Source: Aphrocallistes beatrix
Taxonomy: Eukaryota; Porifera; Hexactinellida; Sceptrulophora; Aphrocallistidae
Reading direction: 5' to 3'
Assembly: GCA_963281255.1 (NCBI GenBank)
Contig: OY725503.1
Span: 1,054,001 to 1,118,000 of the forward strand
DNA length: 64,000 nt
Positions 1 to 64,000 of the stretch are shown piece after piece (the stretch's first letter is position 1; each line of letters begins with the position of its first letter). Under the pieces are notes generated by a model. The model did no database searches, was not told where the DNA came from, and saw only the letters and a program-made list of their open reading frames with translations. The position numbers and the translations under genes were made by a program.

Positions 1-420
1 CAAAATTTAAAGTCACTCAGAGCTAAAGAAAATATGCCCGATGGATTTTTACAATTTATCGATGACACTCTCGAATCTGTTGATAATTTAACTAACACCT
101 CTTCCAAAACTTCTCTACAGCTACTTAGGAGCAATCTGAAATCGATCAAATTCCTCGAACCAGAATCTGTCGATTCCTTTTCAAAACTAAAATATAATTC
201 AAAAGGCTCAAATAAAAAAAATATGATGAAGTTATACAAAAAAGAGTACAAAGGTGCTGTGATGGAGATTCGGAAGGATAATGCATTTCTATCTCGAGAG
301 CATTTCAGAACTCAGAAGAATAGTGACACGCAGCGTAACAAAGACGTCAAGGGTATTGAGCAAACTATTGTGGAAGAGAGAAATAACAAGAGTTTAGGAA
401 AGAAAAAAAGTAAATTTTAA
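1..420 (+). CDS. NOP14: NOP14 nucleolar protein, C-terminal end (partial)
   Basis: The reading frame is open from the first base, so this is the last part of a gene beginning left of the window. The protein end carries the signature KKEYKGAVMEIRKDNAFLSR (about residues 79-98 of the visible part), matching the conserved C-terminal block of NOP14 (KxEFKGAVREIRKDNQFLAR in other animals). A lysine-rich end, KKKSKF, follows. NOP14 is a nucleolar component of the small-subunit processome, needed for 18S rRNA maturation and 40S export. The stretch between this block and the end is shorter and more divergent than in vertebrates. No AATAAA is obvious just after the stop. The assignment rests on the motif alone. 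Confidence 0.85.
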   Translation, partial: QNLKSLRAKENMPDGFLQFIDDTLESVDNLTNTSSKTSLQLLRSNLKSIKFLEPESVDSFSKLKYNSKGSNKKNMMKLYKKEYKGAVMEIRKDNAFLSREHFRTQKNSDTQRNKDVKGIEQTIVEERNNKSLGKKKSKF

Positions 421-1414
421 ATGCTTATGAATAGAGAATATTTATAGGTTTTCGTAGTATAGTAAAACATTATGCTCTACTTTTTGATATTTCCAAAACC
501 TCCGTAGATTACAGACAGCTGCCGAAATGTAATTGTACAATGTAGGCTCCTTTATCCCCAATACTCACATCTTCCCACAAGGTTAAGTTCGTCCTTTTAA
601 AGCAGGTTTTGGACAGGAAAGAATACTAATTTGAAACAAAATAGACAGAATCAGTTACTGATACCTGCCATTTACTACCCAAATACATCCAATTTATAAC
701 TATTTGCATGCAAAATATTTCGGTATACGAATAATTTGGGTGTAGCAGTGTATTGCGTGAGTATTTGGAATATTTCATATAGCTCCCAAGGTGGTGCGCA
801 TTTATATATGCTCCGCACCACCTTAGGTAGTGCGCCAGTGTTGCTTACTCTCCGTGAATATGCGTAGACTACGCAAGTTTGATAGATATTTCTGTGTACG
901 TATTCTCTATACCTATGAATATTAGTTGGTTGGATTTTCCATTCCTTAATTGTCGTGTAAAAATTGAATATTTTTTTAGTTTTAAATCTCACTATCTGAT
1001 ATTATTTTCTGAGCATAAAACCTTTATTTAAACATGAGTTTTGTGAGAAAAGGAAAATTTAAAATTAACTGCGACAGAGACAAGATTTATGTTTTAAAAC
1101 TCTCGATATGAGTTGAAACCTCCAGATGAATATTTGAATGTGCAGATACAGCATAAAGGGATTCTAGTAGTAAATACCAAATTTAAGAATCGCGATGTTG
1201 GACAGCCCAAGATGCTACATACATATTTGCTGTGTGATCATCTCTAGGAGGCTTAACTGAACTGTAGTGTTATATTTTGAGGGTTCGTATACTAAAGTAT
1301 AGTCGTTAAATTATTAAATCTTCATTTTATAAATAACAAAGTTAAAGAGAGTATCAGTCACTTTTGTACATACAAAATAATACTAATGCCTTAACAAATA
1401 GCATAAATAGTCAT
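421..1414. other. Intergenic stretch with one short hairpin
   Basis: No gene recognised. A perfect 11-bp inverted repeat lies at 788-798 and 814-824 (arm AAGGTGGTGCG, 15-base loop). The rest is AT-rich without visible coding signal. Confidence 0.5.
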
Positions 1415-2556
1415 TTAACAATCATCATCTTTGGCAAACAAATGTATTTTCAGGGAATCGTAATTGTATCTCATCCTTTCCTTGTGTATGAATCGTGTAT
1501 AGAGCATATGTACAATTATGACGCAAGTTTGAATAGTGATTGGTATTAGGAAAACAGCTGTAGATAGCAAATAAAAAACCGTGATTATTTTAATTCTATA
1601 TTTGTTTACTTGAAACAATATCAACTGTTGTTGAGTAGAATGGAGGATTGGAGTGTATGGAATGTTATAGATGAGTGGGATGTAGCATTTTCCAAAGTAG
1701 AGAATAGATGTGACCTGAAATAAGAGTTCATCCATCAAGATACAAACTGCTATGAAGCATAGCCCTATTAAGATCGAGGTTGATAGGACCTTGTATCTTT
1801 TCAGCTGTGAGAGCTCTACACGGTTATTTCCATACTGTACTAGCCGTTCGTATGCATACTGTAGTAGTGCCTTCCTTAACCGCGAAAAGTTGATATTCAA
1901 CAAATGGATATAAGCGAATGTGGTGATTATCGCCATTGGCTTTCCCAACAGTCGAGTTTGTGGTATCACAGTGATGATAACATCGATTATGCTTAAGGTG
2001 ATAGCTACGAGTATTCTCTTATAGTGCCTTGTTCTAACCCTCCGCCATGCATCAGGATATTTCATCTGCATTGCAATTAACTGCGTTAAACTGATGCATA
2101 TAGCTACACTCGTGAAAACATTGTATTCGGGATAACATATAATGTTTGCGTGATACCAAATTGTGAGAAATGTGATATTTCCATGTATTTTTGGATATTT
2201 TTTTCATCACAAATATCCTCCAAATTAGTGCTATTTTCATGGAACTTTAAGGTTAAATTACAATTTGTAAAAAATTTGGTTGCCCAGATACAAATTCCAC
2301 CTATTGTCTCAATAGCCACAATACTGAGCATCAGTAAATATTTGTTTTCTTCAGACTTCAGAATTCGAATGTGAATATACTCAAAATAATTATTATTCGG
2401 ATAAGTATCAAAGTTCTTCTTTGATCTTTTGTGATAAGTTCGAAGTTTACGAACCTTAAACAAAAGATAGGTCATCCAAAAAGCGCCTAACAAAATGACA
2501 AAAATAGACAACACACTATATAGCAATATGTGTCCTACTGATGTATTTCCTGACAT
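1415..2556 (-). pseudogene. Orphan 7TM receptor copy with one frame break
   Basis: Two minus-strand frames (2556-2104, 150 aa; 2071-1415, 218 aa) together match almost the full length of the intact 381-aa receptor at 18037-19182. They share blocks such as SRLRKALLQYAYERL and YIPLIYNIPYTP. Against that paralogue one base is missing at about 2107-2120, in the third membrane segment, shifting the frame. No intron signal explains it. Seven hydrophobic segments are still visible and the extracellular loop keeps an N-glycosylation site (NST). A TATA-like TATAAAAT lies about 50 bp upstream of the ATG (plus strand 2605-2612), as in the paralogue. It is either a very young pseudogene or a sequencing error in a live gene. 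The receptor family is not one I can name. Confidence 0.75.
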
Positions 2557-3793
2557 TATTTGATTTAGAAATTTGAACTCAATAAACTAACATCTGATAC
2601 TTGTATTTTATAGTTCTTTAATTTCCTCATTTTTGCAACTATCAATTATTCTATCAATGTGCTTTCTATATTTTTTGTCATATGTTCTATTTTATCAATT
2701 ATTTATTCCTAACAACTCAAATAATTGATATGTGCATTTTCAAGATTATTACTCCATACAACTAAGACCTTTTCAATGTATTGGAACCAGTAATATGAAA
2801 GACTTACTTTCAAGAATAAATCATTAGTGTAAATTATTGTGTTTAGTAGTTTTGAAATGGAATACACAATTGTATAGCATAGAAGTATTGACCATGCTGA
2901 AACTTGGATCTCATGTCATGTTGACATTATTCAAATTGCTTTGCTGATTGCTGTGTCAAAGTATATAGATACTATGCGGGGCAATTAGAGGCTAAGTGGA
3001 GCAATTACGTGGAGATTTTTATTGACTTGACTTTTTCCAAGACCTGTTACAAAACATTATCTTAATTAATTAAGGTTAACATTCGGTAAAATGGGTCGAT
3101 TTTGAAAGTTTCAAAAAAGCCTTGCTTTGGGCAAAATACTTCTTTGCCCAAAACAAGGCTTTTTTTGAAATTTTAAAAATTTTACCGAATGTTAACCTTA
3201 GATATCTTCCCGGATCACTTTTTACTCTGGACCAAATACTTTATATATTTTGGTCTGGGGTTATTCTGTTACCTCGCCCTTTCTGAACCCATATTCCTAA
3301 CATATGATCCATAGTGATATCTTATTTTACACTAATTAGGAATTTATATTGTCATTAAGACTATAAAATATGTAAGAAAATTTGTTAGAAATTTTATTTG
3401 TTACGCAATAAGATTATGACACATTTTAACAAGAAGACACATTTTAACCACGGATTCGGTACTATTATATATTGTTTATATGTATATGCCAGTAAGATAT
3501 ATTTATTTATGGCCTATTGTGCACAGAATTATTCTTAATATGTATCGTGAATTCGTATTATTCACACCTTTGGCAAGTGCCATTGCCTTAGTATATAATG
3601 CTATGGTAAAACTATATAAATTATTTTAATTAGAAGGGAAAATTCAAAATCAAAATCACTTAGAAATTAGATATACGTAGTAATACAGAAAAAGTAAATA
3701 AACATCATTGTGGATAGAACAAAAGAAACTTAGTTTAGCATTTGAGAAAATACATATTATAGAAATTCTAAAAGTTGTATGGAAGAGAGTTAA
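2557..3793. other. Intergenic, with a 130-bp foldback and one repeat end
   Basis: Apart from the foldback at 3071-3200, bases 3571-3605 (ending TATAATGCTATGG) resemble one terminus of the inverted-repeat element at 61926-63375. No gene recognised. Confidence 0.5.
3071..3200. repeat. Foldback (hairpin) element, 130 bp
   Basis: The two halves are near-perfect inverted copies. The left end reads TAAGGTTAACATTCGGTAAA, the right end is its complement, and the centre is GGGCAAA/TTTGCCC around a seven-base loop. It looks like a hairpin MITE. No target duplication was resolved. Confidence 0.7.
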
Positions 3794-5077
3794 TCATGCG
3801 AATATCTGAAGACAGTCTTTGTAGGATTGACAGGTTACGATAACTCTTTCTTTACTGTCTATACAAACTCCAGCTGTATTGGTAGCAGTGTATATCGTGT
3901 GGACCAACTCAAATTGGGGATTGAAAATCAAGAGAGAATTGGAACTTCTGTCAGCAATCAAAATATTGAGAAATTCATCAATAAATAGACCACAAGGGAG
4001 AACGACTTGCATTCCTCCTCCTCCATACTTGTATATCCCACTCTTCAGTTCAGTGAGATTGTAATCATAAATATGCAAACAAAAGTTAGACTGATCAAGA
4101 ACGTAAATGTAGAATTTTGACAATTTCACATCATGAGGGTTTGTTAGTTTACCAATCTGTGCTTTGAACTTGAGCTCTTTAGAAACAATTTGAACACGAT
4201 GGTTGCCAGAATCAGTTATGTAAATATCTCCATTTGATTCATCATGAGTAAGACCCAAAGGGAAAATAAATTCCAATTTGCCAGTCCCATATTTCCCAAA
4301 TTTAGAAATAAAGTTACCATCCAGTTTATAGATGAGGATACTAAAAAGTCGTTTGTTTGGATTACCATGTGAGATAAAGACTCTATCTCCACTAACGACT
4401 AAACCTCTAGGATAAGCCATCTTTCCTTTACCGCCACTATCCCCAAACTTAAATAATACCTTCCCATTGTCAGTAAATACTTTTACACAGTGATTACCTT
4501 GATCTGCAATATAAATATGACCTGTTTTATTTTCAACTGAGACTCCAGTAGGGAAGTTGAGTTGTTCCATTCCAGTTCCTTTCTCACCTACACTCACTAT
4601 AGGATCTCTCATCTTGTTTCGATAATCAATCACCCTCCCACTTTCTACCAATTCACACAAATTATTCAATTCTGCATAGATTCTGCCGGTATCGCAATTG
4701 AAATAGACCATTTTAGGTTCTTCTGGAATCTTGATTGATTTGAATTCATTCTCAGTTTGTTCTATCAAATGTTCATGCTTTTCTTTAAGAAGAGGATATT
4801 TCATATCGTCCCTCAAAAGTTGTATTGTTTTCTCAAAAACTATCCTATTTTCTTTTTGTTTAAGGATTTCATTACGGTAAGAGTGATACGAAGTTTGTAT
4901 GGAATCCAACTCTTTCATTAGTTTAGATTCTCTAGCTTTCAGACATTCAATAAATTCGCACACTATTTTTTTAATATGCTCCCTAACTCTGTTCAACTCA
5001 CATACGAAATTATCTTCTCCCAAATCTGAAGGAATAGAACTCGCTGTAGCCATTAACTTGTCGCAAATTAATCTCAA
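3794..5077 (-). CDS. Coiled-coil / NHL-repeat protein
   Basis: Single-exon gene of 427 aa. Residues about 20-125 are charged and helical (coiled coil). Residues about 170-425 form NHL repeats of a beta-propeller, with typical phrases such as HIYIADQGNHCVKVF, DIYITDSGNHRVQIV and NILIADRSSNSLLIF. The layout matches the C-terminal part of TRIM-NHL proteins (TRIM2/3/71), but no RING or B-box precedes it. It is therefore unlikely to be an E3 ligase itself and more likely a protein- or RNA-binding scaffold. Two in-frame starts are possible: the outer ATG at 5077 and MATASS at 5053. A decayed relative of the propeller lies at 28284-28565, so the family is multi-copy here. Confidence 0.8.
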   Translation of the reverse strand: MRLICDKLMATASSIPSDLGEDNFVCELNRVREHIKKIVCEFIECLKARESKLMKELDSIQTSYHSYRNEILKQKENRIVFEKTIQLLRDDMKYPLLKEKHEHLIEQTENEFKSIKIPEEPKMVYFNCDTGRIYAELNNLCELVESGRVIDYRNKMRDPIVSVGEKGTGMEQLNFPTGVSVENKTGHIYIADQGNHCVKVFTDNGKVLFKFGDSGGKGKMAYPRGLVVSGDRVFISHGNPNKRLFSILIYKLDGNFISKFGKYGTGKLEFIFPLGLTHDESNGDIYITDSGNHRVQIVSKELKFKAQIGKLTNPHDVKLSKFYIYVLDQSNFCLHIYDYNLTELKSGIYKYGGGGMQVVLPCGLFIDEFLNILIADRSSNSLLIFNPQFELVHTIYTATNTAGVCIDSKERVIVTCQSYKDCLQIFA

Positions 5078-5528
5078 TCAAAAAGTGTGCATCAGCATTT
5101 TTTATTGACAAGCTCCTATTCAGATAATATAATACAATGTATACAGTAGTCCCCGTCATATGGATTCTAGTTGCTCAATAGCTATGTTAAATAGGCACAT
5201 GTTCAAGTCGTATTAATAACGGGATTACCTCAGATCATTATATAACTAGATGTGTAAATTGATAAGAATTCAAATTGAAAGTACTTGTTCAAATCTCCAA
5301 TCGCATCCGAGTTTCCTGTAAACAGAGCAAGAACATTTGCACTACGTTGGTAGCATATGACATACTAATCGATTTTAGCTACGGGACTCACGAAAAAGTT
5401 GGTCCGGGTCAATTTTTTGTGCCATTTAATTGCCTACGTTAAAGCAGTCCTCTCCTCATAGGATGTGATGAGTTTACAATCACTATAGGAAGTATCTAGT
5501 ATAGGCTAATAGGGCTTCACTACATACG
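5078..5528. other. Intergenic, nothing recognised
   Basis: AT-rich sequence with no convincing frame, RNA gene or repeat boundary that I can see. Confidence 0.4.
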
Positions 5529-6006
5529 TACAGTCCCCGGACAAAAGTATTCAACCACCACAGAAACCGCCATACAAATAGTATTAAAGTGGGTCTATTC
5601 ATAAAGGATTATGTTATCAAACTGTAAGGAATACTCTATTTTAAATTTCAAATTCGTAAACTACACATTCTAATTACTCATAATTGATATCCTCAGCTTA
5701 ATTACTAACTCCCAAGTTAATAAATATTAACATTTGCTACTTGATGCTACTTGTCCCAAGTCACAGCCATTATATATGATGGCGTTTAGTGACACAAAGT
5801 GGCATAGGTTCATAATTTTCAACATAAGAATAGGTAATTGAGTTGAAATTCTCAATTATGAGTAATTAGAATGTGTAGATTACGAATTTGAACTAAAGAA
5901 TGGAGTATTTTCTACTGTTTAAGGACATGTTCCTTTTTTAAAAGATCTAATTTATATTTGTATGGAAGTTTTCGTGGTGGTCGAATACTTTTGTCCGGGT
6001 AGTGTA
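5529..6006 (+). mobile_element. MITE family A, Tc1/mariner-type (copy 1)
   Basis: A 478-bp element with TA at both ends and inverted ends containing CCGGACAAAAGTATTC and its complement. It continues into a longer palindromic arrangement including CCATTATATATGATGG near the centre. The CAAAAGT core resembles Tc1-like ends. No coding capacity. Confidence 0.8.
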
Positions 6007-6142
6007 TATATCCACAGGGGCGTCCAAAGACTCACCAAGGAAGTTGCTCGACTGAGTTTTTATGTTCACTGCCATGCTCAGACTCAATCTGGTGGTCGTC
6101 GCAGTATGTACTAACGTGGGACGCGTAACGGATATGTTACAT

Positions 6143-7428
6143 CAGTGATTCTCAAAGTGGGCCGTAGAGCCCCCCAGGGGGCGCTGAAAGGTTGTTGGGG
6201 GTTGCTATAATGTAAGGGGGCGCTGGGGGGGCGCTAATGTGTTTTGTTAGCAATACATCTACGATATTTGAACCAAAAATGTGTATTCCAGAATATTGAT
6301 GGTCAATCTTTGAAACAAATTTCAACATTCACTGTGGTTGTTAGAGCTAGACAGTACAATAATCACACTCTCAATGGTTTCCCATGACTAAACAATACAA
6401 TGATTAGTAATTTACACTGTCAATGGTTTCCCGTGACTAATTAATACAATAATTACACTGTTGATGGCTTACGGAATCATACCAAGTTGACAACCATGTT
6501 GTTTTTTCAAAACAAAAATAAAGGTCACCGAGTGAGTAAATTATTCTCAATCACAGAAAATGAACAGTAAAAAGAAATGTAGACAATATAGTGCTGATTA
6601 TATAAAATATGGTTTTGTTAAATCTCCAAGCAATGAACAACTCCCGATGTGCCTGCTTTGCGAACAAGTTTTTCCTAATGAAGGAATGGATCCATCAAGA
6701 ATGATCGATCATTTGAAATCGCGTCACAGTGACAAGAAAGATAAAGATGTAGAATTTTTCATTAGCTTGAGAGACAATCGCAAAACGATGGGCAACATGT
6801 TCAGAAAAGTGGACTCACAAAACAATGATGGCTTGATTGCATCGTATAACATTTCGCTACTAATTGCTAAAGCTGGAAAGTCACATACAATTGGTGAACA
6901 ACTTATTCTGCCCGCAATCCAGGAAGCACTGGACGTGCGTAGTCTGATTAAGTCAATTTCATTGAGTGACGAGGCGAATACATATGATGGCTAATGACAT
7001 CGAGAAAACAATCTACGATATTCTTAAAACGACGGAATTTTCGCTTCAAATCGATGAATCCACAATGAAGGTAACGAAGCACTGCTCCTAGCATATGTCC
7101 GCTTTATTCAGGAAGATAATTTGGTCGAAGAAATGTTGTTTGCTAGACCTCTTTTGACTGATTCAAAATGTGAATCCATTTTCAAATTTTTGGATAATTT
7201 CTTCCAAAAAAAAGAAATCCCTTTTGTAATATTATTGCGTGTGCCACAGATGGGGCTCCTGCTATGGTCGGCCGACATCGTGGATTTATTGCATACTTGA
7301 AAAATGCTGTTCCTAACGTTTTCGCCGTACACTGCGTCGTTCATCGAGAACATTTAGTAGCAAAACACCTTAGTCATCATAACAGCTGTCAATAAAATAA
7401 AGTCTGCGAGCGAGAAGGAAAGCTGAAC
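6143..7428 (+). mobile_element. hAT transposon relic (ZBED5/SCAND3-like transposase)
   Basis: The left end CAGTGATTCTCAAAGTGGG is a typical hAT terminus. An opening 144-aa frame (6560-6994) carries a BED-like zinc-finger region (MCLLCEQVF ... HLKSRHSD) and the MFRK/SLLIAKAGKSHTIGE block of ZBED5/SCAND3-type transposases. Homology continues downstream in other frames (TIYDILK, SLQIDEST, ACATDGAPAMVGRHRGF, AVHCVVHREHLVAKHL, AVNKIKSASER) to about 7425, where a 5'-truncated Helitron begins. There are at least three frame breaks and the C-terminal dimerisation half is missing. Subterminal imperfect direct repeats (about 55 bp, 3 copies) lie at 6340-6475. Confidence 0.8.
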
Positions 7429-7430
7429 AT

Positions 7431-7611
7431 TTTAAAAATTGACAAATTTGGTGATTTTCGTGCGATATCGATTATAACAGTAGGGCAGGCGTATTTAGAG
7501 ATGTTATCTCCCATATAATTAATCAATGGTAACCACAGGCGCCCAAAGGGCGCATCCGGCGGACACTTTGTGTCTGCTAGCCGCGGAGTGGAAGCAAGCG
7601 AAGCGCGCTTG
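7431..7611 (+). mobile_element. Helitron type R1, 5'-truncated copy
   Basis: Only the 3' part is present: the conserved AT-rich block, then the GC-rich terminal region (GGCGGACAC.../...GCAAGCGAAGCGCGCTTG) ending in CTTG before T. Confidence 0.75.
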
Positions 7612-7658
7612 TACTTGTATATATATACAGTATATATACATATACTACTATATACAAG

Positions 7659-8268
7659 TACAGTGGAACCTGGTTCATAGGCGTAGGAGTAGGTGCGGCA
7701 GGTCCGGCTTTGGCCGGACCACTTTTTTGGGCAAGGATCAGATGGTCCGGCTTTTGGTCGGACTTCTTTTTTAGCGGGTCCGGTTTTTGGCCGGACCATG
7801 AATTTTCCTATTTGCTGACTTATAAGTTTGCGCTATTGCATTCCAATGTATGTATATCTTTTGTCTGACCTTATTTATCAAGTTTGCTAGCTGAATTATA
7901 TCTCTCAATGGCATCTAATAAATTTTGTAGTAGCGAACACCGAATGGATATTTTTGGTACATTTTCAAGTCAAGAGACATGTAACTTAGTATTTATATAA
8001 TCAATAATGTGATTATTTCTCTAATATTATTAATTTTATTTTTATTGGACAAATGATATAGCAAAATTCCGAGGCCAACTCATGGTTTACATGTTTTTAG
8101 CCGGACCACTTTTTGAGTCAGTGCTACGCCACTGAACCTGTATATAACGGCCACCCAAGGGACTGGACAAAATTGGCCGTTATACACAGGTGGCCGTTAT
8201 ATACAGGTGATTGTCTTAATCCTCAAAAGGTATACTACAGAGTGGCCGTTATAGCAGGTTCGACTGTA
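7659..8268. mobile_element. Pogo-like MITE (TATAACGGCC type) carrying a nested insertion
   Basis: The outer ends are TA-CAGTGGAACCTG and the complement-like GGTTCGACTG-TA. The interior holds repeated inverted TATAACGGCCACC words. A second element (7676-8134) is inserted near the left end. Confidence 0.65.
7676..8134. mobile_element. hAT-like MITE nested in the pogo-like MITE
   Basis: The ends are CATAGGCGTAG and CTACGCCACTG, the usual GGCGTAGC hAT-MITE type. Several GGTCCGG/CCGGACC inverted words lie inside. Flanking bases share ACCTG, but a clean 8-bp duplication is not visible. Relatives occur near 23447-23660, 32770-32825 and 61670-61765. Confidence 0.55.
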
Positions 8269-8270
8269 TA

Positions 8271-8762
8271 TCTGTAACGAATTGATTGAAGAAATTGCCA
8301 GGCACAGAAAGCTTTTTTTTTGCATGTGGGAGTATTTTGGCTATGGCTCCACTAAATTCTGAGCTCAGACGAAAATATCGACTCATCATGGGATTATGAC
8401 GTCATTGTCACCTTTTTATTATTAAAAATTTTAGTTTTTCGACCATAACTCAGCTATTTTAGGTGATAGAAGGCCGAAATTTTAATAGAATGTATATATT
8501 AATATATCTCATATATGATACAACTCTTATAAAAAAATGATGACTCATCACTGTTATGACGTCATCATTACGCATCGAAATTTTTAAAATTGACAATTTT
8601 TGTGATACTTCGAGTGATATCGATTATAACAGTAAGACAGAAGTATTTAGAGATGTTTTCTACAATATAGTTAATCAATGTGAGTCCAGGCGCCCAAAGG
8701 GCGGCTCCGGCGGACGCAAAGTTTCCGCCAGCCGCGGAGCGCAAGCAAGCGATGTGCGCTTG
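8271..8762 (+). mobile_element. Helitron type R1, copy b
   Basis: Begins at the GTAACGAATTGATTGAAGAA block (the outer 5' end is obscured by the neighbouring MITE) and runs through the CRE (TGACGTCA) words to the GC-rich 3' hairpin region. The terminal hairpin is slightly mutated (GATGTGCGCTTG), followed by T. Confidence 0.75.
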
Positions 8763-9459
8763 TGACATTAAGAAAGGGATGTTTTAATATTCAAATCTTT
8801 TATTTTTCTGATCTTGTTTGAATGATGCGATAAATTTAATCGTATAACCCATATTTTCGAAAAGTATTTTAATGGAACACATAGAGGAGCGCGCTCCTTT
8901 TTTCTAGCAGCGGGAGCCGGGGTGCACTCACTCAGTAAAATTAGGAGCCGAGGCTGGAGAGCTCTCCTAATTTTTTTAGCTAAATCCTCTGACTGTAGGC
9001 CATGCTTTTAGCTAAGTTAGCTAATTCATGAATTAATGAATAATTTGAATATTCATAATTCATCAAGCCTGAGAGGAATTATTCAAAATTGAAAGTTTTC
9101 TACAGGAAATATCATGAATTACGAGCGTATATGAATGAATTTTCGAATAATTCATAATTCTTTGCCATTTTTTGTGAATTAGTCAGCTTAGGCTTTTAGC
9201 AATCTCATACTAGCTTTTAGTCATTACTGTGACTGCATTAAATAGTGTGAAATTGATGATTCATTTTTAAATAAAGATTGTGAAAAATGGTTCTACAAGA
9301 GTCAGATTATACTGCCAAAGACAATATACATAGTACTAGAGCATGATATAGCAGTGGCCATGGTAAGATTCGAACCAGGGAAAAGTATAGTAGTATAGCA
9401 TAAAAGCCTATGTTTATGCATAGTATTAATAAAAGTTCCGCATAGTATTATTAGAAGTT
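8763..9459. other. Intergenic upstream of the STELLO-like gene
   Basis: Contains a GC-rich repeat patch at about 8885-8980 with a small hairpin (AATTAGGAG/CTCCTAATT), then AT-rich sequence with repeated TTCATAATTCAT words. TATA-like sequences occur at about 9395-9440. No gene recognised. Confidence 0.4.
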
Positions 9460-12101
9460 ATGGAAAAAAAGTTTCCTAAATGGTTGATGGTAATCAGTGC
9501 CATTGTAGTTTTCAAAGTGATCCTATTAATGGTGTGGACTAAACACTATTCACATGGTAAATCTGAAGAAATAATCCTGGTTGTACAAAATGGGGTAACA
9601 CAGATAAATAATAATGAAAGTTCAACTTCTGTGGTGAGCATGATTGAGTCTAAAAATATTACTGATGCAGTGATCAACTACACAAATATCTCCTCAGAAG
9701 AAGTTGTGACAGTTTCAAGTCAGCATAGCGTCTTCCTTGAAGACAATATCGATGAAACATTCGTATCAGTGAAGTACGCAGACGAACTCGATTGCGATGA
9801 AGTAGTGGGCGAGGAACAAGAATCCACAAATACAATATTTGCTGTTATATCTGGTTTCGATCTTTCTAACCAAATGATTTTATCAACAGAGAGTGAAGCT
9901 CATTTTATACTGGTGGGACAGGAGAATGATATTTCAGATTCCAAACTATTGAAACAAACATTCGAGGAAAGATTGAATTTGAACAACGAGTCCAACTTCC
10001 AAATCATATTCTGTAGCGATCACATGGATACCAATTTCAACAAGACTATAAGTCGGATTTCATCGTTGCTGCAAAATAAGCTGAGAAGTTTCAAAGCAAT
10101 AATAATCTTAGACATAGAATCTCAACAAATATTGTGGCCTGGAATGAGTAAGGTTTTGCAGGGAAATCACATCGCAAGAAAGAATCTGGGCTATTTGATG
10201 GGAATTGCCCTCGGAGCAGAATTTATAGTTGATCTAGATGGATCTCATATCCTCACTCATCCTGAATTTTTGAGGAGAAAGGCTTAACAGCGATCAAGAG
10301 CAATTCCAACCACCCAGTAATTGCATCTCTTCACTCTAATGTGAATAATCCGTATGTGCTGATGGGTCCAAGGACAAGACCAGATGAGAAGTTAGATTCA
10401 GCTAATGTGATGAATAACATCTGGCCTCGAGGCTATCCTACCTCAGAACTGAAATATAAAGAGGTGCCGACATTCCACTTGTTAGAAGAGCTAGAAACCA
10501 GACTGACTGAACAATCTTCAACAGAACAGAAATGCTTCCGCTTCTCGAATGATATCATTCAGAGCTTGGAAGATGAAAGACCAGATGTTGACTCAGAATA
10601 TGAGAGCAGTTTACCACTCCATGTCACATTCACACCACAATCTCATCGCCTGTCCATTCATCCTTCTCAATTCGCCCCATTCAATGCACAGGCCACCATA
10701 TTCAGTAGACATGCATTCTGGGCGTTACTTCTCCCTGGGTCGGTTGGTGCCGCTGTGAGTGATATCTGGAGAGGATATATTGCTCAAACATTCTTGCATT
10801 GCACGGGATCATTACTGGCCTTTTCCGCTCCCATTGTTAAGCAAGTTAAAGATAAAAACTCGAATACAAAACTCTCTCAAAAGGACACACGGCTTTATTC
10901 GCAAATTAAGGATTTGATTGAGTTCTTGTCTGTCTACGATTGCATTCAATCCTCTCCTAAAGTCTCGAATGGTGAATTGACCGAGTCGTTACCTCATTGC
11001 ATGATCGTTCTGTACTCGAAACTGGTGTCCCGTGGATTCCTGGAAAGTGAGAAAGATATCTCACTGATTCGGGAATGGATTAGAGCTCTCATTTCTTTAG
11101 ACTATTTCTTTCCCAATTTCTACCCAAACAGAGAATGCAAAGCCAAACGAGATAGTCTATACCGACCCAATTGGGATTTTGCGGAGCATAGCTTCTGTAA
11201 TGTGTCTCATAACACAACAACTGCTCCATCAGGACGACGAGATTGCGGACGAAGTCTTCTCACTGTAGTGCACATTAACTTTGGCCACAAAGAAGTGATT
11301 CCAGTCTGGCTTGCTCAGTGGCAATATGTATATCCTAACCCGATCTTCTACATTTCTGATCGAAAGGAAAGCCGCAACTCTGGGAGCTGCCTATTGGAAC
11401 CTACTGATTATTTTGACATATCTTGCGATGTAAAGGATGTATTTGGGGGAGTAGCCTATGAAAGTTTGATCCTAGCAATGGCTAGGTATCCTGATTATGA
11501 TAACTACATGTTCATTCATGATGATGCATATATTTCTCATAAAACATTGGAGAAAGTGATCCACGACAGAGTGAGTGCAATATGCAACACCCTTCTCGAA
11601 GATGGAGCAATCAAATGGTCTTGGGATCCAATGGTTCAAACAAGTATGCAAAAACTGGTTATTCAAAATGAATTTCAACCGAAATCCATCTACCGCGAGT
11701 CTACGGAAAAGTATTGCCCAGAGCTGTACGAAGATGAATCAAAATTTAGTGAGGGTAGCTTTTCCTATTATCGCAACATGGCAGATATTTTTATCCTAAA
11801 GAGTTCAGATGTTGAAGCTTTCTTGGTCATAATTAACAAGTACTTTGAGGTTGATATGTTCTTGGAGGTTGCAGTCCCGATGACATTTCGATGCGCACTC
11901 AATGCACGGGAAATTCCAAGGGTAACATATTGGGATGGTAGAAGAGGTAATATTGACCATAATAGAGGTGAGATCTGTGGTACCGATCCTCCTCAAATAT
12001 TGCATCCGATATGGAAAATATCAATCGGACAAACAAATCCTGAGGAGTGGTTTAGACAGTTGAAGTTGTTTGTAACAGTTCGATATTGTGAAATAGCATG
12101 A
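9460..12101 (+). CDS. STELLO-like (DUF288, PF03385) Golgi glycosyltransferase-like protein; frame broken once
   Basis: The first frame (9460-10287) starts with a type II signal anchor (residues about 8-25). It leads to a glycosyltransferase-like block ending VDLDGSHILTHPEF, where D-x-D may be the nucleotide-sugar motif. The second frame (open from 10269, to 12101) continues directly with the DUF288 core: NPYVLMGPR, IWPRGYP, FAPFNAQATIF, AFWALLLPGSV and DIWRGYIAQTF. A C-terminal domain follows with MFIHDDAYI. The frame changes inside the T run at 10267-10271: one extra T would give PEFFEEKGL and rejoin the halves. There is no intron signal, so this is a homopolymer error or a recent mutation. 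AATAAA lies at 12180-12185. In plants STELLO proteins act in the Golgi with cellulose synthase; the animal role is unknown to me. Confidence 0.75.
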
Positions 12102-12179
12102 TTCTACATTTTAGAAATACTATAATTTTTTCCTGTTTTTGATTGTTAATTTTAGTTTTCTTCTTGTTCAAGCTATCTT

Positions 12180-12185
12180 AATAAA
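12180..12185 (+). promoter_or_regulatory. Polyadenylation signal AATAAA of the STELLO-like gene
   Basis: AATAAA lies about 80 bases after the stop codon, before the next repeat begins. Confidence 0.6.
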
Positions 12186-12309
12186 CCATGTTTCTTCATG
12201 TTCAGTGGATATCGGGAACACCACCATAACTAACATTGGTCCATCCATCGCTTACACATTGGCGCTAGTACTTGTACAATGTGCGCTAGTACATATACAC
12301 TAGTACAAT

Positions 12310-12350
12310 GTGTATCCCAATTTTAACGGCGTTAAAAATTAGGATACACA
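12310..12350. repeat. Short hairpin
   Basis: Imperfect inverted repeat, TGTGTATCC.. with ..GGATACACA, around GGC. It is preceded by reiterated CTAGTAC words. Confidence 0.5.
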
Positions 12351-12377
12351 GTTATCATCTTACATACTGTGCTACGA

Positions 12378-12646
12378 TGCAGATGCGGACATAACATCTC
12401 TAAATACGTCTTTCTTACTGTTATAATCGATATCGCACGAAAAATCACAAAATTTTTGATTTTTGATGCGTAATGATGACGTCATAACACTGATGAGTGG
12501 AAAACTGAAATTTCTAACTATTAAAACTGGTTACAATGACGTCACAATTCCATGATGGGTCGACATTTTCGTCTGAGGTCAGAATTTAGTGGAGCCATAG
12601 CCAAAAATCAGCTTTCTGTGCCTGGAGGTTTCTTCAATCAATTCGT

Positions 12647-12676
<30 letters not shown>
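12378..12676 (-). mobile_element. Helitron type R1, copy c (minus orientation, 3' end deleted)
   Basis: Complement of the R1 core, including two TGACGTCA words and the TTCAATCAATTCGTTAC block, ending in a TA microsatellite. The GC-rich 3' terminus is lost. A family A MITE is inserted in the TA tract at 12677. Confidence 0.7.
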
Positions 12677-12681
<5 letters not shown>

Positions 12682-13157
12682 TACCCGGACAAAAGTATTC
12701 GACCACCATAGAAACCGCCATACAAATAGTATTAAAGTGGGTCTATTCATAAAGGAATATGTACTCAAACTGTAAGGAATACTCTATTTTTTATTTAAAA
12801 TTCGTAAACAACACATTCTAATTACTCATTCTTGATAGCCTCAGCTTAATTACTAACCCCCAAGTTAATAAATATCAACATTTGATACTTGATGCTACTT
12901 GTCCCAAGTCACAGCCATTATATATGATGGCTTTTAGTGACACAAAGTGACATAGGTTGATAATTTTCTACATAAGAATAAGTGATTGAGCTCAAACTCT
13001 CAATTATAAATAATTAGAATGTGTAGATTACGAATTTGAACTAAAAAATAGAGTATTTTCTACTGTTTAAGGATATGTTCCTTTTTAAAAGATCTAATTT
13101 AATACTATTTGTATGGAAGTTTTCGTGGTGGTTGAATACTTTTGTCCGGGTAGTGTA
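12677..13157 (+). mobile_element. MITE family A, Tc1/mariner-type (copy 2)
   Basis: A 481-bp copy, clearly alignable end to end with 5529-6006. Ends are TA-CAGTACCCGGACAAAAG and its complement. Inserted in the TA tract of Helitron R1-c. Confidence 0.85.
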
Positions 13158-13169
13158 TATATATATATA

Positions 13170-13665
13170 TACAGGGAACCTCCATAATCCGACATTCAAT
13201 GGGAGACGAAAAAAATGTCGGATTAGCAAATTGTCGGATTATCGAATAACCTCCATAATCCGACATTTGTGGAAAATCAGCAAAATGCCGGATTATGGAG
13301 GTAAAATAACCTCCACAATCCGACATTTGTGGAAAATCAGCAAAATGTCGGATTATGGAGGTAAAATAACCTCCACAAACCGACAATATTTGACAGACGA
13401 ATAATTTGTCTGATCAAAGAGGTAAAATAACCCCTCCATAATCCGACATCATTTGAAAGAAGAATAATTTGTCGGATTATGGAGGTAAAATAACCTCCAT
13501 AATCCGACATTATTTGATAGACGAAAAAATTGTCGGATTATACAGGTCGAATGACTCGAATTTGCATTACTGGAAAATCATTAAATTGTCGGATTCAAAA
13601 AAACGATCCGTGAACAGAAATAATGTCGGTTTAGAGAAATGTCGGATTACAGAGGTTCCACTGTT
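13170..13665. mobile_element. Pogo-like MITE expanded into a tandem array of hairpins
   Basis: The outer ends are TA-CAGGGAACCTCC and GAGGTTCCACTGT. Between them lie about five to six successive roughly 55-65 bp units, each itself a hairpin: CCTCCATAATCCGACA, a short loop, then the complement TGTCGGATTATGGAGG, joined by TAAAATAA. The units differ mainly in the loop. Confidence 0.7.
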
Positions 13666-13678
13666 TATATATTATATA

Positions 13679-14298
13679 CAAGCGCGCTTCGCTTGCTTGC
13701 GCTGCGCGGCTTGCGGACACTGCGTGTCCGCAGATTTACCCAGTGGGAGCTTGGGGATATTAGAGAAACAATACGTCGCTTTCTTGTTTTATACTAAGCA
13801 CGCTGGATTGTCATTTGTCTACGGTTACATTAATGAAATCAGAACTGTAGCATAAATTTTGTTTCGTGATAAATATAATTTACTTCGTATTAAGTCAACT
13901 AATCCTGAATGTAAGCTCAATTTGAATACACAAAGTTCACATTGCTAAAGATTATTATACTTAAATAATCAATTCCAGACCATGTCGTTAAAAGTTATTT
14001 TATGATCGAATTGATTGATCGTAGCATATAACACGCTTCAATTGTTGTTAACAATCAAATAATAGACTCAAAATAGTAGTATTCAATCATTTATATGAAA
14101 TAGGATCGTGTGAATGGCATTATAAAAGGCTGATAATTGATTGGTTCACATAAACCAATGAATTTCAATCACAAATAGTTCTTTTGATTGTATGCATAAG
14201 TCACTACTAAATGATTCCAATGTATTTGCATTATAAAATAATCGAATTTGATTGGTCAGCACATTTTGTCAAAAATCCTGGAGTTTTAATATATAAGA
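13679..14298 (-). mobile_element. Helitron type R2, copy 1
   Basis: In element orientation it starts TCTTATATATTAAAACTCC after A and ends CGCGCTTG before T. The interior is unrelated to R1, with TATGCATAAGTCACTACT and CATTATAAAAGGCTG among the shared words, and no TA microsatellite. It is followed head-to-tail by copy 2. Confidence 0.75.
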
Positions 14299-14300
14299 TA

Positions 14301-15058
14301 CAAGCGCGCTTCGCTTGCTTGCGCTGCGCGGCTTGCAGATTTACCCAGTGGGCGCTTGCGAATATTAGAGAAACAATACGTCGCTTTCTTGTTTTATACT
14401 AATTACGCTGGATTGTCATTTGTCTATGGTTACATTAATGAAATCAGAACTGTAGCAGAAATTTTGTTTTGTGATAAATACTTAGTAGAATTTACTTCGT
14501 ATTAAGTCTTAAGTCAACTATCCTGAATGTAAGCTCAATTTGAATTCACAAAGTTCACATTGCTTAAGATTATTATACTTAAATAATCAATTCCAGTCCA
14601 TGTCGTTAAAAGTTATTTTATGATCGAATTGATTGATCGTAGCATATAACACACTTTAATTGTTGTTAACAATCAAATTATAGACTCAAAATAGCAGTAT
14701 TCAATCATTTATATGAAATAGAATCGTGTGAATGGCATTATAAAAGGCTGATAATTGATTGGTTTACATAAACCAATGAATTTCAATCAAAAATAGTTCT
14801 TTTGATTGTATGCATAAGTCACTACTATTTTATTCCAATGTATTTGCATTATAAAATAATCGAATTTGATTGGTCAGCACATTTTGTCACCTATCTCGGC
14901 GAGGTGTGAACATTTCGCTTAGATCTTCGAACTTAATCCTAGATTCATCATTTGACACCTACATGCCAATTTTCGTATTTCTACGACTTGCCAATTCTTC
15001 AATCAATTCGGACAAACAAACAAAAAAAAAAAAAATCCTAGAGTTTTAATATATAAGA
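14301..15058 (-). mobile_element. Helitron type R2, copy 2 (tandem)
   Basis: Same ends and about 560 bp of shared interior with copy 1. It also has an extra 5'-side block (14890-15030) containing CACCTACATGCCAATTTTCG and an A-rich tract. Type R3 has the same block, so R2 and R3 are mosaics of one family. Confidence 0.75.
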
Positions 15059-15508
15059 TACGTATATATGTTATGGGCAATCTGAGAAATTGGTCATTTT
15101 GCATAATGCCTAGGCAATATGCATAATGCTATTTTCTGAGTCAATATGCATAATGTCCAGACAATATGCATAATGCTTCACTCATTGGACAATATACATC
15201 ACGTCCAGAGACAATATGCATAATGCTTCTCTCATTGGACAATATACGAAATACAATTTTCCATACGCATTATACAAATTTTCTTGTTGTCAGCATTATT
15301 TTTACTAAACACTTTCGTAAAATCAAGATATATAAAATGATGTTTGATCAATTAATGATACGAATAATATACGTAAATCACTAATTATAAATAATTTGGG
15401 ATACACTCCTAATGCATTGTCTAGTCATTCTTCGATGATACTCAGCTATTTGGCCTATGTGTATGCTTAACTCATTCGTAGTACTATAAGGCCTTTATTT
15501 TCAAGACT

Positions 15509-15757
15509 CTACTTACTGCAGCTTTGGTTGTTGTGACACCTACTGTGACAAAGTCGATTTGGACGATAACACTTGCAAGTAGTACGAAGACATGTTTTCT
15601 TACAAGAGCAATGAAACATCCCTTGACCTGTCCCAACGGATTCATTACGTGCTACTTGTCGCAAAGAAATCTCTTTCTCTGTTTGAACATCATTTATCTC
15701 CAAAAATTTATGATCCAGGCATGGAGTAAATTGATTTCTGGTGTAATGTGAATTCAA
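15509..15757 (-). pseudogene. Cys-rich tail fragment of a transposon-encoded protein
   Basis: Fragment of about 82 aa with closely spaced cysteines (FHCSCKKTCLRTTCKCYR, CHSRCHNNQSC). This resembles the cysteine-rich tail found on some KRBA2/Ginger-type integrase-like transposases. That assignment is a guess from the cysteine pattern. The rest of the protein is absent, and the beginning of the frame lies inside the perfect palindrome at 15734-15838. A fossil piece of the surrounding element. Confidence 0.4.
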
Positions 15758-15838
15758 GAGGCCATATTTTGTACCTAGCTTGTAGCCTACAAGCTAGGTA
15801 CAAAATATGGCCTCTTGAATTCACATTACACCAGAAAT
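15734..15838. repeat. Perfect 105-bp palindrome with a one-base spacer
   Basis: Arms 15734-15785 and 15787-15838 are exact reverse complements (52 bases each), with only C at 15786 between them. Confidence 0.95.
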
Positions 15839-15840
15839 AT

Positions 15841-15869
15841 AATGGTACCTACAAGTTGTAGGTACCATT
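15841..15869. repeat. Perfect 29-bp palindrome with a one-base spacer
   Basis: AATGGTACCTACAA, one G, then its exact reverse complement. It begins two bases after the 105-bp palindrome. Confidence 0.95.
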
Positions 15870-16243
15870 ATGTTCAACTGCCACAACAACTGCTTTAATA
15901 TTCCGAATACTGACTCTCGACCTCCAAATACCCAATTAGAGTAAGTTTCTAATAATAGTTAATGATGGCCTAATCGTACCCATTCATTCATAATGTTTTG
16001 CTAGGAGCAAGACCAATGTTTGAGCAAGTGGAATTGTGTCGACCGGTGTTATATAACTAGCGGCAGAGAAATTCAATGATTATGCATATTGTCTGGACAT
16101 TATGCATATTGACTCAGAAAATAGCATTATGCATATTGCCTAGGCATATGCAAAATGACCAATTTCTCATATTGCCCATAATATATATATATATAATACT
16201 TACATACATATATACATTAATCGAGTTTTAATAGTAGGGATAA

Positions 16244-16954
16244 CGTATAACGCACCTTAAGTATAGTATTATTTATAACCCATATATTTATTTGTAGTTA
16301 TATCTTGAATTAAATACTAATTAGCACTTATATAATACAAGCGCACTTCGCTTGCTTGCACTACATCAGGACTACTCGATTTATGAAGACTATTCACATT
16401 CTTACGTTCTAAGTACGAAAATGGATTCTACACATTAAAATATTCTATATTAGCTGTTGAGACATCGCTTCTAATTAAAATATAAATTAGTTTCAAAGGT
16501 GTGAAAATATGTATACTATATACATTTCAACCCACGCTTGCCACAGGAATGTGTTGCGTCATTTCCGGTTTAAGCCATTTTCAATGGGGAAGCCATATAA
16601 GTTTGGGGTTACTACTATAAATAGAAAAATCCCAAGTGCATTCAAGGGTTATATAATTATATAACTATTAATAACTCATTAAAAAAATTGTATTACTTTC
16701 AAAGAGCCTTTTATTAGTCGTTGAGCTCTTACTTATATCTTTAAACAAAGCTTTGCAGTGGAGTGTTAAATTATCAAAGAGCTAAAGTATGGATATAGTA
16801 CGCTTATAAAACCGGAGGATGCGAAAATTGGTAAAAATCAAAATGTTAAATTTCGCAGTAGCGGGCGTACGGAGATACATACATACATATGGATGGATGT
16901 AGTACGGCCGTCCTTGCTATAAGGGCATCTCTCTACAGAAACTTCGCTTTTAAA
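16244..16954. other. Repeat-derived intergenic sequence
   Basis: An isolated R1 5' terminus in minus orientation lies just before it (about 16213-16243), and an isolated, mutated Helitron 3' terminus lies at 16338-16365 (CAAGCGCACTTCGCTTGC). The remainder shows no gene. Confidence 0.45.
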
Positions 16955-17172
16955 ATGGTCCCCCGAACCAAATTTAACAACCAAAACTGATCCCCCGGAC
17001 CAAATTAGCAACCAAAACTGATTCCTCGGACCAAATCTGGCAGCTAAAACTGGTCCCCCAGACTAATTTTGCATCCAAAACTGATCCCCAGGACCAAATT
17101 TGACTGCCAAAATTGATCCCCCGGTCTAAGTTTGGCGACCACAACTGGTCCCCCGGGTCAATTTTGGCCAGA
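16955..17172. repeat. Tandem repeat, about 32 bp x 7, diverged
   Basis: The unit resembles GATCCCCCGGACCAAATTTG followed by CAACCAAAACT. Units differ by several bases each. The reading frame across it is a by-product of the repeat. Confidence 0.75.
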
Positions 17173-17990
17173 CTAGAACTTTGTAAGGATAACATTTTAA
17201 ATGGATCACAAATTTATTGTCCGATATAAATCGCTGTTTTGGAAATCGTTTGATATTTTAGTTAATGTAATAAAATATTTATAATATACATAGCCTACTA
17301 TACATGTGTATAGTAGGCTATGATAATATATTATATTTTCAAAAACATCGAAATAAATGTTTCTGAAAATTATCAATATCGGACTGATCTTGTTCAAGGA
17401 AATTAAGGAGAAAATTGATAGGAATTGAGCAATTTGTTACGTGACCGTTTTCGAATGTGGCCATTTTGTTTGTTGCCATTTTTGTTTGTGGCCGTTTTTG
17501 TTGAGACCGTTTCGACCTGCGCCCATTTCAAGGATAATTCATAATATTTATTACATTAATTATCGATTAAGCCATTTATAATGCTCCATTTTCACCGCTA
17601 AAATTTTGCTTGAATCAAAAAATGAGAAAATGTCGCAAGTAACTGAGATGCCTGAGAGTGGTGGTATGCAACAGTGTAAATCTTATAATGGAACATGTTA
17701 AATGAGATAATCCAAAGCATATGATTGAATCTGCTAATGAGAAGCATTGTACCCAAGCTTATTAGTAGTGTAAAAGGAGGTATGGTTAGTTTATTGAGAA
17801 ATAGAGATTGTACACTTTCTCTTTCCAGAGATTGCGATGGAAAAATATAGCTAGATTAGCTATATGGGTTAAATAAATGGACTAACTTGCTAAATTAAGA
17901 AATGGAAACGCATGCAAAAGCAATGAAAGTATTGTAGCCACTATTTTCATTGTTTTACTTACGATTACATTTCTTTCAATAGAAGATCAG
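17173..17990. other. Intergenic with a hairpin; upstream of the 7TM gene
   Basis: A 15-bp-arm hairpin (CATAGCCTACTATAC, ATGT, complement) at 17289-17322 lies inside a weaker, longer inverted arrangement (about 17218-17385). Next come short GGCCRTTTTTGTTTG reiterations (17450-17530). No gene. Confidence 0.5.
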
Positions 17991-17994
17991 AAAG

Positions 17995-18002
17995 TATAAA
18001 AA
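17995..18002 (+). promoter_or_regulatory. TATA-like box of the 7TM receptor gene
   Basis: TATAAAAA, about 35 bases before the ATG. The paralogue at 2556 has TATAAAAT in a similar position, which supports a retained promoter arrangement. Confidence 0.45.
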
Positions 18003-18036
18003 CATTTAAAAAAATTAGAAACAAAAGTTCCAAAAA

Positions 18037-19182
18037 ATGTCAACTAAAGGTGAAGTACTAAATTTAGTCCTTTTCACTGGGCTCATTCTTCTAAACTTGT
18101 TTGTCTCTGTATTTTGGGTTGTGTACTTTATCTTCAAAATCAAGAGATGCCGAGTCTTCTTGAAAGTAGCGAGGAGAAATCTAGAATATTGTAGTTACGA
18201 TGACAACTCCTTGTTCGAGCTGGTCAATCTCAGAATTCTGCACACAGATAAAATTAAATACTACCTAATGCTCAGCATAGTTCTTTTAGAAGCGCTAGCA
18301 GTCATGTGTGTATGGATATATCATATGTACACACAAAGTGATTTGACCCTGAAATATTACGAAAATATCACAAATTTGGAAAATATTTGCGAAGGAACAA
18401 ATATAACACAGGCAAAATATATTCAAATCTCAAAATTTTGGCAATTTGGAATAACTCAAACACTCTATCTTCTCCCTAATGCACTTTTCTTGATAAGCAT
18501 TTCTATATCCATCAGTTTAACGAAGTTAATCGCAATGCAAATGAAACATCTTGATGCATGGCATAGGGTTCGAGCAGGACACATTAACAGACTCATTGTA
18601 ACTATCACGTTATCCATAATCAGTGTCATCATAATAGCGATACCACAAACTCGACTGTTTGGAATGCCAGTAATAATAATAATCTTCTCTATTTACCTCT
18701 TTCTGTTTTATATTAATGTTTCGAGGTTAAGGAAGGCACTACTACAGTATGCATACGAACGGCTAATACAGTATGGAAATAACCGTGTAGAGCTCTCACA
18801 ACTGAAAAGATACAAGGTCCTATCAACCTTGGTTATGATCGGAATGTGTCTCACATCAGTTTGTATCTTGATGGATGAACTCTTATTTCAGGTCACATCT
18901 ATTCTCTACTTTGGAAAATGCTACATTCCACTCATCTATAACATTCCATACACTCCAATCCTCCAATCTACTCAACAGCAGTTGATATTGTTTCAAGTAA
19001 GCAAGTACGGAATTAAGATAATCACGGCCCTTCTTGGCGTGTCGCTGTGTATTCTCCTGGTTCCGATATTGTTATCTTCAATTCTCAACGCACTTTGGCT
19101 GCTCTATAAACGATTCAAAAAAGGAGAAACTCTGAGATACAATTATGATTTACTTGAAAAACAATTGTTAACAGAAAGATAA
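18037..19182 (+). CDS. Orphan seven-transmembrane receptor
   Basis: Single-exon gene of 381 aa. Hydrophobic segments fall at about residues 8-33, 76-98, 138-165, 181-200, 205-222, 265-290 and 325-350, consistent with seven membrane passes. The loop between the second and third carries two N-glycosylation sites (NIT twice) and a cysteine. A Cys-containing loop (YFGKCYIPLIYNIPY) precedes the last segment. No DRY or NPxxY motif and no large ectodomain are seen, so the family cannot be named; rhodopsin class is not supported. It is an intact paralogue of 1415-2556 on the other strand. The most conserved shared region is residues 220-325. AATAAA at 19238-19243 ends the transcript about 55 bp after the stop. 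Confidence 0.75.
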   Translation: MSTKGEVLNLVLFTGLILLNLFVSVFWVVYFIFKIKRCRVFLKVARRNLEYCSYDDNSLFELVNLRILHTDKIKYYLMLSIVLLEALAVMCVWIYHMYTQSDLTLKYYENITNLENICEGTNITQAKYIQISKFWQFGITQTLYLLPNALFLISISISISLTKLIAMQMKHLDAWHRVRAGHINRLIVTITLSIISVIIIAIPQTRLFGMPVIIIIFSIYLFLFYINVSRLRKALLQYAYERLIQYGNNRVELSQLKRYKVLSTLVMIGMCLTSVCILMDELLFQVTSILYFGKCYIPLIYNIPYTPILQSTQQQLILFQVSKYGIKIITALLGVSLCILLVPILLSSILNALWLLYKRFKKGETLRYNYDLLEKQLLTER

Positions 19183-19237
19183 TGTTATTAGTGTGTTGTA
19201 TTTATTCAGAAAATCTTTTTCATGTATGTACAGTTGA

Positions 19238-19243
19238 AATAAA
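19238..19243 (+). promoter_or_regulatory. Polyadenylation signal AATAAA of the 7TM gene
   Basis: Located about 55 bases after the stop codon. Confidence 0.6.
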
Positions 19244-19942
19244 TGCCATATATTTCTTAACTATTTCTCTTTCAATATCCTTTGAGTGGTTTTAACATTA
19301 AATTCCATGGTAAGCCAAGATAAAGATGGGTTGATTGTGCTTATAAAACAGGTCAGAAAATAGCCTTATTCGTGCTAAATATATTGCGCAATAGCATGAT
19401 GACTTAACATAATTATGGAATAGGTATCCGTGGCTCTGCACTATGAGGATAAGATTTTGAGAAAACATTCCTGGTGTTAGTATCAATTAAAATCAGATAC
19501 GGCAAAATATTATTGCTTACAGCAGTTTTCAAATTAGAACAATTATGGAAGCATCCTAATCTCATATTACCATTCACTATTCCTCTTAATTAAATATTTG
19601 CTTTAAGAATAAACAATTGAGTTCTAATGAGAGTTTGTGTAATTGGAACTACACGCATATGTCAATATAGAAAATTAACGTTGGATATTCATAAATTAAA
19701 TGTAATATTTGCCGTGTTCAGTGTTAATCACACTTTATGCCCAAAAGAATTGAGAAAAATGTATGATATGTAGTGTGAGTACAATCAAGGGATCGTGCCT
19801 TTGAATAAGGAAATCCTTTATCTGTGTGTGTACCTTAAGTTTATAATAAGGCACACAGTTCCTGTATCCGAAACTATGATTAATTTTTACAGCTTCCTCA
19901 ATCAATTTAGAAAAGAATTATGAGAATTTTATGTTAAAAAAT
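19244..19942. other. Intergenic, nothing recognised
   Basis: AT-rich, no convincing coding or repeat boundary seen. Confidence 0.4.
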
Positions 19943-21038
19943 GGGGACGCTGCACTTGTCAGAATTTTGAAGTTGTCATTTGTCAGAATTTCCATTACTG
20001 GCGTTAGTCAGAATAGTTTTTATTGAGTTCTGACTAGTGATCGACCGGGGGGAGAATTTAGCCGGGGCCGGGCTGAACTGTTTTTGGCCGGGATCGGGGC
20101 CGGGAGACCGGTCGATCCCTAGTTGTTTCTAAAATACAACCTTCGAACCATTGGGTTTGGTTCGTTCAAGCTACCTCAGCCACCTCCTGAAGTTGATCTT
20201 CCAAACCGCAACTCAGAAATTGATGATGAAAGTTCGGCTTAAATATTTGTTAGTATAGGTAGATAGTAGATTCGTTAGTATAGGTAGTTAGTGCAGATTT
20301 GTTAGTATAGGTAGTTAGTGCAAGTAGGTAATAGGCTAAATTTATGTAGTTGTCATACAATTATAAAGTTTCCTTCGTAAACAACATGTTTTTCCAACTC
20401 AACTGGGCCCCGGCCAGGTTCAGGACTTTAAACCGGGGCCGGGGAAGGGACAGAAGTGGCCCGGATTGGCCGGGACCGGGGCCGGAGGACCGGTCGATCC
20501 CTAGTTCTGACTTAGTCAGAATAGTTTTTATTGCGTTCTGACTTTGTCAGAATAGTTTTTATTGAGTTCTGTCTTTGTTAGAATGGGAGTCAGGTTCTAC
20601 TCTAGTTTCGTGGGAGTGTGGTTGAGTGGCATTTTGTTTCTTTCAGAATGAATGGGAGAGCGAAAGTGAGCATTTTCGAGAGTAATATGTAAAAGAAAGG
20701 TGTGAAAAGGGGCATTTTATGTTCGAAATAGTGTCCATTTGAATGTGAAAGTGGCATTTTAATTTCGTGACGGGGTGATTGAGTGGCATTTAGTAGAATT
20801 CTAGAAATTCCATTCTAACAAGTGCAGAACTCTAAAAATCTCATTCTAACAAGTGCAGAATTCGATAAAAACCATTCTTTAAAAGTCAGAACACAATAAA
20901 AACTATTCTGACAAAGTCAGAACGCAATAAAAACTATTCTGACAAAGTTAGAACTCAATAAAAACTATTCTGACTAACGCCAGTAATGGAAATTCTGACA
21001 AATAACAACTTCAAAATTCTGACAAATGCAGGCGCCCC
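19943..21038. mobile_element. TIR element with GGGGCGCC-type ends (family X)
   Basis: Inverted ends of about 95 bp. Left begins GGGGACGCTGCACTTGTCAG; right is the complement, ending GCAGGCGCCCC. Both contain GTCAGAATTTTGAAG and GTTAGTCAGAATAGTTTTTA words that are further reiterated inside. A second element (20034-20505) sits inside. A related terminus (GGGACGCATGCATTTGTCCG) is at 60335-60410. Confidence 0.65.
20034..20505. mobile_element. GC-rich MITE nested in family X element
   Basis: Outer words CTAGTGATCGACCGG and CCGGTCGATCCCTAG face each other. Both ends carry GGCCGGGACCGGGGCCGG-like tracts, in sharp contrast with the AT-rich host. Superfamily not determined. Confidence 0.5.
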
Positions 21039-23831
21039 TAAAAAATTGCATTTTGATATCAACCACTTTCTCATATATCCCCTGACAGGGCCGGCGGAAG
21101 CTCGTGAGAGGTGGGACGGCCTTGAATTGTGATGACAATCATGATTATCGCAGAGTCAAAAAATTTATATTACGGTCAATTTGAAGTGTTCGCAATCCCT
21201 CCCAAGCTCCCATATATATTACGATTATGGAGTACACTAGCTGCTCAACTACGGGATCAAATGAGTCGCCACACCAGATTTTGCACCAGACATGGTAGTA
21301 GCGCCGTCGTAACACTGGCCGCGGACATTCTGTCGAACCACTTCCGTTGAAACTAACGTTTCATTACTAAGGTATTTCCAAACTCACGTTTGGGAAAGCG
21401 AAAAGAGGAAGGTTGGTGCGGCTTGTCACCGATCGCCGGTGTTTGTAGTCGGCTATTGCCATCAAATGAAGCCATCGCGCTAACTCAAATATATCCCGAG
21501 GATTACTTGGGGTCAAAGGTATAAATAGAAATGACCCAGCTTTCATTTTCATTTTCAGTTTACTTTCAATTAACTTGCTTGCGCTGTGCGCTTGTGTAAA
21601 TCATAATACTGCCTTTTTTTGTAATGAACTTATTAGTGATTTTAACACAAAACTGATGTGCTAATTCATTCAATAATAATAATAAGTTCGTAATTGGTAG
21701 TAGCTTTAGAATATAATTTGGAAGGGGATGCGTTGACGAATTTATTCTTCTTTTGCTCACATTTTATATCAACATCCCTTTGCAAAGGCTAGTTTATCTG
21801 AACTAAATTTTCCTAACGTCCATATTCACAAAGGACTTAGCTCAGTCTTAAGTCCTTAGTGAATGAGGGCCCTGATCTTGTAGAATGACAACATGACTAT
21901 CAGTATTTCGTTTCACAATAATAATGTGAGCGTTTTATTTTTTTCAGCATATGATATAAACTTCAGAGAATAAGCTGTATCGACACCGGACTGATTTTGT
22001 GGGACTAAGCAGAGTGGTTGACAGGGACGGAGGACTATGAACTGAATTCTCGCCTTGAAACAGTGACTTGTTTGCAACTTCGTCCACATTGATATTACTA
22101 TTATGATGAAGTAAAAAACATTTGGAGGATATTCAGTGATAATTTGATTTGTTCAGTGACAAACTTAAAATCTACGAGCGGATAAGGTAGAATGTTTTCT
22201 CTTTTAAACTATTTAGTGCTGCCAATATAATATAAATATTTGTAATTGAAAGTTAGTTATTTCTAGTATTGCAACGCATACTAAAATTGGTCAGTAAATT
22301 AATATTTAAATATTTCAAAGTAGAACTATCGTTATAAATGCAAAGCAAAGCAAACTCAACTAACAATGAAAAGGTGAAATCGAACTAAAAACCCCGATTA
22401 ATATATAAATTCCTAATTCTCTTCAATTAATAGTAAATATTTCGTACCTGTTGATTGTAATAGCTCTGATTTTTCGTGATTAGACTCTGAGGCCAACGAG
22501 AGTATTATATTCTTAAAGCCTTCGTAAGTATCTAACTTCATTGAATTAAATAAGTCAACTGAATTTGATTACTCAAGTTCCAAGATAAACTACTTAGTAG
22601 AACGGCTTACTGCTCCTGGAATCTCTGCTCGGTTGACTTTAGTACTAAATCTCTATAGAATGATCCAAGTTTACAAATAAACTACCTTCCTATTCCTATT
22701 CTCTAGTGTTCAGTGAAAGGAATATGGAAGAGTTTCACACCTTCCATATGCACTCTACCAGAATCGCAATTGAAACAGGTCTAATTAACTTGTGTGACAG
22801 CTTCACTCAAAATAGAACGAGGAAATATGAATGGCATTATGATCCTCGATTTTAGAGACTTTTTGACCAGGTTAACCATGAAATTTTAAATGAGAAGCAT
22901 ACAAGTTACAACCAAATCATTTCTACTTGTATTTGTCCAGTCTCTTCTGTAGGCTAGAATAAAATTAATATTATACTCTAATTACAAGTAGGAAGTGGTG
23001 TAGCCTACTATGTAGTCTTTTCTGAGTATGTTATCACAAAGCATTCTACATTGCACAAGATGATTTCAATTCAATTGATAAGAATAATAATTTTGCAGAC
23101 GGTATGATTGCGAAGCTAATTAGAAAAAAGGTTACAAAGCTATTTAGTGTGTGAGATACGTATATATTAGATAACGAAGTGAAATACTTTTGATTTGGTA
23201 GATTATTACAAGCGAATTTATTTAATAAATCTACACCAGCTGCTGATGTTGCTAATTTTTGCCGTAAGCGTGTTATGATTCAAATGCTTTGTTCAAGCAA
23301 GTAATAGGAAATTGATAAAGACACTACAGGTGCAACAGTGCACTAGTGTAGACTATTTAAAGTGTTTAAATGTACTAAAAATTAAGAATTACCAAAATAT
23401 TTCTCTCAACTTTTGGTCCACTTGGATCTCAAGAGAATATCCAGAGTCGTAGCCATCAGTCCGGTTGGTTCGGTTTCAGCCTGACCACTTTTTAGTCCCA
23501 ACTAGAGGCGTAGGCATCCCAATTTTTGGGGTTCTGCAATTCTTCCGTGAGAGTGCCTGCGGAACCCAATGAATCTGTGGCAGTATAGGAGGACATGGCC
23601 AGGTTGTGGCCTAGGCTGCATGTGCCACACCCTGGCTACGCCTCTGATCCCAACCGGACCACTTCACACTTGGTGCCTACTGCCTTCAAATTATAATGAA
23701 TGTTCTATTAACCTTATTCTACGTAAATAAGAATAAACCTTCATTGAGGAGGTTAATTGAGAAGTAACGGTACATGTATTCGGAAAAAAAATAACAATGA
23801 AATATTATTTTTTAGCATAAAGTAATTGATA
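21039..23831. other. 2.8-kb region without a recognised gene
   Basis: I see only repeat debris: a degraded Helitron 3' terminus at about 21571-21596, an inverted AAGGACTTAG/CTAAGTCCTT word at 21830-21860, and a hAT-type repeat at about 23447-23660 (GCGTAGGC...GGCTACGCC with TCCGG/CCGGA words). The rest is AT-rich and uninformative. Confidence 0.4.
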
Positions 23832-26800
23832 ATGGCGAATATGGACGAAGCTGAGGCCTCTTCTAAGAGGTCTCAATTTGCAAACATTCCAACTGTTTCG
23901 ATGATTCGTAGAGAAGTAGCACGTCCAGGAGTTGAAAAGGATTGGAAAGAGATACAGAGCAACACATTCAGGAACTGGTCCAACTACATGATAGCAGAAC
24001 CGGGGAAAAATGAAGTGAAGGTGAAAGATTTATTGATGGATTTCTCAACTGGTGTGAATCTGATAGAGCTTATCAACCACTTGGCAAAACCAAGAGGCAT
24101 CAAAAGCTATGTCATAAATCCGAAATCCGAGTTTCAGAAATTAGAAAACTTAAACAAAGCTTTGAACTTCATTCAAAAAGATGAGGGAATCAAACTAGTC
24201 GGAATTGGTGAGTTGTGAGAATTATACGAATATTTTAAAACGATATAAACTGTATTTCTAAAATTGCAAAGCAAACCACGTGTACGTGTAGGTAAGTATA
24301 ATCACAGTTTTACAGAGCCCAACAAAATATAATACCTTGCATTTTCAAAATGAAATATCTAGCTATGTACATGCATAATTAATGACCTCAAATTTAAAAT
24401 ACAGTTCTTTTCGGGTTCGGCGCTAGCCTATATGTAACTTGTGATGTTTATAATGCGTCCGTAGGAGCTGAAGATATGAAGGATGGTAATGAGAAACCAA
24501 TAATGGGTCTCATTTGGACTCTAATTAAACACTATAAAATCAAGAGAGGAGGCAAAGAAGGAGACAAAGGCGGATCAGCTACAGATTCTCTTAAGAAATG
24601 GGTTAATTACTTCATCTATCCAGAGTGAGTTAAAAATTAGCTAATAACTAGGGGGGCCTGGGAATATACTATAGTATTGCTCTATTCTAAAAAATACTGA
24701 GTCGAGATCGCGTATTTGTCAGCATTTTTTAAATAATTCAACAATTATTGTTAAAAAATATCAATAGAAGAAAACCTAAAATGATTCCAAATAGGAAAAA
24801 TGGGAATGCAATACTTCAGGATTTCCTACCACGTGGTGTGATTTATGCATGAGAGACATGTCCTTTATAATTAATCTAAACTAATTTGATTCTTACTACC
24901 TTGATACATCAATACATATTTTACGATAGAAATGATCTCAAAGGTTGAAAATATTCTTCATATAGATTTCAAATTCCAGGCTTTGAAATATGAATATTAC
25001 TCAAAGTGTATCAACATATTTAATTTATTCTCCCCATCCCTCAACACGCTTACTAGACCTGCACTATCGGTATATCGACCGACTTTTTTTATTTTTTATG
25101 CTATCAATGGTTTTTATCATGGGTGATAGATTCTGAATATCAAATTTAGAAAGAATATTGAGAACATTTTACTCGAAATGTTAATTTTTTACTCGTAAGA
25201 TCATTTGATCGAGGGGATTTTAAGGGCGACTGAGATAGAAACAAAGTGTTCGCAGGTCGCGCAGCGCATGTGAGCATATTATTAATAATATTATTAATAA
25301 AATCAAAATTGCATAAGACCATTACTACGTAGTAATGACTGGTTTTATGTAATTATATTTCTGAAATAAACAACGTAGATCTAGAGTTGATGCTGCAGAC
25401 TTTAGTTCTACCTATATTCCAATAGAAAAGTGAACAACTTCGAAAAGGATTGGAACGACGGCATAGCAATCTGCTCTTTAGTGGAAGGCATCTGCCCTGA
25501 TACGATCGACACTAGCGTCCTGAATAGAGAGGAAGACATTGAGAACTGTGAGCTTGGGATATCAAAAGCTTCCGAGGTGTTGAATGTACCAACGCTTATA
25601 TCAGGAGAGGATATGAGCAACCCCAGTGTGGATCAACTGTCAATGATGACCTACCTTTCAGGGTTTATTAGTGCTTTTGAGAAGATTTTGTTAGATTGGG
25701 TGAATCGGAAAATTCCTGAAAAGGATACGCGAAACCTTTCAACAGATTGGAACAGTGGCGATCGTCTAACTGCGTTGTTAAATGCATTCATTCCGGAATA
25801 TTGGGACAAATTTGATGCAAATGACCAAGAAAATTTGGAAAGGCTACTCAATAAGATTGAAGGACAATTTCCCACTAAATATGATTTACATGCTAAACAG
25901 ATGATGGATCCACAAGTAGATAACCTCATCATCGGATGTTACCTATTCAGGTTGAAAGGAAAGTTGGATCAGTTAGAAAAGCAGCAGATGCGAGATAAGG
26001 AGAGATTAGAAAGAGAAAGGCTGGCAAGAGCAAGGGTGAAAAGAGAACAGCTGGCATTAGAAAAGGAGAAAGAAAGACTGGAAAATGAAAGACTTAAACA
26101 GGAGAGAGAAAACGAGGCGTTGGAAAGGGAACGGTTGGAACAAGAGAAAGAAAAAGAGAGGTTGTCACTAGAGAGAGAGAAGCAAAGGATAGAGGGGGAA
26201 AGGCTTGTTAGAGAATCGGTAGAGCGCGCGTACAAGGAAGAGGAGAGAATGCGCTACGAGATAATGAAATTGGACTTATTGAATTGGGTTAATGAAATGC
26301 TATGGCCAAAAATGAAAATCGCTAATTTCGAAAGAGATTGGCTGAGTGCTGATGCTATCACAGTTCTGTTGAATAGCATGCGCCCTAACGTACTACCGGA
26401 ATCAGAGGTGGAGGGGAATCACGCGGAGAAGTGGAATATTGCTCTGAAATCTGCTGAGAATAACTTTGGGTTGAAAGCTGATTTCAATGGTAAGTAGTAA
26501 ATATTACAGAAATGTTACTTTTAAGATACTAGCAACCCTAGTGTGCCAGTTAGGAAATACTCTCAAGCACCTGTATTAATGGCTACTCTTACATGAAAAC
26601 CTAGATTGCTACCTCAAACTAGTTGCTATATAGAAAAATCTTACAAACGAATATACTCATTTGTCTGATTGCCTTTTTACTAAGTCCTTACAAACTTAAC
26701 GAATATTGGATAAACTGAATAGTATTAGTTAACTACTTCACGCATTTGTTTAATATTAATCTAGGAATCGAAGCTTCACAAGGGTTGGAAGAGAGAAAAT

Positions 26801-28028
26801 GTATCGAGTTCATCAGCAGCTTCGTAAAGCCATTTAACAACGAAATGAGGCAGTGGGTCAACACCAAACTGTCCACCAGACAGCAGGTCAACAATTTCGG
26901 AGAAGATTGGAAGGATGGGGAACGACTGGCGGCTCTATTAGAGGCTATAGCCCCAGGATTTGTACATGCAGGGTTCGATTCTAATAACAAACAACAAGGT
27001 AAGTCATAAAGCATTATTTTAACGAACTTATAAATTCATTATGAGTGATTGACTTTACAAAAAATTCCATAGGTCAAGAATTGGTGGCTAGAGTGCACAG
27101 AGAATTTCTCAAAGTTTGTCCCTTCTTGTATGAAGACATTTTAAGTGGAAACTTCAAGCCAGATATCATGGCTGTGTACATCAACAGATTTCGTACCATC
27201 ACTCTACCGTATAGCACAGAAGAGTTAGTGCTGTGGTTCAATTGTATGGTCTGTCCATTTCAAGTGAACAACCTCACTACCAGCATGTTACACGGAGTAG
27301 CACTAGAATACCTTCTCAATGCAATGACAAACAATGAAGATAAAATAGAGGATAAGGACAATACATATGTGTTGTGCAATGAAGTAGTACGAACTGCTGG
27401 GAAACTTGGTATAGTCGCAGAAAATTTTAAGAGTCAAGAACTAGCAGAGGATAAGGTGGACGAGTTCAGGATGCGTCAGTATTTGAGCAAATTCAGAGAT
27501 GTGTTTATGCATAATAATGAAAACATTGTTCAAGAGGCAGGGAGAGGGCTAGAAGCAGCACTAGAAAAGAGAGATATAGAACTGAGCGGAGATGTGGTCT
27601 CACTTGATGAGAAGAATCGTGGATTATTAGATGCAACTAAAGAGAAATTCGTATTCACCTTTCCAGCGGATAACGCAACAATCCAGAGCCTAGATAAAGA
27701 TATCCATATCACTTCTACCTTCCTATTCAAACTCAGTTCTGCAGAAAAAAGAGTACCCATCACACCTGCTGTTAGTCAAGAGGATATCGCAGATTCGCCA
27801 TACCCCGCCACTATGGATCCAGAAGCTCTTCCGCTCACACCTACTGAGGTTACTGTTGCGCCTATACTCAAACAGTCAAATATTGGCAGCACAAGGCAAA
27901 AGGCGTTCAAAAAGAGGCCCAAAGTAGTAAGATATTTAGCGACTGTAGGCTTAACTTTTGGGGCTATCACCATAGCACTGATGCTGGTGGCAGCGTTTAT
28001 TGGGCTAATAGTTGTAGCTAGTCTATGA
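23832..28028 (+). CDS. Filamin-like multi-CH protein: six CH domains, coiled coil, C-terminal membrane anchor
   Basis: Five exons with GT-AG junctions and matching phases: 23832-24207, 24465-24624, 25426-26489, 26765-26998, 27073-28028 (929 aa). Residues about 39-152 are a CH1 like the filamin actin-binding domain (NTFRNWSN, LVGIGAEDM, GLIWTLIKHY). Residues 166-263 are a filamin-type CH2 (NFEKDWNDG, NPSVDQLSMMTYLSGF). Further CH2-like domains lie at about 264-358, 460-555, 558-655 and 659-756. A highly charged KERLERER coiled coil spans about 359-458. The last 25 residues or so are one hydrophobic helix after a basic stretch, a tail anchor. There are no filamin Ig repeats. It probably links actin to a membrane facing the cytosol (inference). 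AATAAA is at 28200-28205. The start is the first ATG; an upstream TTG is in frame but not credible. Confidence 0.8.
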
Positions 28029-28199
28029 GATAATGAGGTTGCTGTATCTCAGGCTATCTCCAAAGTGTAGAGCTGACTTTTCCCTAAACTATGGCCCAAA
28101 TATGATGTTCTATATTTCTTAGTGTTTTTACATCTTCATTTTTTATATTAAAATTATTTACAAGTGTTGGCAACTTTATAAAATATTGGTTTATTTTGT

Positions 28200-28205
28200 A
28201 ATAAA
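28200..28205 (+). promoter_or_regulatory. Polyadenylation signal AATAAA of the multi-CH gene
   Basis: About 170 bases after the stop codon. Confidence 0.55.
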
Positions 28206-28283
28206 GTTCTTTCTCTCATAGTACAATGTACTTCCCTGAAGATGTCTTCCTAATTAATAATGAAGTATACGTAGTCGCGATGA

Positions 28284-28565
28284 TTGTCCTTGGTACATGT
28301 ATTCTCTTTAGTCGGAGAGATAAAACGTTCCTTCATTTCGCGAGAAGGAAAGCAAGTTTCACAAGTCTATTTTTTCTGCCTGGACAATAAAAATTATGTG
28401 ATTATAAGCGATGGAGGTGTAAATAACGTCAAATTGTTTACTCCCGAAGGCTCGCACCTGAATAGAAAGGTTTAAGCGAGGTGAAGTTTATAGTCCAAAA
28501 GGAATAGCTCTAACAAAACAACTTGATCTTGTACTAGTAGTTTCCTTATCTGACACTTTCCGGCT
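28284..28565 (+). pseudogene. NHL-repeat protein fragment
   Basis: A short frame encodes NYVIISDGGVNNVKLFTPEG, which is the shape of one NHL blade. After a stop and a frame change, YSPKGIAL continues the next blade. Nothing else of the gene is present. It is a decayed relative of the propeller type at 3794-5077. Confidence 0.5.
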
Positions 28566-28616
28566 TTGAAATCGGTGTATAATATCCTTACTATTAAAAC
28601 TCAATTAATGTGTGTA

Positions 28617-28797
28617 TACAGTAGAACTCGGTTAGTACGTACTCGGATAATACGTTCTTCGGTTTAGTACGTACCCATTTCTCAGAACCAAAATCCATTT
28701 ATAATATAGATTTCTATGTAGTACAAACTCAGTTAGTAGTACGTACTAATAATTCCTTCCCGAAGGGGTACGTCTTATCCGAGTTCAATTGGATATA
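28617..28797. mobile_element. Pogo-like MITE (GTACGTACT type)
   Basis: TA-CAGTAGAACTCGGTTAG on the left with inverted TACGTACT words. The right end is degenerate (CCGAGTTCAATTGGATA). Confidence 0.5.
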
Positions 28798-28988
28798 CAG
28801 TCGACTCCGCTTAATAGGGTCACTGTTTAAATGGGGCAGCCGCTTAATCGGGCCACTTTTGGCAGGACCGGAATAGCTCTCACACATAGAGGCTAATACA
28901 AAAATATTTTCGATTAATAGAGTTCTCCGCTTAATCGGGTCAAAATATCCTCTGACCGATGTGACCCTATTAAGCGGAGTCGACTGTA
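28796..28988. mobile_element. Pogo-like MITE (CTTAATCGGG type), copy 1
   Basis: The ends TACAGTCGACTCCGCTTAAT and its complement fold onto each other, with inner CGGGTCA/TGACCC inverted words. Confidence 0.8.
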
Positions 28989-29097
28989 TATACTAAATCG
29001 GATCTTTTCATGAAGTGAAAAGTATTAAAACTCTAAGAGCTAAGAGTCTGATTTAATATATACACGTATATACAGTCGACTCCGCTTGATATATATA

Positions 29098-29273
29098 TAC
29101 AGTCGACTCCGCTTAATTGGGTCACTGTTTAATCGGGTCACTTTTGGTAGGACCAGAATAGCTCTCACACATAGAAGCTAATACAAAAATATTTTCGGTT
29201 AATAGGGTTCTCCGCTTAATCGGGCCAAAATACCCTCTGACCGATGTGACCCTATTAAGCGGAGTCGACTGTA
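29098..29273. mobile_element. Pogo-like MITE (CTTAATCGGG type), copy 2
   Basis: Same ends and interior as 28796-28988 with a short internal deletion. A solo left end of the same family lies just before it at 29069-29090. Confidence 0.8.
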
Positions 29274-29279
29274 TATATA

Positions 29280-29466
29280 TACAGTCGACTCCGCTTAATA
29301 GGGCCACTGTTTAATCGGGTCAACCGCTTAATTGGGCCACTTTTGGCAGGACCGGAATAGCTCTCACACATAGAAGCTAATACAAAATATTTTCGGTTAA
29401 TAGGGTTCTCCGCTTAATCGGGGCAAAATGTTCTCTGACCGATGTGGCCCTATTAAGCGGAGTCGA

Positions 29467-29471
<5 letters not shown>
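29280..29471. mobile_element. Pogo-like MITE (CTTAATCGGG type), copy 3
   Basis: Full copy between TA dinucleotides in the TA microsatellite of the Helitron. Nearly identical to 58162-58353. Confidence 0.8.
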
Positions 29472-29501
<30 letters not shown>

Positions 29502-29843
29502 ATTTTTATAATGAGAAATTTCAGTTTTTGGAATATAACTCAGCCATTTTAGATGATAAAATGCTGAAATTTTAGTAATAGAATGTGTATATTAATATTC
29601 TCCACATGTGATACAACTTTCATCAAAAATGATGACTCATCAATCTGTGATTACGTCACATTACACAAAAAATTGATTAACTTGATTTTTCGAGTGATAT
29701 CCATTATAACAGTAAAACAGAAGCTATTTAGAGATGTTATTTACCTTATAATTAATCATTGTGGGCCCAGGCGCCCAAAGGGCGCTTCTCGCAGACACAA
29801 AGTGTCCGCCAGCCGCGGAGCGCAAGCAAGCGAAGCGCGAATG

Positions 29844-30496
29844 TAAAATATAAATGTGAACTACTTAAATCTTCCCAGTATATTCGTAGACTGGAAGGAT
29901 TCAAGTATCTAGAGTTCATATACTATAGCATTTCCTAATTTCTCTGGAAAATAATTTGTTTGTATTTTCATACTCTACACACAGTACTATTATTATGGAT
30001 GATATACACATAAAATAGACACATTCCCGAAGTAAGTTAGAGGCTAACAACAGTTCGTCTATGAATTGGAGCAAGTAGATTAAATAGATTATTTAAAGGG
30101 GGTATACAAAGGCGAATATTTTGTTTTTATTTACGAAGCAGCAGTACTAAGGTAAAATTTTGTAAACGAAATTTTACACTTTCGACGTTTATGAATAATG
30201 TTAATGTGAAAAAAATTCAGATGATTAAAAAAATTCCCCTTCCGTTAACACTCCGTATAAAGTTCTGAATGTAAATCTATCATTGAATAAATTGATAATC
30301 CTATCACAACCAATTCTAAAATATAGGTATAAATGCTTATACAGCTCTCAAGTAAATAGTAAATCAATTTCATTTGCCGATTCAGAAGCAAGTGTAACAA
30401 TTAATAACGGATTCCTAGTTTGGTTAATTATTCGTGAGAGGATTCAGTACAGATGTAATATAATATTCTATTTCAGCTCAGTTTGTTTTGAAACAT
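29844..30496. other. Intergenic, nothing recognised
   Basis: Contains a small GTAAAATT/AATTTTAC hairpin near 30151-30180 and no credible gene. Confidence 0.4.
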
Positions 30497-31525
30497 TTAT
30501 GATTCTTTGCTTATCTCATTATCAGTACTAACACTGGCACTTTCTGACTCATTCGTGTGCTTAATAACATCCTGTAGCTGTTCACTCGCTACCCCAGAGT
30601 TAGGCTGATAAGTTCTGTCCTCCGAACTTGCTTCTTTAATGTCAGAACAAATAGGTTTGTCTTCAACATTTCTTTCTGCTGTATTTTTTTTGTCTAGATC
30701 AGCTGGAACTGCTGAGGGTATTTTGTTGGTTAGGTTGGTATTTTGTATTTCATTCAATCTCTCCAAGTTTAATTGTTTAATCTGTGGATTCAGGTACATT
30801 GCGGGATTGCTAGGAGTTGTCATTCCTCGGATTATAAGCAAGGTTTCCTGTACCATAGCTCGAGCTAGATCATCTGTTGGAAGCGGATGTGTGAAGATTC
30901 CAAGGAGTTTCTCAGTAAAACTAATAGACACTTCTTTCCGACCTAAAGTGCCAGGTTTCCAGATCGATAAAAATGGGAAATCTATATTACGTAATGCAGC
31001 TTCAGTGCGTCCTTTGACTTTCAAATAAAAAATAAAGGATTTTTCGTTTGAATACGCGCCTGAAATAATACCAGTATGTTTCACTCCTTTCTCTTTGGCT
31101 ATTCGAGCGAATCTTAAAGGAGTTTCCATTTCAATTTGAATGAATCGTTCTTTGGAACCTGCAGCACCTGTAGAAGAGCCCATACAACTAAAAAATGAAT
31201 GCGCGCACTCGAAAATCTCTCTCAGCCTCTCATCACTAACACCTTGTAAATCTACAACATGTTCTACCAACCTTCCATCTTTGGCGGCATTCAACACCTG
31301 AAATGAGTCATTGTACTCTCGCGGCATTTCATACCTCCTTCGCGTTACTGTAGTCACACATGCAATCTCAGGTGCCAGCAACAACTCAGCTACAAGATAC
31401 CGGCCAGTCGCCCCGGTGGCTCCAATCACCACGACATTGACACCATTAGAGAGGCGTGGTTTCGCTTTTAAGCCACTAGGTTCTATGTCACCTGTCGTTT
31501 CATGTCCTGGTGCATACTCTGCCAT
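30497..31525 (-). CDS. TIP30/HTATIP2-like NAD(P)-binding oxidoreductase
   Basis: Single-exon gene of 342 aa. Residues 31-45 carry the Rossmann glycine motif (VVVIGATGATGRYLV). The block FSCMGSSTGAAGSKERF (112-128) and the YxxxK pair at Y167/K171 (FYLKVKGRTE) are the family signature of TIP30/HTATIP2 and fungal Fmp52, atypical short-chain dehydrogenases. TIP30 has been linked to importin-dependent transport, endosomal trafficking and tumour suppression in vertebrates. The catalytic region ends near residue 245. The following roughly 95 residues are a Ser/Glu/Asn-rich tail not present in human TIP30, probably disordered. The start at 31525 is the first ATG before the Rossmann fold. Confidence 0.85.
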   Translation of the reverse strand: MAEYAPGHETTGDIEPSGLKAKPRLSNGVNVVVIGATGATGRYLVAELLLAPEIACVTTVTRRRYEMPREYNDSFQVLNAAKDGRLVEHVVDLQGVSDERLREIFECAHSFFSCMGSSTGAAGSKERFIQIEMETPLRFARIAKEKGVKHTGIISGAYSNEKSFIFYLKVKGRTEAALRNIDFPFLSIWKPGTLGRKEVSISFTEKLLGIFTHPLPTDDLARAMVQETLLIIRGMTTPSNPAMYLNPQIKQLNLERLNEIQNTNLTNKIPSAVPADLDKKNTAERNVEDKPICSDIKEASSEDRTYQPNSGVASEQLQDVIKHTNESESASVSTDNEISKES

Positions 31526-31788
31526 TTTGGTACGAAGAAGTCTAACAGTTAATATTGGACTTTTCTATATGCTAATTCCAATCTAAAATGCGTTAAATAA
31601 AAAAACCATTAACCTCATTCCTCGCCTAAGAAATCCAGGAATCTACGGCTACAGGAGAGCTCGCATAAGACGTGTTCGTAAGGGATATTTTTAAAAGTAC
31701 GTAACAGAATGATATATTTTCTTTTTAATGCAAAAAATATTCAACACATGACACTTCAAATTATAGCATGTGGATGTTAAAATAAATA

Positions 31789-31962
31789 TACAGTCAGGGT
31801 CGCTTATTGTGAACCACCAGGGGACCAAAAAATATGTTCATAATAGAGATACTTCATATTAAGCGAACTTGATTCAATACTAATCCTATCTAAAAAATGA
31901 AATTGGGACCAGGAGGTTAGTTCATAATAAACGAATGTTCATATTAAGCGACCCTGACTGTA
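31789..31962. mobile_element. Pogo-like MITE (GGGTCGCTT type), copy 1
   Basis: TA-CAGTCAGGGTCGCTTAT on the left and its complement on the right, with inner inverted TTCATAATA/TATTATGAA-type words. A second copy is at 45217-45388. Confidence 0.8.
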
Positions 31963-32573
31963 TGTAGATACAGTGTAGATATTGGATATAGTGATTATAG
32001 GGTTCGTGAGTTCTAGGTCAACCAAATAGCAACGTAGAGATGTACAATTGAATGTATGCTATAATAAGATTCTATGATAGATTGTTATATATCCACATAC
32101 TAGTGGTAGTATAACATTGTTCTCAAAATTCCAAAATCGTATCCTGTCGTTGCCCAGGTTCCCACAGATCCCGAAAGATTAGATCGGAAAATGGGCCAAA
32201 ATGAGACTTTTTTGCGCGAAACGCTCCTGGTAGAATTCAACCCTGTGTGGTGGTTTAGCGACATTATTTTAAGACAACGTTCTGGAATAGTTCACATACG
32301 TATATAGAAATATGTCAATTTTTGTGTATGTGCAAATTGATGTTAGTAGATCAGCCGTTATGTGACGATTGCCCATGCGCAATGGACTTTTTATTGCCTG
32401 CATCGCCATGGCTCTGCCTAACACGTATTATTTAAATGCATTATGGTACCACATATCAACAGAGGTATTAAAAACTAGTGAGGGTGAAGGTATTGCCACC
32501 GATCAGTAGGTGACAATAACTGGTTCGTATGCTTCAATGTATTAAAGCACACACAAACACACCAATAACTTAC
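31963..32573. other. Intergenic; single end of the GGATATAGTG MITE family
   Basis: TACAGTGTAGATATTGGATA at 31969-31988 matches one end of the 81-bp MITE at 33018-33098. The rest has no recognised gene, and I could not find the exon that should follow the sirtuin exon on the minus strand. Confidence 0.4.
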
Positions 32574-32748
32574 TAAATCAGTCTTGGCGAATATCCTCAG
32601 AGAAGCCAGTCCATCTAACGGAGTCTTCTGGAGATTCACAATCACCAATTTCCCTCCCTTCCTCGTTGTCTCCGCCGGCACATCGTTAGCAGGAGACACT
32701 CTGAGAGAGGAGCCCAGCACTAGCATCAGGTCTGCCCTGCCCCGTGCT
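32574..32748 (-). pseudogene. Isolated sirtuin exon (SIRT6-like NAD-binding C-terminal part)
   Basis: The minus strand encodes ADLMLVLGSSLRVSPANDVP, then TTRKGGKLVIVNLQKTPLD and a LRIFAKTDLV end. This is the typical late catalytic-domain block of class IV sirtuins (GTSLxVxPA...LVIVNLQxTPxD). A GTAAGT donor follows at once (about 32573) and an AG acceptor is possible at 32749-32750. Upstream is a hAT-type repeat (TCCGG words), and no other sirtuin exon is visible on either side. It is either a duplicated stray exon or part of a gene whose other exons I failed to see. Confidence 0.6.
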
Positions 32749-33017
32749 CTTAGTCCCTTTAAAATTAGTCAAATGTGGCCGGTTGAAACTGGACCAACCG
32801 GACCGGTGGCTACGGCCCTGTATTTAAAATATTTATCTATGTCCATATATGTACGTAGGTATAATCGTTTGTTTTAAATAAGTTATTCGTCAAGTATCTA
32901 TTTGAAATACGTTTAATTCTTGAAAAATTGCATTCTAATAACGATTTACTTACTTCTAATATAAACATCAGGACGCAGAAAAATCTCATAGTCGGGCTCA
33001 ATAGACTACTTTAATAT

Positions 33018-33098
33018 TACAGTAGATATTGGATATAGTGATAATCTGACCAAAATTCCCTGTCCCCTGAACTATCACTATATCCAATATCTACTGTA
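33018..33098. mobile_element. 81-bp hairpin MITE (GGATATAGTG type)
   Basis: TA-CAGTAGATATTGGATATAG and its complement form almost the whole element, with a short central loop. One of the smallest members of the TA-CAGT group here. Confidence 0.75.
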
Positions 33099-33155
33099 TT
33101 TCTAAGTCAAACATAATTTGTACTTCTAGTAATTACACAGGAGGCTCTAGTAGAC

Positions 33156-33793
33156 TACAGATACGCCCAAAAGTTTGGAATATTCGTAATTTTATCCATA
33201 GTTCTAGTTTTACATTACTACTATGAATCATATATGCATTTATACTAGGCCAAGTTACATTATCGTTTTTCCTGAAAAATAAATGGGGAAACCTACCTTA
33301 CTATATTGAAAAAAGAAGTAAGGAAGCATATGAGACTCAGAGAAACCAATATCTTCCAACAAGACGGTGCTCCGCCTCATAGGTCAAAACTAGTGAAACA
33401 ATGGATTGCTAATCAAAAATTTAAGATACTAGAGGAATGGCCAGCAATTTCCCCTGATTTAAACGTCGTAGAAAATTGCTGGATCTATTTAAAAAAGAAG
33501 GTGGCAGAGCATAGACCAGGGTCTTTGACAGAATTGAAGGAGCGAATAATTCAAGTATGGATCAGCGAAATATCAAAGGAATTTTGCCATAGTCTAATTG
33601 ACTCAATGCCTAGGCGAATAGAAGTTGTCATTAAAGCAAAAGTGAAATCCACTAAATATTAGTTACTTGGAATGTAAAATAGTGCAGTTACTGTTACCAG
33701 TTACTGTAATGAACTAGTTAATGAAATTATACTATATATACAATTATCTGTTATAAGAATTTGTATTATTCCAAACTTTTGGGCGCCATTGTA
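33156..33793 (+). mobile_element. Tc1-like transposon, internally deleted
   Basis: Inverted ends of the Tc1 type (GCCCAAAAGTTTGGAAT and complement) flank a 118-aa fragment at 33306-33662. The fragment holds the C-terminal half of a DDE transposase: FQQDGAPPHRS with the second catalytic Asp, and SPDLNVVENCWIYLKKKV with the DD34E glutamate. The DNA-binding domain and first catalytic Asp are deleted. Confidence 0.85.
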
Positions 33794-33978
33794 GAGCCAG
33801 GACCGGTTCTACGGGGGGGTGTGACACCCCCCCACTATTTTAATGTAGTCGGTTATTTTCAATATAGTCGGCAGCTTCACATTTTAGTCGGCAGTTTCAC
33901 GTTTCTTTTATTTTAATGTAGTCGGTTATTTCCAATATATATATCCCTTAGGACTGACACGTCTTTTTGGTATGGGTG

Positions 33979-36826
33979 TGAAGTTAGCAGCACATTCAAC
34001 AGCGAAAAGTGAGCAGGGAATAATTAGTCCTAGTTTCACAGTGCCTTACAGGATCTTGATCAAATTTGAAACAGAACATTATGAGCGAGGTAGTTTTGTG
34101 TCATTTTAATATCTAACGCCTCCCAATTATAACCACATGACAATGACGATGCAAATTTGATGAAATTTCTATAGGATTTCACTATAGCTCAAAATGAGCA
34201 GAGTATAACTAGTTCTAGTTTCACAGTGCCTTGTAGAATCTTGATCAAATTTGAAACAGAACATTAGAATATAATATACTATAAGTGTTAATTCATAATA
34301 TTAAATTTTACAAATTAATAATAGTGCCTCCGATCTTCTGGAATTTCAATGTGCAGAGGAAACCTGGAATCCATACAGTTTAATGTGATGATTTCGAGTC
34401 TTGGTCAAACCTGTTTATGATTATTGTCCAACAAATTTATGAATTCACCACAGAGCTAAGATTAACATCCAGTGAATCCAAAACTTAGTTTTACGCGGAT
34501 GATGATGAATATGTACTAATACAATATAACTAATTAATTGATATCACTTGTAATTAACTAATGCGAAAATAAATGTAATATGGTTTCGAATGAAAATATT
34601 TTCAAAATATAGTAATATTTAAATGATAAAACTATCTAAAATTACTATTTGCTACTTATACAATTCATTGTTAACAAATCGATTTGGTTCATTTGATGTG
34701 TGCAGATTACTCGAATGGTCAGTTTTTATTCTTAGGGTTTTCATCACAGCTGAATAGATTTTAAATTTCTTTCTTTTTTTTAATTTTAGAAAATGGTGAT
34801 AACAAATTTATCATTTGTCAGAATCTACCTTCGAAGATACTAAATGCTTTATCGAAATTTGAATTGTGTAAATTCACTGTACTGGAAAATCTTAACCTGA
34901 CTAGAAATTGGCGTAATCCGTTCGGTTTTTGGGGAAAGCTCGCAAAAATGGTATATGGTCGAAATCGTCTAGAACTACGAGCAAAGCTTATGAATATATG
35001 GCGCAACAACAGATACAACAATCACAGGTTCAAACAAATTTTTTCACTACATCCTTACCTACAAGTATTAAATTTTCTGATCTACCGTGTGAAGTTTTTT
35101 CAGATTTTGTAAGTATATCGTGTCCATTAGCAGAAAATAATTTTCGTGATGATGCTATCTTATCAAATAGGAATGATTCAACCCATGAGATTGAACAAGG
35201 CGAGATTCATTTAATAATGCATGAATGGTTAAGAATCTCAAAGTTTTTTGAAATTAAGAACAAATTAGAACCAGAATGCAATTTCAAAAGATCATTTCGC
35301 GAATCAAGTATCACAAAGTCGTCATTTAGCAGGCGAGAGAAGGGAAACTATATCAGAACAACTCAGAATAAAAGTGTTTCAAATTTCCATCATTCTCTGT
35401 TCACTGAACCTGACATTTTTACTGCGGCAACTTTAATTCTTTGCATTCAACTGATGTACTCAGAAAAGTAAAATCCTAACACATGTCAAAATCCAGGTTT
35501 AACAATGACATGTGGCAAGACATAATCAGTACCCAAATATCTTTTAAAAGTACTGTCATAGGTGAAAAATGAGTGGAAAAAATGGAGCAATGCATTATGA
35601 TGATAGCCTTGATGACGAACTTATCTCCGTTGAAGGGATTATATTTCATTATCACGGGAATTTCAAGCCAGCAACACAAAGCTGGCAGAAAGAAAAATGC
35701 AAATTTCTGCAAATGACGTATACAAAGGGTGTTTTGTATGAGAACGAAGCTATTGAAAATCCCTGGAAATTCGACAGCTAATACCTTCTAGAGAGAACAG
35801 AATCTCACCAGATGGCAATGGCCTATTTAGATCACTGTCTTACGTAATTGCAGGACAGATAGCTATCACCAATAAATAAGAGGGCTCTTAATACAAAAAA
35901 TGAAAGGAGAATATAGAGAAATATGCTCGAAGTATTGTAACGCTCGAAATGATTGCTACCCGAAGCGCGTTGCAACACAATAGAAGAATATCTCAAAATA
36001 AGCTTGATGGACCGATTAGAATCTTGGGGTACTGACTTAGAAATATTCTTAGCAGCACAGATCCTAGGTACTGACATTTTTGTCTATAAAGATGAAAGAA
36101 AATGTTGGATAAATTTTTCAGGGTATTTTTTCAATGATAAACATTCTTCTCATAACCTGACAGAGAATAGGATTTACCTGAGATTGTTTAGAGATCATTT
36201 TCAACCAGTAATACAGGTGAAATAAGTAGGAAGCATACAAATTGGATCACAAACCAAATTAATTGATCATTTTGGATGAAAATGTTAGTTAACGATATTT
36301 ACTTATACAAGGATTAGCCTTGACATACATTAGGATAGCGTATTGTGAAATTAGAAGCTATAGAATCATCTAAATGTGTTATATTGTCAGTCAGTATTCA
36401 ATTCAATAGTTGCACATTGCACACTAGCTATAGTGAGTTAAATAGAAATGTCCATTTTTTGCATCATCATTGTCACGTGGTTTTAATCGGGAGGTGTTAG
36501 ATATTAAAATGACACAAAACTACCTCGCTCATAATGTTCTGTTTCAAATTTGATCAAGATTCTACAAGGCACTGTGAAACTAGAACAAGTTATACCCTGC
36601 TCACTTTAAACTATAGTGAAATCCTATATAAATTTCATCAAATTTGCATCGTCATTGTCATGTGGTTATAATTGGGAAGCGTTAGATATTAAAATGACAC
36701 AAAACTACCTCGCTCATAATGTTCTGTTTCAAATTTGATCAAGATTCTATGAGGAACTGCCAAGTTATAATCAATTATACCCTGCTCACTTTTCGCTGCT
36801 GAACGTGTTGCTAACTTCACATCCAT
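33979..36826. mobile_element. Element with long inverted ends and an OTU-domain fragment
   Basis: Left (33979-34264) and right (about 36470-36826) ends are inverted copies, each containing a roughly 200-bp subrepeat. They include GATCAAATTTGAAACAGAAC and GAGCGAGGTAGTTTTGTGTC. The ends themselves read as a short coding segment finishing RILIKFETEHYERGSFVSF, pointing inward. The interior has decayed frames (34929-35471, 35569-35781) and an OTU-type cysteine protease region at about 35800-36225 (GLFRSLSYVIAG; WGTDLEIFLAAQILGTDIFV; DHFQPV). The element looks broken in several places. Class unresolved; no target duplication identified. Confidence 0.5.
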
Positions 36827-37605
36827 CTTTTTGGTTGTCCTTTTAGTGAAAAAGTCAATTTGATTCATAACTCTTTGCAATAGTGTGGCAACTGTGACAC
36901 AATTTACAATTATCATTATTAAGTATCGTATGTGCAATTGAACTTTGGAGCAGTTCTAATGTCATCATCTTTCTCTCCAAATCAATGATAATTTAGCTTC
37001 ATCGATTCCCTTGGGAGAGCGAAATGATGTCCTTTTTTCATCCTTACTCAATAATGAAAACTGAAATAATCTGGTTATTTGCTCCGAACGACAGAGTAGC
37101 TGGATAGCACTTCTGGCATTAGGAAAATCTTGCATACCTACATGCCAACCGTCCCGGGGGTTTTTCACTCTTCTCCTGAGCTAATTTTGACAAGTGTCCC
37201 GTTTTTACATGAAATCTCCCTATGTCCGTTTTTTGGGATTCCGTGTATAATACCTTTCTGATGCGTCCCGCTTTTATCATCAGGTTGACATGTATGATCT
37301 TGACTAATGGCAACCACGTTAAGCTTAAGGTATTCGGGCAATTCTTTTGATGGACCCATATAAATTTCGTCGAAGATAACGACAAAGGTTTATTTTTGCA
37401 TTCGGGGCAGGAAAATCGTCACTGGACATGTTCTCTGGACTTTTCAATATGTGGATTTATCATACAGTTTCGAAAAGGCGATATGCAGAAGTAACACCCG
37501 TAAAAACCCTAGATCAACCGTTGAAACTAGTTTCCAGCATATTTTTGTGATCTATTCACTTTATTTACGATATATTGTATACATAAATAAATAAATAATG
37601 TATCA
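36827..37605. other. Decayed coding-like sequence, unidentified
   Basis: Minus-strand frames between 36830 and 37385 read like eroded protein (for example GRFHVKTGHLSKLAQEKSEK), but I do not recognise a family. They may belong to the neighbouring inverted-end element. From 37386 to 37605 nothing is seen. Confidence 0.3.
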
Positions 37606-38076
37606 TACAGTTGCGGAAATAAAATATTCGGAATTATGTGTAATTACATGTGTAATTACACGTGTAATTACACGTGTAATTACATGTGTAATTACACATG
37701 TAATTACATGTGTAATTACATGTGTAATTACATGTGTAATTACAAGTGTAATTACATGTGTAATTACAAGTGTAATTACATGTGTAATTACACGTGTAAT
37801 TACATGTGTAATTACATGTGTAATTACATGTGTAATTACACGTGTAATTACATGTGTAATTACATGTGTAATTACATGTGTAATTACATGTGTAATTACA
37901 TGTGTAATTACACGTGTAATTACATGTGTAATTACATGTGTAATTACACGTGTAATTACATGTGTAATTACATGTGTAATTACATGTGTAATTACACGTG
38001 TAATTACATGTGTAATTACACATGTAATTTCACATGTAATTATACATAATTCCGAATATTTTATTTCCGCAACTGT
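37606..38076. repeat. Palindromic 12-bp minisatellite bounded by inverted repeats
   Basis: The inner array (about 37637-38040) is some 33 copies of TGTAATTACAYG, each containing the palindrome TGTAATTACA; the variable position is mainly C or T. It is flanked by exact inverted ends that include TTGCGGAAATAAAATATTCG. The whole block can fold on itself in many registers. Both strands read as open frames only because the unit is a multiple of three. Confidence 0.9.
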
Positions 38077-38152
38077 CGTTCAACCAAACCCAGACCTATA
38101 GCCATAAAGACAAACAATCTTTTGAGCAGTAGCAAATTTTAAGGTGTCAATA

Positions 38153-38637
38153 TACACTGCCTGAACTAAAGTATTCGTACACCCAATAATTCCCCATGTA
38201 AAGAGTTATAATACTGATTTATTTAGCGAGTCAAGGTATTTAATTGGTGAGAGATACACTCAATTTAACTTCAAATTCAAATTCTCCACATTCAAATTAC
38301 CTACTTTATAAATTTTCAACTTACTTACTTTCTTCAAGAAAAAGTTAAGTGTTTTCAGCATTTGCTTTCCTACGCCACATGTCGCGAGTGATCACCATTG
38401 TATATGATGGCATTGGTGGTATGAGGTGGCACAGTTTGAAAATCTTTAACCTTGTGGGAGTGTAAACAAGTTGAAAGATGAGAAAGTGAGTAATTCGAAT
38501 ATGGAGTATTCGAATTTGAAGTTAAATTAAGCGTATCTCTTACCAATTAAATACCTTGACTCGCTAAAAAAATCAGTATTATAACTATTTATATGGGGAA
38601 TTATGGGGTGTACGAATACTTTTGTTCAGGCAGTGTA
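38153..38637. mobile_element. MITE family B, Tc1/mariner-type
   Basis: A 485-bp element between TA dinucleotides. Ends CACTGCCTGAACTAAAGTAT and complement; inner complementary halves meet near GTATATGATGGC. Same length and layout as family A (5529-6006), including that central word, but otherwise diverged. Confidence 0.75.
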
Positions 38638-38941
38638 TATCTGCCAAAATGCACACCAGATGAAACATCTTTTCGACGTAATTTCCATCGATAAAATCTC
38701 CGTCGATGTTGTGTCCTCTATTCCATTTTAGCTAAATAGGCCGGATTTAATTATCCTTCTTTGTCCATTGCAAATCATCTCACGCACTGACGTATCATAT
38801 TTGAGTTGTAATTGTACATTCAGCAAAGTATCATATTTGAGTTGTAATTGTATATTCAGGAAATTCAATAGCATAGCTATGTCCCATACATTGGCTGATT
38901 TCACTGTATTTCTTGATACGTAGTACTCTATTGGATACGTC

Positions 38942-39003
38942 AGGGTTCTATCTGCAGGGGGAAGCTCCCCCCCCCCAATTTAACATCCTAGATAGAACCT
39001 TGT
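38942..39003. repeat. 62-bp mini inverted-repeat element
   Basis: AGGGTTCTATCT at the left and AGATAGAACCTT at the right with a C-run between. Followed at 39050-39112 by three copies of TGAGATTAGGTTTTT-like words. Confidence 0.5.
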
Positions 39004-39558
39004 ACGTACTGAACTACCATGTACAGGGCTATCAACCTGAGGTCACGAAATCTTGAGATTAGGTTTTTACTTTTTGAGATTAGGTTTTTAAATCGTGAGA
39101 TTAGGTTATTATACGTAGATAACTACCCGATGATTAGCATTTTTAGCGTTTAGTGATGTATTGTTGAATTTATGGAATGCTTGACAATCCAGGAGTTTTG
39201 GTTTTCAAAATCCTGGGAAATTTTCTAATGGGTTTGACAAGTTCATATTAAAATTCGTGTCAATGAAACAAATTTGATAATCTCCCGTCCCGTCCTTCAC
39301 TCCAATCAAATTTCTGATTCTCTTGGCTTGTTCACGATGTTTCTTTAATCGCGCTCAATAAATAACGATATGGTACAGCAAATATTCCAAAATTTCGTGC
39401 TCTTAAACATGTTTAGACAGAAATCATACACCTAAAGTAGCATCTCACACTATAGAATATTTCTTTCTTTACACTATACTAAGTAAGATCTGGTTGTTAA
39501 TTTAGAAATTGCTCTCGTTTCCATTGAGTTTCTTTTAGTATGAAATGGTAATGAACCA

Positions 39559-39715
39559 AAGATAATAACAAAAGAATATTGTTATTGCTAGTTATCTACA
39601 TAATAACAAAAGAATCTTGTTATTGCTAGTTATCTACATAATAACAAAAGAATCTTGTTATTGCTAGTTATCTACATAATAACAAAAGAATCTTGTAATT
39701 GCTAGTTATTGTTCA
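39559..39715. repeat. Tandem repeat, about 40 bp x 4
   Basis: The unit is ATAATAACAAAAGAATCTTG followed by TTATTGCTAGTTATCTAC. Copies are nearly identical, so it is recent. Confidence 0.85.
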
Positions 39716-40030
39716 CAACCAAGACATTAATGTTAACAAAGGATGTCGTCGATCTTTCTGGAACTTTTCCGCCTGACTTCACCGATGCTATGGTAAGAAT
39801 TTATCCCACACAATTAGAAATTACAAGTATTTGATGTGCCAAAACTTGTTTTAACATTGGTCCAATTATAATATCACTTTTAGTTGGAAAATGGTTTAGT
39901 ATGTTGCCTTTACTAATCACGTGTACATTTCATGATTTCTTGCACAATGTTAGCCTACAAGCTGTACTGACCGGATATGGACATATACACAAACTTCAAT
40001 CATACTTTCATCAGGAGTATATATCTAGAC

Positions 40031-40039
40031 TATAAATAG
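40031..40039 (+). promoter_or_regulatory. TATA box of the adhesion GPCR gene
   Basis: TATAAATAG lies about 40 bases before the signal-peptide ATG, implying a 5' leader of only about 15-20 bases if used in the usual way. Confidence 0.55.
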
Positions 40040-40077
40040 AAGTATGAAGATATATTTGATTGTACTTAACTACAAAG

Positions 40078-43000
40078 ATGATTGTACTACTACGGTGTAT
40101 AGCTATATTATTACTAAGTTGCTTCTTCTATAGACAAGGTAATGCATTTATTAGTATATAATTCTACGATCCTTTTCATAAACCTAATTTCTCCAAATTT
40201 CATAATTATTATTTCTTTGATATTTAGCACTAGCAGAATGCACTACATAGTATGTATACTACAGTATAATTTAGTTACACGAACGCACTTGGCGGACTTC
40301 CATAGCGCAGCTAGTGAACACTTCGTGTTCACAGAATCTCCTTACGTGTTCCTGGGAATGTAGACAAATTCAGAAACCTCTACTGGGGTGATTAATATTG
40401 ATACTTCCACTGATCCATTTCAAATTTGTTTATTTTATGAATGTATTAGAAGCAAAAAAACGAACATAAGATCGAACATGCCCTACTTAATATACGGCTA
40501 TATATGTCACCGAGAAGGCCATAAAACGAAGAGGCCAGTTTTAACAAAGTCAAAATTTAATTAGACCGATAATCAAAAACCGCTTCCGATAGACATTTGA
40601 AATGTATTATTACCATATACAAACATTATATCAGAGTATCCAATTCCGCTATCAAAAATTTGATATGTCATCATGTAATTGTGCAATAGGCTCTATTTAG
40701 AACTGAAAATGTTGCTGTTCCAGCTCATATTAAACATCATTATCTGCATTTCTAATGCCTGATTTTTTTGATAGAGCAACAATAGGAAAACCTCAAGCCA
40801 AAAAATCTGAAAATTTAGTTGTAATGTCTATGCATTCCTCAGTTGCTATGGAAACAAAAAATTACTTTTTTAAGCCATAACTGGAAAAGTATAGATCGTA
40901 GACACTAAGAAATTATACCATTTAATCCGTAATCTATTACTTCCTATATGAGAATAATAATATTCACATGTCTATTTTTAATAAGTTCTGAGTTATCTAG
41001 GATTTTATCATGATCTATAGAGAAGTAATGAGATGTGACAAAATCCTAGATAACTCAGAACTTATTGAAAATAGACATGTGAATATTATTATTCTCATAT
41101 AGGAAGTAATAATTTACGGATTAAATGGTATAATTTCTTAGTGTCTACGATCTATACTTTTCCAGTTATGGCTTAAACATGTAATTTTTTGTTTCCATAG
41201 CAACTGAGGAATGCATAGACAATACAACTAAAATTTTCAGATCTTTTGGCTTAAGGTCTTCATATTGTTGCTCTATCAAAAAATCAAGCATTAGAAATGC
41301 AGATAATGATGTTTAATATGAGCTGGAACAGCAACATTTTCAGTTCTAAATAGAGCCTATAGCACAATCACATGATGACATATCAAATTTTTGACTGTGG
41401 AATTGGATACTCTGATATAATGTTTGTTTCTGGTAATAATACATTTCAAATGTCTATCGGAAGCGGTTTTTGATTTATCGGTCTAATTAAATATTGACTT
41501 TGTTAAAACTGGCCTCTTCGTTTTATGGCCTTCTCGGAGACATATATAGCCGTATATTAAGTAGGCCGTGGATAGAAATACGATATTTTGAATCTACACC
41601 CTTAAAAACAGGTCAACAGTTGAGAGTTAGTCTCTTGCTTATTTTTAGGATTTGTTTACTTTATGGATCTATTGTAAACCAAACCAAATTTTTATCATAG
41701 ATTATTTCGAAATTGCGATATTCGAATCTACTCCCCTAAAACCGCCATATTAACTGTTGGAAGCTAGTCTCTAGCATAGTCTTCAAAATTCGCCAGGAGT
41801 TGTAAAAATATGTATATAAAGTTGTGAAAATGTATGCTTTTTTATTGCAACACGCAAATAAAATTAAGACATCTATGCAAGTTATTGGTTTGAAGTATTA
41901 ATAACAATGACAATATATTGTAGTGCCATACATTGATTTATATTGTGAGAGTGAAACTATATATTGTATAGATAAGATGTTAAAAATTGGTTTCTGTTTT
42001 CTTGCAGTGTAAAGTAATTCGTAACAGGACCTGTTACGAATTACTTCAAATATAGGATTTCTAAAAACTTGATATTTATTGCACTACGTTGATACCTTTT
42101 GGAGATTAAGACAACCACTTGTATATAACGGTCACCTGTGTATAACGGCCAATTTTGTCCAGTCCCTCGGGTGGCCGTTATATACAGGTTCCACTGTACT
42201 TATAATTTTCTACCTAATAATTACATCATGCCTAAGAGGAAGTTTTGCTACGAGGGGGATCTATATCCTTTTTATCACTTCATTTATTACTACCATTTCA
42301 CTTGTGCCAGTGTTTGTATCAGTATTACAGCTTAACTATTGAATCAATAACGTATTTAGCAAACTGTATCTAGCGTCGTTTTTATAATCTAGGAACATAA
42401 CCCCACTATTCTCATTGAACTTACGTCTTGCCGTTCGCGATTTTGCCATTCGCGGCAATTCTCATGAACGTAACCCCCGCGAACGGCGAGGGATACCTGT
42501 ATATAAATAAGATAAAGATGTCTTAAAAGCAGTTTCAAATTTTAACTACAGAATTCCCAGTATTCAGTGCCATAGAAAATGGCTGGGAGACATCCTCAAT
42601 ATCGGGGACACTGTGTCCCCACTGGGTATTCTACTGCTAAGACCTCCTTTTTATAAATATTGTTTTAAAATGCCGGAAATCGCGGTTTAACTTCATATAT
42701 CCGTATCTAAAATATCTGAATTATTAGGTATAAAAGTATATATCATCATTCTCACAGTTTTCATTCATTCATTCATTCATTCATTCTATGTTTAGTTGCT
42801 GGAGAATCTTGTACAGACTTCTGTTATTCAGTGACTTCAAGCTCCTCGTACGATTGGGATGATGCTAATGCTGAATGTGAGAATTCGGGAGGAAGCTTAG
42901 TACTGAGAACCATACTGAAAAATGCCAGTACAATACTAAGCAATCTGAGTGCAAGCGAAACAGTTCGTCCTCCGTTTTGGATTGGACTGAGAGAATATTA

Positions 43001-46000
43001 TGAATGGATTGACGGTACTAGACTTGAAAATAAGTCAGTTCAAGGTAGTAAAGGAAGATGCGTCCGTGTTCAAGGAAATTATTCAGAGTTAATAGCTGAA
43101 GAATGTAGTCAGAATTACTCGTTTTCTTTATGTCAAAGACGAAAGAACACAAGTAAGGATTAATAAATAACAAGCGCGCTTCGCGCGCTTGCGCTGCGCT
43201 GCGCGGCTTGCGGACACTGCGGGTGCCTGGAGTTACTCAATCTAAACTATTTTTGGAATTTTTTTTCCTTTATATATATATTGTAAACAAAGGCCAAAGA
43301 ATAATTTTTCATATGGATCCGAAAATATGATATTCGAAATCTACACCCCTGAAAACCCCATATCAACCGTTGAAAGCTAGTTTCTTGCCTATTTTTGTAA
43401 TTTGTTTACTTTATGTATCTATTGTAAACAAATAATTTATCATATTGATCTGAAAATATGATATTCGAAATTTACACCCCTAAAAAACCCTTGTCAACCG
43501 TTGGAAGCTAGTCTCTAGCATATAATTTTCAAAATTCGTCAAATCGTGTGAAAATATGTATATAAAGGTGTGAAAATATACAAATAACCTTTTTACTGCC
43601 ATACACTATAATATATAATTGAGACATTTATATAAGTTATTGCTTTGAAGTATTAATAACAATGACAGCCTACAATATTATCGTATAATGATTTCTATTG
43701 TGAGAGTAAAGCCGTACATAGTATCGTGTAGAAAAGGTGTGAAAAATTGTTTTCCATTTTTTTTGCAGAGGTGTGAAAATTTCGCTTAGCTTTTCGAACT
43801 TAATCCTAGATTCATCATTTGACACCTACATGCCAATTTTCGTATCTCTACGACTTGCCAATTCTTCAATCAATTCGGACAAACAAACAAACAAACAAAA
43901 AAAATCCTAGTATTTTAATATATAAGATTTTAGTAAAATGTGCCCAATTTACTAATCAAAACCAAATATAAAAGTAAATGATTTAAGACTATTTATATCG
44001 AAAGATTTGGGTTACTCAGATTAATGCAGAATTGAAACTCCAGATAAATATTAATTTTAGAGAATTATCCAAACATAAGTTTACTCTGTTTTACATTCTT
44101 TTAGACGATTCAACTTCATGTCAGTGTGCAATGCTATCTTCTACTACTAATACTACAACTATTAGAACTACTAATAGTACTCCTGTGACTTCTGGTAATT
44201 TTACATTTTGCTTAGGATAACAATGTTCTTATATTTTAAATCACCGCTTTAATGCTCTCACATAATCAGGTCACATTATCACTTTTACATTATTCATATT
44301 AAAGTCCCGCTTTGTTCGTCTAATCCATAATTGGAAATTTATAATTAATACTGCCATAATGAAGTAGATTCAAATTCCATTTTAAAAAATACAAAGAAAA
44401 ATATGTGACATTCTTATTGATTTTAGGTGTTCTCTTATTGGAAATTAACCTACGTTTTAATGAAGAAGCAATGAGTTGCAATTTTTGTGTATTGAAGGAA
44501 TTTATGCTTTTGACTTGGAAAAAGGAATCAATAGTGGAGTCAATAGTTTACATATTTAAATGGATGAGTGACTATGTCACTCGAATTAGTCTTGTTGATA
44601 TGTTTACTATTACTAGTGATTAAACTGCACTAAAATGTAATGCCAATATAGTATGCCAAACATAACTTTATGGTTAACGGCACTTAGTAAAGATATGATA
44701 AATATTTTCCTCTATTTACGAATAATCTAAAAGTGAAAGTAAAGTTGACATTTTAACAAAATCTTATATTTAATTACGACAGATCGCGCATCTTTTTTAA
44801 TATTTTCACAAAAGTCTAACAAATATCACGCTTATTCAATGATTTTAATTTGATTAACCAAATTATTTCTAGTTCCTGAATCCTGTCCAGATTACTATTA
44901 TGAAGTGAGTAATGACACAAAGAGTTGGGAAGAAGCTAGTGCTACGTGTGAGGAAATGGGAGGGAGTTTAGCATTGAGTAATATCCTGAATGATTTCAGT
45001 ACTGTACTAAATGGTGGAGAAGACAGATTTTGGATTGGATTGAGAGGATATTACATATGGAACGACGGTTTGAAAGAATATAGACCAATTCAGAATGGGG
45101 GTAATGGTTGTGTTGTAATGGACAAGAACGGAACTCTTCATAATCAATCTTGTAACATGCAACAACAATACATTTGCCAGATAAGGAGTACAAGAAGTAA
45201 GAACTAAGGAATATTATAATCAGGGTCGCTTAATGTGAACTACCAGGAGACCAAAAAATGTTTCATATAGAAAGATTTCACATTAAGCAGACTTGCTTCA
45301 ATATACAAATCATGTATAAATAATGAAATTAGGACCAGAAGGTTAAGTCATAATAAACGAATGTTCATATTAAGCGATCCTGACTGTGTTTAATATAAAA
45401 TTGCACTACTAGTCTATAGAAATTCGTATACATTAATTGATGCTAATATTTAATAATTGCATTAGAATTAGAATTTGAAATATTACACACTACAACATGT
45501 TTATTTCAATTACTTTTGAAACATTGACCGAAATATTAAAAAGATAATCTTAATAAATATATTCTAAGTATAATTTAATATATAGAGGTCATTGGTCGAA
45601 TGGAATTTCTAAACTTATCTGATTTACCAAAATTTAGATATCTCAACAGACTCGGAGAGGAGCTACAGTCGTGTGTGTGAAAATACAGTTACAAACAATG
45701 GGTTTTGTTATGAAGTGATTGAGATGAATGTTAGTTGGAATGCTGCTAACTCAACTTGTAAAAGTTTGGGAAGACAGTTAGCGAGAATAACAGATAATAA
45801 TATAAGAGAAAATATCCGTGGAAATTTAAATAATATGAACAACTATTGGATTGGATTGAGACGAGATGGGAACACTAGTAACTTTGTATTAACAGATGGT
45901 ACAATTCTCCAATACTCGAACTTGGATGTATGTCAGCCTAGTGAAGATGGAGATTGTGTGGCTGTTAGAGGTAGTGATTCTAAGTGGATCACTCAGAGCT

Positions 46001-46691
46001 GTGAGAGTAGTAACTCTCTCGTGTGTGAGAGAGGTAAGTTCAGTGTCATCCTTCTATTCTAAATAATTTTCATGAACCGTTGACTAAGATCTTGACAATA
46101 ATCATGATTTAATTGATGCAATGAAATCAACTTTTAAGAATTCAGCAGTTTCTAATTTGTTCTGTAAAGAAAGGTTTGACAGCCTAATTTATATAAACAA
46201 GCGCGCTTCGCGCTTGCTTGCGCTGCGCGGCTGGCGGACACTTCGTGTCCGCCGGAGGCTCCCTTCGGTCGCCTGGAGTCACATTGGTTAATTATAAGGG
46301 AGATAACATCTCTAAATATGTCTGTTCTACTGTGCTAATCGATATCACTCGAAAAATCACCAAATTTGTCAATTTTAAAATTTTTGATGCGTAATGATGA
46401 CGTCATAACAAAGTGATGAGTCATCATTTTTTGATGAAAGTCGCATCATATGTGAGGTATGTTAGTATACAGATTCTATTAAAATTTCAGCCTTCTATCT
46501 CCTATAATGGCTGAGTTATGCCCGAATAACTGTGTTGCTTAACTTTTAAAAATGTGACAATGACGTCATAATTCCATGATGAGTCGACATTTTGCTCTGA
46601 ACTCAGAACTTACTGGAGCCATAGCCAAAATACTCCCACATGCCAAAAATCAGCCTTCTGCGCCCGGCAATTTCTTCAATCAATTCGTTAC

Positions 46692-46726
<35 letters not shown>

Positions 46727-49700
46727 CATCGAGTTTTAATAGTAAGGATAATGTTGTCCGAGTATTAAGCTAGCATTTCAAACTGATTCCATCTTATTCT
46801 TTATCACCAACTTTATAATAATGCCTCAGTGTGTCCAAATTATGTAAATCTTCTTAAACGAAAAATAATATGTCAAATGAGTGGCAATCTCAACAAAAAA
46901 AATAATATTTATTTTCGAACCATTATTTTGTACTAGTTGGGAATTTATATAACTCGTTAGCTTGAAGCAGCTTGTGTAAGTTAAATTCTGATTCATGAGT
47001 TTTGAATGTTTCCTATAGATGTGTGTTTAGATTGGACTGTTCAAAGTGGAATCTGTTACAAAGCATTCCAAAGTACTATTCCTGTAACCTGGAATGAAGC
47101 AGAACAGAAATGCAGTAATGAATCAGGATATTTGGCTGAAATACCAAACTTTTACGTAAGTAGAAGAATCAGATCACTTATAAGCTATTCTTTAAATCAG
47201 TGTTGGATTGGATTGACACAGAATAATGGATATTCTTGGCAAATTGGAAATTTCAATTTATCGGATCCAAACAGCTGTCCCATACAAACACCTCCTCTGT
47301 GTGGATACATGGATCACTTAGGGAGATGGAGAATGAGAAACTGTGAAGATAAACTCAACTGTTATGTTTGTATGAGAGGTGAGTCTTGTTAATCCTACGT
47401 ATATAATAAAACAGGAAGAATTGTACTTAATTAGATGAATATTTTTATTTTTCTATCAATTAGAGTAACTTCTTTAGAGAGATACTTTGACATGGCTCGT
47501 ACGTATAGTGTACATAGTATGTCGTTCTTCACACAAATACAAGTATGTTAAGTCTGTCGGTTTGATTCTGAGCCTCTTTTCAGCTGTAGATGTGACTTTA
47601 CTTTTGCTTTAATGTGTGACTTCATGATTGAGTTTTGATATGAATAAATTTATTCATATCTACACTTTCTGATTTACTCCAAATGAGCACCTAGAAAAAT
47701 GAGGTAATATTTCCTACGATAGTATCATCTTACACAGTACAAATATCAACCAAGTATCCGAAGTAATCTTATAACCTAGACCTTATGTTCCTAAATTGTA
47801 GGATATGATACGCTTTATTTCATTTCGTCGTACGCAGATTTGCCATTCGCGCTAATTCACAAGAATGCAACCTCGTGAACGGCGGATTCTTGTATAAATA
47901 CTTAGNNNNNNNNNNNNNNNNNNNNNNNNNNNNNNNNNNNNNNNNNNNNNNNNNNNNNNNNNNNNNNNNNNNNNNNNNNNNNNNNNNNNNNNNNNNNNNN
48001 NNNNNNNNNNNNNNNNNNNNNNNNNNNNNNNNNNNNNNNNNNNNNNNNNNNNNNNNNNNNNNNNNNNNNNNNNNNNNNNNNNNNNNNNNNNNNNNNNNNN
48101 NNNNNAACAATAATGTACAGTGGGATGCAAATAATTTATTCCGTCGATATAGAGAAATTTTACTCATAAGTTCAGCCTTGAAGATAACATTAAGGATGTT
48201 TTACCCGATTACTGTGTCAGAATGACCCACTGCTCTTATTTAATTAAGGATAAAAAATCAGTCCCAGGCGCTAGCGTGTTTGATTGAAAATATTAGTGAC
48301 TTGTAAATGAACTTATCCTTCCAGAAGATGATTAAACATCCCATTATCTTGGATATATTTTAATTTACGAATATTTTGTAAATTGTAGCATAACTGCGAT
48401 GACGTCATACCTTGCGAATCTGAAGCCTTACAAAGTTTCTGAATTAATAGGTTCAATAACCCATAGGTCAATAATACTTTTTTATACCTTATCATCAACC
48501 AAAAGTGTCAATACCACCAAAATGAGGTTTTGTGCCACTGTGAGGTTCTAACAGTTAGAAAAAACGATGAAAATTAATATAGATTTCGATTTTTTACACA
48601 TTTAAGGTTCTGAAATAGTAAGAAAAATCCGATGTGTATAAACGGTTTTGACTGTACTTATATTTCAATATTTGATATTTAACCCAAAAAAGATAATTAA
48701 GATTTTGTATTTGTAGTCAGACTATGTATTAAAATAGTACGAATAGAATATGCAGTTTTAACTTGCGCAGTTGGTTTGTGTCACTAATCATATGTAATGA
48801 TGGATTGATAATGGTGAGTGATTATATGTTATTGTAATATAAAGTTATATATAAAGTTATATATATATATATTTCAGTCATTTTCAATCATGAAAAGGAA
48901 GAATTGGGCATTAACATTTCTTTAATACCAATTTTGACAGTTTGGACTAGAGACAATAAATTTGAAATACAATTTTCTTACATCTTGAATGTATAATACT
49001 TCGAAAGTATGCCCACTTTAACATTACAGCCAAACTTGTCTATAACGGCCACTCAAGGAACTAGGTAAAATTGTCGTTATAAACAGAATATAGTGTCAGA
49101 TTGTAACGATGCAGTGACAATCTATAATTGTACTGGATATCACATACTAGAAACTAAAATCACAAGATCATCGTTAGGAATGGGGATCGTAATAGTACAT
49201 GTATGTAGTTCTAAACATGAAGTGGCCGTTATAGACAGTTTTAGGCCCCCCAAGGTACAGAAAAAGGATGTCGGCTGGCCGCGTTGAGCAGGTGACCGCT
49301 ATACACAGGTCCACAGGTTCATTATAGGAAATCAGACCGGACTGTTCATAGGTGACCGGTGACTGTTATATAGACGTGGTCACTAGAGCAAGTCCCACCG
49401 TATTTATCCTTACTATTAAAACTCGATTAATGTTTGTGTATATATATATATATATATATGTAACGAATTGATTGAAGAAACTGTCAGGCTCAGAAAGCTG
49501 ATTTTTGGCATGTGGGAGTCTTTTGGCTATGGCTCCACTAAGTTCTGAGCTCAGACAAAAATATCGACTCATCATGGAATTATGACGTCATTGTAACATT
49601 TTTAAAAGTTAAGCAACACAGTTATTCGGGCATAACTCAGCCATTAAAGGAGATAGAAGACTGAAATTTTAATAGAATATGTATACTAACATACCTCACA

Positions 49701-52700
49701 TATGATGCAACTATCATCAAAAATGATGACTCATCACTTTGTTATGATGTCATCATTACTCATCAAAATTTTAAAATTTAAATTTGGTGATTTTTCGTGC
49801 GATATAGATTATAACAGTAGGACAGACGTATTTAGAGATGTTATCTCCTTTATAATTGATCAATGTGACCCCAGGCGACCGAAGGGAGCCTCCGGCGGAC
49901 ACAAAGTGTCCGCCAGCCGCGCAGCGCAAGCAAGCGAAGCGCGCTTGAATTAAATAATTCGAGATAAGTTTTTTGTCTCTATAATGTATTTATAACTTGT
50001 GAACATTTAGCCAACGAAATTTTTATAATTAAACATTTTTTAGAAAATGACAATAAAGTACAACCTTGTGAGCTACCTGAAACTTCTTCATCTTCAATTC
50101 CCCCACTTCCAACTATGTCAACTATACCATCACCGACACCATCACCTACACTATCACCACCACCAATAGGTATTTAGTATAATTTTAGTAAATACTAATA
50201 TATACTTTAGAAATACAAGCACACTAGTCTTGCTTGGCTAAATGCAATCAAAAGGAATATGTAATGGTGGATAGCCCATCTAGCTTTCCTATATGTTATA
50301 AGCAAAATTGTTTGAATAAATCCAAATATAATACTAAATCCAAGTCATTTTTTGTCACTTTTAGGTTTGTATTGCATCTATTTCGCTCATTTTCTGAGTT
50401 TTAGATAAAATATAGCCAACCCAGATGATCTCAAATTAGTTTTTAGTTCAAATCAGATCAAGTTAAGATCCAACCTTAGAACGAAATGCAAATTGTGTCC
50501 AGAAAATCGATATTTCACCACTTTTCCCCCAATTGAAGAGGTTAATTTGAATGGTAAAATAGTTTATGAAATCTGTCTGTCCCTCATTCCCCAAATTCCC
50601 CACTTAAATGTAGAGGTCTATTTGTATGTAAACGAGTAGATATGGCCTAAATTTGCCCACATAAAGAGGTTCTCCAAATATAGAGGCTTCACTTATGGAG
50701 GTTCTACTGTAATTACTATTAAGTTATCTAAGAAATAGAAAAGAGGAAAAAAGGACTTTTCAAATGTTCCAAAGAACAAAGTAATTTACGCTGTACAGAT
50801 CTTGGATATTTAGTTTTCATTGATTAGTGGTCTTAATCGTTCATCCAAATTGTTCTAATATTTCTTTTAGCTCACTTACGAGTATATGAATCTTATATAT
50901 CAAAACTTAATGATTTAGTGCAGCGATTATTCATATTCTCACACCCTTCCTCGAAACGTGAGAGAAGGTGCTGATAAATTGATTTAATACTTTTAACACT
51001 AAAACTGAAGTGTATGAAAGTAAATTTGATCAGAAATGTAGGATTTGCATTAATTAGTATTTAAATTCTACATTTCTGATCTACAGTCTCGAAGTGTATG
51101 TTTATGCAAGCAAGCAAAGTTGTTTGCATTAAACATTTTTAATTACACTCAGACAATTTTCTACCTGAACAACGTTTTTCAATTTGTATTCCATGTTAAA
51201 TTTTAGTTTAATTTAATCATGTTAGTCTTAATATGGTACTATATATATATTTTGTGTATTTTGTTTCTATTCTAGATACGGAGAGCATTGGTCAAGTTGC
51301 AAGTAGTACACTAAATGATGTGAAGGCAATAAAAACAAATTTTCAGGTTAGTTACGAGGAATCCATATATGTTACTATATAAAGGATCTTTCAATAAAGA
51401 TATATCGTAGAGCAGGGTTTCATCCAGCTTTCCAAAGTCATACGCCTAAATGGACGCCACCATTTTTCTACGCGCCTAGACTCACTTTTATATAGCATTT
51501 TTATATATGTTTTATGCTGTGCGCCTAAGTAGGCGTATTCCGCGCGCCTAGCCTCAAAAATCATACGCCTAATTATGATATTTTAAACAAAGGTTAACAA
51601 ATAATTTCTCATATGGATCCGAAAATATAATATTCAAAATCAACAGCACTAAAAAACCCATGTCAACCGTTGGAAGCTATTTTTGTAATTTGTTTACTTT
51701 ATGTATCTATTGTAAACAAAAGTAAACAAATACTTCATCATATCGATCTGGAAATATGATATTCGAAATTTACACCCCTGAAAACCCCAAGTTAACCGTT
51801 GGAAGCTAGTCTCTAGCCTATTTTTATAATTTGTTTACTTTATATATCTTTTGTAGACAAAAGTAAACAAATTAACTATCATATTTACTCGAAAATATGA
51901 TATTCGAAATCTTCACCCCTAAAAACCCCATGTCATCCGTTGGAAGCTAGTCTCTAGCACATTTTTCAATATTCGTCAAATGGTGCGAAAATATGTATAT
52001 AAAGGTGTGAAAATATGCACATAATCTTTTTTATTGCAATGCACTATAATATATTTAAGATATCAAACATAAGTTGTGGCTTTGAAGTATTAATAACAAT
52101 GACGATCGATTGTAGTGTCGTACAATGATTACTATTGTGATAGTGTAGTCCTGCATTTAGTATAGAAAAGGTGTGAAAAATTGTTTTCCATTTTTTTTGC
52201 AGAGGTGTGAAAATTTCGCTTAGATCTTAGAACTTAATCGTAGTCATATCATTTGACACCTACATGCCAATTTTCATATCTCTACGACTTGCCAATTTTT
52301 CAATCAATTCGGACAAACACACGAACAAAAAAAAAAATCCTAGCGTTTTAATATATAAGATTATTCGTTTTATTTTTGTAAGAGTAATTATATTTAATAT
52401 TATAGTCAGATATCGACCAAACACTGACAAGCTTTGCAAGAACTGTTTCAATGAATCTAACATTTCTAAACAACACTCTATTATTAGCTGAATTCCCAGA
52501 GAGTGGATTATGTAAGTTAAGCCAATAATATATATTTTCAGTAATATAGTATTTAATGGGAATAATTAGTTTACTTGCAAGCACACTTCACTTGCTTGAG
52601 CTGCGCAATTAGCAACATTTTCCTTGTGGAATTATCTAGTACTACAGTCGAAGTCAGGTTTTTTGTTCATCAATTATTTTTGTCGCTAGGCTTCTGTAAA

Positions 52701-55700
52701 CATTGTTTTGTGTTTATGTGTAGTGGTAATTGCATTACAAAATGCTATTGTAGCCTAGACTATGAAATCAGTTCGACAAGAAAAACCGACTTCGACTGAC
52801 GGAAAATGTTTTATTTAATGAGAATTTTAAAATTATAAAGTAGTACAATCGAATAGAACAAGGTTAATTAATTAAATCATTTCTGATTCTATTATACAAC
52901 AAAATCCTATGCAGATCTAGCAGCATATATAGCGCCTACGGATAGGAAGACAGTAGTGAATAGCAGTCGCAACTCAATAACTACACAAGCAGGCTCCTTT
53001 CCAGGTAAAATAATTTAGTAACAAAATATATTTCTCCATGTAATAATATAGATTGGAATAACTGTATAACAAATTGGATTTAAATAAAGTTCATTATAAT
53101 ACCACTATAGTTACAGATATCACAAACTATACTATCATCTGTAACTAGAGATAAAAGTTCTTTATTCAAAAGTTTCAAAAGGTTAAACAAAATTGTATGC
53201 ATTAGAATCTCGCTAATACAAATACTAGGGACGTTCGAAATTGTCCGAAGTGATATACATGTAGTTTCCTCCGTATGGGATAAAATACCTGTCAAATTAT
53301 CTGTTTTCGTATTACGAAGTTCTACTGATATGTTTTGCAATTTATATATCAGATCAAAATCATTTTGTATATTCTTGAACCAGAATAGTTTTACCTCTTT
53401 GGAGACTAAACTTGTTTATCTCATACCCAGCATCGGCTCCACGTAGGGGTCCTGTTTGACGCTTTGAACTCCCCTCTCGAATTGACCATCGCTTTCAGGA
53501 TCAGGCTATCTTTTAAGCAATTTTTTCTTACTTCTAAAAGTTTTTTATTTCTGATTTATTTTTTTTCTAGAATTTAGATTATAATATAAATTTTTTATAT
53601 ATGACTAAGAAATGGTTGGATATTTTATATTAGCGTATTATTACATGATTGTGTTCGAAGTATGATAAATTTTACATTCCTAGCCAATATTGGGAGTTTC
53701 AGATGGCTTCGAATACAATAATGTTTCAAATTTTTGAATTTATATTAATAAAAATCCCAATATAATATAGTTTTTTTATTCCGGGGATTATTTTTTTTAA
53801 TCCTAAAAAAGAACAAAAAAATTTTTAAATCCTTAAAAGATACATTGTTCAGGATGAACTGGGACGTTTCTCAGTCCTAAATTTCTCAAGCATTTCTCTA
53901 ACCAACTTCCCATCAACGTTTGTGCCTTGATCACATACTGATTCGGCGGTCTGGTCTGCCATCGGATAAATCTCCACAAACTTAGAGAGTAGATCAGTTA
54001 ACAAAAGGAAATATCTGCCAGCGGAGTGGGTTATGATCAGTCAAGAATATGACCTTGTGTGCTGCCATCTTTGATATCCTGGAAACATCAGAACTTTTCC
54101 TTCTCTATACTTTCAAACTGTAGGCTTAGACTGATCGTTTGGTTCACTCGATCTTCTTCTTTTGAATCATATGGAAGGCGACGATGCTTGGGGAAGACTG
54201 GCTGGAGTAGTATGAAGAACATCCTGGCAAGAAGCATGGAAATGACCCACTCTTTACTTCGGACTTGCTCGAGGGATTTCTCTAACTGTATCGTCAGCCT
54301 TTGGCACTTGTGGGTGTATTCAATGTTATCTTCTCTAAAGTATTTGATACAAACGCAATATCTTAAGTTCATCAATATGCTTCGATGTAGTCGAATCCAT
54401 GCTTGCTTATGTTCAGGTAGGGTTTTTGGAATCCGAAAACATGCGATCTCTGGTCTGTAATTGCTTTTGAAACCGGGAGCTGAGCACGTATTTTGCATTC
54501 ATATATTAATGAATAATTGCTAATAGCTTTATTGAAAAGATAAAAGATTAGCATTAAATAATATGAAAGCATGATATATAATATGAGAATTGTTAAGCCA
54601 GGAAAGAAGTACCTAAAATATTTTTAGAAAGTATGGTTAATTTTAAACTAAAAAGTTGCTACATTTAATTTTGGTTTAACAATAAATCCATCTTCGACCG
54701 CATCCCTGGTCTATTTTTGAGATTCAGACGGCAGGCCTTATATACAGAAGGCTATGTATAAAGTTGCTCTCTACTTTTTGTCTGGATTTTTATGCAGGAA
54801 AATGAAGGAATAATTAGATGAATTATATCGATTTTAAGTTGGCCCCCTAAATTTAAATCTCTGGAGCCGCTACTGCTCATACCTATAGTTTCCCAGATAA
54901 ATAAGTGATCAATGGAGAAAAATACTATAGGCGACTATTTCAAAAATTAGCTGCTATGGTAGAGAGTATGATAGTTAGATAACTTAAAAATCAAATTCAG
55001 AAGATTTGGAATACGATATTTATGTAAAAGTCGAAGTAGGGGAGCTTCTTCGTTTTTTGTACCCTAGGTATGTAATCAATTGGATAAAAAGGACTTTGAC
55101 TGTATTTTGATTTTTTACAGTGAATCGGACAGTCGGACACTCTAGATGATTTAACTCTTTTTACTCTAGACTAGAATAGTCCGATTGACCGGCGCTAACT
55201 GTATTATATTTTGTTTGTAGAAAACACACTAATTCTGGTCCTAAACATCAACAATAGCATCATCGGAGAAAATGTAACAAACAGTTCATTTAAGTAAGAA
55301 CTTTTAACAATGTACACCTAATATTAATGGAAACATTACATATCTAACTCACATTTTCTATCTTTAGTTTAATCAGTGATCTCATTATTATTGAAGCAAC
55401 CAACGAACTGATAGGGAACCTCACCATAACATTTGCTATTAATAGAACTACGGAGGTTAGTTCATCAATTTAAATATAATGTTTGCTACGGTTTCAGATA
55501 CTTCTAAACACAAATTGGAACTTTCCTAATCAAATCACAGGCTTGATCTATATCCCAGTACTTTAATTAAAAGTCTTTGATCAACGCATAAGCATAGAGA
55601 TATCCTTACTATTAAAACTCGATTAATGTGTATCGACTCATCATGGAATTATGACGTCATTGTCACATTTTTAAAAGTTAAGCAACACAGTTATTCGGGC

Positions 55701-56642
55701 ATAACTCAGCCATTATAGGAGATAGAAGGCTGAAATTTTAATAGAGCCTGTAAACTAACACGCCTCACATATGTTGCAACTATCATAAAAAATAATGATT
55801 CATCACTTTGTTATGACGTCATCATTACTCATCAAAATTTTAAAAATTGACAAATTTGGTGATTTTTCGAGTGATATCGATTTTAAAACTAAGATGGACA
55901 TATTTGGAGATGATATCTCCCTTATAATTAACCAGTCTCACCTCCAGGCGACCGAAGGGAGCCTCCGGCGGGCACGAAGTGTCCGCCAGCCGCGCAGCGC
56001 AAGCAAGCGAAGCGCGCTTGTTTTCAATAAAACTGGTATTATACAAATTTACTAGCATAGTTATTATCAGAATCCGTACTTTTGTGGATTAATTTAGAAT
56101 ACCATCTAGGAAAACTAGTGATAAGTTTTACCCTACGTTTTATGTAATACAAGCGCGCTTCGCTTGCTTGCGCTGCGCGGCTGGCGGACACTTCGTGTCC
56201 GCCAAAGGCTCCCTTCGGTCGCCTGGAGGTGACATTGGTTAATTGTAAGGGAGATAACATCTCTAAATATGTCCATCTTAGTGTTAAAACCGATTTCACT
56301 CGAAAAATCACCAAATTTGTCAATTTTAAAATTTTTGATGCGTAATGATGACGTCATAACAGAGTGATGAGTCATCATTTTTTGATGAAAGTCGCATCAT
56401 ATGTGAGGTATGTTAGTATACAGATTCTATTAAAATTTCAGCCTTCTATCTCCTATAATGGCTGAGTTATGCTCGAATAACTGTGTTGCTTAACTTTTAA
56501 AAATGTGACAATGACGTCATAATTCCATGATGAGTCGACATTTTGCTCTGAGCTCAGAACTTACTGGAGCCATAGCCAAAATACTCCCACATGCCAAAAA
56601 TTAGCTTTCTATGACCGGCAGTTTCTTCAATCAATTCGTTAC

Positions 56643-56687
<45 letters not shown>

Positions 56688-59600
56688 CACAATAATCGAG
56701 TTTTAATAGTAAGGATTATATACGTATAAAAATTCACACCATTTTCACGAATTTTGAAAGATATGCTAGAGACTAGCTTCTAACGGGTGACAGGGGGTTT
56801 TAAGGGGTGTAGATTTCGAATATCGTATTTTCGATCAAATATGCTGATTAATTGTTTACTTTTGTTTGCAATAGATACATAAAGTAAACAAATTACAAAA
56901 ATAGGCTAGAGACTAGCTTCCAACGGTTAACATGGGGTTTTTAGTGCTGTAGATTTCGAATATTATATTTTTGGATTCATATGAGAAATTATTCGTTAAC
57001 TTCTGTTTACAATATTTATACAAAGGAAAAAATTCCCAAAATTGGTTAGATTGAGTAACTCCAGGCGCCCACAGGGCGACTCTGCGGACACGCAGTGTTT
57101 GCAGGCCGCGAAGCGCAAGCAAGCGAAGCGCGCTTGTACCTATAATAACACTAACTAGGAGTTATTAAAAGTAGTTAGAAATGAGTTTACGTGCTATTTA
57201 AGTAGTGTATTAATCGTTATTTTTGTAGGAGAAGAGCAGCACTATAGTATGTGCTTACTTTGATACAGTGTGAGTTGATTTATTATTTGAAAAGTGTTAT
57301 ATAGTAGATGCAATAATTTATTGAAACTATCGATTGGGAATACAAATTTGATAATTGCGTATAAATATAACAAAGAAGTATACAGGTACTAAGATTGAGT
57401 GTAATAACTTCTGTTCGTTAGAGTTGTAGATTGGTCAATCGAACTGTGCATGTTTGTTTTGCTTCATCAAAGGAACCTATTAGGAGAGTGATCCTCGATT
57501 CCGTGGCCCTTCAATGGTCTAAAAAACACGCTCGCTATTAGTACCGATCTATTCATGCCTCCGAATATCTACCAGCAGCCCTGCTAGATATGCATAGTAC
57601 TTCAGAATTCATTGTAATATTCAGGTCTACCAATGTTAATTCAAACCAATCAACATATTTACTGCTATAATGCTTATTCTGACTGTATTCATATTCCATT
57701 TTAATATAAACAAGCGCGCTTCGCTTGCTTGCGCTGCGCGGCGGGCGGACACTTTGTGTCCGCCTGAGGCGCCCTTTGGGAGCCTGGGATCACATTGATT
57801 AATTATAAGGGTGATAGCATCTCTACGTCTGTCCTACTGATACTCAATATCACACGAAAAATCACCAAATTTGTCAATTTTTAAAATTTATGATACGTAA
57901 TGATGACGTCATAACAAAGTGATGCGTCATCATTTTTTGAATATAGTTGCATCATATGTGAGGTATATTAATATACACATTCTATTAAAATTTCAGCCTT
58001 CCATCACCTAAAATGGCTGAGTTATGATCAAAACCTGTAATTTCTAATTATAAAAAGGTGACAATGACGTCATAATAGCCAAAAGATTCCCACATGCCAA
58101 AAATCAGCTTTCTGCGCCTGGCAGTTTCTTCAATCAATTCGTTTTATATATATATATACGGTACAGTCGACTCCGCTTAATAGGGCCACTGTTTAATCGG
58201 GTCAACCGCTTAATCGGGCCACTTTTGGCAGGACCGGAATAGCTCTCACACATAGAAGTTAATATGAAATATTTTCGGTTAATAGGGTTCTCCGCTTAAT
58301 CGGGGCAAAATGTCCTCTGACCGATGTGACCCTATTAAGCGGAGTCGACTGTATATATATGTATAAGTCACATATATAAACATTAATTGAGTTTTAATAG
58401 TAAGGAAATTTTTTAGAGAAAGCAAATGGCTAACAGATGGAATTGTTACAGATGTCACAGGAAGTGGGGGGAGCCTGACTGTGTCGTGCTTGACTAATCA
58501 CCTCACCTCATTCGGGGTACTGATTCGGTTAAAAGATCAAGGCATAAAAGGAAGAGAGAAACTAGCAATGTCCATTATCAGTTATATTCTTCTCTCTTCC
58601 TCTCTAATCGCACTCGTCCTATCTATTCTCATCTTCATTGTGATTGGAAAGGAGTTCTTTCAAGTTGAAATGAACATAATTTATTTCAATTATGCGCTTT
58701 CCCTAGCACTAGCCATTCTCACCTTCATCTTTGGCATTCAGTTGACTTCCATTCACCCGATAGCTTGTAGTGTGTCCGTATTTCTGCTCCATTATTTCTG
58801 GCTAGCTGTCTTCAGTTGGAGTCTCTGTGTGTCGATTGAGATCATCTACTTACTCTGGATCACGTCTCTGAACAGGAAGAATCTGTTTTGGTTCTTGCTT
58901 CCACTTGGTTGGGGTCTTCCAGTGCCTATTGTGGTCATATCAATTGCTGTCCGTCATGACTCTTATCTCCATTCAACAGCTGACTTTTGCTTCCTTTCCT
59001 ACTCCAATGGACTGATTTGGTCGTTCATTGGACCTATTCTAGTACTGCTGTGTCTCAACCTGATAGCTCTCATCATGGCGTGCATAAAGATAGTTCTGAT
59101 TGCAAAGAATGGAGACAAGCGTAGGAATGTCTCTAATTGGGAAGTAGCAAAGCAATCTGTGATTAACTCATCTTTTCTGTTTCTTGTGTTGGGAGCTCCT
59201 TGGATTCTTCTTCCAATTGGTTTGCTTGTAAACTCATTCACTTCTACGACTGTTTTTGAGTGGATTTTCATTATCCTGAATAGTCCCAGTGGCATTCTGT
59301 TCTTCATTCTGTTTACGTTAAGGCACGATATTGTAAGAGAGAGGCTGTTTAGAAAGAAATCAGAAACTACTAACCAGCATTCGAAAGAGCTCAATTCAGT
59401 TCCTAAATATAACACCCCTCGCGTTATCCGCCCAAGAATGAATGATATTTCTTCCCAAACTTGTGAGTCTGATGTTGCAGGGATGTCTTCTTTGGAAACT
59501 TTCCCACCTAACAATATGCAAACCACAGAGAATAACTCGGACACCATTTTCAAGAAGCTCACCAAGGAGTGTTTGGACAGCGATGTAATATCTGATGGAA

Positions 59601-59782
59601 TTAATGGAACAGTGATAGAGAATTTTCAAGCGATTCAAGACAGTTTGGAGAAAACCGGTATTTCCCCACCAACTGATCCTCCAGCCACAGAGTACAACTC
59701 CATCATCGTTTGTAAAATGTTAATCGTGGACCGTATCAGCAGTCAGGTGAAATGCAGTCAAGACGACTCAAGAAAGAAGTGA
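40078..59782 (+). CDS. Adhesion GPCR with four C-type lectin domains
   Basis: Fourteen exons with consistent GT-AG sites and phases: 40078-40138, 42796-43152, 44105-44194, 44873-45196, 45650-46033, 47019-47378, 50044-50169, 51276-51346, 52406-52511, 52915-53004, 55221-55293, 55368-55455, 57229-57269, 58417-59782 (1178 aa). Exon 1 is a signal peptide (MIVLLRCIAILLLSCFFYRQ). Exons 2, 4, 5 and 6 each hold one C-type lectin domain, recognised by WIGL and paired cysteines; EPN/QPD calcium motifs are absent. Exons 3 and 7 are Thr/Ser/Pro linkers. Exons 8-13 form a GAIN-like region. Exon 14 completes the GPS (WLTDG, NHL|TSF cleavage site), then 7TM with GWGLPVPIVVI in TM4, and a roughly 150-aa tail. 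It is a surface receptor for an unknown, possibly glycan, ligand. The N gap lies in intron 6, so a further exon may be missing. Confidence 0.8.
40490..41566. repeat. Long inverted repeat (about 520-bp arms) in GPCR intron 1
   Basis: Left arm 40490-41006 and right arm 41040-41566 are close inverted copies around a 33-base loop (41007-41039). The outer ends read CCTACTTAATATACGGCTAT and complement. The arms differ by a few substitutions and small indels. No coding sequence. Confidence 0.9.
41571..42006 (-). mobile_element. Helitron type R3 interior fragment
   Basis: Shares with 43171-43927 the reiterated block GATATTCGAATCTACAC, CAACCGTTGGAAGCTAGT and TTTGAAGTATTAATAACAAT. Both Helitron ends are missing. 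It abuts the long inverted repeat. Confidence 0.6.
42012..42046. repeat. Perfect 35-bp palindrome with a one-base spacer
   Basis: AAGTAATTCGTAACAGG, one A, then the exact reverse complement. Confidence 0.95.
42113..42198. mobile_element. Pogo-like MITE (TATAACGGCC type), short copy
   Basis: Inverted TATAACGGYCACC words and right end GGTTCCACTG-TA. Relative of 7659-8268. A third, larger and more eroded relative is at 49021-49330. Confidence 0.6.
42425..42511. mobile_element. MITE with GCCGTTCGCG words (right end)
   Basis: GCCGTTCGCGATTTTGCCA faces CGCGAACGGCGAGGGATAC and ends CCTGTA. A similar stretch at 47823-47900 runs up to the N gap. Confidence 0.5.
43171..43927 (-). mobile_element. Helitron type R3, full copy
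   Basis: In element orientation it starts TCTTATATATTAAAATAC after A and ends GCGCGCTTG before T. The interior is two roughly 120-bp tandem units plus the CACCTACATGCCAATTTTCG block shared with R2. The 3' terminus lies 18 bp after the GPCR exon 2 splice donor. Confidence 0.75.
45217..45388. mobile_element. Pogo-like MITE (GGGTCGCTT type), copy 2
   Basis: Same family as 31789-31962, inserted about 20 bp after GPCR exon 4. The left outermost bases are eroded. Confidence 0.7.
46198..46748 (-). mobile_element. Helitron type R1, copy f (complete)
   Basis: Complete copy in reverse: 3' terminus CAAGCGCGCTTCGCGCTTG at left after A (T in element orientation), GGCGGACACTTCGTGTCCGCC hairpin, two TGACGTCA (46398, 46561), one TGAGTCA (46417), TA microsatellite, and 5' terminus AGTAAGGA before T. 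It lies in GPCR intron 5. Confidence 0.85.
47906..48105. other. Assembly gap (200 N)
   Basis: Exactly 200 N, a conventional gap of unknown true length, inside GPCR intron 6. The left edge is in a GCCATTCGCG MITE, which may have stopped the assembly. Confidence 0.95.
49407..49947 (+). mobile_element. Helitron type R1, copy g (complete)
   Basis: Starts TCCTTACTATTAAAACTCG after A, TA microsatellite at 49439-49459, TGACGTCA at 49583, TGACTCA at 49727, ends CGCGCTTG. The following base here is A instead of the usual T. Confidence 0.85.
50590..50711. mobile_element. Pogo-like MITE right part (AGAGGTTC type)
   Basis: AAATGTAGAGGTCTATTTG, ATAAAGAGGTTCTCC and TGGAGGTTCTACTG-TA words. The left end is not clear. 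Confidence 0.4.
51580..52360 (-). mobile_element. Helitron type R3, 3'-truncated copy
   Basis: Contains three tandem units of about 120 bp (GGAAATATGATATTCGAAAT, CAACCGTTGGAAGCTAG), the CACCTACATGCCAATTTTC block, an A-run, and the 5' terminus ending ATATATAAGA before T. No CGCGCTTG end. Confidence 0.7.
52643..52799. mobile_element. Hairpin MITE (GTCGAAGTC type)
   Basis: TA-CAGTCGAAGTCAGGTTTTT at the left and AAAAACCGACTTCGACTGA at the right, in GPCR intron 9. Confidence 0.65.
53005..53860. other. GPCR intron 10, left part
   Basis: AT-rich; no exon, repeat boundary or RNA gene that I can defend. Confidence 0.4.
53861..54060 (-). mobile_element. Ty3/gypsy-type integrase fragment (fossil)
   Basis: The minus strand carries a short stretch resembling a gypsy integrase core (SKFVEIYPMADQTAES, DQGTNVDGKLV). 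A broken remnant with no LTRs seen. Age cannot be judged beyond clearly not recent. Confidence 0.5.
54088..54498 (-). pseudogene. THAP-type zinc-finger fragment
   Basis: A frame of about 136 aa has the THAP layout: CSAPGFKSNYR at the N-terminus (second zinc Cys replaced by Phe), ACFRIPKTLPEHKQAWIRLHR, then YCVCIKYF. A later FPKHRRLPYD resembles the conserved segment following THAP domains. It is probably a P-element-like transposase remnant rather than a host gene, since zinc ligands are lost and it sits in an intron in antisense. Confidence 0.5.
55116..55203. mobile_element. Hairpin MITE (GTCCGATT type)
   Basis: TA-CAGTGAATCGGACAGTCGG with GTCCGATTGACCGGCGC..ACTG-TA, 18 bp before GPCR exon 11. 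Confidence 0.6.
55603..56020 (+). mobile_element. Helitron type R1, copy h (internal deletion)
   Basis: Starts TCCTTACTATTAAAACTCG after A and ends CGCGCTTG before T, but the TA microsatellite and adjacent block are deleted. Intron 12 of the GPCR. Confidence 0.85.
56150..56715 (-). mobile_element. Helitron type R1, copy i (complete)
   Basis: Complete inverted copy, very close to copy f. CRE and AP-1 words, TA microsatellite at 56643-56680, both termini intact with A/T flanks. Confidence 0.85.
56717..57136 (+). mobile_element. Helitron type R3, 5'-truncated copy
   Basis: Directly follows R1-i. Two reiterated units (TAGAGACTAGCTTCTAACGG) then the 3' terminus GCAAGCGAAGCGCGCTTG before T. Confidence 0.7.
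57711..58406 (-). mobile_element. Helitron type R1, copy j with nested MITE
   Basis: Full-length inverted copy whose 5' end (AGTAAGGA) stops 10 bp before GPCR exon 14. A CTTAATCGGG-type MITE (58162-58353) sits in its TA tract. Confidence 0.85.
58162..58353. mobile_element. Pogo-like MITE (CTTAATCGGG type), copy 4
   Basis: TACAGTCGACTCCGCTTAAT and complement, closest to 29280-29471. Confidence 0.85.
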
Positions 59783-60799
59783 AGTTGTACTTATTTAACA
59801 GTCTATGTTTACTATTTATTGAATAGTTTTAAGTTAATTGCTCTCTTCATTGACTTCATTAGATACGTACTACGTGGTATTGGTATGTATTGGATTATTT
59901 TGCTAGGATTTCTGTCTTGTTGTGCTTTTTAATGATGTGAAATATATTGATTTTGCATATGATTTCTGTGATGCTTAACTTTGACACTATTCAGCAGATA
60001 TTCAAGCATTAAGCGCTCTAATTGGTAAGCACGCTCCTAAAATATGATAATATGGAGTACTCTCCTCTATGCAATGCTTTAAAATACTTTTCAAAATATT
60101 TAAGAAAGTGCACTTCGCGTACTTGCGTAGCGCGGCTGAAGAACACTTGTTTTCGTTGTGTCGCTGGGAAACCAACAAATTCCGAATCGATAGATTCGAT
60201 GATGCAATATTAGGAATCTACGCCACGAAAAACAAGACTTGTTATCTCGTCTGTCAGCTGTGAAGTCAGCTCATGATAATAACATACAATTAGATGAAGC
60301 AATCAAGCAACTCCGAATAGTGAGAGATATTAGGGACGCATGCATTTGTCCGAATTTTGAAATATACATTTGTCCGAATTTGTAGTATGCATTTGTCCGA
60401 ATTTCATAGTTTGCAAATAAACATCACTCCTAAAACTCCAAACCGTTTTGATATAATTTTACAGCTTCACAAATATAATGTTTTAGATCACAAAATAAAA
60501 CATATAATTGGAGGTTAATTTTAGTCAATCTTGAAGGTTTCTTTCCTGCTTCATAAGTGCGTAGTCTTTAGTCTCCATTTTAATACTTACAGTAGCTATC
60601 GCATAATTATTAGCAAATGGTGTTTTACTCAGAAAAAGGTTGCTACTAAGCGAAACTGCTAATAAGGGAATAGAATAAATGTAAAATCTACACTTGGGAG
60701 TTTAAAATTGGTTGCTAACAGAGCAATATATATTACTAATAGTCAGACAAACACTATAAATAGCGAGGATAGCAAAGCAATGAATATATGTATGTAGTA
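59783..60799. other. Intergenic with degraded repeat ends
   Basis: A mutated Helitron 3' terminus lies near 60105-60160 (GTGCACTTCGCGTACTTGCG). A family X-like terminus lies at 60335-60410 with three CATTTGTCCGAATTT words. No gene recognised. Confidence 0.45.
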
Positions 60800-60921
60800 T
60801 TAAATTACGTAGATCTTTTAAAAAAGCAACATGTCCTTAATTTAATACAAAATAGATCCACTTTAATACAATTTGAATGGCGGTTTCTGTGGTGGTCGAA
60901 TACTTTTGTCCGGGTACTGTA
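60800..60921 (-). mobile_element. MITE family A, heavily deleted copy
   Basis: Contains both subterminal regions of family A joined (AGATCTTTTAAAAAAGCAAC and the CGAATACTTTTGTCCGGG end) without the middle. Confidence 0.7.
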
Positions 60922-61069
60922 TATAAACAATATATACAAGTGCTTAAATCAGTAATCAAAATGTGTGTAATCACCATTATATTGCGCAATAAGCTATAAT
61001 TACGACTAATTTAACCAATTTTCTTGCATGCTTTGCGCAGTCATAATAACAGTATTAATACTATATCAT

Positions 61070-61466
61070 CCAGCTCATACAGGTTAAGTCATCCAATCGT
61101 ACTCTACGATCATCCAACGCCATCCTCCTTGAGCATCCTACTATCAAATCTTCCAAAACTCTGGGTGATCGTGCATTCACTTTAGCTGCGCCTGTTGAGT
61201 GGAATCTTCTGCCTCCGAGCATTCGGAATGCCCCCTCACTTCTTCTCTTCAAAAAACTCATCTTTTCCGCATCGCGGACGACACATCCACTTAAATAAAT
61301 ACTTATTAAATTAATTTCAATGCATATACATACCTTACAAGCATACATACACATACATACGTACATACATAACACACACCTACTTTTATTGAATTGTACA
61401 GCGCACTTGAACATATTAATATGGAATCTGCGTATATAAATGTATATTATTATTATTATTATATCT
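61070..61466 (+). mobile_element. LINE 3' end (CR1/L2-like reverse transcriptase tail)
   Basis: One frame to the stop at 61298 reads TLGDRAFTLAAPVEWNLLPP then IRNAPSLLLFKKLI, the usual C-terminus of CR1/L2-type and related LINE polymerases. The 3' UTR ends in a TTA microsatellite (61447-61463), as these elements often do. 5' truncated. Confidence 0.75.
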
Positions 61467-62160
61467 CAATAAATAATTGCTAAACACTAGAGTTGTGTGA
61501 TCATATAATCAATCCCCTGTGAATTGAGTAAGTAAAAATTGTATCATGAATGTCTAAAAGAATTACTTTTATCGGCAACTTACCAACTCTTGTTTTAACC
61601 TTGTAACCATACGCAACTAAAAATGTAAAGGGTATAGAATCTTGACCATCAATATAGATACAGATTCAGTGGTGTAGGAACAGTTCGGCCTTGGCGGCCG
61701 CACCTTTTCTATCCAGTATTGTTCCGTATGGGGATTGATGTACCACTTTTTGGGTCACTAATACTAAATTATGGGCAATTGCCGTACCGTAACACTTTGG
61801 AAAGACGTGCTACGGTACTGAGAATTGGGACAATAGAGCTAGTGTGGTCGTTAAAACAGAAATATTATTATGCACCATAGCTCCACTTTATAGAATGAAA
61901 CTAAAAGGTATATCCATAGCATTCTATATACTAAGGCAATGGCACTCACCAAAAAATTGGTACCATGGATTGGTTAAATACTTCAATCCTAAAACCGTTA
62001 ATTAAATAACTGTTATTATCAACTATATAATTATCTCATATTGTGAGTTCATGGTTGTTTAAATATTCATTTTGAAAATATTATGTAACCACAATATTTA
62101 TATTTACTCATTTATAATACCTCACTTGACAATACTAATTGCATAAATCATTTGGACGAG

Positions 62161-62310
62161 ATGTCTTGTCTCGTGCCTGACTCGACTTCCAATTACAGAG
62201 GAGTAGAACACTTCATGAAGTTTTTCAATTTCCTAAAGATGGTGCTCGTCGTGAAAATGGTATCGAGCCATTCCAAGACGTGTGAATACTACCAGAACAA
62301 CAAGATCACG
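62161..62310 (+). other. Exon-like open frame with splice donor
   Basis: ATG-started frame of 50 codons (begins MSCLVPDSTSNYRGVEHFMK) ending in CACGG|GTGAGT, a strong donor. GC content is higher than its surroundings. The protein is not recognised and no following exon is visible. It could be a first exon of a gene to the right, or a remnant carried by the surrounding element. Confidence 0.3.
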
Positions 62311-62538
62311 GGTGAGTGATTTCTTAAGTAATGTAGTTCATTATTCTAGAATCATGCATATATACATACTCAAGTTGGGTAGAAACAATTGACTGAATTT
62401 AAAAGACCAAGAAAAAGTGTTGTCTTCCCCAAATTTAGTAAATGCAATCCTCGTTACTACAAAAACGTGGGCATAAATACCTTTTTTTAAATTCGGACAA
62501 GTGCAATTTAACTAAACGTGCTCCAAATTAACATCGGG

Positions 62539-62597
62539 ACATTTCGCCTTTCCAACCTAACAAGCCTGCTGGTTGTCAGGTTGGAAAGGCGAAATGT
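62539..62597. repeat. Hairpin with 20-bp perfect arms
   Basis: ACATTTCGCCTTTCCAACCT at 62539-62558 and its exact complement at 62578-62597. The loop itself can pair ACAA/TTGT. Confidence 0.85.
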
Positions 62598-62918
62598 AAT
62601 TTTGGCCCTTAAGATTTTCTATTAGTCAACTTCAGCCGGACTGTTAGCTTATATCATGGATAAGAACAGTGTAACCAGAACTAAACTGTTGAGTTGTATC
62701 TGCACCCTGTATCTGCACCCTCAGCAGAAATTTAAAACATTTATTCTGGCTCTTCCCGTACTAATATTATTCATTTGGCATGTGCTACTATGGAACTAAA
62801 ACATTGTATACACTTCTAATAAAGTTAAGACCTATATATAATGCACTAGTATTGAAACAAGAGAATAGTAAACTGGCTAAATTCAAGAACTAATTTAATA
62901 TATTCTTTGTTTATTTGT

Positions 62919-63113
62919 CAAGTCAAGTCAAGTCAAGTCAAGTCAAGTCAAGTCAAGTCAAGTCATGTCAAGTCATGTCATGTCAAGTCAAGTCATGTCA
63001 TGTCATGTCATGTCATGTCAAGTCATGTCAAGTCATGTCAAGTCAAGTCAAGTCAAGTCATGTCATGTCAAGTCATGTCATGTCAAGTCAAGTCAAGTCA
63101 AGTCAAGTCTGTC
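62919..63113. repeat. Pentanucleotide satellite of two words (AAGTC / ATGTC)
   Basis: About 38 uninterrupted five-base units. Every unit is AAGTC or ATGTC, in irregular order. A short second-order repeat (AAGTCTGTCCCTCAAG) follows to 63145. Confidence 0.9.
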
Positions 63114-63375
63114 CCTCAAGCTAAGTCAAGTCTGTCCCTCAAGTCTCAATATTGTGATTAACTATTCTTTTGATATTTTGTATGTATTAAGTATTAAATA
63201 ATTCGACTATGTGCATTAAAAACCAAATAATATATCTCATTTCAATTGTTCTGAAATAATAGTTAGTTTGATGGAAAATTGAAATACGTATCTACAATAT
63301 CAAAATTATTGGTTTTGAAGTATTTAACCAATCCATGGTACTAATTTTTTGGTGAGTGCCATTGCCTTAGTATAT

Positions 63376-64000
63376 ACTTAGGGCATTCAATTAGTTCGTA
63401 ACCCTGCAATTATTTTTATTATTAGGAAACCTAAACATCAAAAACTACATTAAATGTTCAAAGTAGTCTCCCTTCTGCTCAATTAGTACTAGCTTTAAAC
63501 GTTCAATCCACTTAAAAAAAGTATTTTTATTCTCCTCTTGGGGGATGTCTCTGAAATCAGACGAATTTCCCTTTAAATTTGTACATCTTCCTCAAAAAAT
63601 GATCCAACTAGATGTCTTTTGAGCCCATCGAAGAGCCAAAAGTCGCAGGGTGCTAGGTCAGGACTATATGGTGGATGTTCTAACTCCTCAAGACCCATAG
63701 AAGCAATTGTTTCCTTCACCTGCTTAGATTTGTGTGGTCTGGCATTATCGTGCAAAAGTTTGATTCCTTTGAGTCCGGTGGCTGGTCGACGCTTAAAATA
63801 ATGTTTTTGGATTTCAGGAAGAACAATTGTTGCGTAGAAGTTGCCAGTAATTGTTTGCCCCTTTGGGGCACAGATTTGGCACACTGGACCATACGCATCA
63901 AAAAATATCGTGTACATAACCTTGGGGGCCCAGCGATCGGGTCTCGGTAATCCTGGGGGAGCACTCCCTTTTGCCACCCATACCTTATTCTGTTGCTTGC
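63376..64000 (-). mobile_element. Mariner transposon, 3' part (runs off the window)
   Basis: The left edge has a mariner-type end (TTAGGGCATTCAATTAGTTCG). The minus-strand transposase frame is open from the window edge to 63573. It includes VWVAKGS, the second catalytic Asp in LLHDNARPHKS and the D34D partner in HPPYSPDLAPCDFWLF. A frame change at about 63566 (T/A run) moves the last 43 or so residues (ending KGDYFEHLM) to another frame, so this copy would make a truncated enzyme. The N-terminal half lies outside the window. Confidence 0.9.

Follow-up and report, generated by a model that had tools for sequence, protein, structure and literature searches.

The window is a stretch of 64,000 nucleotides at positions 1054001 to 1118000 of contig C17, in a genome labelled as that of a sponge and searched over 100.5 Mb in 28 contigs. 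On its forward strand, between positions 23832 and 28028, five exons join without a stop codon into a reading frame of 929 amino acids encoding a protein with six CH domains. Exon 1 (23832–24207) carries the N-terminus and most of CH1 and ends at a GT donor (GTGAGT at 24208). Exon 2 (24465–24624), with junctions of phase 1 and phase 2, contains the end of CH1, a Gly/Lys-rich linker and the start of CH2. The remainder of CH2, CH3, a charged helix and most of CH4 are found in exon 3 (25426–26489), the end of CH4 and the first half of CH5 in exon 4 (26765–26998), and the second half of CH5, CH6, the tail, a predicted membrane helix and the stop codon in exon 5 (27073–28028). All four introns are of the GT-AG type, with lengths of 257, 801, 275 and 74 bases and phases 1, 2, 1 and 1, and 7, 23, 10 and 4 stops respectively are met when they are read through in frame. 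An in-frame TAA is located 6 nt upstream of the ATG, and a possible polyadenylation signal, AATAAA, lies on the same strand at 28200–28205.

A paralogue on C19

A protein search of the genome revealed a paralogue on the minus strand of contig C19 (40943–36927). Built exon by exon, it encodes 1017 amino acids with seven CH stretches (255.8 bits, E 4.4e-77). It has the same five exons as the gene on C17, and all four introns, including both that border exon 2, fall at identical alignment columns and phases. A gene fusion and a chance chain of open reading frames were rejected on the strength of this paralogue: because its exons, introns and phases are the same, a fused or chance gene model is very unlikely. 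An earlier sequence-only reading of this DNA had proposed the five-exon model from its GT-AG sites and matching phases and had named a fusion of two genes as the finding that would overturn it; the repeated exon structure bears out the model and contradicts the fusion.

The two proteins align over 919 residues, of which 532 (58%) are identical. Synonymous change is near saturation (pS 0.72), with a pN of 0.26 and a pN/pS of 0.36. The alignment is poor in the charged helix, part of which is set against an extra CH domain of the C19 protein; when residues 362–459 are left out, the alignment comprises 821 residues, 494 identical (60%), with a pN/pS of 0.34. Compared with the overall 0.36, pN/pS is lowest in CH1 (0.16) and CH2 (0.23), then CH3 (0.25), followed by CH5 (0.32), CH4 (0.35), CH6 (0.44) and the tail (0.45), and reaches 0.92 in the membrane helix (38 codons); the value of 0.50 for the charged helix is not to be trusted, given its poor alignment. 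The extra domain of the C19 protein (CH3b, 36.7 bits alone) is positioned between CH3 and the charged helix, which is 58 residues long in C19 versus 93 in C17.

A segmental duplication of the whole neighbourhood was considered and rejected. When 40 kb of C19 flanks (C19:14001–34000 and 43001–63000, as four 10-kb stretches) were searched with window reading frames of at least 60 amino acids, the matches outside the gene were short (22–50 amino acids), were confined to two places (L061 and L062) and were repeat-like at least in L061.

CH domains and their relatives in the genome

A scan of the whole protein with PF00307 gave six stretches (229.5 bits, E 6.5e-69), the best of them CH1 (42–150). 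In the full Pfam scan, which went to E up to 10 with filters that drop most weak matches, the only other families were the CH relatives CAMSAP_CH (40.4 bits) and CH_2 (28.5 bits), and no Ig-filamin, spectrin, EF-hand or KASH family was reported; the absence of Ig repeats, put forward in the sequence-only reading, thus stands. The domains are encoded on the forward strand at 23937–24541 (CH1, residues 36–151, across intron 1), 24581–25678 (CH2, residues 165–263, across intron 2), 25679–25969 (CH3, residues 264–360), 26267–26835 (CH4, residues 460–557, across intron 3), 26836–27206 (CH5, residues 558–656, across intron 4) and 27213–27509 (CH6, residues 659–757), the last being the weakest by profile.

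CH2 to CH6 were also scanned singly against a cut-off of 26 bits, which was passed by four of the five: CH2 with 67.8, CH3 with 34.3, CH4 with 37.2 and CH5 with 37.1 bits. CH6 stayed below it (20.8 bits, E 4.6e-4), while its counterpart in the C19 protein passed alone with 31.2 bits. The assignment of the later segments to the CH fold therefore agrees with the profile for CH3, CH4 and CH5, and all six segments belong to the CH family by the six stretches, CH6 by way of its paralogous copy and its model. The top Foldseek matches of the CH3 model and of the exon 5 model, which includes CH6, were CH-domain proteins, but the E-values were weak: the best were 0.071 and 0.021 respectively, and neither model had a match at E ≤ 0.001. 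Of the 37 rows for CH3, 15 were unrelated proteins, all below rank 16. The models rest on shallow five-row alignments made from the protein's own CH domains, and those of CH3 and CH6 therefore lean on each other.

When residues 1–361 were compared with solved structures by phmmer, the matches were an Entamoeba protein (5nl7, 1.8e-35), filamin-B (2.4e-34) and alpha-actinin-2 (5.5e-34). Solved actin-binding domains match the N-terminal pair over about residues 35–263, and filamin-B (2wa7) matches residues 35–261, as expected of a filamin-type tandem. The segment KLVGIG...GLIWTLIKHYKI presumably sits at the position of filamin's main actin-binding helix. The likeness of the protein's start to a filamin actin-binding domain had already been pointed out, and the phmmer matches identify the pair as filamin/actinin-type; judged by its sequence, the protein probably binds actin. 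The CH4–CH6 segment matched filamin-A at 7e-8.

A tree was made of 38 CH domains of this genome. The multi-CH and filamin genes supplied 26 of them, and the remaining 12 were other matches out of 54 listed. Each CH domain of the C17 protein pairs with the same-numbered domain of the C19 protein (98–100 / 96–99, six of six pairs). Because every domain finds its counterpart in this way, the six-domain array is, by this sequence comparison, older than the C17/C19 duplication. One group of the tree (96/96) unites CH3, CH3b and CH5 with the third domain of the three-CH filamins and that of a related gene on C1. CH4 and CH6 are placed on the side of the type-2 domains, with no partner resolved for either; 13 of the 35 inner branches of the tree are open, and its long branches are the three C1 rows and one control.

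Scores against four profiles gave a similar grouping. CH1 scored 170 to the type-1 profile (the CH1s of this genome's filamins and one other gene) and 13–21 to the three others, and CH2 scored 153 to the type-2 (CH2) profile. The third-CH profile was best for CH3 (93, versus 64 for CH2), CH3b (102) and, by a small margin, CH5 (64 versus 60 for CH2), whereas the type-2 profile was best for CH4 (67) and CH6 (59). CH3 to CH6 scored only 19–32 to the type-1 profile. Calponin-type scores were 32 for CH2 and 33 for CH5 and low for CH3 (18), CH4 (20) and CH6 (14). The sequence-only reading had the CH2 type repeated four more times; the four extra domains are indeed nearer type 2 than type 1, but for CH3 and CH5 the nearest match is the third domain of the three-CH filamins. 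The order CH1-CH2-CH3 with a kindred third domain, as in the three-CH filamins of this genome, is thus present. CH4-CH5 could be a copied CH2-CH3 block, which the cross-scores neither show nor exclude.

The three-CH filamins are two neighbouring genes on C16, in which CH1-CH2-CH3 is followed by Ig-filamin repeats. A further relative is located on C1 (L054, bases 2858–6191). Its modelled product has 559 amino acids, with a hydrophobic run at the C-terminus, and contains three CH stretches (E 9.2e-34). It is probably a three-CH protein with a tail anchor, and is called probable rather than shown because no paralogue confirms its last junctions. The C17, C19 and C1 genes and both three-CH filamins have a phase-1 intron at the same place within CH1, ahead of the last helices of that domain, as located by alignment for C17 and C19, by the model for C1 and by eye for the C16 genes. 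The canonical two-CH filamins on C8 and C16 are open through that site and therefore do not have this intron.

The idea of a truncated filamin was dismissed, since no Ig-filamin match (PF00630) lay on contig C17 among the 56 genome matches listed, a number that is a lower bound. In prokaryote and viral contigs, each scanned with only two short peptide patterns taken from CH1 or its vicinity, 487 and 78 pattern stretches respectively were found and none was confirmed as a relative. Such an absence is as expected for a eukaryotic gene.

Charged helix, tail and predicted membrane segment

Residues 366–458, encoded at 25985–26263 (forward strand), contain 28 E, 20 R and 9 K, together 57 of the 93 residues. 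This stretch had been read as a coiled coil, which was rejected on the heptad counts. In the best heptad register 41% of the a/d positions are hydrophobic, compared with a mean of 37% in shuffled sequences, and 26% of 2000 shuffles were as high; in the C19 helix the figure is 44%, versus 48% in shuffles. Opposite charges are more ordered than in shuffles. The net i,i+3/i+4 opposite-charge score is 21, whereas 2000 shuffles average 0.3 and reach that value in 0.7% of cases, and K/R is followed by E at +4 in 16 cases versus 8.5 (0.1% as high). No excess was seen for E to K/R at +4 (7 versus 8.6) or for +3 pairs (19 versus 17.0). The C19 helix has a net pairing of 12 versus −1.4 (1.1% of shuffles as high), its separate pair counts not being significant (12–14% of shuffles as high). 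Since there is no a/d excess and opposite charges are more ordered than in shuffles, the stretch is more probably a single alpha-helix than a coiled coil. According to PMC5347031, single alpha-helices are characterised by richness in E, R and K, absence of a hydrophobic seam and many +3/+4 salt bridges, the most stabilising pairs being thought to be K to E at +4 for E-K and E to R at +3 for E-R; by these statistics on the letters, residues 366–458 conform to that description. A single alpha-helix earlier predicted as a coiled coil is described for INCENP (PMC4571873).

The tail (residues 758–898, 27510–27932, forward strand) has no known domain, the sole Pfam match of this segment being one of 13.4 bits, below the cut-off. 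It is modelled with a pLDDT of mostly about 30. It is identical to the C19 protein at 57 of 126 aligned residues and includes a conserved patch, FPADN..LD.DIHIT.

At the C-terminus, residues 899–929 (27933–28025, forward strand) form a predicted membrane helix. This is the only stretch of at least 15 residues without D, E, K, R, N, Q or H in the protein; its best 19-mer hydropathy is 2.87, and it is modelled as a helix with a block pLDDT of 76–91. The single C-terminal membrane helix of the sequence-only reading is accordingly upheld by hydropathy. All three relatives examined (C17, C19 and C1) have one hydrophobic segment only, at the extreme C-terminus, and no hydrophobic N-terminus was found in any of them. 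A basic flank, read from the sequence, precedes the segment in each. Between C17 and C19, 13 of 38 residues in this segment are identical, so that its hydrophobic character is kept and its letters are not (pN/pS 0.92). The hydrophobic run is followed by no residue in C17, which ends VASL, and by two in C19, and the PPPx ending of a KASH peptide is absent in all three. Because the sole hydrophobic segment is C-terminal, the N-terminus is not hydrophobic and there is no KASH end, a tail-anchored protein with its CH array in the cytosol is predicted.

A possible actin–membrane tether and its relation to known proteins

The explanation that we favour, and consider moderately probable, is a tail-anchored tether between membrane and F-actin, built on a three-CH core of the Jitterbug/FLN-2 type. 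CH1-CH2 would clamp F-actin, and the C-terminal helix would be inserted post-translationally into a membrane, possibly the plasma membrane or the ER, so that almost all of the protein would lie in the cytosol. The charged single alpha-helix, presumed monomeric, would together with CH3 to CH6 serve as a rod or spring, bearing load and fixing the spacing. In favour of the tether we counted the six CH domains without a domain of another kind, the match of the N-terminal pair to solved actin-binding domains, the low type-1 scores of CH3 to CH6, the constraint, strongest in CH1-CH2, the charge pattern of the helix and the C-terminal hydrophobic segment shared by all three relatives. Counted against it were the divergence of CH4 to CH6, whose role could be ligand binding and not that of a passive rod; the basis of the anchor in hydropathy and a helix model, with no sign of constraint on its sequence; and the statistical nature of the single-helix call, several pair counts of which do not exceed shuffles. 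In the FLN-2 study (PMC3143143), CH1+CH2 of the C. elegans protein co-localises with actin and the third CH is dispensable.

An alternative is a scaffold, in which CH1-CH2 binds actin and CH3 to CH6 are modules for ligands such as microtubules, small GTPases or short peptides, recruiting partners to the membrane. Single CH domains elsewhere bind ligands in this manner, but the calponin-type scores are low for three of the four domains (CH3, CH4 and CH6), and the extra CH of the C19 protein accompanies a shorter helix, which fits a spacer role; we regard the scaffold as rather unlikely. The separation of two CH blocks by the helix would also suit a cross-linker that bundles actin at the membrane, in which CH4-CH5-CH6 would provide another actin-binding site, much as fimbrin's second CH pair does. 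According to PMC7240100, tandem actin-binding domains are made up of one type-1 and one type-2 CH, and CH4, CH5 and CH6 score 19–32 to the type-1 profile against 59–67 to their best profile, which makes a cross-linker improbable.

An N-terminal CH pair with a C-terminal hydrophobic helix is likewise compatible with a nesprin-like protein of the outer nuclear membrane that links the nucleus to actin. The hydrophobic run, however, reaches or nearly reaches the C-terminus, so that there is no room for a luminal KASH peptide, the PPPx end is missing and spectrin repeats were not reported in the Pfam scan; we rate this as slightly more improbable still. That the model joins neighbouring genes or represents a decaying pseudogene is hardly credible, as the C19 copy, at near-saturated synonymous change, keeps frame, introns, phases, domain order and a low pN/pS, also when the helix is left out. 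As for the sequence-only reading, its observation of the six-CH, tail-anchored layout is confirmed, and its interpretation is supported in part, with the fourfold repeat of CH2 refined and the coiled coil corrected; it had further conjectured that the later CH domains may have become spacers or microtubule or dimerisation modules.

CH domains usually occur one, two or four to a protein and are seen as actin or signalling modules. Tentatively, the proteins with three, six and seven CH domains in this one genome may form a tail-anchored poly-CH family, in which CH domains were serially duplicated into rod modules that replaced the Ig repeats of an ancestral three-CH filamin, giving an F-actin–membrane spacer of adjustable length. 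A conserved six-/seven-CH gene pair with one probable actin-binding pair and a predicted membrane anchor suggests that CH domains multiplied like spectrin or Ig repeats. Should the sponge label hold, it would add another route for actin–membrane coupling in an early animal lineage, and its three-, six- and seven-CH members make the role of the extra domains directly testable. In the partially covered literature on multi-CH and tail-anchored CH proteins, calmin, interaptin, Jitterbug and CH proteins of sponges and choanoflagellates, this architecture was not found.

The six-CH protein is not a filamin, a nesprin or a fimbrin. Nesprins consist of an N-terminal CH pair, spectrin repeats and a C-terminal membrane helix with a luminal KASH peptide ending in PPPx; the CH pair and the membrane helix are shared, but the six-CH protein is not a nesprin because it has no KASH end and no reported spectrin repeats. 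Fimbrin/plastin, with two type-1/type-2 CH pairs and EF hands, is similar in having more than two CH domains per chain, and differs because the six-CH protein has one type-1 CH only (CH1), no reported EF hand and a hydrophobic C-terminus. The view that features of fimbrin and nesprins are combined here, with an exact match to neither, is thereby sustained. Dictyostelium interaptin has an actin-binding CH pair, a long helical rod and a C-terminal membrane segment and, to our knowledge, no extra CH domains; its layout is like that of the six-CH protein minus these. Calmin has two CH domains, against six here, and is alike in its described outline. According to PMC2842298, calmin (CLMN) has a calponin-like domain expected to bind actin and a putative transmembrane domain, and appears to be ER-localised; the likeness lies in a CH-type actin-binding domain with a membrane segment, and a tandem CH with a C-terminal helix, by hydropathy, is found here. 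The protein is not a filamin because Ig repeats were tested for and are absent. C. elegans FLN-2 and Drosophila Jitterbug, given as three-CH filamins with Ig repeats in PMC3143143, have the CH1-CH2-CH3 core in common with it. Beyond this core the three-CH filamins run on into Ig-filamin repeats, whereas the six-CH protein continues with three more CH domains, a charged helix and a hydrophobic C-terminus.

The six-CH protein and its seven-CH paralogue

The tail of the six-CH protein, from CH6 to the C-terminal anchor (27510-27932), carries a conserved patch, FPADN..LD.DIHIT, and no known domain was found in it. The seven-CH paralogue, L051, is located on the minus strand at C19:36927-40943. Its charged helix is 58 residues long versus 93 in the window protein, and it has one CH more. 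The extra CH and the shorter helix leave the two paralogues as if their spacer total had been kept about unchanged.

Repeats and other ORFs of the window

An inverted-repeat element is present at 28788-29480 in three copies, with CAGTCGACTCCGCTT at the ends. A similar sequence was observed at 2466-2662 of L061, a place in the C19 flanks of L051 with short, repeat-like matches to window ORFs. A second repeat, of short units (37591-38101), has CNYMCNYT-like open frames on both strands.

Two hydrophobic, probably multi-pass membrane proteins resemble each other (1415-2586, minus strand; 18019-19182, plus strand); ORFs 1415-2203 and 18019-19182 gave no Pfam match at E 0.001. Domains were assigned to ORFs with NHL repeats (3794-5077, minus strand, 85.3 bits), a C-type lectin domain (42720-43163, 33.6 bits) and a 7tm_2 receptor domain (58391-59782, 106.8 bits), and a STELLO glycosyltransferase was matched weakly by the ORF at 10266-12101 (33.7 bits, cut-off 27.8). 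ORF 45613-46062 appears similar to the C-type lectin ORF.

Other CH and filamin genes of the genome

Bases 2858-6191 of locus L054 on contig C1 probably encode a protein that has three CH domains, a linker rich in serine and a C-terminal hydrophobic helix. In the Pfam scan this protein also scored above the cut-offs for CH_2 and HOOK_N_NuMA. It is possibly a compact version of the family of six- and seven-CH proteins. CH pieces also occur in divergent filamin-like genes on C8 (L064) and C11 (L063). At C16:1733001-1753500, two three-CH filamins of the Jitterbug/FLN-2 kind (L052 and L053) lie close together on the same strand.
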